Shown piece after piece: positions 1-64,000 of a stretch of 64,000 nt of DNA. Within the stretch, counting starts at the first letter, position 1; each line of letters begins with the position of its first letter. The notes beneath the pieces were generated by a model. That model was given only the letters and a program-made list of their open reading frames with translations, ran no database searches and was not told the DNA's origin. The position numbers were made by a program, and so were the translations under genes. Source of the stretch: Sipunculus nudus. Taxonomy: Eukaryota > Annelida > Sipuncula > Golfingiida > Sipunculidae. The stretch lies in assembly GCA_026874595.1 (NCBI GenBank), contig CM049317.1:78486288-78550287 (forward strand). Direction: 5' to 3'.

Positions 1-1490
1 TGTAATCAGTTCTACTTTACATTTAGGTCATAGTTTTTAAACATGAGAAACAAATGACCAATAGCCATGTAGATATAACAATCACATATAACGTAAGTGG
101 CAAATGATACAGTGATAAATTCATAGTTCATGATGATTACATCCTTAACCGCCTTTTCTTTAATAGCTTCCCCTTTGCATAAGTACAATCACTTTACATA
201 TATGTCGCATATTACTGTAACTTAAGGTGCAACAATAAAAAGGTCATGATGTTGCATAAAATTGTTTGTAGGGCTAGTTATTAGGCTAACTATAAACATG
301 GCCAACCATTACCCAAATGTAAATCAAAATAAGATTCTCTCGTGGAAACACCATTGGTATCATTTATGGATCATTTGGCGTGCCTCAAGTCCTCGGTGAT
401 ATTTTAATTTTGTGGTCTTTGTTTTAAATTCTTGATTAAATGTCCAAGATAAACAGAGAAAGGCTCAGTCATCTTCTTCCTGGCTGTCATCTTGTCCCCT
501 TAAGAACTTCTGTGTCCTCCCAGGGAAGGATTGCCATCTTCTCAATCTGTGAAGTAACATTATCATATTGATGTTTTTTCCATCCAAGAAACACACCTAT
601 CTGGACTATCTGATGCATTAGAATCAATGATACTCATAACAAATGACACATAGGTCATGACACTCACCGTACTAAGCATGACCAATGACAACAGAGGCTG
701 ACATTCACAACTTTCAGTTAAACTTTTGAAGGACTTGTTTGTCAACATTAAACTTTGCAAATGACTAAAATATATAGGTCTGAATAAGATATAGTTACCT
801 GATGGCTGGTGCACACAACTATTTTACTGTTGAATTAACAGGAGCCGCACCTTTGGCCGGGCCTGACTGATACCAGTCAGTCTTGAAAGGACAATTAACC
901 ATGCCAAAGTGAAAAAAATAACGTTGCTAACAGATAAACATAAAAACAAATGCTGGCAACAAGAGCCCCTTAAATGTAAATAATACGCATGTTGTGTATC
1001 TGGTGACCTCTGTTCTCTTTAATATGCATGGATTTCGATGGAAATCGAACTAAGGGGGGATATTTAATTGATTAACATTTCTGATGAGTTTTATCAAAAT
1101 CCTTTATATTCTTCTTTAGTTATCTTGGTGACTCCACAAAGTAGCCTAGTGACCAGTGACCTTATTAAATTTGCGTGGATGTTGCCCATAATCAAATTAG
1201 GGTGAGATAATCAGTTGGTAAGTAGTTATGGTTAGTAATGGTGAAAATCCATCAAAGCCCTTGTAAGTTACCATAGTGGCACTTATAGTAAACTGAAGGA
1301 TGGTGGGTATACCATAATACTCCTGTCATATGACAGACATTTGAAAACATATCTCCCGCTTGGCAGACTGAAGTAAACTGGGGACCCATGGGTCTCGACA
1401 CAGTCCTGTGTCCTTAACCAATGACCTTTTGACGTAAAATCTGAGAACTTATTATCCTTGAACTACAGCATTTAGATTATTGTAACAATC
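1..1490. other. AT-rich noncoding DNA, nothing recognised
   Basis: No open frame with a recognisable domain was found on either strand, and no splice-bounded exon stands out. TGACCT-like words near 1010, 1155 and 1425 may be worn outliers of the tandem repeat that follows. This is probably intergenic or intronic DNA. Confidence 0.5.
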
Positions 1491-1499
1491 TTTAAAAAA

Positions 1500-2400
1500 A
1501 ATTGGGTCCAGTGACCTTGACCCCTGACCAGGTAACCTCAAATCTACAGAATCTACAAGTAAGCCATATATGAAAGATGGAAAGATTGGGATGAAAAGTT
1601 TGATTTACAGTGCATCTACATCTTTTTAAAGATGTAGCTCCTGTGACCTTCCCCTTTGATCTCTGGACCCTGAAAATCAAAATGATCCCTACTTAAGTGG
1701 TGGGTCATTATTAATTAAGTGTCAATCCAAAGCAGAATTATCATCCATAAACTAATTTGTGAATGGATGGGCCCTGTGACCTTTGACCCTATGACCCCAA
1801 AATCAAATAAAATATTCCCCTATTGGCAGGTGAGCATTATCTTGAGGATGGAAGGTTTGTAAAAAGTTTGAAATGCATACACATTCATTTTAAAGAAATG
1901 GTCCTGTAACCTTGACCTTTGAACCAAAAAATCGACAGGTTTTTTCTTTAGTGGTGAGCCATATATAAGTTAAGTTTGAAACCATAGTGTCAAACTAAAA
2001 TGGAGTTATCATCGAGAAACTAATTTTTGAACAGATGGCCCCTGTGACCTTGACCTTTGACCTTTTGTTCCCAAATTCATTTATGGTCTCCCCATACTGG
2101 CAAGTCAGCTAAATGCACAAGATGGAAAGTTTGGGATGAAAAGCTTGGCTTAAAATGCAGCCATAAACTTTTTAAATAAGGGAGTCCTGTGACCTTGACC
2201 TCTGACCTCATGACCCAAATATCAGAGAGCTTCTTGCTTTAGTGGTGGGCCATATGTAAGTCAAGTTTAAAATCCATGTGTCAATCCAACCTGCAGTTAT
2301 CATCTAAAAACAATTTGTGTGGATGGACGAATAGACAGACAGACAAACAAACAGACAGAGAGACCAGGTGATTACTATAGGGCATCTACTTGTGATCAAT
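1500..2400. repeat. ~135-bp tandem repeat rich in TGACCT half-sites
   Basis: At least six diverged units start with a CCTGTGACCTTGACC-like word near 1510, 1638, 1770, 1905, 2042 and 2187, spaced about 128-145 bp. Each unit also carries a phrase like GATGGAAAGTTTGGGATGAAAAG and a CCATATATAAGT-like word. The right end is a GACAGACAGACAAACAAACA-like tract (2330-2365) leading into a GGGCATCTACTTGTGATC tail. Bivalve dispersed repeats often end this way. The TGACCT words form clean direct repeats with one-base spacing, described in the findings. There is no coding capacity. Confidence 0.75.
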
Positions 2401-3490
2401 AAACACACACGGTTTTGGGACACTAGATGAAATCACAGCTGAGAAACTGACATGATTGTTGTTATTTTATGGTAAAACAATTAGAAAAATTTACGTTAAA
2501 ATAAGAAAGAATGCAGGTGGCGCCACCACTTTCGGAAACTGACAAAACTAGTCATGGTCAATATTCAAGGCAAGATTCATGACAATCCATGCATTGATTA
2601 TTAAGATATTACAGGTTTTGTATCAAATTTTTTATTATTCTGGGGGGTAATTTTCAAGGCCCATAGCTCGGAGGAACCATGCCACATTGACCTTATTTCA
2701 GGTTTCCAAGGAGTTTTTTATTGACCTCCCTGGATGATCACTTAAAAGTTTCTAGGTCCAGCAGTTACGATTTATGCCCTGCTAACGGACGCCCAGACTC
2801 CCAAACGCGCCATTCCTATTCCTGTTGACTTACAGTCAGCTACGCTAAAAAAACTTTCAGAAGGGTTGGCACCACTGGAATGACACACTAGATACAGCTA
2901 TCATAAATCAACACACATAACTAAACTCCATGATATTGAGTATCAGTATTAATGGGAATTTCATGATTTGTATGAATTTTTACTCAAATTACTAGCATAA
3001 TTGATGAAAAGGAACAATCACAGCATTACTAGTTTTATTGAACTCTTTAAAACCATTCATGATCAATTTGCAAACAAAGTTTCAAGAGAATAAATTAACC
3101 CTTTTTTGAAAATGACATGAATGAGACTACTTTAAAAATAGCAAACTATAACAAGGGACCCATGGGTCACGAAGCTCAGCTTAAGTTTGAAATTTTTGCT
3201 AATGCAAAATATTCTATTTTAATGTTTTTCATTTATATAAGCATATGAGAAGCTGAGAGGAAAGAGTCCCTCCTACTCGGTTATAGTAAAGTCCTAAATA
3301 TATGATTGCAAACTAATACTCTGACAAGACTGTCATGAAGAAAAACAGTAAAAGTTTTGAGATACTGTGATGCATATGAAAAATTTACAGATGGACAGGC
3401 TAGTGGACAGAATGGACTAATACCTTTATTTCACTTTCAAGGGAATAATGCATTTAAGTTTATATATAAGCCTATTATTTAAGCATATCC
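2401..3490. other. AT-rich DNA with a worn dispersed repeat at about 2640-2860
   Basis: The segment 2640-2860 has the phrases of a molluscan dispersed repeat: GGGGTAATTTTCAAGGCCCATAGCTC, then GCCCTGCTAACGGACGCCCAGAC, then GACTTACAGTCAGCTACGCTAAAA. These are quoted only in part, and similar tails end the repeats at 5720 and 26640. An AGGTGGCGCCACC word at 2516 resembles AGGTGGCACCAC words at 5888, 6186 and 39345. Nothing else is recognised. Confidence 0.4.
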
Positions 3491-3499
3491 ACTTTTTCT

Positions 3500-4080
3500 A
3501 TTAAAATAGTATATGATTATTTTTTTTTCATTTACAAGTTTTATAAATTTGTATTAAAAACACTGAAAATATAAGTTAAAATATTAGAATTCTAAGTTGC
3601 AATCATTATATATCCAAAGTGTAGCTCATATTCGGTCATATTATGCATACATATATATTTTTATTATTTTTAAATCACAAATGTTTAAACTGAATTTAAA
3701 AGAAAATAATGCCACAACATGCAATCTACAAGATTATTCCTTAAATCACTTTAAAAAAGTTTTGCACATTGGAGTTTTCAGTACATGCTTAATCTTATTC
3801 ACTGAAATAAAATAAAAGATTCAGTTAATTTGGTAAAATAAAAACATCTTTTCAAATAAAGTATACACATTGTTGGTTGAATGAGGGACAAACAATATCA
3901 TTATGTTAATTATAATCTAAGCTATAAGTTATTACTGGAATTAATAGTCAATTTCACACCTGGTGAAGTTTTTACTCTTCTCAAGTAAGGAAATGCTTAT
4001 CTGATGAACATCCACACTTTCATAGCAATACATCACTTTGTGGACACAATTAAATGTGCACTTTAACCCTGGTGGTAAAT
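3500..4080 (+). repeat. Old duplicated segment, paralogous to 28290-28885
   Basis: Shared ordered phrases include AAATATAAGT, TTTTAAATCACAA, CACAACATG.AATCT, TAAAAGATTCAGT, CAATTTCACAC, GTTTTTACTC, ATCCA.ACTTT and GTGGACACAA. They run colinearly with 28290-28885 and so also with the start of each 5.5-kb tandem copy at 28450 and 33975. Many indels separate the two, so this is an old duplication or two copies of an uncharacterised mobile repeat. No protein is apparent. Confidence 0.6.
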
Positions 4081-4389
4081 ACAAAATCTAAAATGTAGCA
4101 CTGCATAGCCAAGAATAAAATGAAATACAGAAAATTATAACATTCATCTAGTTAATGCAGCATCTGGGGGGGTGCAGGGCAGAGGGGAAGCCTGCTAGTA
4201 GTGGCCAAGCTGAGCCAAGGCAAGCTGCCTGGGGTGGGTTACATAATGCAAGTGAAGGCTGTACTACTAGGTGGGCTAGATGTAAACAACACTTGACATG
4301 GTGTATGAAAACTTGAATAAAAGCTACTCTTATCAATCAATTCCTTTAAAATTTCAGATTTTAAAAGATTAAATCCTTATGTATATATA
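4081..4389. other. Unassigned segment with a purine-rich stretch
   Basis: It holds a G-rich run at 4166-4200 and a phrase (ACTTGACATGGTGTATGAAAACTTGAATAAAA) that resembles text at 4975-5000, so it may be the left part of the repeat that follows. Short open frames here have no recognisable domain. Confidence 0.35.
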
Positions 4390-5720
4390 CTGTGAAAATT
4401 AAATCAACAATGTTTACAGGGAAAAAATGTGCCATTGTCAAAGTTTGACAATATTTAAGGTATTGATTTTTTATTTATGCTAATAACTTGAAACATTTGC
4501 AAAATTCAGATCTAATTTTGGATAAACAATTGAATCTTGATAAAATAAAGTTAGATTCCTGAAAAAAAAGTCTCCAGCTTCAGCATTCTCATCTTAGGTA
4601 AGTAAATATATTTCTTGATTTTTTAAAAAGTGCATTATGTTTGGGCCCATAACTTAAAAAAAATACGCAATACTGACATCATTTCTGGCATGTGCATAGC
4701 CAATGTATAGAAAAATATGTATATTATATATGATCAAAGTCAGATCAGTGGTTTTGATATTAGGCAGTCTTAAAGTGTAACAATGGGTTTTTAATGGAAA
4801 AAATGAAGTTTTTCATTAATATCTCGAAGGAATTAAGTCCTAGGTACCAAATTTTTGGCATGATAGGGTATTTTGGAGACATCAAACTGTATGCCAAATT
4901 TAAGGAACTTAGAGCTGAAGCTCGGGAGCTAAGCTCTAGCAAGCTGCATAAAACTAGCATGATGTAAACAAAATGTGACATTGTGCTTGAAAACTTGAAT
5001 AAAATCTACAGTTTTTGATCATGGTTTCACATTTTTGGTGTTAACAGTTGAAATGCTAATAAAAACATGCTTTGAAAATTAAATCCACAGCAGTTACAGG
5101 AAAACAACGTGCCGTGGTCAAAGTTGGGCAAAATTTAAGGTACCAATTTTTTATTTTTGCTAATATTTTAAAAAATTTAAAAGATTTTGATCTAATTTTT
5201 GGTATACAATTTAATTTTGATTAATAAAAGTAATATTACTGGAAAAAAGTGCTTAGCTTTAACAAGTTTTGTGTTAAGTGATTTGTGTTAAGTAAATTTT
5301 TTTTCCTGATTATTTACAAAATGCATTATGTTTGGGCCCATAACTTTTTTAAATTATATAATACAGACCTAATATCTGGCATGTACATAGGAACTATATA
5401 AAGGATTATTCATGGTAAATATGAGGAAAAACAGATGAGTGGTTTTGATATTAGGCAGTCCTGAAGTGTGAAAATAGGTATTTAATAAAAAATTGAGGTT
5501 TTTCCTTAATTTCTCAAAGGAACGAAGTCACAAAGACCCAGTTTTTAGCTTGGTAGGAGATCTTGGGGTCATCTAACATTATGCTGAATTTTGGATTCCT
5601 AGGTCTAACGGTTTCAAAACGTGCCACATCTACGGACGGACGGACGGCAAGACAGAAGGACGGACGACGGACAATGGACCACGACTATAGCTCAGATGAT
5701 TTATAGTCAGCTGAGCTAAA
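4390..5720 (+). repeat. Diverged tandem pair of a ~690-bp dispersed repeat
   Basis: The first unit (about 4390-4990) and second unit (about 5065-5720) share ordered phrases: TTTACAGG.AAA..A.GTGCC, TTTAAGGTA, TTATGTTTGGGCCCATAACT, GGCATGT.CATAG and GGTTTTGATATTAGGCAGTC. Offset is about 680-695 bp. The second unit ends in a GACGGACGGACGG tract and a CAGCTGAGCTAAAA tail, a common ending of bivalve repeats. A third partial copy lies inverted at 16600-16775. Confidence 0.7.
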
Positions 5721-6508
5721 AAGGCATACAAAACATAACCAGTCTATATCAACTGATAAATCTCTCTATAATCAATACACATGCAACATTGTAGGGTTAT
5801 ACAGTTATTCAGTGCAGATAATCTGACACAGTTGATATATTTTGGTAGTTTGGAATGTATGAAAAATATGAAAAATGTTAAAATATAGGTGGCACCACTA
5901 GCCTCATTCACCTGATGGCACTTAATATGGTCAAGTAGAATGCTGGACAAGTAATACAAGTAATCATAGGGCCATAAAATAAGTGAGGCATGGAATGACT
6001 CCAGGAGTAAAAGCCCTTCTGTGAACTGGGTTCCAGTACTTAGAAAAATAACCTTTAACTAGTAAATTATCCACTGGTGTAATCCCATACTGCAACAGTT
6101 TATTACACTGATTAACTATGGAGTAGAAGGTCATTAATTTGAACCAGATGGTTGTTTGAGCATGTTGCAACAATGATAGATAAATAGGTGGCACCACTGA
6201 TCTCTAAAAAAGACAAGTCAGTATGACAGGAATGCCCCAAAAATCTGTCAATCTTTTTCAGCCAATCATATCCTGAAAAATCAGGTCAGTATCTGGAGGC
6301 ATTGCACAGAAAAGTGCATGAATATGAATATTTCTTGAAAGTTTATATTTTTCATTAAATGTTTCAAGTTAAAAAGCTGCCAAAATCCTCATAAGTAGAC
6401 AGGCCAACCACACAACAAAAACAAGTCTGAGGACAACAAGGCTTGCCAGTTTGGGACATTAAGAAAATCCTCGACCTTTAACCCCCAAATTATATGTGGG
6501 ACTCCTAT

Positions 6509-6570
<62 letters not shown>

Positions 6571-7250
6571 GAAAGCTATATGGTGAGTGGTTGTTGAGTT
6601 ATAAAGAGTTATCCCTAAACTTTAACCTGAGATGGGTTTGGTTTTGTACACAGTTTGTTCTGAATTGCTAATTACCTGCCCAGAAATTAAAATACGGGGA
6701 ACCTTTAATAGCTGTGCTGGGTATTGTCACTGTACATCTTTTAATAGCTGTGCTGGATATTGTCCTGTATATCAGTCTACTAAGTTTAATTGAAATACCT
6801 TCATCACCAAATTGAGCAATGAGCGTTACAAAGTTGCACTTGTTCATGAACAATCAGGGCCTGTTACCCTGATCCTTTGATCCATAATCCCCTAATTTGT
6901 ACAAATTGTATTATTACTGGCCCTAAAATTAAAATATGGTAAAATCTTTTAATAGCTGTGGCAGGTATTTGTCATTGTACATCAGTGTTCAATTTGGCTG
7001 GACTGTTTCAGAGAAGATTTTAAAGGTTTTTTTTTAGCTTTTTCCTTTTAAAATCTAGGTAAATGCAGATGGCAAAAAAATAAGCAAAATCCGATAGTGT
7101 TTTAGATGACAAAATATTTGCATAAAATTTGGAGATGCTAGCTCCAACAGTTTTGAGACAGCATGGTTTAAATTACAGACGGTGGCGGACAGATGATGCT
7201 GCAACATAGCATAAGCTCACAGGTTCGCTGACAAACACACCTTTCAACCT
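5721..7250. other. AT-rich DNA with short repeats
   Basis: AGGTGGCACCAC words at 5888 and 6186 mark two worn units of the element also seen at 39200-39680. Between 6690 and 6990 a ~235-bp direct repeat recurs, marked by AATTAAAATA.GG and TTTAATAGCTGTG. No gene is recognised. Confidence 0.4.
6512..6563. repeat. (TA)n microsatellite
   Basis: An uninterrupted alternating TA tract of about 26 dinucleotides. Confidence 0.95.
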
Positions 7251-7644
7251 CATTTCTTTACTGACCATAAAATATATATATATACAGATTTATGTACAGG
7301 GTTATAGCTAGATAAATTTGAGTGCAGACTAAATTTATGGAAACTTGCAAATAGAGGTGGTCCGCGCCGTATCAGTATATATGAGCCGTATCTCTGAGTT
7401 GTTCTATATGTTATAACTGATTTTTATTGATTATTTTGGCTTTTGATTGATTCATTTTTGTAAACGTCCTGATGAGGTACAAATTTTAATGCAGTTTCGG
7501 GTAATAAAGTTTCCAATAAAGTTATCCAATGTTTTTACTGCTCGTAGCTGTTTTTTGATGATCTTGAAGATCTTTTGTGGTGGTCAGTGGGTTGCAAAGG
7601 CCGGCAGTTGCCCATCACAGCTTACCCCACTGGCATGGCTTTTA

Positions 7645-7700
<56 letters not shown>

Positions 7701-8280
7701 TGATTGTGGCAAAGACCATAGGAATTGTAAATTAATTTACAATAAACATGACAAAGATTATTTAAGCCCAACACATATTACCTCAGGCTTTGCATTAGAC
7801 ATGTTTGTAATTTATGTAGTTCTTTTACAAATACACTGAAATTAACTTAAATAATAAGATGTATATCATCAAAATCACCAACATTTATGGTTATGATAAA
7901 ATCATCAGTGAAGAAATCAAGGAATATCAAAATGAAAAAAAATTTAATTCTGTATACTTTTGCACGGTCTTAATCTTACCAGTGGCTTAACAATGATTTC
8001 CTTAAAAAGGCCAAATAATAACAGATTGACAATAATTGACAGTAGTGCTGGGACAATATGAGTTTTTCATATCATGACAAAAGTATAAAGTTTATCACAA
8101 TATGTCATGATAGCATGATGTTATTATCAGTATTTCATTTTTCAGTTTTAAGCAAGAAAAGCCAAAAAACTAGAATTGCTTTGTTTTTGTGTTGCATAAA
8201 CAGATATATGTTTCCTCCTATGGGCCATCCCAAAACATTAGGTGTAAAATATGCACTATCTAAAAACAATGATTGAGATA
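7251..8280. other. AT-rich DNA, nothing recognised apart from a microsatellite
   Basis: Open frames crossing the microsatellite give Tyr-Ile dipeptide runs, so they are artefacts. No domain or convincing exon is visible. Confidence 0.45.
7646..7699. repeat. (AT)n microsatellite
   Basis: An uninterrupted alternating AT tract of about 27 dinucleotides, flanked by CTTTTACC and CTGATTGTGG. Confidence 0.95.
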
Positions 8281-8281
8281 G

Positions 8282-8301
8282 GCGGGGAACTGCCGGTTTT
8301 C
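8282..8301 (+). repeat. Left member of a 20-bp inverted pair bounding the satellite block
   Basis: The sequence GCGGGGAACTGCCGGTTTTC matches the reverse complement of 23431-23450 at 19 of 20 bases. It sits exactly at the change from AT-rich DNA to GC-rich satellite. It may be the terminal inverted repeat of one large or composite mobile element; see findings. Confidence 0.6.
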
Positions 8302-8339
8302 GCTAGCGGCCTGTAGTTAAGCTTATGGGACTTTTCGGA

Positions 8340-11300
8340 TTTCCGCGGCCGCCAGGGGGAGTGACGGGTGAGCGGCCTGCCAGAGGGTGCTCATACTGCC
8401 GCCAGGGGGACTGGATATGAGTGGACACAGAGCGGGCTGCCAGAGGTGGCCCCATGAACCGCACGCGCAAATAGCAGCTATTTGCTACCATAAAAAGTGT
8501 CAAGACTGCCGCCAGGGGGAGTGGGCACAGACCGGGTTGCCAGAGGGGGCCCGTGAATAGCACGCGTAAATAGCAGCTATTTGCTACCTTAAAAGGTGCC
8601 AAGACTGCCGCCGAGGGAGTGGATATGACAGCGGCCAGACAGAGAGGCCCCCATGAGTCGCAAGCGCAAATAGCAGCTATTTGCTACCTTAAAAGTTGTC
8701 AAGACTGCCGCCAGGGGGGAGTGGACAGAGAGCGGCCAGACAGAGAGGCCCCCATGAGTCGCAAGCGCAAATAGCAGCTATTTGCTACCTTAAAAGTTGC
8801 CAAAACTGCCGCCAGGATGAGTGGATATGACAGCGGCGAGACAGAGAGGCTCCCATGAGTCGCAAGCGCAAATAGCAGCTATTTGCTACCTTAAAAGATG
8901 CCAAGACTGCCGCCAGGGGGAGTGGAAATGAGAACAGCCTGACAGAGAGGCCCCCATGAGTCGCAAGCGCAAATTGCAGCTATTTGCTACCATAAAAAGT
9001 GTCAAGACTGCCGCCAGGAGGAGTGGACACAGAGCGGGCGGCCAGAGTTGGCCCCATGAATCGCAAGCGCAAATAGCAGCTATTTGCTACCTTAAAAGGT
9101 GCCAAGACTGCCGCCAGGGGGAGTGGATATGAGAGCGGGCTGCCAGAGGGGCCCCCATGAATCGCACGCGCAATTAGCAGCTATTTGCTACCTTAAAAGT
9201 TGTCAAGACTGCCGCCAGGGGAAGTGGACAAAGAGCGGGCTGCCAGAGGTGGCCCCATGAACCGCACGCGCAAATAGCAGCTATTTGCTACCATAAAAAG
9301 TGTCAAGACTGCCGCCAGGGGGAGTGGGCACAGACCGGGTTGCCAGAGGGGGCCCGTGAATAGCACGCGTAAATAGCAGCTATTTGCTACCTTAAAAGGT
9401 GCCAAGACTGCCGCCGAGGGAGTGGATATGAGAGCGTCCAGACAGAGAGGCCCCCATGAGTCGCAAGCGCAAACAGCAGCTATTTGCTACCTTAAAAGTT
9501 GTCAAGACTGCCGCCAGGGGGAGTGGACAAAGAACGGGCTGTCAGAGGGGCCCAGCTGAATCGCACGCGCAAATACCAGCTATTTGCTACCTTAAAAGTT
9601 GCCAAGACTGCCGCCAGGGGGAGTTGATATGACAGCGGCCAGCGAAGAGGCCCCCATGAATCGCAAGCACAAATAGCAGCTATTTGCTACCTTAAAAGTT
9701 GCCAAGACTGCCGCCAGGGGGAGTGGATATGACAGCGGCCAGACAGAGAGGCCACCATGAGTCGCAAGCGCAAATAGCAGCTATTTGCTACCTTAAAAGT
9801 TGTCAAGACTGCCGCCAGGGGGAGTGGACAGAGAGCGGCCAGACAGAGAGGCCCCCATGAGTCGCAAGCGCAAATAGCAGCTATTTGCTACCTTAAAAGT
9901 TGTCAAGACTGCCGCCAGGGGGAGTGGATATGACAGCGGCCATACAGAGAGGCCCCCATGAGTCGCAAGCGCAAATAGCAGGTATTTGCTACCTTAAAAG
10001 TTGTCAAGACTGCCGCAAGGGGGAGTGGACACAGAGCGGGCTGCCACAGGGGCCCCCATGAATCGCACGCGCAAATAGCAGCTATTTGCTACCTTAAAAG
10101 TTGCCAAGACTGCCGCCAGGGGGAGTTGATATGAGAACGGCCAGCGAAGAGGCCCCCATGAATCGCAAGCGCAAATAGCAGCTATTTGCTACCTTAAAAG
10201 TTGTCAAGACTGCCGCCAGGGGAAGTGGACAAAGAGCGGGCTTCCAGAGGGGCCCCCATGAATCGCACGCGCAAATAGCAGCTATTTGCTACCTTAAAAG
10301 TTGCCAAGACTGCCGCCAGGGGAAGTTGATATGAGAGCGGCCAGCGAAGAGGCCCCCATGAATCGCAAGCGCAAATAGCAGCTATTTGCTACCTTAAAAG
10401 TTGCCAAGACTGCCGCCAGGGGGAGTGGAAATGAGAACAGCCTGACAGAGAGGCCCCCATGAGTCGCAAGCGCAAATAGCAGCTATTTGCTACCATAAAA
10501 AGTGTCAAGCCTGCCGCCAGGAGGAGTGGACACAGAGCGGGCGGCCAGAGTAGGCCCCATGAATCGCAAGCGCAAATAGCAGCTATTTGCTTCCTTAAAA
10601 GGTGCCAAGACTGCCGCCAGGGGGAGTGGATATGAGAGCGGCCAGACAGAGAGGCCCCCATGAGTCGCAAGCGCAAATAGCAGCTATTTCCTACCTTAAA
10701 AGTTGTCAAGACTGCCGCCAGGGGAAGTGGACAAAGAGCGGGCTTCCAGAGGAGCCCCCATGAATCGCACGCGCAAATAGCAGCTATTTGCTACCTTAAA
10801 AGTTGCCAAGACTGCCGCCAGGGGGAGTTGATATGAGAACGGCCAGCGAAGAGGCCCCCATGAATCGCAAGCGCAAATAGCAGCTATTTGCTACCTTAAA
10901 AGTTGTCAAGACTGCCGCCAGGGGAAGTGGACAAAGAGCGGGCTTCCAGAGGGGCCCCCATGAATCGCACGCGCAAATAGCAGCTATTTGCTACCTTAAA
11001 AGTTGCCAAGACTGCCGCCAGGGGGAGTTGATATGAGAACGGCCAGCGAAGAGGCCCCCATGAATCGCAAGCGCAAATAGCAGCTATTTGCTACCTTAAA
11101 AGTTGTCAAGACTGCCGCCAGGGGAAGTGGACAAAGAGCGGGCTTCCAGAGGGGCCCCCATGAATCGCACGCGCAAATAGCAGCTATTTGCTACCTTAAA
11201 AGTTGCCAAGACTGCCGCCAGGGGAAGTTGATATGAGAGCGGCCAGCGAAGAGGCCCCCATGAATCGCAAGCGCAAATAGCAGCTATTTGCTACCTTAAA

Positions 11301-14300
11301 AGTTGCCAAGACTGCCGCCAGGGGGAGTGGAAATGAGAACAGCCTGACAGAGAGGCCCCCATGAGTCGCAAGCGCAAATAGCAGCTATTTGCTACCATAA
11401 AAAGTGTCAAGCCTGCCGCCAGGAGGAGTGGACACAGAGCGGGCGGCCAGAGTAGGCCCCATGAATCGCAAGCGCAAATAGCAGCTATTTGCTTCCTTAA
11501 AAGGTGCCAAGACTGCCGCCAGGGGGAGTGGATATGAGAGCGGCCAGACAGAGAGGCCCCCATGAGTCGCAAGCGCAAATAGCAGCTATTTGCTACCTTA
11601 AAAGTTGTCAAGACTGCCGCCAGGGGAAGTGGACAAAGAGCGGGCTTCCAGAGGAGCCCCCATGAATCGCACGCGCAAATAGCAGCTATTTGCTACCTTA
11701 AAAGTTGCCAAGACTGCCGCCAGGGGAAGTTGATATGAGAGCGGCCAGCGAAGAGGCCCCCATGAATCGCAAGAGCAAATAGCAGCTATTTGCTACCTTA
11801 AAAGTTGCCAAGACTGCCGCCAGGGGGAGTGGAAATGAGAACAGCCTGACAGAGAGGCCCCCATGAGTCGCAAGCGCAAATAGCAGCTATTTGCTACCAT
11901 AAAAAGTGTCAAGCCTGCCGCCAGGAGGAGTGGACACAGAGCGGGCGGCCAGAGTAGGCCCCATGAATCGCAAGCGCAAATAGCAGCTATTTGCTTCATT
12001 AAAAGGTGCCAAGACTGCCGCCAGGAGGAGTGGACACAGAGCGGGCTTCCAGAGGAGCCCCCATGAATCGCACGCGCAAATAGCAGCTATTTGCTACCAT
12101 AAAAGTTGCCAAGACTGCCGCCAGGGGAAGTTGATATGAGAGCGGCCAGCGAAGAGGCCCCCATGAATCGCAAGAGCAAATAGCAGCTATTTGCTACCTT
12201 AAAAGTTGCCAAGACTGCCGCCAGGGGGAGTGGAAATGAGAACAGCCTGACAGAGAGGCCCCCATGAGTCGCAAGCGCAAATAGCAGCTATTTGCTACCA
12301 TAAAAAGTGTCAAGCCTGCCGCCAGGAGGAGTGGACACAGAGCGGGCGGCCAGAGTAGGCCCCATGAATCGCAAGCGCAAATAGCAGCTATTTGCTTCAT
12401 TAAAAGGTGCCAAGACTGCCGCCAGGGGGAGTGGATATGAGATCGGGCCTCCAAAGGGGCCCCCATGAATCGCACGCGCAAATAGCAGCTATTTGCTACC
12501 TTAAAAGTTGTCAAGACTGCCGCCAGGTGGAGTGGACACAGAGCGGGCTGACAGAGGGGCCCCCATGAATCGCACGCGCAAATAGCAGCTCTTTGCTACA
12601 TTAAAAGTTTCCAAGACTGCCGCCAGGGGGAGTGGATATGACAGCGGCCAGCGACGAGGCCGCCATGAGTTGCACGCGCAAATAGCAGCTATTTGCTACC
12701 TTAAAAGTTGCCAAGCCAGCCGCCAGGGGGAGTGGGTATCAGAGCGGCCAGACAGACAGGCCCCCATGAGTCGCAAGCGCAAATAGCAGCTATTTGCTAC
12801 CTTAAAAGTTGTCAAGACTGCCGCCAGGGGGAGTGAAAATGAGAACTGCCTGACAGAGAGGCCCCCTTGAGTCGCAAGCGCAAATAGCAGCTATTTGCTA
12901 CCTTAAAAGTTGCCAAGACTGCCGCCAGGGGAAGTTGATATGAGAGCGGCCAGCGAAGAGGCCCCCATGAATCGCAAGCGCAAATAGCAGCTATTTGCTA
13001 CCTTAAAAGTTGCCAAGACTGCCGCCAGGGGGAGTGGAAATGAGAACAGCCTGACAGAGAGGCCCCCATGAGTCGCAAGCGCAAATAGCAGCTATTTGCT
13101 ACCATAAAAAGTATCAAGCCTGCCGCCAGGAGGAGTGGACACAGAGCGGGCGGCCAGAGTAGGCCCCATGAATCGCAAGCGCAAATAGCAGCTATTTGCT
13201 TCCTTAAAAGGTGCCAAGACTGCCGCCAGGGGGAGTGGATATGAGAGCGGCCAGACAGAGAGGCCCCCATGAGTCGCAAGCGCAAATAGCAGCTATTTGC
13301 TACCTTAAAAGTTGTCAAGACTGCCGCCAGGGGAAGTGGACAAAGAGCGGGCTTCCAGAGGAGCCCCCATGAATCGCACGCGCAAATAGCAGCTATTTGC
13401 TACCTTAAAAGTTGCCAAGACTGCCGCCAGGGGAAGTTGATATGAGAGCGGCCAGCGAAGAGGCCCCCATGAATCGCAAGAGCAAATAGCAGCTATTTGC
13501 TACCTTAAAAGTTGCCAAGACTGCCGCCAGGGGGAGTGGAAATGAGAACAGCCTGACAGAGAGGCCCCCATGAGTCGCAAGCGCAAATAGCAGCTATTTG
13601 CTACCATAAAAAGTGTCAAGCCTGCCGCCAGGAGGAGTGGACACAGAGCGGGCGGCCAGAGTAGGCCCCATGAATCGCAAGCGCAAATAGCAGCTATTTG
13701 CTTCATTAAAAGGTGCCAAGACTGCCGCCAGGGGGAGTGGATATGAGAGCGGCCAGACAGAGAGGCCCCCATGAGTCGCAAGCGCAAATAGCAGCTATTT
13801 GCTACCTTAAAAGTTGTCAAGACTGCCGCCAGGGGGAGTGGATATGAGATCGGGCCTCCAAAGGGGCCCCCATGAATCGCACGCGCAAATAGCAGCTATT
13901 TGCTACCTTAAAAGTTGTCAAGACTGCCGCCAGGTGGAGTGGACACAGAGCGGGCTGACAGAGGGGCCCCCATGAATCGCACGCGCAAATAGCAGCTCTT
14001 TGCTACCTTAAAAGTTTCCAAGACTGCCGCCAGGGGGAGTGGATATGACAGCGGCCAGCGACGAGGCCGCCATGAGTTGCACGCGCAAATAGCAGCTATT
14101 TGCTACCTTAAAAGTTGCCAAGCCAGCCGCCAGGGGGAGTGGGTATCAGAGCGGCCAGACAGACAGGCCCCCATGAGTCGCAAGCGCAAATAGCAGCTAT
14201 TTGCTACCTTAAAAGTTGTCAAGACTGCCGCCAGGGGGAGTGAAAATGAGAACCGCCTGACAGAGAGGCCCCCTTGAGTCGCAAGCGCAAATAGCAGCTA

Positions 14301-16497
14301 TTTGCTACCATAAAAAGTGTCAAGACTGCCGCCAGGGGGAGTGGACATTTGTGAGCTGCCAGAGGGTGCCCCCATGAGTCGCAAGCACAAATAGCACCTA
14401 TTTGCTACCCTAAAACTTGCCAAGACTGCCGCCAGGGGGAGTGGACACGGAGCGGGCTGCGGGAGGAGGCCCCATGAATCGCAAACGCAAATAGAGAGGC
14501 CCCGATGAGTCGCACGCGGAAATAGCAGCTATTTGCTACCTTAAAAGTTGCCAAGACTGCCGCCAGGGGGAGTGGATATGAGTGCGGCCAAAAAGACAGG
14601 CCCCCATGAGTCGCAAGCGCAAATAGCAGCTATTTCCTACCTTAAAAGTTGCAAAGACTGCCGCCAGGGGGAGTGGATATGAGAGCGGGCTGCCAGAGGG
14701 GCCCCCATGAATCGCACGCGCAATTAGCAGCTATTTGCTACCTTAAAAGTTGTCAAGACTGCCGCCAGGGGAAGTGGACAAAGAGCGGGCTGCCAGAGGT
14801 GGCCCCATGAACCGCACGCGCAAATAGCAGCTATTTGCTACCATAAAAAGTGTCAAGACTGCCGCCAGGGGGAGTGGGCACAGACCGGGTTGCCAGAGGG
14901 GGCCCGTGAATAGCACGCGTAAATAGCAGCTATTTGCTACCTTAAAAGGTGCCAAGACTGCCGCCGAGGGAGTGGATATGAGAGCGTCCAGACAGAGAGG
15001 CCCCCATGAGTCGCAAGCGCAAACAGCAGCTATTTGCTACCTTAAAAGTTGTCAAGACTGCCGCCAGGAGTGGACAAAGAACGGGCTGTCAGAGGGGCCC
15101 AGCTGAATCGCACGCGCAAATAGCAGCTATTTGCTACCTTAAAAGTTGCCAAGACTGCCGCCAGGGGGAGTTGATATGACAGCGGCCAGCGAAGAGGCCC
15201 CCATGAATCGCAAGCGCAAATAGCAGCTATTTGCTACCTTAAAAGTTGCCAAAACTGCCGCCAGGATGAGTGGATATGACAGCGGCGAGACAGAGAGGCC
15301 CCCATGAGTCGCAAGCGCAAATAGCAGCTATTTGCTACCTTGAAAGTTGTCAAGACTGCCGCCAGGGGGAGAGGACACAGAGCGGTTTGCCAGAGGGGGC
15401 CCCACGAATCGCACGCGCAAATAGCAGCTATTTGCTACCTTAACAGTTGCCAAGACTGCCGCCAGGGGGAGTGGATATGAGAGCGTCCAGACAGAGAGGC
15501 CCCAATGAGTCGCAAGCGCAAACAGCAGCTATTTGCTACCTTAAAAGTTGTCAAGACTGCCGCCAGGGGGAGTGGATATGAGTGCGGCCAAAAAGACAGG
15601 CCCCCATGAGTCGCAAGCGCAAATAGCAGCTATTTCCTACCTTAAAAGTTGCAAAGACTGCCGCCAGGGGGAGTGGATATGAGAGCGGGCTGCCAGAGTA
15701 GGCCCCATTAATCGCAAGCGCAAATAGCAGCTATTTGCTACCTTAAAAGGTGCCAAGACTGCCGCCAGGGGGAGTGGGCACAGACCGGGTTGCCAGAGGG
15801 GGCCCGTGAATAGCACGCGTAAATAGCAGCTATTTGCTACCTTAAAAGGTGCCAAGACTGCCGCCGAGGGAGTGGATATGAGAGCGTCCAGACAGAGAGG
15901 CCCCAATGAGTCGCAAGCGCAAACAGCAGCTATTTGCTACCTTAAAAGTTGTCAAGACTGCCGCCAGGGGGAGTGGACAAAGAACGGGCTGTCAGAGGGG
16001 CCCAGCTGAATCGCACGCGCAAATAGCAGCTATTTGCTACCTTAAAAGTTGCCAAGACTGCCGCCAGGGGGAATTGATATGACAGCGGCCAGCGAAGAGG
16101 CCCCCATGAATCGCAAGCGCAAATAGCAGCTATTTGCTACCTTAAAAGTTGCCAAAACTGCCGCCAGGGTGAGTGGACACAGACCGGGTTGCCAGAGGGG
16201 GCCCCATGAATCGCACGCGCAAATAGCTGCTATTTGCTACCTTAAAAGTTGCCAAGACTGCCGCCAGGGGGAGTGGACAGAGAGCGGCCTGACGGAGAGG
16301 CCCCATGAGACGCAAGCGCAAATAGCAGATATTTGCTACCATAAAAAGTGTCAAGACTTCCGCCAGGGGGAGTGGACACAGACCGGGTTGCCAGAGGGGG
16401 CCCCATGAATCGCACGCGCAAATAGCTGCTATTTGCTACCTTAAAAGTTGCCAAGACTGCCGCCAGGGGGAGTAGATATGACAGCGGCCAGACAGAG
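8340..16497. repeat. ~100-bp satellite array, about 80 monomers, with higher-order repeats
   Basis: The monomer reads CAAGACTGCCGCCAGGGGGA, GTGGATATGAGAGCGG, a variable middle, CCCCCATGAATCGCA.GCG, then GCAAATAGCAGCTATTTGC and TACCTTAAAAGTTGC. The period is close to 100 bp. Monomer variants recur in a fixed order: a five-monomer block of about 502 bp (for example 12998 to 13500, and 11291 to 11793) and longer blocks of about 902 bp (10389, 11291, 12194). The segment near 9121-9600 returns near 14671-15150 almost unchanged. Each monomer keeps a hairpin of 9-bp arms and a 1-base loop. Minus-strand open frames of about 106 codons repeat in parallel with the blocks but follow only from the period, so I do not call them genes. 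Confidence 0.95.
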
Positions 16498-16599
16498 AAC
16501 TCCTTGACAGGTGTCATTGGCTGAGCTGATGAGTCATCTCGGGTACAGTCGTGATCCTTTGTCCTTCAAATGTGCAACTGCCCGTCCATCAAAAAGGCA

Positions 16600-16775
16600 C
16601 ATTTTAAACCGTTGGACCTTCAAATCTGAAATTAGGTATACAGTTAGATTTTCCAAAAGTCTACTAGCATACCATATTTCGGTTACTCTGACTTTCTTCC
16701 TTTTAGATATTAAGGAAACCCCTCCGTTTTCCATTGAGAAGCCATTGTTACGCCTCAAGACTGCCTAAAATCAGA
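16600..16775 (-). repeat. Inverted partial copy of the 4.4-5.7 kb dispersed repeat
   Basis: Read on the minus strand it gives TTTTAGGCAGTCTTGAGG, GTAACAATGG, TTCCTTAATATCTAAAAGG and CTAATTTCAGATTTGAAGG, in the same order as 4755-4925 and 5448-5625. Similarity stops near 16600. Confidence 0.6.
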
Positions 16776-17260
16776 ACCATTGTTGTGAGGTTGATCGTAG
16801 ATAAATGGATATTGCTTCATACATTTCTTATGAACACACAAAAACAGGGTCAGTATTGCCTATAAGTTGAAGATATGGGCTGAAGAAATGCACCTTTAAT
16901 AAATCCAAAAGTTTATTTTCCCACTGAACCAAAAAATTGCTGAGGGTAGAGACTGTTGTAATCAGGGATAAACTACAATGAATCAAGTTTGAATTGTAAA
17001 TGAGGTATGAATATTTAAAATAATAAATTATTCATATAAATATAAAATTATATTTAAACCACAAATTATGCCCAAATGTGGTCATGGCCCGTTTTTCGCT
17101 GTAAGCACAGTAAATTTAATAGCATATCATGCACACGTAAGGTTGTCAGCTACTACTTTGTAAAAAAGGAAAGGAATTCACCATAAATTGTAGCTTTTAT
17201 TACAGTTGTAATGAGACCTTGTCACACCAAGGCTATACTGAAGGCAATGTGTATATCCCC

Positions 17261-17358
17261 TTATGGACCTTTCAGGCCAATTATGCTTGCTTGAAGCATG
17301 GCCTCAATACAGCCAGGCAGCTCTCGTGTGGTTCCAGCTGGACCTATCTGTCCACCCC
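17261..17358 (-). CDS. Candidate terminal exon, unknown protein
   Basis: On the minus strand an acceptor-like CTACTACTGCAG (ending at 17359) opens a frame ending at TAA (17261-17263). The frame includes GTTRELPGCIEAMLQAS and ends GLKGP. An AATAAA polyadenylation signal follows about 70 bp downstream (near 17196-17202). I do not recognise the protein. A short open frame next to AG and AATAAA can arise by chance in AT-rich DNA, so this is a weak call. It could be the last exon of a gene to its right on the minus strand, but nothing ties it to the exon remnants at 26.8-27.3 kb. Confidence 0.25.
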
Positions 17359-18202
17359 CTGCAGTAGTAGTAATTGTGGCCAGAAATGTCGAATTAAACA
17401 AATGATTAAAAATAATTGTTTTAAAATAAAGAGTCTAAGAAATATGAATGGAAAGAAATTTTTATTTAATAAATATCCAGGTCTGAACCGGGTGTTTAAT
17501 TTGTTGATTAATATTTATTACAAAATTTAAAAAAATATAAAAATATGTGCAAAATATAAAATTTTACTCCGACAAGTGCTAATTGAAGATGCGAATATGT
17601 TTGACCAATGGAATTAAGCCTCCTGTCTGTAGCAGATGGTACATGATACTGGCTAAAAAATCAGAATGTATATTACTGGTTCCTTAACGTTGACTTCAAT
17701 TAAAAAAAATTTAAAAATGCCAACTCCAGTTTCCTCCTTGTATAATTGCTCCCTGTTTTGATCATTAGGTTATTTTTAACACCTGTATTAGTTACATAGC
17801 TGGATTACTTTTTTTGGCCTGATACGTGTTAAAAAAATGGAAAGTTATGCAAATAACATAAAATAAAGAAAGCAGATGTGTTCTCATTATAATGTGTATA
17901 ATGTTAATAATTGTCATAAGTGTCGTGCTATGTTTAGATTATGGACAGTGGTGTGACAGTATTCATAAGTGAACACACATTTTTTTTAATGACAGCCTTA
18001 AAACAGGGTACTTATGATTAAAAATAAAAATAGTGAAATTGGTATAGCCGAAAAGATCCACAATATCGTAGGACTGAAACTGAAGAAAAAAAAGAGCAAT
18101 TAGTAAAGACTGTATAATTGTATTTGATTATGAATAAAAAAAACTAATATTTCAAGTATGAAAATAAATACAAACACAAATACAAGGAAAAAGATATGAC
18201 TG

Positions 18203-18790
18203 TGGAAGTGGTTAATTTGCCGTATCTGTATTATCGCGCATTTGTCATTTCATGGCATTGGCGCATTTAGGATTTTCGCGCAAATCCGTAAGGTAATAAA
18301 TGGTGTTTCAAAAATTAAGATATTAATAACAGGTAGGTTTATGAAGTAACCTACATCCCACCAAACAAATTATCTACAATAATACTAACCAGTATATGTC
18401 AGGACAACAAACAGAACTGACAACAGTCGCTGGTCTTTCTCAGCTCAGCCGTACTTCAAAGCTATATGGGAAGGCTATGGGTGTCTTAAAAAGCTCCTTA
18501 TTGTTTCAAAATTGTTTCAACGAATCACTATAAAGGAAAGAGGTCTTTCTCGAGAAATCACTTGCTAGGAAGTCTTACGACAATATGACTTCTTTAACAA
18601 TCTGGTTGAAGAAACCTCAACTAAAGCGAACTCGATGGCGGGATTACTAGGCCTACATGACTGTGTATCAGGCGAGAACGGTGTAATTTGCCGAACCATC
18701 GCATGGAATTTACGCGTGTTCTGATTTTAGCGCAAATGTACCTGCCGCTAAAAAGGCGAAAATAAAACCCCGCTAACAAAACCACTTCCA
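18203..18790. mobile_element. Possible MITE-like element
   Basis: The segment starts TGGAAGTGG and ends CCACTTCCA, a 9-bp perfect terminal inverted repeat. Both subterminal parts are rich in the same class of words, such as TTTGCCG, ATCGCGCATTTG and TTTTCGCGCAAAT on the left, and TTTAGCGCAAATG and AAAAGGCGAAAAT on the right. Length is about 590 bp with no open frame of note. I found no clear target-site duplication, so the ends may be slightly off. Confidence 0.45.
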
Positions 18791-18944
18791 AAGTATGTAA
18801 ATGCGAGTGCAAATACTTTGAAATTGTATTCCTGAATGCTGTCGTGAATAAATTTAATAATAGAATTTTAAAAATCAGTTATTTCATGTATATTATAAAC
18901 CGAAATATTTTCGGATGTTATTGTTAAAATTTAACATTTATAAA

Positions 18945-21900
18945 ATCAAGTAAGTGTTTGTCACTATCAATATATGCTATATCCGGTATAAGGGTTACCC
19001 TAACCCTTCGGGCATGACATACTCCAGTAAGTGTTTGTGACTATTAATATATGCTATATCCGGAATACGGGTTTCCCTAACCCTTCAGGCTTGAAATGCT
19101 CCAGTAAGTGTTTGTCATAAATCATAAATGCTGTATCCGAAACACGGGTTACCCTAACCCTCGGGCATGAAATAATCAAGTAAGTGTTTGTCAGTTTTAA
19201 TAGATGCTATATCCAGGATACGGGTGACCTTAACCCTTCAGGCATGAAATACCCCAGTAACTGTTTGTCACTATTAATATATGCCATATCCAGGATACGG
19301 GTTACCCTAACCTTTCGGACATGAAATACTCCAGTAAGTGTTTGTCCTAATTCATAAATGCTATATCCGAAACACGGGTTACCCCAACACTTCGGGCATG
19401 GAATACTCAAGTAAGTGTTTGTCAGTTTTAATATAGGCTATATCCGGTATACGGGTTACCCTAACCCTTCGGACATGAAATACTCCAGTAAGTGTTTGTC
19501 ACTATTATGTATGCTATATCAGGGATACGGGTAACCCTGACCCTTCGGGCATGAAATCCTCCTGTAAGTATTTGTCACTATTAATATACGCTATATCCAG
19601 GATACGGGTTAACGTAACCCATCGGGTATGAAATGCTCCAGTAAGTGTTTGTGACTATTCATATATGCTATATCCGTGACACAGGTTACCGTAACCCACG
19701 CGGCGTGAAAAGCTCGAATGTTTGTCGCTATTAATATATGCTGTATCCAGGATAAGGGTTACCCTAACCCCTCGGGCATGAAATACTCCTGTAAGTATTT
19801 GTCACTATTAATATACGCTATATGCAGTAAACGGGTCTACGTTACCCAGCGGGTATGAAATACTCCAGTTAGTGTTTGTGACTATTCATATATGCTATAT
19901 CCGTGACACAGGTTACCGTAATCCACGCGGCGTGAAAAGCTCGAATGTTTGTCGCTATTAATATATGCTATATCCGGGATACGGGTTACACTAAATCTCG
20001 GGCAAGAAATACTCCTGTAAGTGTGTGTCACTATTAATATATGCTATATCCAGGATACGGGTTACCCTAACCCTTCGGGCATGAAATACTCCTGTAAGTG
20101 TTTGTCACTATCAATATATGATATATCCGGGATAGGGGTTACCCTAACCCTTCGGGCATGAAATACTCCAGTAAGTGTTTGTCACTATTGATATATGCTA
20201 TATCCGGGATACGGGTTACCCTAACCCTTCGGGCATGAGATAATCAAGTAATTTTTTGTCCCTATTGATATATGCTATATCCGGGATACGGGTTACCCTA
20301 ACCCTTCGGGCATGAGATAATCAAGTAATTTTTTGTCCCTATTGATATATGCTATATCGGGGATACGGGGTACCCTAACGCTCCGGGCATTAGATACCCC
20401 AGTAGATGTTTGTCATTATTAATATGTGCTATATCCGGTATACGGGTAACCCTAACCCTTCGGGCATGAAGTACCCCAGTAATTGTTTGCCATTATTAAT
20501 ATGTGCTATACCCTAACCCTTCGAGCATGAAATACTCCAGTAAGTGTTTGTTACTATTCATATATGCTATATCCGGGATACGGGTTACCCTAACCCTTCG
20601 GGCATGAAATACTCCAGTAAGTGTTTGTGACTATTCATATATGCTTTATCCGGGATACGGTTTATCCTAACCCTCGGGCATGAAATAATCCAGTAAATTG
20701 TTGTCCCTATTCATATAAGCTGTATCCGGGATGCGGGTTACCCTAACCCTTCGGGCATGAAAAACCCCTGTAAGTGTGTGTCACTGTTAATATATACTAT
20801 ATCCAGGATAGGGGTTAGCCTAACCTTTCGGGCATGAAATACTCCCGTAAGTGTTTGTCACTATCAATACATGCTATATCCGAGAAATGTTTGTCATTAT
20901 TAATATATGCTATATCATGGGTACGGGTTACCTGAACCCTTCGGGCATGAAATACTCCTGTAAGGGTTTGTCACTATCAATATATGATATATCCGGGATA
21001 CGGGTTACCCTAACCCTTCGGGCAAGAGATAGTCAAGTAATTTTTTGTCCCTATTGATATATGCTATATCGGGGATACGGGGTACCCTAACGCTCCGGAC
21101 ATTAGATACCCCAGTAGATGTTTGTCATTATTAATATGTGCTATATCCGGGATACGGGTAACCCTAACCCTGCGGGCATGAAGTACCCCAGTAATTGTTT
21201 GCCATTTAAAATATGTGCTATACCCTAACCCTTCGAGCATGAAATACTCAAGTAAGTGTTTGTGACTATTCATATATGCTATATCCGGGATACGGGTTAC
21301 CCTAACCCTTCGGGCATGAAATACTCCAGTAAGTGTTTGTGACTATTCACATATGCTATATCCGGGATACGGGCTACCCTAACCCTCGGGCATGAAATAA
21401 TCCAGTAAATTGTTGTCCCTATTGATATAAGCTGTATCCGGGATGCAGGTTACCCTAACCCTTCGGGCATGAAAAACTCCTGTAAGTGTGTGTCACTGTT
21501 AATATATACTATATCCAGGATAGGGGTTAGCCTAACCTTTCGGGCATGAAATACTCCCGTAAGTGTTTGTCACTATCAATATATGCTATATCCGGGAAAT
21601 GTTTGTCATTATTAATATATACTATATCATGGGTACGGGTTACCTGAACCCTTCGGGCATGAAATACTCCAGTAAGTGTTTGTCACTATTAATATATGCT
21701 ATGTCCAGGATAACCGGGTAACCCTAACCCTGCGGGCATGAAGTACCCCAGTAATTGTTTTCCATTTAAAATATGTGCTATGTGCCCTTCGGGCATGAAG
21801 TACTCCAGTAATTGTTAGTCATTATTAAAATGTGCTATATCCGGGATACGGGTTACCCTAAACCTTCGGGCATGAAATACTCCAGTAAGTGTTAGTGACT

Positions 21901-22082
21901 ATTCATATATGTTATATCCGGGATACGGGTTACCCTAACCCTTTGGGCATGAATTACTCCACTAAGTGTTTGTCACTGTTAATATATGCTGTATCGGGGG
22001 TACAAGTCCCTAACCCTTCTGGCATGAAACACCCCAGTAAGTCTGTGTCACTTATAATATGTGCTTTTTCCGGGATACGGGG
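18945..22082. repeat. 77-bp satellite array, about 40 copies, with embedded CCCTAACCC
   Basis: The monomer contains GTAAGTGTTTGTCACTATT, AATATATGCTATATCCGG, GATACGGGTTACCCTAACCC and TTCGGGCATGAAATACTCCA. Variants form higher-order blocks: one recurs with a 712-bp offset (20351 and 21063) and another with a ~228-bp offset (about 19676 and 19904). Most monomers carry one and a half to two C-strand telomere units (CCCTAACCC), always at the same place. Open frames are artefacts. Confidence 0.95.
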
Positions 22083-22279
22083 CATTATAAACAGTCATAA
22101 TATTACGACTCGTTGACATTACATAGCTTAATATATGGTGTGTACTCAGTATATTATTATACAATCCTTTCAACTTAAATAAATTTCCTACACACATGCT
22201 TCTATACAATGTTTGAGCGGGCATCTTGTTAAATGAAGAATAAATTACGCCATATACATATGAACGGTTAGTAGAGTTT
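22083..22279. other. Spacer between two repeat arrays
   Basis: Short AT-rich sequence linking the 77-bp satellite to the 248-bp repeat. No feature is recognised. Confidence 0.4.
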
Positions 22280-23430
22280 TCGGTGAAATGCGCACTGCGA
22301 TCGCAGCTTAATATGACCAAAGGCATTTGCTACCGCGCATATCTATTTGCTACTTTGCGACTGTTAATTGCTACCGCGCATATTGCTTTGAGTGTTCCTG
22401 TCCGAGCGACCTCTGGCAGCAAAAACTTGCACTACGTCAACAGTAGCAGATTTTGCGATCGAAAATTCTTAGTCCCCATTGCGGTCGCAGTGGACAGTAA
22501 CTTGCGACCGCGCAGGTCTTTTTGCTACCGCGCACATTGCGCATTATGATCGCAGCTTAATATGACAAAAGGCATTTGCTACCGCGCATATCTGTTTTCT
22601 ACTTTGCGACTGTTAATTGCTACCGCGCATATTGCTTTGAGTGTTCCTGTCCGAGCGACCTCTGGCAGCAAAGACTTGCACTACGTTTTGCTACCGCGCA
22701 CATTGCGCATTGCGCTCGCAGCTTAATATGACCAAAGGCATTTGCTACCGCGCATATCTGTTTGCTACTTTGCGACTATCAATTGCTACCGCGCATATTG
22801 CTTTGAGTGTTCCTGTCCGAGCGACATCTGCCAGCAAAGACTTGCACTACGTCAACAGTAGCAGATTTTGCGATCGCAAATTCATAGTCCCCCTGGATAG
22901 CAAGGGACAGTAACTTGCGACCGCGCAGGTCTTTTTGCTACCGCGCACATTGCGCATTGCGATCACAGTTTAATATGACAAAAGGCATTTGCTACCGCGC
23001 ATATCTGTTTGCTACTTTGCGACTGTTAATTGTTACCGTGCATATTGCTCTGAGTGTTCCTGTCCGAACGACCTCTGGCAGCAAAGACTTGCACTACGTC
23101 AACAGTCGAAGATTTTGCCATCGCAAATTCATAGCTCCCATTGGTAGCAATGACAGCCACTTGCTACCGCGCAGGTCTGATTTGCTACCGCGCACTTTGC
23201 GCTACGAGCCGGTCTGTGCCTGATGGTAGCAAGTCCGGTGGCTGTTCAGTGCGCGATGTGGCAAGCTATGCACAAGAGTAGCAAATGCTACTGTGCGACT
23301 GCCATTTGCTACCGCGCACTTTGCGCTGAATAGCCGCTGAGAGCAGAATGGTAGCAAAGTAAGTGGAAGCTGAGTGCGCGTTGTGCCGGGCTATGCGCAA
23401 TGGTAGCAAAGAATCCCAGGGATTAGTCTG
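22280..23430. repeat. ~248-bp CpG-rich tandem repeat with TTTGCTACCGCGCA motifs
   Basis: The word AAGGCATTTGCTACCGCGCA recurs near 22322, 22571, 22737 and 22984 (spacings 249, 166 and 247), so one unit lacks about 82 bp. Each unit also has GTGTTCCTGTCCGA, CTTGCACTACGTCAACAGTA and TTTTGCGATCGCAAATTC. After about 23200 the repeat continues in degenerate form, partly inverted (GCAATGGTAGCAAA near 23398). CpG is far more frequent than in the flanks. The word TTTGCTACC is shared with the 100-bp satellite at 8.3-16.5 kb. Confidence 0.85.
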
Positions 23431-23450
23431 GAAAACCGACAGTTCCCCGC
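23431..23450 (-). repeat. Right member of the 20-bp inverted pair
   Basis: The reverse complement is GCGGGGAACTGTCGGTTTTC, one mismatch from 8282-8301. It lies exactly where the CpG-rich repeat ends and AT-rich DNA resumes. Confidence 0.6.
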
Positions 23451-24553
23451 ATATATGCAATGATTCTAGATTTCAGCGGAACTCAGAACTGACCATGAAG
23501 GTCAAAGTCACTGCTTTTCGAACGCCTTTGAGATTTTGGCAGAAAGAACTTGTGTGTCAAATGTGAAGACAAATCTTGAGAACTTTCAAAGTCAATGGTT
23601 ACAATAATCCTAGAATTGCACAAATATATCCTTAAAGACAAAGTCAAGGTCACCATGCAGAACCCAAAATATAAGAGAACCCAGTTAAAAAAACTTGTGT
23701 TGATTCTGAGGGGGAAAATCTGTAATACTTCTTAAGTTACTGTGTTAACAAGACATATTATTCTGGAAAATAAACTGTACTTTGAATAACAATTGTATTT
23801 GTTAGTGTTCAAGTTACACATGAAAGTTTTGCCACTGTTAAGTTGCCAACACACTGAACGTTGAGATTGTTTCAGTCAGCCGGTACATGAATTACAGTTA
23901 GACTGCGTTCGTCAGGTGAGGACCTGCATATCTCACGCTGATTGGCTGAGCTAGAGACACATTTTGAAACCAGCCTGCTTCGATAAGCGAGGGTCTGATA
24001 AACGGTGACACACTGACTCACTGGGGCTGAGGGTTAAATATAGTGTTAAAAATCTTGCCGTACTCAAATAGCGGAGGACTAAAAATATTAAGACTGATTA
24101 AATGAGAATATATATATGTATATGTATATATTGCAAGCTGCAAGCCCACAATAGGAGGTTACTGAATTTACCATGTTGGTTTTTTAAAAAGATTCTGGGC
24201 AAGACCACTTTAATTACTCCTAACGTCACTGGAAAAGACCTTAGTGCAGCTAGGCGGTGATGTGTGGCGCTGACTGTCCGGAACGGCCCAAGTTTACCAG
24301 TCCATGAAATGAGAGGGTCAGAAAGTAGTAATTGATTATGTAAGTTGCCGCAAGTTTGCAGTACCGACACTAAGTGCGACATAGTGAGAGAACGTTTCTC
24401 TGTCAGAGCCATTTCATTGACTAAGCCAGTCTACCATTGGTCTTTTTATTAACTGTATGTTACATATTTGTAGAGTTTGAAAGTACACCTAATAATTATA
24501 AAGGTATACACCAATGTGAAGCAATAAGTTTGTATATGCTTTGTTTCGACATT
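23451..24553. other. Mixed noncoding DNA, nothing recognised
   Basis: TCAAAGTCA and AAGGTCACC words near 23505 and 23645 resemble worn dispersed repeat. No convincing exon or RNA gene is seen on either strand. Confidence 0.4.
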
Positions 24554-24898
24554 CGCTCTTTACACAACGCTTCAACTATAGGCCCACTGCCTATATGGTA
24601 AGCGCTGTTTGTTATGACCTAGTATCCTGAATTGCAACACCAGAGGGGAGCACTGTATTTTTGTCCAATCAGATGAGACCTTGTGCTGGAAGACACGGCG
24701 AAACGAGGAAAACACAGAGCCAATCATGTTCATTTCGTTTTGAGTGACAGCTCATCGTCCCGGTAATGGTCTGAACAGGCCTCAGGCTCGGAGAGAATTG
24801 CCGCAGACGTGGTTTGCTTAGGGCCTTGGGCACATAGGATGCCCGGCCAGTGAGCTGTAATTCAAACGAATCGTAACAACAAAGGCTGCATGCACACC
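24554..24898 (+). repeat. Dispersed repeat, copy 1 of 4
   Basis: It starts CGCTCTTTACACA and contains CAGAGGGGAGCACTGTATTT, TTGTCCAATCAGATGAGACC and GTGACAGCTCATCG, ending near AACAACAAAGGCTGCATGCA. Copies lie inverted at 32928-33243 and 38454-38769, and in this orientation at 50175-50490. This copy has diverged and carries about 30 extra bases near 24812-24842. The other three are near-identical because they sit in the tandem and inverted duplications. The family is not identified; it has no coding capacity. Confidence 0.75.
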
Positions 24899-25194
24899 TA
24901 GCTGGCTGGTTTTAGTTCTGCAGACAACAGATACATGGCTACGCTAACACAGTCATACTGTCAGAATCAAATCAGTCGATGATGCGAGAATGCAGAGGGA
25001 GCAATTAAAATTTGATTGTTAACTGTTTTCAAAAGGCGCTTGAAGCACAGCTATGGACGGAGCCAAGATGCCTCTCAAGTGTTTGTTTATTTAAGCATTT
25101 GGTTGGCTGCTTGTCACATCATACGTACGTGTTTTTCAACGAACCGCCATCTGGTGTCTAAATATATCATTAACGGTCAAAGCTGAGCCCCTTA
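24899..25194. other. Unassigned DNA
   Basis: No open frame, repeat or RNA gene is recognised. Confidence 0.35.
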
Positions 25195-25490
25195 CGAAAA
25201 TGGAAAGTACTCACATATATGTGCCTTATATGTCCCTTATAAGGGACATACATTTCCCATATAAATGCTATGTATGTGAGTTATATGTATATTGCAGCTA
25301 TATGTTTAGTCAGGCATTGTTATATGTGAGTTATAAGGGAGCTGTATGTTTGTTCTATGTCAGTTATAAGGGAGTTGCACATGAGGCCATTCTGTACATT
25401 TCATCTATATGTTACTTGTATGGGAGATATAAGGGAGGTGAACGTGAAGGGGTTCTGTATATGTCAGTTATATGTCAGTTATAAGTTTAT
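25195..25490. repeat. Degenerate minisatellite of TATGTCAGTTATAAGGGAG-like units
   Basis: Variants of TATGTGAGTTATAAGGGAG recur at irregular spacing of about 25-50 bp. A perfect 22-bp palindrome lies at 25229-25250, with half-site TATGTCCCTTA. The plus-strand open frame gives Tyr/Cys-rich low-complexity protein and is not a credible gene. Confidence 0.6.
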
Positions 25491-26059
25491 ATACTGTGAG
25501 CTTACTGTTCTACAAGATATGACTTAGACATTTTCCAAGGGAACACAAATGCTGCAGAAACTTCTAAGACCCAGCTCCATTATGGTTTTAAGATTATGAA
25601 TTATAATTGAATAATATCAAAATAACCAGCTTCCTCAGAACTTTATGTATATTGGACAAATCATACTATAAATAATTTTTTTTTCATCTTATTTATACAT
25701 TAAGAGGTGTAAACTATGGTAATCATGCATGCAGTAAAACATCATTTATCCAAAACACAATACAAAAAAATAATTTGCCTACCGTATATTTCACATTGGT
25801 TATAATTTGTGCCCTTGATAATTATAAGAAAAAATAATTCTTTTGGAATGTAGTGTATATACCTCAGGAACAAAACACCACATCTTGTACTGATTGTTTG
25901 TACTGGGACCTAGAGCCCCGATTCAGAGTAACTAATTGCATTCTGCAAGTATAACCGTTAAGTTCTGTGCCATGTCTGACTGATCAAAATCATGTCTATG
26001 TCCAACTGCTATGATTTGAGCCCATCTGACTTTCACAGTGATAAGAATCATGATCTTTT
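25491..26059. other. AT-rich DNA, nothing recognised
   Basis: No convincing exon, repeat or RNA gene is visible on either strand. Confidence 0.4.
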
Positions 26060-26640
26060 CTTTGGCTCAAAGAATAAAGGTCACCATTACCTAGTTTCGG
26101 GTTTTATAAGGAGATTTGCCTAGACACTCCCTTGATGTTGTTTTGGAAGATTCTTGGCCTACCAGCTACAATTAATACCTGTCTGACACTCAGGGTGCTC
26201 AAATCATGTTTTGTCTGAATAACTCTCAGAATATAGGTCACAGTTACCTAATTTTAGGTTTCCAGCCTGAGTTTGAATGTTAAGTTAGAAGACTCATGGC
26301 CTAATGGATAATATTTGTTCTGCGTCTGACCTTGTGTATTAAAATTCAAATATCTGAATATCAAATATATGTCAGGTAAGAATATTCTTTTCATAACTGA
26401 ATCAATTTATGCCCTGTCTGACTGTCTGGATGGTAAAACTCATGTTCTTGACCAGTAGCAAAATTTAGGTCACTATGACCTTATGCAGATTTGCATAAAA
26501 GCTCTCTGGGTGTGAGTTAGAAGTATCTAGGTCCAACAGTTATTTTGTGCTCTGTTATTGTACGCTTGATGGACAGACGACTGACAATGGGTAATCGCTA
26601 TGGCTCAGATGACTTACAGTCATCTGAACTTTAAAAAAAT
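26060..26640 (+). repeat. Diverged tandem dispersed repeat with bivalve-type tail
   Basis: Three to four worn units of about 130-170 bp contain AAAGGTCACCATTACCTA, ATAGGTCACAGTTACCTA and TTAGGTCACTATGACCTT, each followed by a line like TTAGAAG.CT..GGCC. The end reads GATGGACAGACGACTGACAATGG and then CAGATGACTTACAGTCATCTGA. The latter contains an inverted repeat and resembles the tails at 2860 and 5720. Confidence 0.6.
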
Positions 26641-26815
26641 CAACAAGGGTTATACTGACCATGAAGGGTTATGAATGACATTGTCTTCATCACGAAACCC
26701 AAACATTCCTTTTACATTTGTAGACATAACATCTTTTATTGTCAGTTGGTGTATATGTTTTAGCTATTAGGAAAAGGTATGTATAAATCTAATTTATATA
26801 TACAAATTGACCTAC

Positions 26816-26891
26816 CATTGAACTTAATGATTGGCAGATTGTCAGAGTCCTTCCAAAGACTGATTCTGAAGTATAGTGGGATGTGGTGGCT
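26816..26891 (-). CDS. Exon-like fragment of a xanthine dehydrogenase/aldehyde oxidase-type protein
   Basis: On the minus strand an acceptor (TTTTACCTGACAG) and a donor (G|GTAGGT) bound a 76-bp open frame with one codon phase and no stop. It reads SHH, then IPLYFRISLWKDSDNLP, then IIKFN. From family knowledge this fits the segment of the molybdenum-cofactor domain where the family has a stretch of the form -IP-.F-R-V-.-L- shortly before its conserved GEPP motif. The next exon, which should carry GEPP, was not found below 26816; a dispersed repeat occupies 26060-26640. The fragment follows the exon at 27151-27279 in the order expected of a minus-strand gene. It may belong to a live gene mostly outside the window or to a relic. 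Confidence 0.45.
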
Positions 26892-27150
26892 CTGTCAGGT
26901 AAAACAGAGAAGTAACATTATGTTACTATGTTGCTGGGTTTTAATTGTTACAAATACATCCTTCTAAACAAATTGAACTCAGTTTAATAAATAAGTCATA
27001 AATTGCACATAATTTGAAATAAATATTTAAAACATATCTGAAGTTGTTCAGGATAAGGCATTTAAAACTTTTACTTGAATTCCTAGATATCGCACTTCGG
27101 TAATGTAAGTACCACATGCCTGTACTCCTATTAACTGTAATGCACCTCAC

Positions 27151-27279
27151 CTGTGTGCTGGATACTGTTTGGTTCCAGTTTTATGGTCGATGACCTCTTT
27201 CTTTTTCTGTTAACATATAGCCAATTCCAACCATGAAGGCTCCCTCTGTCTGACCAAATTGTCCAGCATGGGGATCATA
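27151..27279 (-). pseudogene. Frameshifted exon of a xanthine dehydrogenase/aldehyde oxidase-type protein
   Basis: On the minus strand an acceptor (GAATTGTTGCAG) and donor (CAG|GTGAGG) bound 129 bp. The frame gives GQTEGAFMVGIGYMLTEKE. This fits the conserved GQ.EGAF..G.G segment of the molybdenum-cofactor domain, which in the family lies near the active-site part of the C-terminal half. The frame then hits TAA. A one-base shift in the A-rich stretch around 27200-27210 restores a family-like continuation, EVIDHKTGTKQYPAH. A second shift may lie just before GQ, since an alternative frame there reads SMIPMLD, like the family's SMNP..D. So this is either a decayed copy or consensus error in A-rich sequence. 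A possible small exon (TGMWYLHYRSA) lies between this one and 26891. Confidence 0.5.
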
Positions 27280-27289
27280 CTGCAACAAT

Positions 27290-28289
27290 TCAGGCAACTA
27301 TTGAACAAAATACCTCAAATATCAAACTACACATGATGAAATTTAATAGCAATATATCTGTGATTTTTGAAACCTGACATGATTAAAAATTTTAACTAGA
27401 TTAACATTTAAATATGGAAATACTACTGATCTTGAATATTTGTAATCATTATTGTTATATATAAGTACAACTATATATTCAGCTTGAACCATCCAAGTAA
27501 CTATTACAAGACAAACACATTTCTTATACTGCATTTTTAAATGATGTTAATTTTTCTTAACCTAAATCAAAATATATAATAAATGTTTAAACTTTAATTT
27601 AATTTCATGATGTAATATGACATCGAAAATAAGAATAGGTGAGCAAACTGCAGGACAAAAAATTGCAGCAATTTAGAGATGCCTTATACTGATCGATTTC
27701 ATGTGCAACTACTGACCTTTAACCAAAATCCATTAGTAAAACCAACTGGTTGATTTTGTACTTACTGGTCAGAATGTTAGCTGCAGCTCCATTAAGCACA
27801 TCCCTGAAGATACTGAACTGATGAAGTGGGAAGCACCTTCATGGGCACAGTGAATATCCTTCAGAGAAAGAATTTATATTATGTGCTTATATGTGGTTTT
27901 AACCCCAATTTGTATTATATACAGTTTTCAAATTAAAAGTGAACAAATATCCCCTTGATCAGGATGCAAATCATTAGCATCAGTGGGCTAAGTGTTCAGA
28001 CCTGCATTGAGCATTCATTCAATGAGTACCTGTATTGAACAGTTTGTCAATTGCAAATTTTATATGAGACGGTTTGGAGTTAGGAGCCCCTTGTTCAATT
28101 TATTAACTGAAATCAAATGCTGTAAAAATTAAAAACTTCCATTTTCAAATGAGCATAATCAAATTTTGATGAGCAAGTTTAAACAAGCCAATTAGCTATA
28201 TACATTGATTCTACACTGTAATATATGCAACAGTGTAGCCTGAAACCATTTAATGATTCAATAAGGAAAAATATTTTTTAGCATACCAA
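27290..28289. other. AT-rich DNA with one weak exon candidate
   Basis: A minus-strand segment at 27766-27817 is flanked by CATCAG and GTAAGT and reads FSIFRDVLNGAAANILT. I cannot assign it. The rest is AT-rich with no recognisable feature. Confidence 0.3.
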
Positions 28290-28885
28290 TTTTTGCATGA
28301 ATAGTTTTTGCCATATGCATTAAAAAAGGTTGCATATAAAATCCTAAAAATATAAGTAAATTTAGAATTTTTGCATCATTTTTTATCCTTAGTTTGGCTT
28401 AAATTATGTCAAATTATGCACAAATTTATATTTTATTATATTTTAAATCACAATATGTTAAAACATAATTTAAAAGTTTTTCTTTAAGGAAATATCACTT
28501 TAAAAACATAATGTCACAACATGGAATCTTCAAAATTATACTTTGAATCATCATTAAAAAAAATTTTTGAGCACCGCAGTTTTTGGAAGATGCTTAATTT
28601 TATTATCTAAATAAAAGATTCAGTAAATTTGATTAAAAGTTCCCTTTTCAAATCAGTTATACACACTGATGGTTGGCTGAGAGAGAAACAATATAATTAT
28701 GCTAATTTCCATCTCAACTATAATTCAACATTGAAATTTATATTCAATTTCACACATGTTGAAAAAGAACCCAAAGTTTTTACTCATCTGAATTAAGGAA
28801 TTCCTCATATTATAAACATCCATACTTTTATATCGAAATATCACTTATAATTAGTGGACACAAATAAATATGCACTTTGATCATT
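28290..28885 (+). repeat. Old duplicated segment, paralogous to 3500-4080
   Basis: Colinear with 3500-4080 over about 590 bp with many indels. The left breakpoint of the 5.5-kb tandem duplication (28450) falls inside it. Confidence 0.6.
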
Positions 28886-29205
28886 GTAACCCCTTGTATA
28901 TCAGCTACTGATGTGAAAAACATATGTGTTCACATTGGTGGAAAATGAAAAATGCCTGTCTGTGCACGTGTTTGCCTGTCTCAGGCATATATGTGTGTGT
29001 ATAGGTTCAGCCTATAAATACTTTTTAAATAACTTTTAACAAATACTTTAAAAATAATTATAAAATTAAAATTACAATCTGTTTTGTGTTTTTGTATACA
29101 TGCCATTTACATTATGATACTAACAGCAACTGATTCCTGTCAGCTCTTACAAACATTTTTGACATTCTAAATAACAATTCAGACACTGACAGTTATAAGC
29201 TAGCT

Positions 29206-29392
29206 TATACTAATGGTTGACAATATTCTTGACTGCGCCATCTCCAAAATGGCAAAGAATCCTTTAAACAAAAACATTATAATCATGATACTGATTACCT
29301 CCAAATTACCTCCATTGTTTACAGGGTTGTGGGTTGGTTATTACCCTGAACCTGCACAAAATTTCATCCAAATCTGTTCATAACATTTTTGT
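29206..29392 (+). repeat. Left direct repeat bracketing the LINE fragment
   Basis: Ordered words ACCATCTCCAAAAT-like, GCAAAGAATCCTTTAAA, ATACTGATTAC and TCTGTTCATAACATTTTTG recur at 30570-30722, just after the LINE. The pair has diverged, so it is not a simple target-site duplication. It is repeated at 34731-34917 in copy 2. Confidence 0.6.
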
Positions 29393-30569
29393 AAGCAAGA
29401 CCAAGCAATGGCATAAAACATAACTGTTCAGCATGGTGTTTCCTGCCATGCTAATGGAAGCTTTAAACATGGATGATGCTGGAGTAGGTCTTAGATACTG
29501 CACAGATAGGGAGCTCCTCAATCGCAGAAGTCTGTATGCTTTTATGAAAGGCATGACAACCAATATCCGTGACCTGTCTTTGCTGATGATTGCGCCCTGA
29601 ATGTATCTTCAGAGTCAGACATGCAGCACACCATGGACCAGTTTTCCTGTGCATGTGACAACTTCAGGCTTACCATCAGCATAAAGAAGACTGAAGTGAT
29701 GCACCAACCAACACCATGAAAGCAATATGATGAACCCTCTATTATGGTGCATAGATCAAGTCTGAAGTGGACAAATTCACATATCTGGGAAGCACATTGT
29801 TAAAAACAGCAATCATAGATGATGAGGTCAAAAGCAAAGTAGCAAAAGTGAGCACTGCTTTCGGTAGACTCCGCTCAAACATCTGGGAGCGTAGAGGCAA
29901 ACATCTCAAAACCAAGATCCAGGTCTACAAGATAGTAGTCATCATTACCCTGCTGTATGGCTGTGAGACATGAACTGTCTATGCAAGACATGCCAAACAA
30001 CTAAAACCATTTCACCTGAACTGCCTCTGTTGACTGATGAACATTAGACGGCAAGACAAAGTTCGAGACAGAGGTCCTAACACATGCCAACCTCCCCATC
30101 AATCTACACCATCTTATATCAATCCCAGGTCCAATGGTCAGATCATGTTTGCCGCATGCCAGATAAAGTCTCCCAAAACTACTCTAGTATGGAGAACTAG
30201 AGTTTGGGAAAAGATCCAATCGGAGGTCAGTTGAGGGGCTACAAGGACAGTCTCAAAGCATCACCAAAAAAACTATCGATCAACAAAATATGTTGGAAAG
30301 GATTCAACAGCGTGGCATGCAGCTGCACTCAGATGTGTAGTAGACACTGAGATAGCATGACTAGTGTTGACCAGAAGAAAACTTGAGGTCTGCAAGGCAA
30401 GGATGGCAACTACCTCAACAGCAACCACTGACAACATGTGGGAGGTTCTTCTTTGCCTGGATTGGCCTGAAAAGTCATCTCTGGCCACACAAAGTTAGAT
30501 CAACTATAAAACCTTGATCATTGTGGTCATCTTCGCAAAGCAATGGAAGAACACCACATCATCACTAGT
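29391..30569 (+). pseudogene. Dead LINE reverse-transcriptase fragment, copy 1
   Basis: This is the 3' part of a non-LTR retrotransposon polyprotein. In order on the plus strand I see a palm-domain stretch (VFPAMLMEA near 29436), the catalytic box FADDCALN (29579-29602), the stretch LTISIKKTEVMHQPTP, then DKFTYLGSTL (from 29770), AFGRLRSNIWERRG and LLYGCET (to 29973). Further on come NIRRQDKV and a C-terminal CGRFFFAWIGLKSHLWPHK, which looks like a zinc-finger-type tail. At least two frameshifts and several in-frame stops separate these blocks, including TGA where Trp is expected after CET. No endonuclease domain remains. The element cannot be active. The clade is not determined; such sequences are abundant in molluscs. 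Confidence 0.85.
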
Positions 30570-32399
30570 GATTGGCAATGGTCTTGATTGCACCATCTCC
30601 AAAATCGCAAAGAATCCTTAAAACCACAATACTGATTACTTCCAATGTTTGCTTGGTTGCTGGCTTGGTATTACCTTGGACCTACACAAAATGTTATCAA
30701 ATTCTGTTCATAACATTTTTGGGTGATGTTGCTCACCGACAACCCATGAACATTGATAAAGTTATGATACCTTTAGCACTTTTTAGAGTTTTAATTAATG
30801 TATTACATATATAAACATGAATTAACATGTTAACTGCAAGGTCTGATATAAAGAGTGAATAAAGAATCAGTTTATGCACCTAATCAAAGTAGACAGACAG
30901 TTATGCTTCAATAACTTTAAAAATTAGATGAAAATATTCATAAACAAAATACATGTATACCAAAATGCAATTAAAAATTTGTTGTTCTAACAATTTCTTT
31001 TTCAAAATTAATCTAATACAATTCTGATTACTTTCCAGAATTAGAAAAGAATAAATGATAATCAATACAATATCAATTACATCACAAGCAATTACAGTAA
31101 CTTCAAATACTATTACCTTTATACCAAACTGAACTATATATATGTGTGTTATGTGTGTGTTTGTGTGTGTGAATGATATTTACATGCCTTAACATAATCT
31201 GGACCCCCCCCTTTCAAAAATAAATAATAATAATCGTAGATCTGCAGCTGTTTTTTCTAAGAGGATGTCAGCCCTAACCTTCATTTCACTGTCAGGTCTG
31301 CAACTGTGTCTCTTCTCCTGTATTAAACTCAGAGGTCTGCGAGTGCTTCATGGCTTGAAAACCATTTTTTTCCATATGGCCAGTGGACTGTGCTTTACAG
31401 TGGATTATCCTTCAAGCTCATTCAATCTTGAAGGATTTTAAAGGCTCGTACTGCTGCCTACAAATTATATCATATGAAATAAATCATCCATGAAGAATAT
31501 CTGCCAGATATATATGTACATCCATTCAGTATGTACCTTTCAAGGCCATTATTCATTCTGTAACTTTGAATACTTAAAGTAGGCAACAATTTATCAAAGA
31601 TCCAGAAACTCTGACTTGTCCTGTTGCTGCATTTATTCTAAGTTATTATTTTGTGACTATATTGCATTTACCAAATTGTTTTATATGTAGTAATCTGATC
31701 AGTTACCATATGCAGTGCTGTACAGCAAAGTCATGAAATGCCATTCAGTGGATTTTGAACCATTAGGAAGATTTTGTATTTCAATGCTTTAAAATTACAC
31801 TGACACAAATTTCAAAGGCAACATTTACATCTCGAATAAACACATTTGCTCCCTACTATCAAACTGTTGGCTGGGATGTGATCAAATTCCGGAGATACTC
31901 AGGAGTGCCATGGCCAAAGCTTGGCACACCTGTAGAAAAAAAAAATTAAGCCATATTTTCCAAGCATTAAGAACATGATCATAAACTTAGGAAAGGTATG
32001 TATTTCAGTATATCAGGTAGACTGAAATAAGGTACTGCTCTTTATTTAGAAAAGTGATGCTTCAGTGGGATCTCCAAATTAAGTGGAAAATTTCAACCTC
32101 CAAAATGAGGAATCATAGTACTGTGAGAATAAATGCACTGGAAAAGCTCATGTGAAAACATGAAAGGCAATTTAATAACTATATAAAATTTCAAGGGGTC
32201 AAATGATGGAAATATGTGGAATCTTGAATTGTATTTATGATAATCCTTGACGCAACAGTTCAACAAAAAAAATTGTATTACAGAGTTAATCTGTGTAAAG
32301 GGTCAAGTTCAACATTCCAAGGGCATGTCTTTTGAAACATACAAAATAAAATATTTTCATATGTCATGACCAATTAATTTGTTTGAGAGTGTAATTACA
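30570..32399. other. AT-rich DNA inside tandem copy 1
   Basis: It starts with the right direct repeat that brackets the LINE (30570-30722). It also has a GT-rich tract (31138-31172) and a C8 run near 31204. A minus-strand counterpart of 30995 onward forms the outer part of the palindrome arm. No gene is recognised; short frames are not supported by domain or splice context. Confidence 0.5.
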
Positions 32400-32690
32400 T
32401 GGAAACCTTATAATGGGCACATCATGCTGTTACAACCTCGCTATTACAGGCAACTTTCTATCATGGTCACACCTTTACTATGGACACCTACCTATTTTGG
32501 ACAGCTCTCTATCATGGACACCTCTCCATTATGACCTTTATTACAGGTAACACTCTATTACAGCCATTACTCTATTACATGTACCATGCAGTTAGTTTCT
32601 TTATTACAGAAAATAATACATACAATCACTTCTCTATTACAGGCACTTCTCTTGTACAGGTACCAATATCTTATGGGCAAAATATATTAT
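32400..32690 (+). repeat. Degenerate minisatellite (TCTATTACAGGCAC type)
   Basis: Variants of CTCTATTACAGGCAC and CTATCATGGACACCT recur every 20-30 bp. Copies lie at 37926-38215 and, inverted, at 50729-51018. The 82-codon open frame through it is repeat-derived. Confidence 0.65.
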
Positions 32691-32927
32691 ACCTAAATAA
32701 GTTAAAGTCTTATACCAATATACAATGAAATGACATACACCCCAAAGTTTAATCTCAAATAGCTTTAGCTATTTTATAGGGAAAAAATGAAAAAAAAATG
32801 CTTATAAATAAACCTTAACAATTAAAGGTTAGAGGGATTAAAAGATAATACATTAAAGGGAGTATTATGCTGCCGATTTTTGGTGAATTCAATGGAAACT
32901 CTGAATGCCATCATGTGACCAGAATAA

Positions 32928-33243
32928 GGTGTGCACATAGCCTTTGTTGTTACGTTTCATTTGAATTACAGCTAACCGGCCAGGCATCCTATGTGCCCAT
33001 TCTCTCTGAGCCTGTTGCCTTTTCAGATGGTTACCTGGGCGATGAGCTGTCACACAAAACGAAATGACCAACTTGGGCTCCGTGTATTCCTCGCTTGGCT
33101 TTGTCTTCCAGCACAAGGTCTCATCTGATTGGACAAAAATACAGTGCTCCCCTCTGGTGTAGCAATTCAGGATACCAGGTCATAGCAAAGAGCGTTTATG
33201 ATATAAGTAGAAGGCCTATAGGTAATGCACTGTGTAAAGAGCG
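32928..33243 (-). repeat. Dispersed repeat, copy 2 of 4
   Basis: Inverted relative to 24554-24898 and clearly homologous, with the same GAGGGGAGCACTGTATTTTT-type core on the minus strand. It is identical by eye to 38454-38769. Confidence 0.75.
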
Positions 33244-34915
33244 TAGGTCTTTTGTAAATTATGTAATTTCTTGAGCATCTATTTTTGAGCAATTTTTTCT
33301 CATATACCTTCAAGAACTGCCAAGGAACTTCCCTTCACCTGCACTGGTTTTAGTACCCATGTATTCCAGGGCTAGATATATCCTAATCTGAGCTCCAGGA
33401 TAAAGCTTGCAGCTAAATTCAGTGACAGATATTAAATAGTGCTAGCTAATTATATAAACTCAAAAGATTCACCAAGTAATTATATAATCAAGGCTTACAG
33501 GCCTTGTGCGAACCCGTGCAATGGGATATACAACATATATAATGCCTCCATGCAGGCCCGTTACTTTTCAAATACATGTGTGACATGTACATGTACAATG
33601 CAAGTACTGAACATTTTGAAAATGAGTACATGCACCAATTATACAAATGTCAATGCTGAAATACAGACATGGGTGCATAAAAATCATTGTAGGTGGTACC
33701 ACCTGTCTTGTGAATGAGAAAGCCATCAAAGATAAAGTATGGATATGCAAAATTTCAGGTAGATACTTCAAAGGACTCTTCGGCTATGTGCACAGATGCA
33801 TGTAACAAGTGAAGGTGGCACCACAAGTCTTACAAGTATATAAAAACTATTTAGGTGTATAATTTCAGGCTGATATGTCAAATCATTCCTGAGGATTAAG
33901 AAGATGCATACACTGTAAAAAAATATTGAAGGCAGCGCCAATTGTGTTGCATATAATGAAGCTATATGTTAAAAACAATATGTTAAAACATAATTTAAAA
34001 GTTTTTCTTTAAGGAAATATCACTTTAAAAACATAATGTCACAACATGGAATCTTCAAAATTATACTTTGAATCATCATTAAAAAAAATTTTTGAGCACC
34101 GCAGTTTTTGGAAGATGCTTAATTTTATTATCTAAATAAAAGATTCAGTAAATTTGATTAAAAGTTCCCTTTTCAAATCAGTTATACACACTGATGGTTG
34201 GCTGAGAGAGAAACAATATAATTATGCTAATTTCCATCTCAACTATAATTCAACATTGAAATTTATATTCAATTTCACACATGTTGAAAAAGAACCCAAA
34301 GTTTTTACTCATCTGAATTAAGGAATTCCTCATATTATAAACATCCATACTTTTATATCGAAATATCACTTATAATTAGTGGACACAAATAAATATGCAC
34401 TTTGATCATTGTAACCCCTTGTATATCAGCTACTGATGTGAAAAACATATGTGTTCACATTGGTGGAAAATGAAAAATGCCTGTCTGTGCACGTGTTTGC
34501 CTGTCTCAGGCATATATGTGTGTGTATAGGTTCAGCCTATAAATACTTTTTAAATAACTTTTAACAAATACTTTAAAAATAATTATAAAATTAAAATTAC
34601 AATCTGTTTTGTGTTTTTGTATACATGCCATTTACATTATGATACTAACAGCAACTGATTCCTGTCAGCTCTTACAAACATTTTTGACATTCTAAATAAC
34701 AATTCAGACACTGACAGTTATAAGCTAGCTTATACTAATGGTTGACAATATTCTTGACTGCACCATCTCCAAAATGGCAAAGAATCCTTTAAACAAAAAC
34801 ATTATAATCATGATACTGATTACCTCCAAATTACCTCCATTGTTTACAGGGTTGTGGGTTGGTTATTACCCTGAACCTGCACAAAATTTCATCCAAATCT
34901 GTTCATAACATTTTT

Positions 34916-36093
34916 GTAAGCAAGACCAAGCAATGGCATAAAACATAACTGTTCAGCATGGTGTTTCCTGCCATGCTAATGGGAGCTTTAAACATGGATG
35001 ATGCTGGAGTAGGTCTTAGATACTGCACAGATAGGGAGCTCCTCAATCGCAGAAGTCTGTATGCTTTTATGAAAGGCATGACAACCAATATCCGTGACCT
35101 GTCTTTGCTGATGATTGCGCCCTGAATGTATCTTCAGAGTCAGACATGCAGCACACCATGGACCAGTTTTCCTGTGCATGTGACAACTTCAGGCTTACCA
35201 TCAGCATAAAGAAGACTGAAGTGATGCACCAACCAACACCATGAAAGCAATATGATGAACCCTCTATTATGGTGCATAGATCAAGTCTGAAGTGGACAAA
35301 TTCACATATCTGGGAAGCACATTGTTAAAAACAGCAATCATAGATGATGAGGTCAAAAGCAGAGTAGCAAAAGTGAGCACTGCTTTCGGTAGACTCCGCT
35401 CAAACATCTGGGAGCGTAGAGGCAAACATCTCAAAACCAAGATCCAGGTCTACAAGATAGTAGTCATCATTACCCTGCTGTATGGCTGTGAGACATGAAC
35501 TGTCTATGCTAGACATGCCAAACAACTAAAACCATTTCACCTGAACTGCCTCTGTTGACTGATGAACATTAGACGGCAAGACAAAGTTCGAGACAGAGGT
35601 CCTAACACATGCCAACCTCCCATCAATCTACACCATCTTATATCAATCCCAGGTCCAATGGTCAGATCATGTTTGCCGCATGCCAGATAAAGTCTCCCAA
35701 AACTACTCTAGTATGGAGAACTAGAGTCTGGGAAAAGATCCAATCGGAGGTCAGTTGAGGGGCTACAAGGACAGTCTCAAAGCATCACCAAAAAAACTAT
35801 CGATCAACAAAATATGTTGGAAAGGATTCAACAGCGTGGCATGCAGCTGCACTCAGATGTGTAGTAGACACTGAGATAGCATGACTAGTGTTGACCAGAA
35901 GAAAACTTGAGGTCTGCAAGGCAAGGATGGCAACTACCTCAACAGCAACCACTGACAACATGTGGGAGGTTCTTCTTTGCCTGGATTGGCCTGAAAAGTC
36001 ATCTCTGGCCACACAAAGTTAGATCAACTATAAAACCTTGATCATTGTGGTCATCTTCGCAAAGCAATGGAAGAACACCACATCATCACTAGT
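34916..36093 (+). pseudogene. Dead LINE reverse-transcriptase fragment, copy 2
   Basis: Duplicate of the LINE remnant at 29391-30569, carried along by the tandem duplication. The same frameshifts and stops are present (FADDCALN at about 35104, DKFTYLGSTL from 35295, LLYGCET to 35498), so the element was already dead before the duplication. One base is missing relative to copy 1 in the C run near 35619. Confidence 0.85.
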
Positions 36094-38453
36094 GATTGGC
36101 AATGGTCTTGATTGCACCATCTCCAAAATCGCAAAGAATCCTTAAAACCACAATACTGATTACTTCCAATGTTTGCTGGGTTGCTGGCTTGGTATTACCT
36201 TGGACCTACACAAAATGTTATCAAATTCTGTTCATAACATTTTTGGGTGATGTTGCTCACCGACAACCCATGAACATTGATAAAGTTATGATACCTTTAG
36301 CACTTTTTAGAGTTTTAATTAATGTATTACATATATAAACATGAATTAACATGTTAACTGCAAGGTCTGATAAAAAGAGTGAATAAAGAATCAGTTTATG
36401 CACCTAATCAAAGTAGACAGACAGTTATGCTTCAATAACTTTAAAAATTAGATGAAAATATTCATAAACAAAATACATGTATACCAAAATGCAATTAAAA
36501 ATTTGTTGTTCTAACAATTTCTTTTTCAAAATTAATCTAATACAATTCTGATTACTTTCCAGAATTAGAAAAGAATAAATGATAATCAATACAATATCAA
36601 TTACATCACAAGCAATTACAGTAACTTCAAATACTATTACCTTTATACCAAACTGAACTATATATATGTGTGTTATGTGTGTGTTTGTGTGTGTGAATGA
36701 TATTTACATGCCTTAACATAATCTGGACCCCCCCCCTTTCAAAAATAAATAATAATAATCGTAGATCTGCAGCTGTTTTTTCTAAGAGGATGTCAGCCCT
36801 AACCTTCATTTCACTGTCAGGTCTGCAACTGTGTCTCTTCTCCTGTATTAAACTCAGAGGTCTGCGAGTGCTTCATGGCTTGAAAACCATTTTTTTCCAT
36901 ATGGCCAGTGGACTGTGCTTTACAGTGGATTATCCTTCAAGCTCATTCAATCTTGAAGGATTTTAAAGGCTCGTACTGCTGCCTACAAATTATATCATAT
37001 GAAATAAATCATCCATGAAGAATATCTGCCAGATATATATGTACATCCATTCAGTATGTACCTTTCAAGGCCATTATTCATTCTGTAACTTTGAATACTT
37101 AAAGTAGGCAACAATTTATCAAAGATCCAGAAACTCTGACTTGTCCTGTTGCTGCATTTATTCTAAGTTATTATTTTGTGACTATATTGCATTTACCAAA
37201 TTGTTTTATATGTAGTAATCTGATCAGTTACCATATGCAGTGCTGTACAGCAAAGTCATGAAATGCCATTCAGTGGATTTTGAACCATTAAGAAGATTTT
37301 GTATTTCAATGCTTTAAAATTACACTGACACAAATTTCAAAGGCAACATTTACATCTCGAATAAACACATTTGCTCCCTACTATCAAACTGTTGGCTGGG
37401 ATGTGATCAAATTCCGGAGATACTCAGGAGTGCCATGGCCAAAGCTTGGCACACCTGTAGAAAAAAAAAATTAAGCCATATTTTCCAAGCATTAAGAACA
37501 TGATCATAAACTTAGGAAAGGTATGTATTTCAGTATATCAGGTAGACTGAAATAAGGTACTGCTCTTTATTTAGATAAAGTGATGCTTCAGTGGGATCTC
37601 CAAATTAAGTGGAAAATTTCAACCTCCAAAATGAGGAATCATAGTACTGTGAGAATAAATGCACTGGAAAAGCTCATGTGAAAACATGAAAGGCAATTTA
37701 ATAACTATATAAAATTTCAAGGGGTCAAATGATGGAAATATGTGGAATCTTGAATTGTATTTATGATAATCCTTGACGCAACAGTTCAACAAAAAAAATT
37801 GTATTACAGAGTTAATCTGTGTAAAGGGTCAAGTTCAACATTCCAAGGGCATGTCTTTTGAAACATACAAAATAAAATATTTTCATATGTCATGACCAAT
37901 TAATTTGTTTGAGAGTGTAATTACATGGAAACCTTATAATGGGCACATCATGCTGTTACAACCTCGCTATTACAGGCAACTTTCTATCATGGTCACACCT
38001 TTACTATGGACACCTACCTATTTTGGACAGCTCTCTATCATGGACACCTCTCCATTATGACCTTTATTACAGGTAACACTCTATTACAGCCATTACTCTA
38101 TTACATGTACCATGCAGTTAGTTTCTTTATTACAGAAAATAATACATACAATCACTTCTCTATTACAGGCACTTCTCTTGTACAGGTACCAATATCTTAT
38201 GGGCAAAATATATTATACCTAAATAAGTTAAAGTCTTATACCAATATACAATGAAATGACATACACCCCAAAGTTTAATCTCAAATAGCTTTAGCTATTT
38301 TATAGGGAAAAAATGAAAAAAAATGCTTATAAATAAACCTTAACAATTAAAGGTTAGAGGGATTCAAAAGATAATACATTAAAGGGAGTATTATGCTGCC
38401 GATTTTTGGTGAATTCAATGGAAACTCTGAATGCCATCATGTGACCAGAATAA

Positions 38454-38769
38454 GGTGTGCACATAGCCTTTGTTGTTACGTTTCATTTGAATTACAGCTA
38501 ACCGGCCAGGCATCCTATGTGCCCATTCTCTCTGAGCCTGTTGCCTTTTCAGATGGTTACCTGGGCGATGAGCTGTCACACAAAACGAAATGACCAACTT
38601 GGGCTCCGTGTATTCCTCGCTTGGCTTTGTCTTCCAGCACAAGGTCTCATCTGATTGGACAAAAATACAGTGCTCCCCTCTGGTGTAGCAATTCAGGATA
38701 CCAGGTCATAGCAAAGAGCGTTTATGATATAAGTAGAAGGCCTATAGGTAATGCACTGTGTAAAGAGCG
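38454..38769 (-). repeat. Dispersed repeat, copy 3 of 4
   Basis: Tandem-duplicate counterpart of 32928-33243, and inverted-repeat partner of 50175-50490. Confidence 0.75.
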
Positions 38770-39199
38770 TAGGTCTTTTGTAAATTATGTAATTTCTTGA
38801 GCATCTATTTTTGAGCAATTTTTTCTCATATACCTTCAAGAACTGCCAAGGAACTTCCCTTCACCTGCACTGGTTTTAGTACCCATGTATTCCAGGGCTA
38901 GATATATCCTAATCTGAGCTCCAGGATAAAGCTTGCAGCTAAATTCAGTGACAGATATTAAATAGTGCTAGCTACTTATATAAACTCAAAAGATTCACCA
39001 AGTAATTATTTAATCAAGGCTTACAGGCCTTGTGCGAACCCGTGCAATGGGATATACAACATATATAATGCCTCCATGCAGGCCCGTTACTTTTCAAATA
39101 CATGTGTGACATGTACATGTACAATGCAAGTACTGAACATTTTGAAAATGAGTACATGCACCAATTATACAAATGTCAATGCTGAAATACAGACATGGG

Positions 39200-39685
39200 T
39201 GCACAAAAATCATTGTAGGTGGTACCACCTGTCTTGTGAATGAGAAAGCCATCAAAGATAAAGTATGGATATGCAAAATTTCAGGTAGATACTTCAAAGG
39301 ACTCTTCGGCTATGTGCACAGATGCATGTAACAAGTGAAGGTGGCACCACAAGTCTTACAAGTATATAAAAACTATTTAGGTGTATAATTTCAGGCTGAT
39401 ATGTCAAATCATTCCTGAGGATTAAGAAGGAGCATACACTGTAAAAAAATATTGAAGGCAGCGCCAATTGTGTTGCATATAATGAAGCTATCTGAGATGT
39501 ATGCATATGCCCAATTGCAGGCTGATATATCAAAACCCTCATGAAAAATAAGCAGGGACATACACACTGCAAAAGTTATTGTAGGTGTTGTCAATCTTGT
39601 GTACAAAAAAGCCATCAAAGATGCATGAACAAGTCAAAATATCAGGCCAATACATCAAGCTTCTCTTGAGTCAGATGCATTGGGC
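39200..39685 (-). repeat. ~125-bp tandem repeat, four units
   Basis: Units beginning near 39215, 39340, 39455 and 39575 share TTGTAGGTGGTACCAC or AAGGTGGCACCAC, then CTTGTG/CTTACAAG, then TTTCAGG.TGATA..TCAAA. The mirror copy is at about 49259-49745, and a shortened copy lies at 33675-33965. Plus- and minus-strand frames here are repeat-derived. AGGTGGCACCAC words at 2516, 5888 and 6186 suggest older relatives. Confidence 0.65.
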
Positions 39686-39689
39686 TGAC

Positions 39690-40620
39690 CAGGCTTAGGT
39701 AAAAAGAAAGACAGTTGCCCCAAGTGAACCAGATAATGTGCAAGCTGCAGCTATTGCACCGAATGAATTATTGATCTGAATGTGGCTGCAGTGAGGGAAA
39801 TCTTGACCTTTTGCATATCTGATACAGTTGACAGTCTGCAAAAGCTATAAATAGATGCAGATTGAGACCTGGCCTTTTGCCACATCTGAAACAGTTTGCA
39901 GTCTGCTTAGCTATTTATATATACAGAAAAAAATTTGACATGTTGCCAAATTTGTTTCTACATACTAAAAACTTTGGCTAAAATGCTTTTCTTCAAAATT
40001 CATATTGATAAGATTTTTTATATCAAAATGTATAACAACAGATGACAATTGAAAGCAAAATCAGAATACAGATATATTTTATTCAAGGATATATCTTACA
40101 CATAACCAGGATATGCAACTGATTACTCATCTGTGAATGAACTCTTGACCTGTTGGAAAATCTGATACAGTTGGCAGTCTGCCAAAGCTATAAACAAATC
40201 CAGGCTGAAATGGCAAGCTAATTTTCCATATAAACACAATCTTGGCAAGTTGCCAATTCTGTTTATATATACTGAAAGACTTTGGCTGCAATGCTTTTTT
40301 CAAGCTAAATATTTAACAGATGCCTATTGAAAGCAAAATATGAAATCAGAATACATATATGTTTTACTCAAGGATTAACCTACACATTAGCTGGATATGG
40401 AGCTAATCATTGTCTGCACAGCTCTGCTTATAAACTTTGTTAGTATAAAAAACTACTAGCTTTATTTACCAAAGTATCTCATAGTCCTATCATTGTTAAG
40501 GTCAAATAAATCTGCCAAAAATAATTTCCCTAACCTTGAACAAAGGCCACCACTGAATAATTGTGTTATGCAATGTAAAAGAAGCTATTACAAAAGTTTT
40601 GCAGAAGGAACTATTGCAGC
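39690..40620. repeat. Palindrome-arm segment with internal ~320-bp duplication
   Basis: Words such as TCTGATACAGTTG.CAGTCTGC, AAAGCTATAAA and AACTTTGGCT recur in two blocks (about 39790-40110 and 40140-40400). A short 35-bp unit with CAGACTGCCAACT is the one present once more in the right arm. No coding signal is seen. The mirror copy is at about 48289-49255. Confidence 0.55.
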
Positions 40621-40624
40621 TCAC

Positions 40625-43600
40625 AGTTTATAATAGGCTAAAGATTAAAGTCATCACACTTTATCAAAGGTGTTGGTACTAGCCTAACCCTTAAAAGGCT
40701 CAGGTCATCACACTGACTGTCACAGTAAAATGTGCTTGTCACAAAGGTATGGGTACAAACCCTAACCCTTGAAAGACAAGTCATCACACTTGTCATAGTA
40801 AAATGTGCTTGTAACAGAGGTGAGAGTTTAACACAAAGCCTTGAAAGACAACAGGCCATCACACTATATCAAACAACAAGTCATCACACTTAATTAAAGT
40901 AAAGGGTCCTTGTCATAGAGGTATAGGGTATAACCCTAGGCCTTGAAAGACAACAAGTCATCACACTATATCGAATCAAGGAAAACAAGTCATGACACTT
41001 TAACAAAGTAAAGGGTGCTTGTCATTGAGATATTGGTACTAACCCTAACCCTGCAAAAACAAGAAATCATCACACTTGTCAGAAAATGTGCTTGTCAAAG
41101 AGATATTGGGTATAACCCTAAGCCTTGAAAGACAACAAGTCATCACACTATATCAATGTAAAGACAACAAGTCATCACACTTTATCAAAGTAAAGGGTGC
41201 TTGTCACAGAGGTATTGGTACTAAACTTGACCCTTCAAAGACAACAAGGCATCACACTTGTCAAAGTATAATGTGCTTGTCAAAGAGTTATGGAAGTAAC
41301 CTTAAGAACTGAAAGAAAACAAGTCATGACACTTTACGAAACTGAAGAGTGCTTGTCTATGAGGTATGGGGTAAAACCCTACGCCCTGAAATACAAGTCA
41401 TCCCATTTGTCAAAGTAAATGGTGCTTGTCACAAAAGTATGGGTATTTACCCTAACCTGTGAAAGACATCAAGTCATCAAAGTAAAATGTGCTTGTCACA
41501 GAGAAGGAAACAAAATCTTTACCCTTGAAAGAGAACATATCATCACAGAAAAAAATGTGCTTGTCACAGAGGTACGAGAACAAACCCTTACACTTGAAAG
41601 AGAACATGTTATCACACTTTATCAAAGTAAAGATGACAAGTCATCTCACTTTTCACAGTAAAAGGTGCTTGTCACAGAGGTATGGTAGAAACCCTTGAAA
41701 GATAATTCACCACACTTGACACAGTAAAGGGTGCTTGTCACAGAGGTATGGGTACAAACCCTAACCCTTGAAAAACAACAAGTCATCACACTTGTCCAAC
41801 TAAAATGTGCTTGTCACAGCGTGAATGGCACTAACCCTTAACCCTAAAAGACAACAAGTCATCAATAATATGACAGTATATAGTTTCTGTCACAGACCTA
41901 TGAAAGACAACAAGTCACCATAATTGTAACAATAAAAGGTGCTTATCACTGAGTTATGGTACTAACCCTAGCTCTCTATTAAATAATCTATCACACTTAT
42001 GTCAGTCAAATGTGCTTGTCACAGAGGAATGGGTACTTTCCCTAACCCTCCAAAGACAACTTGTCATCCCACTTGTCTCTGTCAAATGTGCTTGTCACAC
42101 AAGTATGGGTACTAACTCTAACCCTCCAAAGACAACTTGTCATTACCCTTTTCACTGTAAAATATGCTTGTCAAGGAGGTATGCATGGTTAATAATCCCA
42201 ACCTTTGAAAGTCAACAGGTCATCAAACTTGTCATAGTACAAAGTGCTTGTCACAGTGAGATTGGTACTAGCCCTTAACCCTGAAAGACAACAAGTCATT
42301 AAAATTATGACAGTAAAAAGTGTCTGTCACATATGTAACTGAACTAACCCCAACCCTAGAAAGTCAAAATGTCAGCACAATTGTCACAGTTTATTTGCTT
42401 TTCACATTAGCTTGTACTAACCCAAACCCTTGCAAGAAAAAACAAGTCAACACATTTGTCACAGTAAAAGGTGGTTGTCACAGAGGTATGGGTACTAACC
42501 CTTACCCTTCAAAGACAACAAGTCTTCAAAATTATAACAGTAAATAGTCTTGCCACAGATGTATTGGAACTAACCCTAACCATAGAAAGACAATAAGTCA
42601 GCTCACTTGTTGCGGTAAAAGGTGCTTGTCACAGAGGTATGGGTACTTACCCTAACCCTGACAGACAACAAGTCTTCAAAATTATGACAGTAAATAGTCT
42701 CATCACAGGTGTTTTGGAACAAACCCTAACCCTCGAAAGCAAATAAGTCAGTTGTCACATTATATTTGCTTGTCACAGAGGTATGGGTACTAACCCCAAC
42801 CCTTGAAAAACAACAAGTCATCACACTTGTCATAGTAAAGTTGGTTGTCATAGAGGGATTGGTACAAACCTTAAACCCTGAAAGACAACAAGAATTCAAA
42901 ATTATGACAGTAAAGTGTGCTTGTCACAGAGGTATTAGACTGTCATGGTATTGGTGCTTGTCACAGAGGTACATGTACTAACCCTAGCCCTTAAAAGACA
43001 ACAAGTCAGCTCACTTGTTGCGGTAAAAGGTGCTTGTCACAGAGGTATGGGTACTTACCCTAACCCTGACAGACAACAAGTCTTCAAAATTATGACAGTA
43101 AATTGTCTCATCACAGGTGTTTTGGAACAAACCCTAACCCTCGAAAGCAAATAAGTCAGTTGTCACATTATATTTGCTTGTCACAGAGGTATGGGTACTA
43201 ACCCCAACCCTTGAAAAACAACACGTCATCACACTTGTCATAGTAAAGTTGGTTGTCATAGAGGGATTGGTACAAACCTTAAACCCTGAAAGACAACAAG
43301 TATTCAAAATTATGACAGTAAAGTGTGCTTGTCACAGAGGTATTAGACTGTCATGGTATTGGTGCTTGTCACAGAGGTACATGTACTAACCCTAGCCCTT
43401 AAAAGACAACAAGTCACCACACTTGTAACAATGAAAGGTGCTTGTCACTGAGTTATTGTTCTAACCCTTCCTCTTCAAAAATATTTCATCACACTTATGT
43501 CTGTCAAATGTGCTTATCACAATGGTATGGGTACTAACTAACCCTCCAAAGGCAACTTGTCATCACACTTGTCTCAGTAAAAGCAGCTTGTAACAGAGGG

Positions 43601-43770
43601 ATCGGTACTAACCCTAATCCTTGAAAGACAACAAGCCATCACACTTTTCCCAGTAAAAGATGCTTGTCTCAGAGGTATGGTACTGATCCAAACTCTTTAA
43701 AAATTAATCATCATACTTGTCACAGTAAAAGGTGCTTGTCACAGAAATATGGGAACTAACCGTAGTCATA
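40625..43770. repeat. 76-bp satellite array in left arm, about 40 units
   Basis: The monomer contains GTGCTTGTCACAGAGGTATG, GGTACTAACCCTAACCCTTG, AAAGACAACAAGTCATCACA and CTTGTCACAGTAAAAG. Units are fairly diverged. A larger block recurs (42740-43000 and 43150-43400, offset about 408 bp). CCCTAACCC-like text occupies a fixed place in most units. Short frames are artefacts. Confidence 0.9.
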
Positions 43771-44227
43771 ACACAAAAACAAAAGACAACAACTCCTCAC
43801 TTCTCAAGTTATGCTCTATAAGCAACAGTTACACTCATCCCAACTAATCGCTATGTATACTAACTGCTGCAAGAAACAACGATTGCCCATCAGGTTTGGC
43901 CACCGGACAGTGCAGTCTCTGAGGTAATTCTCCTGTGTAATACTTTACTAATCCCATTGTAGGTATCACCAGCACAATAGGATGTTCTTAGGGGTGCCCG
44001 TCAATTTGCACCGTGGTCAACAATGTTTGGTGGCACAGATTTTTTCAACAGCCCCTCCCTGTTGGAATACATGTTGCAATTGTCACCTTTCTAGAGAGCC
44101 CCTATACTTACTGGCTGGTATGGCCTGAGGTCAGATATCCCCAACTGTTTGGATATTTCCTCTTGCAGTGCCAAAAGAGCTTGCCACTGGTGAACCAATG
44201 TTTGATTACACGCCAATCATAATTTCT
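43771..44227 (+). other. Inner end of left arm, exon-like but unassigned
   Basis: The arm end beside the loop is not satellite. A segment ending CAGTCTCTGAG|GTAATTC (about 43924) and an AG (TCCCATTGTAG, about 43964) resemble splice sites. A 69-codon plus-strand frame at 44013-44222 begins MVNNVWWHRFFQQPLPVG. I do not recognise it. The mirror frame at 44660-44896 on the minus strand differs by one Gly/Glu and by extension into the loop. Confidence 0.3.
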
Positions 44228-44681
44228 TTTACCAGCTCTGCAGGGTGCAGGCATCTAATCATTGTTTACATACTGAGCCAATCATATACCTTTCCCAGGG
44301 CAAACTGACTAGGTGTATGGCAGCTTGCCAAACTTTAAGAATCCTGTATTTCTCATAGCCTGTGAGTGGAAGGTCATTGGGAAGTCACATGCTGTGTTCA
44401 GAGCTATATAGATTGGAGCAAGTATAAATCAGAGCATGTATATAATAGGACTGGATACTGCCTACAAATTTAGTACTGCAATATACTGTGATATCTGATA
44501 GCGGACTGCAACATTTACATTATATTAAATTACCAGGAAATAAGTGTGTTTTCTGTATATATATATTATTATTTTTATTACAAAATAATCCCGAAAACTT
44601 ATTTTTATTAGTTATTCTTTTTATCTTTATTTCCCATGGCTCACTGCAGGGATTCAATATTACAAATATATTTGAGGTGGC
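44228..44681. other. Loop (spacer) of the palindrome
   Basis: 454 bp with no self-complementarity to the arms. It includes an AT-rich stretch with TATATATATATTATTATTTT (44560s). The arms end with imperfect pairing for the last 8 bases (AATTTCT retained). No gene or mobile-element end is recognised. Confidence 0.6.
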
Positions 44682-45138
44682 AGAAATTTTGATTGGCGTG
44701 TAATCAAACATTGGTTCACCAGTGGCAAGCTCTTTTGGCACTGCAAGAGGAAATATTCAAACAGTTGGGGATATCTGACCTCAGGCCATACCAGCCAGTA
44801 AGTATAGGGGCTCTCTAGAAAGGTGACAATTGCAACATGTATTCCAACAGGGAGGGGCTGTTGAAAAAATCTGTGCCACCAAACATTGTTGACCACGGTG
44901 CAAATTGACGGGCACCCCTAAGAACATCCTATTGTGCTGGTGATACCTACAATGGGATTAGTAAAGTATTACACAGGAGAATTACCTCAGAGACTGCACT
45001 GTCCGGTGGCCAAACCTGATGGGCAATCGTTGTTTCTTGCAGCAGTTAGTATACATAGCGATTAGTTGGGATGAGTGTAACTGTTGCTTATAGAGCATAA
45101 CTTGAGAAGTGAGGAGTTGTTGTCTTTTGTTTTAGTGT

Positions 45139-48100
45139 TATGACTACGGTTAGTTCCCATATTTCTGTGACAAGCACCTTTTACTGTGACAAGTATGATG
45201 ATTAATTTTTAAAGAGTTTGGATCAGTACCATACCTCTGAGACAAGCATCTTTTACTGGGAAAAGTGTGATGGCTTGTTGTCTTTCAAGGATTAGGGTTA
45301 GTACCGATCCCTCTGTTACAAGCTGCTTTTACTGAGACAAGTGTGATGACAAGTTGCCTTTGGAGGGTTAGTTAGTACCCATACCATTGTGATAAGCACA
45401 TTTGACAGACATAAGTGTGATGAAATATTTTTGAAGAGGAAGGGTTAGAACAATAACTCAGTGACAAGCACCTTTCATTGTTACAAGTGTGGTGACTTGT
45501 TGTCTTTTAAGGGCTAGGGTTAGTACATGTACCTCTGTGACAAGCACCAATACCATGACAGTCTAATACCTCTGTGACAAGCACACTTTACTGTCATAAT
45601 TTTGAATACTTGTTGTCTTTCAGGGTTTAAGGTTTGTACCAATCCCTCTATGACAACCAACTTTACTATGACAAGTGTGATGACGTGTTGTTTTTCAAGG
45701 GTTACGGTTAGTACCCATACCTCTGTGACAAGCAAATATAATGTGACAACTGACTTATTTGCTTTCGAGGGTTAGGGTTTGTTCCAAAACACCTGTGATG
45801 AGACTATTTACTGTCATAATTTTGAAGACTTGTTGTCTGTCAGGGTTAGGGTAAGTACCCATACCTCTGTGACAAGCACCTTTTACCGCAACAAGTGAGC
45901 TGACTTGTTGTCTTTTAAGGGCTAGGGTTAGTACATGTACCTCTGTGACAAGCACCAATACCATGACAGTCTAATACCTCTGTGACAAGCACACTTTACT
46001 GTCATAATTTTGAATTCTTGTTGTCTTTCAGGGTTTAAGGTTTGTACCAATCCCTCTATGACAACCAACTTTTCTATGACAAGTGTGATGACGTGTTGTT
46101 TTTCAAGGGTTGGGGTTAGTACCCATACCTCTGTGACAAGCAAATATAATGTGACAACTGACTTATTTGCTTTCGAGGGTTAGGGTTTGTTCCAAAACAC
46201 CTGTGATGAGACTATTTACTGTCATAATTTTGAAGACTTGTTGTCTGTCAGGGTTAGGGTAAGTACCCATACCTCTGTGACAAGCACCTTTTACCGCAAC
46301 AAGTGAGCTGACTTATTGTCTTTCTATGGTTAGGGTTAGTTCCAATACATCTGTGGCAAGACTATTTACTGTTATAATTTTGAAGACTTGTTGTCTTTGA
46401 AGGGTAAGGGTTAGTACCCATACCTCTGTGACAACCACCTTTTACTGTGACAAATGTGTTGACTTGTTTTTTCTTGCAAGGGTTTGGGTTAGTACAAGCT
46501 AATGTGAAAAGCAAATAAACTGTGACAATTGTGCTGACATTTTGACTTTCTAGGGTTGGGGTTAGTTCAGTTACATATGTGACAGACACTTTTTACTGTC
46601 ATAATTTTAATGACTTGTTGTCTTTCAGGGTTAAGGGCTAGTACCAATCTCACTGTGACAAGCACTTTGTACTATGACAAGTTTGATGACCTGTTGACTT
46701 TCAAAGGTTGGGATTATTAACCATGCATACCTCCTTGACAAGCATATTTTACAGTGAAAAGGGTAATGACAAGTTGTCTTTGGAGGGTTAGAGTTAGTAC
46801 CCATACTTGTGTGACAAGCACATTTGACAGAGACAAGTGGGATGACAAGTTGTCTTTGGAGGGTTAGGGAAAGTACCCATTCCTCTGTGACAAGCACATT
46901 TGACTGACATAAGTGTGATAGATTATTTAATAGAGAGCTAGGGTTAGTACCATAACTCAGTGATAAGCACCTTTTATTGTTACAATTATGGTGACTTGTT
47001 GTCTTTCATAGGTCTGTGACAGAAACTATATACTGTCATATTATTGATGACTTGTTGTCTTTTAGGGTTAAGGGTTAGTGCCATTCACGCTGTGACAAGC
47101 ACATTTTAGTTGGACAAGTGTGATGACTTGTTGTTTTTCAAGGGTTAGGGTTTGTACCCATACCTCTGTGACAAGCACCCTTTACTGTGTCAAGTGTGGT
47201 GAATTATCTTTCAAGGGTTTCTACCATACCTCTGTGACAAGCACCTTTTACTGTGAAAAGTGAGATGACTTGTCATCTTTACTTTGATAAAGTGTGATAA
47301 CATGTTCTCTTTCAAGTGTAAGGGTTTGTTCTCGTACCTCTGTGACAAGCACATTTTTTTCTGTGATGATATGTTCTCTTTCAAGGGTAAAGATTTTGTT
47401 TCCTTCTCTGTGACAAGCACATTTTACTTTGATGACTTGATGTCTTTCACAGGTTAGGGTAAATACCCATACTTTTGTGACAAGCACCATTTACTTTGAC
47501 AAATGGGATGACTTGTATTTCAGGGCGTAGGGTTTTACCCCATACCTCATAGACAAGCACTCTTCAGTTTCGTAAAGTGTCATGACTTGTTTTCTTTCAG
47601 TTCTTAAGGTTACTTCCATAACTCTTTGACAAGCACATTACACTTTGACAAGTGTGATGCCTTGTTGTCTTTGAAGGGTCAAGTTTAGTACCAATACCTC
47701 TGTGACAAGCACCCTTTACTTTGATAAAGTGTGATGACTTGTTGTCTTTACATTGATATAGTGTGATGACTTGTTGTCTTTCAAGGCTTAGGGTTATACC
47801 CAATATCTCTTTGACAAGCACATTTTCTGACAAGTGTGATGATTTCTTGTTTTTGCAGGGTTAGGGTTAGTACCAATATCTCAATGACAAGCACCCTTTA
47901 CTTTGTTAAAGTGTCATGACTTGTTTTCCTTGATTCGATATAGTGTGATGACTTGTTGTCTTTCAAGGCCTAGGGTTATACCCTATACCTCTATGACAAG
48001 GACCCTTTACTTTAATTAAGTGTGATGACTTGTTGTTTGATATAGTGTGATGGCCTGTTGTCTTTCAAGGCTTTGTGTTAAACTCTCACCTCTGTTACAA

Positions 48101-48284
48101 GCACATTTTACTATGACAAGTGTGATGACTTGTCTTTCAAGGGTTAGGGTTTGTACCCATACCTTTGTGACAAGCACATTTTACTGTGACAGTCAGTGTG
48201 ATGACCTGAGCCTTTTAAGGGTTAGGCTAGTACCAACACCTTTGATAAAGTGTGATGACTTTAATCTTTAGCCTATTATAAACT
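45139..48284. repeat. 76-bp satellite array in right arm
   Basis: Mirror of 40625-43770, so telomere-like words appear here as GGGTTAGGGTTAG on the plus strand. Arm-specific differences are single bases by eye. Confidence 0.9.
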
Positions 48285-50174
48285 GTGAGCTGCAATGGTT
48301 CCTTCTGCAAAACTTTTGTAATAGCTTCTTTTACATTGCATAACACAATTATTCAGTGGTGGCCTTTGTTCAAGGTTAGGGAAATTATTTTTGGCAGATT
48401 TATTTGACCTTAACAATGATAGGACTATGAGATACTTTGGTAAATAAAGCTAGTAGTTTTTTATACTAACAAAGTTTATAAGCAGAGCTGTGCAGACAAT
48501 GATTAGCTCCATATCCAGCTAATGTGTAGGTTAATCCTTGAGTAAAACATATATGTATTCTGATTTCATATTTTGCTTTCAATAGGCATCTGTTAAATAT
48601 TTAGCTTGAAAAAAGCATTGCAGCCAAAGTCTTTCAGTATATATAAACAGAATTGGCAACTTGCCAAGATTGTGTTTATATGGAAAATTAGCTTGACAGA
48701 CTGCCAACTATTTCAGATTTGGCAACAGTGCCATTTCAGCCTGGATTTGTTTATAGCTTTGGCAGACTGCCAACTGTATCAGATTTTCCAACAGGTCAAG
48801 AGTTCATTCACAGATGAGTAATCAGTTGCATATCCTGGTTATGTGTAAGATATATCCTTGAATAAAATATATCTGTATTCTGATTTTGCTTTCAATTGTC
48901 ATCTGTTGTTATACATTTTGATATAAAAAATCTTATCAATATGAATTTTGAAGAAAAGCATTTTAGCCAAAGTTTTTAGTATGTAGAAACAAATTTGGCA
49001 ACATGTCAAATTTTTTTCTGTATATATAAATAGCTAAGCAGACTGCAAACTGTTTCAGATGTGGCAAAAGGCCAGGTCTCAATCTGCATCTATTTATAGC
49101 TTTTGCAGACTGTCAACTGTATCAGATATGCAAAAGGTCAAGATTTCCCTCACTGCAGCCACATTCAGATCAATAATTCATTCGGTGCAATAGCTGCAGC
49201 TTGCACATTATCTGGTTCACTTGGGGCAACTGTCTTTCTTTTTACCTAAGCCTGGTCAGCCCAATGCATCTGACTCAAGAGAAGCTTGATGTATTGGCCT
49301 GATATTTTGACTTGTTCATGCATCTTTGATGGCTTTTTTGTACACAAGATTGACAACACCTACAATAACTTTTGCAGTGTGTATGTCCCTGCTTATTTTT
49401 CATGAGGGTTTTGATATATCAGCCTGCAATTGGGCATATGCATACATCTCAGATAGCTTCATTATATGCAACACAATTGGCGCTGCCTTCAATATTTTTT
49501 TACAGTGTATGCTCCTTCTTAATCCTCAGGAATGATTTGACATATCAGCCTGAAATTATACACCTAAATAGTTTTTATATACTTGTAAGACTTGTGGTGC
49601 CACCTTCACTTGTTACATGCATCTGTGCACATAGCCGAAGAGTCCTTTGAAGTATCTACCTGAAATTTTGCATATCCATACTTTATCTTTGATGGCTTTC
49701 TCATTCACAAGACAGGTGGTACCACCTACAATGATTTTTGTGCACCCATGTCTGTATTTCAGCATTGACATTTGTATAATTGGTGCATGTACTCATTTTC
49801 AAAATGTTCAGTACTTGCATTGTACATGTACATGTCACACATGTATTTGAAAAGTAACGGGCCTGCATGGAGGCATTATATATGTTGTATATCCCATTGC
49901 ACGGGTTCGCACAAGGCCTGTAAGCCTTGATTAAATAATTACTTGGTGAATCTTTTGAGTTTATATAAGTAGCTAGCACTATTTAATATCTGTCACTGAA
50001 TTTAGCTGCAAGCTTTATCCTGGAGCTCAGATTAGGATATATCTAGCCCTGGAATACATGGGTACTAAAACCAGTGCAGGTGAAGGGAAGTTCCTTGGCA
50101 GTTCTTGAAGGTATATGAGAAAAAATTGCTCAAAAATAGATGCTCAAGAAATTACATAATTTACAAAAGACCTA

Positions 50175-50490
50175 CGCTCTTTACACAGTGCATTACCTAT
50201 AGGCCTTCTACTTATATCATAAACGCTCTTTGCTATGACCTGGTATCCTGAATTGCTACACCAGAGGGGAGCACTGTATTTTTGTCCAATCAGATGAGAC
50301 CTTGTGCTGGAAGACAAAGCCAAGCGAGGAATACACGGAGCCCAAGTTGGTCATTTCGTTTTGTGTGACAGCTCATCGCCCAGGTAACCATCTGAAAAGG
50401 CAACAGGCTCAGAGAGAATGGGCACATAGGATGGTTGGCCGGTTAGCTGTAATTCAAATGAAACGTAACAACAAAGGCTATGTGCACACC
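50175..50490 (+). repeat. Dispersed repeat, copy 4 of 4
   Basis: Inverted-repeat partner of 38454-38769, with a small substitution patch near 50434-50438. Confidence 0.75.
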
Positions 50491-52424
50491 TTATTCTGGT
50501 CACATGATGGCATTCAGAGTTTCCATTGAATTCACCAAAAATCGGCAGCATAATACTCCCTTTAATGTATTATCTTTTGAATCCCTCTAACCTTTAATTG
50601 TTAAGGTTTATTTATAAGCATTTTTTTTCATTTTTTCCCTATAAAATAGCTAAAGCTATTTGAGATTAAACTTTGGGGTGTATGTCATTTCATTGTATAT
50701 TGGTATAAGACTTTAACTTATTTAGGTATAATATATTTTGCCCATAAGATATTGGTACCTGTACAAGAGAAGTGCCTGTAATAGAGAAGTGATTGTATGT
50801 ATTATTTTCTGTAATAAAGAAACTAACTGCATGGTACATGTAATAGAGTAATGGCTGTAATAGAGTGTTACCTGTAATAAAGGTCATAATGGAGAGGTGT
50901 CCATGATAGAGAGCTGTCCAAAATAGGTAGGTGTCCATAGTAAAGGTGTGACCATGATAGAAAGTTGCCTGTAATAGCGAGGTTGTAACAGCATGATGTG
51001 CCCATTATAAGGTTTCCATGTAATTACACTCTCAAACAAATTAATTGGTCATGACATATGAAAATATTTTATTTTGTATGTTTCAAAAGACATGCCCTTG
51101 GAATGTTGAACTTGACCCTTTACACAGATTAACTCTGTAATACAATTTTTTTTGTTGAACTGTTGCGTCAAGGATTATCATAAATACAATTCAAGATTCC
51201 ACATATTTCCATCATTTGACCCCTTGAAATTTTATATAGTTATTAAATTGCCTTTCATGTTTTCACATGAGCTTTTCCAGTGCATTTATTCTCACAGTAC
51301 TATGATTCCTCATTTTGGAGGTTGAAATTTTCCACTTAATTTGGAGATCCCACTGAAGCATCACTTTATCTAAATAAAGAGCAGTACCTTATTTCAGTCT
51401 ACCTGATATACTGAAATACATACCTTTCCTAAGTTTATGATCATGTTCTTAATGCTTGGAAAATATGGCTTAATTTTTTTTTTCTACAGGTGTGCCAAGC
51501 TTTGGCCATGGCACTCCTGAGTATCTCCGGAATTTGATCACATCCCAGCCAACAGTTTGATAGTAGGGAGCAAATGTGTTTATTCGAGATGTAAATGTTG
51601 CCTTTGAAATTTGTGTCAGTGTAATTTTAAAGCATTGAAATACAAAATCTTCTTAATGGTTCAAAATCCACTGAATGGCATTTCATGACTTTGCTGTACA
51701 GCACTGCATATGGTAACTGATCAGATTACTACATATAAAACAATTTGGTAAATGCAATATAGTCACAAAATAATAACTTAGAATAAATGCAGCAACAGGA
51801 CAAGTCAGAGTTTCTGGATCTTTGATAAATTGTTGCCTACTTTAAGTATTCAAAGTTACAGAATGAATAATGGCCTTGAAAGGTACATACTGAATGGATG
51901 TACATATATATCTGGCAGATATTCTTCATGGATGATTTATTTCATATGATATAATTTGTAGGCAGCAGTACGAGCCTTTAAAATCCTTCAAGATTGAATG
52001 AGCTTGAAGGATAATCCACTGTAAAGCACAGTCCACTGGCCATATGGAAAAAAATGGTTTTCAAGCCATGAAGCACTCGCAGACCTCTGAGTTTAATACA
52101 GGAGAAGAGACACAGTTGCAGACCTGACAGTGAAATGAAGGTTAGGGCTGACATCCTCTTAGAAAAAACAGCTGCAGATCTACGATTATTATTATTTATT
52201 TTTGAAAGGGGGGGGGGGTCCAGATTATGTTAAGGCATGTAAATATCATTCACACACACAAACACACACATAACACACATATATATAGTTCAGTTTGGTA
52301 TAAAGGTAATAGTATTTGAAGTTACTGTAATTGCTTGTGATGTAATTGATATTGTATTGATTATCATTTATTCTTTTCTAATTCTGGAAAGTAATCAGAA
52401 TTGTATTAGATTAATTTTGAAAAA

Positions 52425-52480
52425 GGTTAGGGTTAGGGTTAGGTTAGGGTTAGGGTTAGGGTTAGGGTTAGGTGTTAGGG

Positions 52481-52513
<33 letters not shown>

Positions 52514-52599
52514 TAGGGTTAGGTTAGGGTTAGGGTTAGGTTAGGGTTAGGGTTAGGTTAGGGTTAGGGTTAGGGTTAGGGTTAGGGTTAGGGTTAGGG

Positions 52600-52671
<72 letters not shown>

Positions 52672-52722
52672 GGTTAGGGTTAGGGTTAGGGTTAGGGTTA
52701 GGGTTAGGGTTAGGGTTAGGGC
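52425..52722 (+). repeat. Interstitial telomere-repeat array (TTAGGG)n
   Basis: About 48 units of TTAGGG with the G-rich strand reading rightward, the orientation of a right-hand chromosome end. Variants include TTAGG and TTTAGGG units scattered in the array and one GGTGTTAGGG. The left border joins the palindrome arm without spacer. The right border is GGGCTAGGGTCTTAG, then unrelated DNA. No CCCTAA follows, so this is not a head-to-head telomere fusion in simple form. Confidence 0.95.
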
Positions 52723-54110
52723 TAGGGTCTTAGACTTAACATAAGTTGAAAACGTGTATTATCAGTCCTAAATACAACTTAATTTGTGTATTTTTCAACT
52801 TTACAGAGAAAAATCTTAAGTTGAAAATTACGTTCAACTTAATCTTGTATTGGTCCTTTCATTTCAACTTAAGGTGTCCTTAAGTTTATCAACTTAAGCT
52901 TATGTTGACTCCAAACACTTGTTTTTTCGTGTCCATGTTGGCTTAGTGGACTCTAGGAGGTAGCGCCACCTCGGAGCTTAGCGTGTACTTGCCAATTTTT
53001 GGTATCTTTACATATGTTACGGTCTTAAACTTAGAATGTTATGGTCGGAAACTTAAATTTGAAAAACAGTTAAATGTCAAGAAAAAGACAGTTTTTCAAA
53101 CTTACAAGTTGTCAAAATAGTGGGCCCTTTCCTTCTGAGTAAGAGAAAAATAAAAGCGCATATTTAATATGCCGAAAAAACTGAACATGTACTTGCCACT
53201 TTTCGGTATCTTTTCATGTGATATGGTCTTAAACTTTGAATGTAATGGTCGGATATGGTCTTAAACTTAGAATGTTATGGTCGGAAACTTAAAGTTGAAA
53301 AACTGTTTGTGTCAAGAAAATGGGAGTTTTTCAAGCTTACGAAGGGTCTAAATAGTGTGCTCTTTCCTTACAAGTAGGAGAAAAATAAAAGCGCATATAT
53401 AATATGTTGAAAAAAAACTGAACTTGTACTTGCCCTAACTTACATTGTTATGTTCATAATCTTAATCCTAATCAGAATACAGTGGACACTTTTAAATATG
53501 TATGTTTGTATGTATGTATGTAACCCTAGTCAACTTATGTTTAGGACCATAACATTAAGTTTAGGACCATAATCAATAAAATTACCATTTCAGACCTGAG
53601 CAATGACCTTTGGAGTCCGGTTGGTCAGTCAGACTCCATCGGGTCAAGAAAAAATGAGTTCTCCTTGAGTTGAATCTAAATGTCAACTTGACCTTATGTT
53701 GAAATCTTAAATTTGTCAACTTTGGCTATGTTGATCAACTTAAGCTTATGTTGAAATCTTAATTTTGTCAACTTCTTATGTCGAATGTCAACTTAAGCTT
53801 ATGTTGAATCTTATGTTTATCAACTTAATATGTTGAATGTCAACTTAAGCTTATGTTGAATCTTATGTTTATCAACTTAGGTTAAGTTGATAAACTTAAG
53901 GTTATGTTGAATCTTAAGTTTGTCAACTAAAGCTTATGTTGAATCTTAAGTTGATTAACTTAGGTTAAGTTGATAAACTTAAGCTTATGTTGAATCCTAA
54001 GTTGATCAACTTAGGCTACGTTGATTACTTAAGTTGAATCTGAATGTTATGTTGAATATTTAAGTTGAATATGAATAATAAAGACTTTATACTTAAAATT
54101 GTGTTCCGTT
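52723..54110. repeat. Subtelomere-like short repeats (TTAAGCTTATGTTGAA type)
   Basis: From 53640 onward, variants of AACTTAAGCTTATGTTGAAT and CTTAAGTTGATCAACTTAG recur at 30-40 bp spacing. They include a perfect 20-bp palindrome at 53996-54015 (CCTAAGTTGATCAACTTAGG). Near 53015-53420 a ~200-bp direct repeat contains ATGGTCTTAAACTTAGAATG, GTCAAGAAAA and TAAAAGCGCATAT. A (TATG)n tract lies at about 53496-53522. No gene is seen. Confidence 0.7.
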
Positions 54111-54158
54111 CATACATACATACATACATACATACATACGTACAGACATACACATATA
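54111..54158. repeat. (CATA)n microsatellite
   Basis: Mostly CATA tetranucleotides with CGTACAGACATACAC interruptions, directly left of the 168-bp satellite. Confidence 0.9.
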
Positions 54159-54170
54159 CAACTTTACATG

Positions 54171-54765
54171 TGGAAATGCTGAAAAATGATAGTACTTTTG
54201 GTCCTGCTCCAGACAATGAGGGATTTTCTCAGTATTTGAACATTGTCGCTTATGCCGATAAGTCATCCGGCTTTTTTGAAAATGTCGGTAGTGTCCATAA
54301 GTTAATTTAGTCTGAAATGTGAACCGTTAAACATATAAGTGGAGATGCTGAAAAATATAGTACTTTTAGTCCTAGTGCAGGCAATAAGGGATTTTCTCAG
54401 TATTTGAACATTGTCGGTGTTGCTGATAAGTTATTCGGCTATTTTGAAAATGTCGGTAGTGTCGATAAGTTAATTTAGTCTGAATTGTGAACCGTTAAAT
54501 ATATAAATGGAAATGCTGAAAAATTATAGTACTTTTGGTCCTACTCCAGGCAATAAGGGATTTTCTCAGTATTTGAACATTGTCGCTTTTGCCGATAAGT
54601 CATCGGGCTATTTGGAAAATGTCGGTAGTGTCGATAAGTTATTTTAGTCTGAAATGTGATCCATTAAATACACATATTGAAATGCTAAAAATTAAAGTAC
54701 TTTTGGTCCTACTCCAGGCAATAAGGGATTTTCTCAGTATTTGAACATTTTCGCTTATACAATGA
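54171..54765 (+). repeat. 168-bp satellite, block 1 (3.5 units)
   Basis: The monomer contains GGAAATGCTGAAAAATTATA, GTACTTTTGGTCCTACTCCA, GGCAATAAGGGATTTTCTCA, GTATTTGAACATTGTCGC, TTTTGCCGATAAGTCATCC, GGCTATTTTGAAAATGTCGG and TAGTGTCGATAAGTTATTTT. Unit starts are spaced 168-169 bp. The block 54171-54754 appears identical to 63417-64000. Confidence 0.95.
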
Positions 54766-55898
54766 CCACACTAGTTACAATGAGTACCCTAGTTTTAATG
54801 GCATTGCATGGATTTTCCTGAATCCAGGTTTGCTTTCAGATTTTACAAATTTACCTCGTTATTATGAAGAACCTCGTTATTATGAAAAACCTCGTTATAA
54901 CGAAAAAATGGTTATAATGAACAAAACCGTTATATCTGAGGTCTGAAATGATAATCTATTGACTATGGTTCTAAACTTAGTGTTATGGTCCTAAACATAA
55001 GTTACCCTATAGGGTTATAGCAAACTAGGGTTATCGCGGCTATACTTAAAAAGGAGCATCAATTCTTTAAAGTCGGTAAAAAAATAGGGAAACGATAATA
55101 AAAGTATAAAAACACTCAAAATACCTGCAATAGAGTTTGTTTTACCGAACTGTAGCAAGTAGAAACGTTAATACTTTCATATCATGTCAAGATTAGAACT
55201 TAAAGTCACTAAAAATAAAAATTTCTTAAAATTTCAAATTATGCTAACAACTTTTCGAATAAACTTGGAAAAATCTATTTTTTCCCAAGGGTTAGTTCTG
55301 TAATCGACAACCTATTGTATTTGGAAAAGAAAACAAACGAAATATGCCTTTCGCATAATTTATGAGCAAATTTCAAAGTTAAAAATTAAAAATTCAAAAT
55401 GTTTATTTTTTTTATTTGAATATTGAATTTCTATTTTTGCGTTCCAGACGGTGACAAAAACGGATAACAGACGACAGTTAACCAAATAAATTATGTTTTC
55501 TGTGTTTTTACTGTGTCTTTTAACGCTTCAAATCAGTCACGGTTAGCCTTAAGTTGAATTTTGTAATTTCGGTCCTAAATTTTTAAACTCAATTTTCTCC
55601 CAAAAAAAAGTTGAGGTTGATTTTTTTCTTTTACAAAAAAAGAAGTTTTACTGACTTTTACAAATATCCTAAGTTTAAAGGTTGAAACTTAAAAAATGAC
55701 AAAGTTTTCTGAACATGGACAAAACGTGGCACCTCGGCTGAATTTGCCAGGATCTCAGAGTTCCCCTGGTCTCTGAGCTTAATAAATAACATGATCTAAC
55801 CCTAACCATTCTGTACGTGTCTATATATGCTCTACTCTAGGACGTGGCGCCCCCTAGTCAATAGTATGGTCCTAAACATAGTGTTATGGTTTGATAAC
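54766..55898. other. AT-rich DNA with a short CCTCGTTATTATGA array
   Basis: At 54856-54935 a few CCTCGTTATTATGAAGAA-like units match the large array at 56.9-58.5 kb. GTTATGGTCCTAAAC-like words lie at about 54962-55002 and 55865-55890. The rest has no recognised feature. Confidence 0.4.
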
Positions 55899-56610
55899 TT
55901 TGATGGTTGAGAAATCAGTTCTGTTGGGAGCAGGGTAAAACGGATGCACCTGCTGTATATTGGGTGTAAACCCAACCTTTTGGCGCCAGAATGGGGTCGC
56001 TGTGACGAATAGTTTGGAAATGGTTTGAAAAAAGCAGTGTGCAGGAGTATGACATTTCAGCAGAAGGGGTGAAATTTTGAATTTCTTTGCAGGCTGGATT
56101 CTAAAGTAATAGTAGTAGAGCCAAATGCTTTTAGCTGCAGGTTTGTCTCGTCGAGAGCTTCCTAAAATACCAATTACAAGGGCCTATGTGTGATATGGGG
56201 TGTCTGAATCAGGCTGGGAGGTCATTTTCGGTGTCCATATGACAAACTGTTTTGTTTTGCAACCTTTGATGGTTGAGAAATCTGTTCTCTTGGGAGCAGG
56301 GTAAAATGGCTGTACCTGGTGTATATGTGGTGTAAACCTGAACTTTTGGCACCAGAATGGGGTCGCTGTGACAAATAGTTTGGAAATAGTTTGAAAAAAG
56401 CAATGTGCAGGAGAATGAGATTTCAGCAGTAGGGGGGAAATTTTGAATTTCATTGCAGGCTGGATTCTAAAGCTGTAGGAGTAGAGCCAAATGCTATTGG
56501 CTACGGGTTTGTCTAGTCGAGATCTTTCTATAAATTCCAAACACAAGGGCCTCTGTGTCATATCGGGGGTCTTAATCAGACTAGAAGGTCATTTGCAGTG
56601 TATTAAATGA
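55899..56610 (+). repeat. Direct tandem duplication of ~367 bp
   Basis: Copies start at 55899 and 56266 with TTTGATGGTTGAGAAATC and share GGGAGCAGGGTAAAA, AGAATGGGGTCGCTGTGAC and GCAGGCTGGATTCTAAAG. They have diverged by perhaps 10-15% by eye. The minus-strand 125-codon frame across the second copy has no recognised domain, and the first copy does not preserve it. Confidence 0.7.
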
Positions 56611-56924
56611 TTAAATTATCTTAAAAACTAAGGTCGGCTGGAATCACACAATTTCCCCTCGAAGCTCAGAAAGAGGATTGAGCCGCGGCAAAAGACCCAT
56701 TTCGCATACACCAGTAGTGTCGAAACCGCACCCTGGCCCTTCTTTGTCCCGCGGAAAACCCCGAAACAATTCTCTTCTTTATCAAATTTACGCCACTAGT
56801 ATGGTCCTAAACATAGTGTTATGGTCCTAAACTTAAAGTTATTATGTATGGAATAAAATGGGCCAATCAATGAAATCACTTAACTTTTCTCAGTATTTGA
56901 ACATTCGGCTATTTAAAAAGTTCG
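56611..56924. other. Unique segment, unassigned
   Basis: A locally GC-rich stretch (about 56640-56790) with GAGCCGCGGCAAAAG and TCCCGCGGAAAACCCC differs in composition from all neighbours. It could be a gene or transposon remnant, but nothing is recognised. It ends in ATGGTCCTAAACATAGTG words. Confidence 0.3.
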
Positions 56925-58545
56925 TTATTATGAAGAACCCCGTTATTAAGGCCAACCTCGTTACTATGGGCAACCTCGTTATTATGAACAACTTCGTTAG
57001 TATGACCAACCTTGTGATTATGAGCAACCTGGATAAAATGTCCAACTTCGTCATAATGAACAATGTCGTTATTATGAACAACGCCGTTATTATGGACAAC
57101 CTCGTTATTATGAACAACCTTGTTTTTTATGAACAACTTGGATATTATGTCCCACCTCCTTACTATGAACAACCTCGTTATTATGGCCAACCTTGATATT
57201 ATGAACAGCGTCGTTATTATGAACCACCTCGTTAGTAGGTACAACCTCTATTTTATGAACAACCTCGTTACTATGGACGACCTCGTTATTATGAACAATC
57301 TTGTTTTCATAAACAACCTCGTTACTATGGGCAACCTCGTTATTAGGAACAACCTCTATATTATGAACAACCTCGTTACTATGGACAACCTCGTTATTAT
57401 GAACAACCTTGTTTTCATAAACATCCTCGTTACTATGGGCAACCTCGTTATTATGAGCAACCTTGTTTTATGAACAACTTGTATATTATGTCCCACCTCC
57501 TTACTATGAACAACCTCGTGATTATGGCCAACATTGGTATTATGAACAGCGTCGTAATTATGAACCACCTCGTTAGTAGGAACAACCTGTATATTATGAA
57601 CAACCTCGTTACTATGGACAACCTTGTTATTATGAACAACGTCGTTATTAGGAGCAACCTCTATATTATGAACAACCTCGTTACTATGGACAACCTCGTT
57701 ATTATGAACAACCTTGTTTTCATAAACAACCTCGTTACTATGGGCAACTTCGTTATTATGAACAACCTCATTATTATGGCCAACCTTGCTATTATGAACA
57801 ACGTCGTTATTATGAACCACCTCGTTAGTAGGAACAACCTCTATATTATGAAGAACCTCGTTATTATGGACAACCTCGTTAGTAGGAACAACCTCTATAT
57901 TGTGAAGAACCTCGTTATTATGAACAACCCCGTTATTATTTTGTTCAACCTCGTTTGAATAACCCTAACCTGTTTATTATGTCCCACCTCGTTATTATGA
58001 ACAACCTCGTTTTTATTAACATCCTCGTTATTATGTCCCACTTCGTTAATATCAACAACCTCGTTTATATGTCCAACCTTGTTATTGTGAACAGCGTAGT
58101 TATTATGAACAACCTCGTTATCATGAACAACCTTGTCATTATGAACAAACTTGATATTATAAACAACCTTGTTGCTGTGTCTAACCTTGTTATTGTGAAC
58201 AACCTGGTAATTATGTCCCACCTCGTTACTATGAACAACCTCGTTTATATGTCCAACCTTGCTATTATGAACAACCTCGTTTTTATGTCCCACATTTTTA
58301 TTTTGTCCAACCTCGTTATTATGTCTCTCTTCGTTCCTTTGAACAACCTCGTTATTAGGTCCAACCTTGTTATTATGAACAACCTCGTTACTATGAACAA
58401 CCCCGTTATTATGAACAACCTTGTCATTTTGAACAAACTTGTTATTTTAAACAACTTTGTTGCTATGTCGAACCTTGTTATTGTGAACAGCCTCGTTATT
58501 ATGTCAAACCTCGTTACTATGAACAACCCTAACCTTAAAAAAGAA
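56925..58545. repeat. 18-bp minisatellite array, about 90 copies
   Basis: The unit is AACCTCGTTATTATGAAC with many variants (ATGGAC, ATGTCC, TTTGAA). Because 18 is a multiple of 3 and the unit lacks stops in several frames, both strands stay open over 100-200 codons. The plus strand gives repeats of NLVIMN and the minus strand gives VVHNNE or ITRLFI repeats. Frames are interrupted at TAGGAAC variants (for example about 57235 and 57825). The right end runs into AACCCTAACC and a GAGAAGAAAGT purine tract (58545-58620). I regard the frames as repeat-driven, not genes. Confidence 0.95.
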
Positions 58546-58620
58546 GAAAAGTGAGAACAAAGTGAGAAAAGTGATAAAACTGAGAAGAAAGTGAGAAGAA
58601 AGTGAGAAGAAAGAAGAAAT
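58545..58620 (+). repeat. Purine-rich GTGAGAAGAAA tract
   Basis: Variants of AAAGTGAGAAGAAAGTGAGA in tandem, directly after the 18-bp array and before a return to subtelomere-like repeat. Confidence 0.8.
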
Positions 58621-59651
58621 GTTGGTAGTGTCGATAAGTTATTTTAACAGGATCAGCTTAAGCTTAAGTTTATCAACATAGCTTATATTGAAGTCTTAAG
58701 TTTATCAACTTAAACTTATGTTGTTCAACATAGCTGATGTTATAAGTGGAAATGCTGAAAAATTATAGAACTTTTGGTCCTAGTCCAGGCAATAACGTAG
58801 TTTCTCAGTATTTGAACATTGTCGCTTTTGCCGATAAGTCATCTGGCTATTTTGAAAATATTGGTAGTTATTCGGCTATTTTGAAAATGTTGGCAGTGTT
58901 GATAAGTCATTTTAGTCTGAAATGTGAACCGTTATGTATATATGTGGACATGCTGAAAAACTAAAGTACATTCTTGTCCTACTCCAGGCAATAAGGGATT
59001 TTATGAGTATTTGAACATTGTCGTTGTTGCCGATAAGTTATTCGGCTGTTTTGAAAATGTTGGTAGTGTCGATAAGTTATTTTAGTCTGATATGTGATCC
59101 ATTAAATATACATATGGAAATGCTGAGATATATCATAGTACTTTTCGTCCTAGTCCAGGCAATAAGGGATTTTCTCAGTATTTGAACATTGTCGCTTTTG
59201 CCGATAAGTTATTCTGCTATTTTGAAAATGTCGGAAGTGTCGATAAGTTAATTTAGTCTGAATTGTGAACCATTAAATATATAAGTGGAAATGCTGAGAA
59301 ATTATAGTACTTTTGGTCCTACTCCAGGGAAAAAGGGATTTTCTCAGTATTTGAAGATTGTCGCTTATGCCAATAAGTCATCCGGCTTTTTTAAAAATGT
59401 CGGTAGTGTCAATAAGTTAGTTTAGTCTGAATTGTGGACCGTTAAATATATAAGGGGAAATGCTGAAAAATTATAGTACTTTTGGTCCTACTCCAGGCAA
59501 TTAGGGATTTTCTCAGTATTTGAACATTGTCCCTTATGCCAATAAGTCATCCGGCTATTTTAAAAATGTCGGAAATGTCGATTAGTTAATTTAGTCTGAA
59601 TTGTGAACCATTAAATATATAAGTAGAAATGCTGAAAATTTAAAGTACTTT
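58621..59651 (+). repeat. 168-bp satellite, block 2
   Basis: Starts with a fragment of the monomer, a short TTAAGCTTATG-type segment (58655-58740), then about 5-6 monomers. One boundary near 58865 joins two monomers with an internal deletion. Confidence 0.9.
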
Positions 59652-59845
59652 AGGTTAGGGTTAGGGTTAGTTAAGTTGATAAACTTAAGCCTATATTGAA
59701 ATCTTCAGTTTGTCAACTTATTATGTTGAATGTCAACTTAAGCTTATGTTGGATCTTAAGTTGAACAACTTAGGGTAGGTTGATAAACTTAAGCTTATGT
59801 TGAATCCTAATTTGATCAACTTAGGCTATTTGAATCTGACTAAGG
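59652..59845 (+). repeat. Telomere-repeat island plus TTAAGCTTATG cassette, copy 1
   Basis: AGGTTAGGGTTAGGGTTAG is followed by TTAAGTTGATAAACTTAAGC and further HindIII-site-rich words. It recurs with few changes at 60901-61095 (offset 1249). Confidence 0.85.
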
Positions 59846-60900
59846 TGAACCGTTCAATATATCGGTGGAAATGCTGAAAAATGATAGTACTTTTAGTCCT
59901 ACTCCAGGCAATAAGGGATTTTCTCAGTATTTGAACATTTTCGCTCATGCCGATAAGTCATCCGGCTATTTTGAAAATGTCGGTAGTGTCGATAAGTAAT
60001 TTTAGTCTGAAATATGAACCGTTTAATATATATCGAGATGCTGAAAAATTTTAGTACTTTTGGTCTAGTGCAGGCAATAAGGGATTTTCTCAGTATTTGA
60101 ACATTGTCGGTGTTGCCGATAAGTTATTCGGATTTTTTGAAAATGTCGGTAGTGTCGATAACTTAATTTAGTCTTAATAGTAAAACATTAAACATATAAG
60201 TGGAAATGTTGAAAACATAGTACTTTTGGTCCTGCTCCAGGCAATAAGGGATTTTATCAGTATTTGAACATTGTCGCTTTTGCCGATAAGTCATCGGGCT
60301 ATTTTGAAAATGTCAGTAGTGTCGATAAGTTATTTTAGTCTGAAATGTGAACCGTTAAATATATAAGTGGAAATGCTGAAAAATATAGTACTTTTAGTCC
60401 TAGTGCAGGCAATAAGGGATTTTCTCAGTATTTGAACATTGTCGGTGTTGCCGATAAGTTATTTGGATTTTTTGAAAATGTCGGTAGTGTCGATAAGTTA
60501 TTTTAGTCTGAAATGTGAACCGTTAAATATATAAGTGGAAATGCTGAAAAATATAGTACTTTTAGTCCTAGTGCAGGCAATAAGGGATTTTCTCAGTATT
60601 TGAACATTGTCGGTGTTGCCGATAAGTTATTTGGATTTTTTGAAAATGTCGGTAGTGTAGATAATTTAACTTAGTCTTAATGGTGAACCGTTAAACATAT
60701 AAGTGGAAATGCTGAAAACTTATAGTACTTTTGATCCTACTCCAGACAATGAGGGAATTTCTCAGTATTTGAACATTGTCGCTTATGTCAATAAGTCATC
60801 CGGCTTTTTTAAAAATGTCGGTAGTGTCAATAAGTTAGTTTAGTCTGAATTGTGGACCGTTAAATATATAAGTAGAAATGCTGAAAATTTAAAGTACTTT
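59846..60900 (+). repeat. 168-bp satellite, block 3
   Basis: About six monomers, including two adjacent near-identical copies with the TGTCGGTGTTGCCGATAAG variant (about 60360-60660). Confidence 0.9.
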
Positions 60901-61095
60901 AGGTTAGGGTTAGGGTTAGTTAAGTTGATAAACTTAAGCTTATATTGAAATCTTCAGTTTGTCAACTTATTATGTTGAATGTCAACTTAAGCTTATGTTG
61001 GACCTTAAGTTGAACAACTTAGGGTAGGTTGATAAACTTAAGCTTATGTTGAATCCTAATTTGATCAACTTAGGCTATTTGAATCTGACTAAGGT
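60901..61095 (+). repeat. Telomere-repeat island plus TTAAGCTTATG cassette, copy 2
   Basis: Near-identical to 59652-59845. The same monomer text (GCTGAAAATTTAAAGTACTTT) precedes both, so cassette and satellite were amplified together. Confidence 0.85.
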
Positions 61096-61204
61096 GCATG
61101 AACCGTTCAATATATCGGTGGAAATGCTGAAAAATACTAGTACTTTTGGTCCTACTCCAGGCAATAAGGGATTTTCTCAGTATTTGGACATTTTCGCTTA
61201 TGCC

Positions 61205-62285
61205 CTAGGTCATAATTCTTATTAATATATTAATTTCAGTATTATATGTAATAGTTATGTGTTCTATTGTCGATTATCGCGCAGGCTAACTGGAGCCGCC
61301 ACCCCTGTCTTGCAATGGACTATCCTGCATGGCTGCTACAGTGCACCGCTGCCTGCTTTTCGTTATCTCATTGGGCATGTTTTATAAGTTCTGGTTCATC
61401 ATACACCCGAGATAAATAAAGCTGTTAACATTATAATTCATATTGATTGTGTGTCGCATTTCAGAATACTCAGTACATTAAGATTAATAGCTTTATATGT
61501 TATGTAAACGGGGACTATTTGCCGACACATGATTGACAGGAAAAGTAGCGGGCTGGTCGCGCATTGATACAGAGAGTGAGTTTGAGAGTTTTAACTCAAG
61601 ATACATGTAAACTGGACCGCATTACCTTGCGCGGTGTGATATTACAGCCTGTAGACCTGTGTTCAGAACTGGCACAGGTGCGCGGAATCTGGACAGGACA
61701 GCAGGTGTTTCAGCTTAGAGAAGTTATATAAGAACAAGACGAAGTTAAAAGTTAACGCGGTAAGAACACTTTGCTGCACTCTCACTGGCTCTCCCTGGCG
61801 GAGAAGGCTGCTTGACAGCGCACTTATATTAAGCTTTAGAGGATAAATATTTTGTAATCTCGTTTGTTAATGAACCATGTCATAGCTAAGGCAGGGCTGC
61901 TTAATAATCACGCAGGTGTTCTGCTAATCGCTTTTGCCGACAAGAAGTTTAGAATCCTTGGAAATATAGTAATGTGATCTTTATGATGTTTCATTTCGTG
62001 CCAAGACAACGTGCTGATTTCCCGCCTGTTGTCACACGTCAAAACTCATGCCTGAGCGTGGGACAAAGGTTATGGTCCTAAACTTACATGATTATCCTCT
62101 TGTATTTACGTTATAGTGCTAATTACTGTTATAGTGCTAAATTAAGTTATGGTCCTAAACATAGAATGTTATAATCCTAACATACAGTGTTATCTTCCTA
62201 AACTTACTTTATGGTACAAGTTAATGTACTTATTGTACAAATGCTTAAAAGAGTTGCATTCAGTATCAGATTCTCATGTCCGGAA
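61205..62285. other. Unique island inside the satellite domain, possible retroelement LTR remnant
   Basis: This segment is not satellite. It has normal GC content, a TTTTATAAGTTC word (61380), GAGATAAATAAAGCTGTTAAC (61410s, quoted in part as AATAAAGCTGTTAAC) and TTGATTGTGTGTCGCATTTC, then a long GC-mixed stretch. A TATA-like box, AATAAA and a GTGTG stretch in this order recall a retroelement LTR. No protein or clear LTR ends (TG...CA with flanking duplication) were found. At 62070-62215, ATGGTCCTAAAC-like words return. Confidence 0.3.
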
Positions 62286-64000
62286 GATGTTTCTCAGTAT
62301 TTGAACATTGTCGCTATGCCGATAAGTCATCAGGCTTTTTTAAAAATGTCGGTAGTGTCCATAATTTAATTTAGTGTGAATTGTGAACCGTTAAATATAT
62401 AAGTGGAAATGCTGAAAAATATAGTACTTTTAGTCCTAGTGCAGGCAATAAGGGATTTTCTCAGTATTTGAATATTGTCGCTTTTGCCGATAAGTCATCC
62501 GGCTATTTTGAAAATGTCGGTAGTGTCGATAAGTAATTTTAGTCTGAAATGTGAACCGTTAAATATATACGTGGAAATGCTGAAAAATGATAGTACTTTT
62601 GGTCCTACTCCAGACAATGAGGGATCTCCTCACTATTTGAACATTGTCGCTTATGCTGATAATAAGTCATCCGGCTTTTTTGAAAATGTCGGTAGTGTCG
62701 ATAAGTAATTTTAGTCTGAAATATGAACCGTTAAATATATGTGGAAATGCTGAAAAATTATAGTACTTTTGGTCCTAATCCAGGCAAAAAGGGATTTTCT
62801 CAGTATTTGAACATTGTCGCTTATGCTGATAAGTTATTCGGCTATTTTGAAAATGTCGGTAGTGCCGATAAGTTAATTTTAGTGTGAATTGTGAACCGTT
62901 AAATATATAAGTGGAAATGCTGAAAAATTACAGTACTTTTGGTCCTGCTCCAGGCAATAAGGGATTTTATCAGTATTTGAACATTGTCGCTTTTGCTGAT
63001 AAGTCATCCGGCTATTTTGAAAATGTCGGTAGTGTCGATAAGTTATTTTAGTCTGAAATGTGAACCGTTAAATATATAAGTGGAAATGCTGAAAAATTAT
63101 AGTACTTTTGGTCCTACTCCAGGCAATAAGGGATTTTCTCAGTATTTGAACATTTTCGCTTTTGCCGATAAGTCATCCGGCTTTTTTGAAAATGTCGGTA
63201 GTGTCGATAAGTAATTTTGGTCTGAAATGTGAACCGTTAAATATATGTGGAAATGATGAAAAATTTTAGTACTTTTGGTCCTACTCCAGGCAATAAGGGA
63301 TTTTCTCAGTATTTGAACATTGTCCGTGTTGCCGATAAGTTTTTCGGCTTTTTTGAAAATATCGGTAGTAACGATAAGTTAATTTAGCCTTAAAAGTAAA
63401 CCGTTAAACATATAAGTGGAAATGCTGAAAAATGATAGTACTTTTGGTCCTGCTCCAGACAATGAGGGATTTTCTCAGTATTTGAACATTGTCGCTTATG
63501 CCGATAAGTCATCCGGCTTTTTTGAAAATGTCGGTAGTGTCCATAAGTTAATTTAGTCTGAAATGTGAACCGTTAAACATATAAGTGGAGATGCTGAAAA
63601 ATATAGTACTTTTAGTCCTAGTGCAGGCAATAAGGGATTTTCTCAGTATTTGAACATTGTCGGTGTTGCTGATAAGTTATTCGGCTATTTTGAAAATGTC
63701 GGTAGTGTCGATAAGTTAATTTAGTCTGAATTGTGAACCGTTAAATATATAAATGGAAATGCTGAAAAATTATAGTACTTTTGGTCCTACTCCAGGCAAT
63801 AAGGGATTTTCTCAGTATTTGAACATTGTCGCTTTTGCCGATAAGTCATCGGGCTATTTGGAAAATGTCGGTAGTGTCGATAAGTTATTTTAGTCTGAAA
63901 TGTGATCCATTAAATACACATATTGAAATGCTAAAAATTAAAGTACTTTTGGTCCTACTCCAGGCAATAAGGGATTTTCTCAGTATTTGAACATTTTCGC
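62286..64000 (+). repeat. 168-bp satellite, block 4 (about 10 monomers)
   Basis: Head-to-tail monomers reach the window end. The last 584 bp (63417-64000) appear identical to 54171-54754 at an offset of 9246 bp. Confidence 0.95.

Follow-up and report, generated by a model that had tools for sequence, protein, structure and literature searches.

Organization of the chromosome 12 end

The window analysed here, a stretch of 64,000 nucleotides of the Sipunculus nudus genome (GCA_026874595.1, CM049317.1, positions 78,486,288 to 78,550,287), corresponds to the terminal 64 kb of chromosome 12; the chromosome-scale sequence stops at window position 64000. It contains no N, and the continuity of the spacer, right arm, tract and block described below is that given by the assembly. 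Scans for tRNA genes and Rfam families gave no match, and neither did three satellites when used as patterns against viral contigs. When positions 24500-25600 were used as a query, the only full-length match was at this end, the other 42 rows corresponding to a common repeat inside the query; thus, no second copy of this chromosome end was seen among the best 40 of 4,361 candidates.

The main feature of the window is a palindrome formed by a left arm (36521..44227, plus strand) and a right arm (44682..52425, minus strand), separated by a spacer of 454 bp present in a single copy (44228..44681, plus strand). Two long inverted arms around a 454-bp loop had been predicted from the sequence, and both blastn and MAFFT confirmed them. 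In a blastn comparison of the window with itself, 36521-44227 matched 52425-44682 in inverted orientation with 99.37% identity over 7,744 columns, and the MAFFT alignment of 7,707 bases contained 12 substitutions (0.156%), one gap of 2 bp and another of 35 bp. This divergence is ∼13-fold below the published heterozygosity (2.03%). The left arm carries a satellite of ∼76 bp with ACCCTAACCCT motifs (40665..43764, plus strand), which has its mirror image at ∼45148-48244. Inverted copies on both sides of an unduplicated spacer are the arrangement of a fold-back inverted duplication.

The outer end of the left arm falls within a 5.5-kb direct tandem duplication. Its first copy, C1 (28437..33962), and its second, C2 (33963..39494), both on the plus strand, are 99.6% identical, with 13 substitutions and five 1-bp gaps in 5,509 bp; from 36521 onwards, C2 forms the left arm's outer portion. 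In a three-way comparison, the right arm agreed with C2 against C1 in eight events, stood alone in one and agreed with C1 in none. Judged from these sequence differences, C2 (from 36521) is the template of the outer part of the right arm, which indicates that the tandem duplication came before the inversion and that the left arm was copied.

Probable fold-back junction and private changes of the arms

Both arms are members of a dispersed repeat family, the outer arm having 13 other copies, and the spacer sequence also occurs elsewhere as a family repeat. The six fetched family copies that read across the spacer all have the left arm and the spacer in the order found in the window, identifying this as the original order and the right arm as the inverted copy. 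At the fold-back junction (44671..44690, plus strand), the window follows the family order up to ...GGTGGCAGAA and then turns into the inverted arm, whereas the family sequence runs on past ...GGCAGAATATTTTAAC. All six copies extend beyond the spacer in the same orientation and diverge from the window at AGAA; here, they stand in for the lost unrearranged sequence, being family copies rather than the chromosome 12 allele. The AGAA, common to the family order and the inverted arm, is an exact 4-bp inverted microhomology at the spacer edge. A microhomology of at least 4 bp arose by chance in 2.5% of 20,000 simulated junctions and, taken alone, argues weakly for pairing at this site. Moreover, the spacer lacks family sequence that the six copies carry before 44580 (0.43 kb in three of them, ∼1.46-1.49 kb in the other three), and the absence of this 0.43-1.49 kb indicates an event or a history more complex than one fold-back.

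Each arm has acquired changes of its own. Those private to the left arm are at 43775 and 44220, together with a 35-bp loss, and one at 44152 is private to the right arm. The mismatch at 44220 was considered as a trace of imperfect priming and rejected: 12 of 12 family copies carry the base of the right arm, which is the ancestral state, pointing to a later mutation of the left arm. Gene conversion between the arms could mimic their youth and part of the relationship of the right arm with C2.

A telomeric tract on the truncated right arm

The right arm ends at the junction GAAAAAG/GTTAGGG (52418..52428, plus strand). The 13 other family copies, as well as C1 and C2, all run through this point without TTAGGG. 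The repeats therefore sit on truncated non-telomeric sequence, with an AG overlap that falls within the 0-4 bp expected for de novo telomere addition. As predicted, TTAGGG begins at the outer end of the right arm only, the left arm having no array at its outer end, and the plus strand reads TTAGGG, the orientation of a right-hand chromosome end. The array itself stood, but its end had been placed 6 bp short, at 52722 instead of 52728: Tandem Repeats Finder delimits a (TTAGGG)n tract of 304 bp (52425..52728, plus strand). Canonical units account for 40 of 50 and CCCTAA is absent. They number 18 of 25 in the proximal half and 22 of 25 in the distal half, a difference too small to weigh as a sign of polarity, and the idea of a tract degenerate proximally and pure distally was abandoned. 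At the genome scale, the 30 (TTAGGG)5+non-T runs all lie within 1.1 Mb of an end and 25 of them are in telomere orientation; a control pattern gave no run. A telomere-telomere fusion was rejected, as no CCCTAA tract follows.

A subtelomeric block present at many chromosome ends

Beyond the tract, the window contains the first 11.3 kb of a subtelomeric block (52729..64000, plus strand), inside which the assembly ends. The block begins with an invariant sequence (CTAGGGTCTTAGACTTAACATAAG..., 52722..52760, plus strand), and the same junction was found in 17 of 17 copies, i.e. the 16 fetched and that of the window. All 17 were compared over the first 951 bp of the block. With 40 of 175 candidates scored, these 951 bp recur with ∼100% identity at no fewer than 16 other places, all within 367 kb of a chromosome end, giving at least 17 copies of the block start on at least 12 of 34 ends and at least 10 chromosomes, 16 of these 17 copies being in telomere orientation. 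A TTAGGG tract precedes the block start in every copy (16/16 fetched, 17/17 with the window). The original prediction had offered two reasons for the internal position of the telomere. Addition of DNA beyond it is borne out by this near-identical block start, found behind TTAGGG at each of the 12 or more ends among the candidates scored. An assembly joining two ends is disfavoured by the lack of a CCCTAA partner tract and of N, and by a tract and an arm both shorter than the read N50.

Block starts in tandem are 74-95 kb apart, and the distal copy of each of four tandem pairs (4/4) has the same 30 bp before its tract, as judged from intervening blocks read in part. Near-identical copies at many ends, in one orientation, with a proximal tract and a fixed distal end in tandem, together make up a Y'-like organization. 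Two relatives of the block, 20-28% diverged, occupy the same kind of boundary. In the 11.3 kb and in two 10-kb pieces of a C4 block, open reading frames do not exceed 222 amino acids, the longest lying in an 18-bp satellite.

In front of the 17 copies, tract length and tract variants change from one copy to the next all the way to the common junction, so that no donor can be named; variants were tried for naming a donor end and rejected as uninformative. The longest run common to the window and other copies is 72 bp of pure repeats. Plain copying from tract to tract would predict some common variants. Many of the tract variants are homopolymer indels, an error type typical of HiFi reads. The observed/expected CpG ratio is 0.10-0.25 in the arms, by segment, and 0.25-1.41 beyond the tract, in 500-bp bins; this contrast was rejected as a mark of foreign DNA because the flank is the worm's own subtelomere.

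Proposed history and alternative explanations

We consider it probable that this chromosome end derives from a fold-back inverted duplication, to which telomeric repeats and a common subtelomeric block gave stability, and that it formed through a chain of products. This judgement builds on how the copies are ordered and oriented, on the microhomology at the junction, on the truncation confined to the right arm and on the arm-private mutations, as read in the sequence, and likewise on the identity and end-restricted placement of the block start with a tract before every copy found. A break within a copy of the dispersed repeat would have removed the right end of chromosome 12. The resected end would then have folded back, pairing at the AGAA inverted microhomology, and synthesis or replication through the hairpin would have copied the arm in reverse, leaving the 454-bp loop as unduplicated spacer. 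The inverted copy, or a dicentric derived from it, would have ended or broken at ...GAAAAAG, and this end would have gained (TTAGGG)n and, distally, the block through recombination with a different chromosome end. We infer three of these steps, namely the break, the passage through a hairpin or a dicentric, and the delivery of the block by recombination. The same applies to the terminal deletion of chromosome 12, no original end of this chromosome having been seen. Among the candidates scored, moreover, only 12 of the 34 ends carried the block start, which speaks against this history. A fold-back is preferred to a plain fusion of sisters because 454 bp between the arms are unduplicated and the junction carries an inverted microhomology.

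The original prediction was of an inverted duplication healed by telomere addition and, as one of two options, covered by further DNA. The inverted arm, the tract and the later cover hold; telomerase may have healed the end, but direct capture of an existing tract and block would give the same product. Within the fold-back history, a first step of telomerase healing has a little better than an even chance and direct capture a little less. Our confidence in this history overlaps with that in the two alternatives considered next, which would reach this product in other ways, and these estimates are not shares of a whole.

Direct capture, one of the two sub-routes of the preferred history, would have joined the broken inverted end to an existing tract and block by capture or translocation, without telomerase, and is a serious contender, if short of an even chance. 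The block follows the tract in all 17 copies; in the parts of the literature consulted, broken chromosome ends of yeast become attached, through translocation, to an interstitial tract followed by Y' (PMC12709191), and human inverted duplications with translocations occur (PMC3907307). However, length and variant pattern are particular to each of the 17 tracts, as if a telomere had preceded the block at each end, and the AG overlap at the joint is equally compatible with telomerase. Replication-based template switching (MMBIR/FoSTeS), in which a collapsed fork would have copied the left arm in reverse and jumped to subtelomeric TTAGGG with no hairpin-capped or dicentric chromosome, is possible but rather doubtful. 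It would yield the same product with short microhomology at the inverted joint, and the nearby tandem duplication and the missing spacer sequence would suggest repeated template errors; but the tandem duplication predates the inversion, so that they are not one event, and fold-back ordinarily yields just this, one clean inverted copy (7.7 kb here) next to a short spacer. An assembly or library artefact (missed adapter, fold-back read or joined haplotypes) is quite improbable. The window lies at a contig end, in repeats, with its continuity taken from the assembly, but private mutations in each arm and a divergence ∼13-fold below heterozygosity disfavour this explanation, as do the 454-bp unduplicated spacer, the absence of N and the size of the 304-bp tract and 7.7-kb arm, both below the HiFi read N50 of 14,008 bp. 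In particular, two haplotypes joined head to head were rejected, since 156 substitutions would be expected at 2.03% heterozygosity against the 12 observed. Finally, that the palindrome together with its TTAGGG constitutes a mobile element, or some natural unit ending in telomeric repeats, is extremely unlikely despite the dispersed family with its 13 other outer-arm copies, and a transposon with long inverted repeats was rejected, because none of the 13 has TTAGGG at that point and the six 10-kb stretches around family copies contain neither an inverted copy nor any inverted repeat of ≥80 bp with >85% identity.

With regard to the block, and tentatively, a standard large mobile cassette might seek telomeric repeats, land at any TTAGGG end and so both maintain the chromosome ends of S. 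nudus and rebuild broken ones. Perhaps its attachment always involves identical initial bases (CTAGGGTCTTAG), with a telomeric tract of its own at the other end. The unlike tracts before the 17 near-identical starts and the diverged relatives might then, though this is doubtful, reflect repeated independent landings and not simple exchange between ends. If true, a damaged fold-back end would have been turned back into a normal chromosome end.

Comparison with known systems

Patients and mutant yeast already provide examples of a fold-back inverted duplication with subsequent telomere capture. In the excerpts of the human study that we used (Hermetz et al. 2014, PMC3907307), such duplications often adjoin terminal deletions, the spacer measures 766-70,466 bp, inverted microhomology of 2-8 bp is present at 13 junctions, and the inverted copies end in TTAGGG or a translocation, half of the telomere joints having a short overlap. 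As far as those excerpts go, the unduplicated spacer, the short inverted microhomology (4 bp here) and the short TTAGGG overlap are common to both systems, whereas the worm spacer, at 454 bp, is below the human range, and the product in the worm was kept in the reference genome of a wild animal, has mutated since and carries a shared block instead of a bare telomere. Yeast cells with defective Mre11 nuclease or Sae2 are described, in the sections consulted (PMC10622511, PMC7467729), as forming foldback inversions from a short-inverted-repeat hairpin through a dicentric intermediate, with a telomere captured or, more rarely, added; the worm event resembles them but is natural, without the genetic defect and selection. 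According to part of another yeast study (PMC12709191), broken ends acquire an interstitial tract and Y' by recombination. Compared with that account, the worm blocks are likewise near-identical at many ends, mostly in one orientation and in tandem with telomeric repeats between them, but their starts, 74-95 kb apart, form larger arrays; the likeness is one of arrangement, no gene having been identified in the block parts read.

In the worm, such a product has survived in an animal reference genome with its steps readable in order: tandem duplication, fold-back, truncation, telomeric repeats and subtelomeric block. Given that the arms have diverged ∼13 times less than alleles typically do, we would expect the event to be polymorphic still, barring gene conversion between the arms. 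The same end shows that Y'-like subtelomeric blocks, delimited by telomeric tracts, exist in a worm of the annelid lineage, which makes the regain of a full subtelomere by broken natural ends testable across individuals. In wild isolates of Caenorhabditis elegans, new subtelomeres have reportedly arisen in a comparable manner, a damaged natural end being restored with telomere repeats together with duplicated DNA of the subtelomere.

Structure and origin of the palindrome

In S. nudus, the window covers bases 78,486,288-78,550,287 of C12, the chromosome 12 sequence, which totals 78,550,287 bases; its last base is the last base of C12, so that the window closes this chromosome-scale sequence on the right-hand side. 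The assembly was reportedly built from PacBio HiFi reads (N50 14,008 bp, 72.63x) using hifiasm, haplotig purging and Hi-C (PMC10212961).

Sequence analysis of the window confirmed the original prediction of two inverted arms (36521-44227 and 44682-52425) around a 454-bp spacer (44228-44681), with a TTAGGG array (52425-52728) on one side only; all of these features are real. Over 7,707 aligned bases, the arms differ by 12 substitutions and by gaps of 2 and 35 bases. The outer end of the left arm falls within the second copy (33963-39494) of a direct 5.5-kb tandem duplication (28437-39494, 99.6%). When the right arm was compared with both tandem copies, after exclusion of a poly-C run that is different in each of the three and of a single site where the tandem copies meet, it agreed with the second copy against the first (28437-33962) at 8 events, stood alone at 1 and agreed with the first against the second at 0. 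As the right arm sides with the second copy and never with the first, we infer that the tandem duplication predates the palindrome.

The arms belong to a dispersed repeat family. Searched with sequence from the palindrome centre, the genome gave at least 84 matches (40 of 1,292 candidates scored), and an outer-arm query gave at least 45 (40 of 67 scored): three places at this end, 12 full-length copies elsewhere with 92-94% identity and one partial copy on C13 (two matches), 28 weaker or shorter matches being left out of the copy count. No inverted repeat of at least 80 bp with >85% identity was found in 10-kb stretches around six family copies. All six fetched copies with the spacer run in the same direction through it and then on into ...GGCAGAATATTT..., whereas the sequence of the window at the same point is ...GGCAGAAATTTTGATTGG, the left arm in reverse orientation. 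The switch occurs at AGAA, common to the family order and the window, a 4-bp inverted microhomology matched or exceeded in length by 2.5% of 20,000 random junctions. Because the family continues through the spacer and the window turns back, the comparison shows that the original order is left arm plus spacer, the right arm being the inverted copy. A complication is the extra spacer DNA of the family copies that has no counterpart in the window (44475-44581), amounting to about 0.43 kb in three of them (L011-L013) and about 1.46-1.49 kb in the other three (L014-L016).

With 12 family copies as outgroup, positions 43775 (a gap in two of the 12) and 44220 are altered in the left arm, and position 44152 in the right arm. 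The 35-bp gap is a loss from the left arm, since 11 of the 12 family matches spanning the place deviate from full length by at most 4 bp, the remaining one lacking 16 bp. These arm-private changes indicate that each arm mutated separately after the duplication, a pattern that an assembly artefact would not easily imitate. Heterozygosity is reported as 2.03% (PMC10212961), at which about 156 differences would be expected between two haplotypes. Among the matches listed (40 of 4,361 candidates scored), the assembly showed no further copy of this end.

At the outer end, all 13 other family copies (L035-L047) and both tandem copies read AAAAAG(T or A) beyond the arm end point and continue, two of the 13 passing into different DNA some 12 and 38 bases further on. 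None of these 15 sequences has TTAGGG at that point, and the junction GAAAAAG/GTTAGGG occurs in the right arm only. Since the family copies run on and the right arm alone meets TTAGGG, its outer end is truncated and fused to telomeric repeats, with 1-2 bases of overlap, and is not a repeat boundary.

Subtelomeric blocks behind telomeric tracts

The first 951 bases past the tract are present in at least 17 places including the window, with ~100% identity (40 of 175 candidates scored; partial and diverged matches excluded). The block starts listed are found in the window (52722-64000) and at ends of C3, C4, C5, C6, C8, C9, C12, C13, C15 and C17, that is, on 12 of 34 ends and 10 chromosomes. None of them lies more than 366,993 bases from an end, and 16 of the 17 are oriented as a telomere would give. 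Each of these 17 copies opens with an identical CTAGGGTCTTAGACTTAACATAAG right behind a TTAGGG tract (proximal side fetched for the other 16), and the DNA preceding the tract varies between groups of loci. Some blocks form tandem pairs, with start-to-start distances of 73.6, 81.6, 86.1 and 95.1 kb; the four distal copies share an identical 30 bases ahead of the tract. C5 and C15 match the last part of the window at their left ends (99.96% and 99.60%, respectively), so these sequences, like C12, stop inside the block. Read in parts and from one assembly, the block apparently gives S. nudus an end architecture resembling that of yeast Y' elements.

Telomeric runs also adjoin two diverged relatives of the block start (on C9 near 693 kb and on C17 near 1.096 Mb, 72-80% identity), which points to an old age for the tract-block boundary. 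On C4, a segment a short way ahead of the next tract (L065, 8861-9704) is 87% like window 54936-55763 near the block start; the block may itself be a duplication. Short GGTTAGGGTTAGGGTTAG stretches, oriented as the tract, also occur inside the block at 59649-59670 and 60898-60919, followed by AACTTAAG repeats of the same kind as near its start.

No two of the uninterrupted tracts at the 17 junctions have the same length (they span 91 to at least 792 bases, as the longest extends to the limit of the fetched sequence) or the same variants, which would slightly favour a separate telomere at each end before the block. HiFi errors also yield homopolymer indels; as many tract variants are of this kind, the tract differences are given no weight.

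Genome-wide, (TTAGGG)5 followed by a non-T base occurred 30 times, never further than 1.1 Mb from an end and in 25 cases in telomere orientation; a control pattern gave none. The five runs in the opposite orientation (C11:342-361 kb, C13:68 and 148 kb, C17:1.096 Mb) would reflect inversions or scaffold orientation errors. Contig C2 carries a mostly perfect telomeric array of at least 690 bp (C2:404083-404774), 404 kb inside its left end, with a further run near 405570. Contig ends were also sampled as 2-kb pieces: of 18 fetched, one consisted entirely of N, no telomere array was present in the 17 readable ones, and block repeats were present only at both ends of C3.

Proposed mechanism

The anatomy matches that described for human fold-back inverted duplications, in which the spacer is unduplicated, the joint shows inverted microhomology, and the inverted copy ends in TTAGGG or in a translocation (PMC3907307). 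In yeast, broken derivatives are reported to be stabilised through captured or added telomeres (PMC10622511), and broken ends can be joined to interstitial telomeric tracts that have Y' elements behind them (PMC12709191). By analogy, the C12 end would have folded back to give the inverted duplication, and the broken derivative would have been stabilised through the telomeric tract and block; this chain most likely also holds here. Healing by telomerase may have come first, with the block arriving later, or tract and block may have been captured in one step. Subtelomeres divided by telomere-like tracts are reported in yeast and humans (PMC6410037). For S. nudus, a limited literature search found neither this chromosome end nor these blocks described, and the main text of the genome paper has no occurrence of 'telomer' (PMC10212961).

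Other repeats in the window

Two satellites of about 77 bp (18946-22081) and 76 bp (40665-43764) each carry a ACCCTAACCCT motif; the latter belongs to the dispersed family and reaches greater lengths at other loci (4.7 kb or more in L016). The window also contains a GC-rich 100-bp satellite (8386-16498) and a 413-bp tandem repeat with GCTACCGCGCA motifs (22289-23099). At 29590-30500 lies a decayed remnant that, judged by eye, looks like an RTE-type reverse transcriptase.
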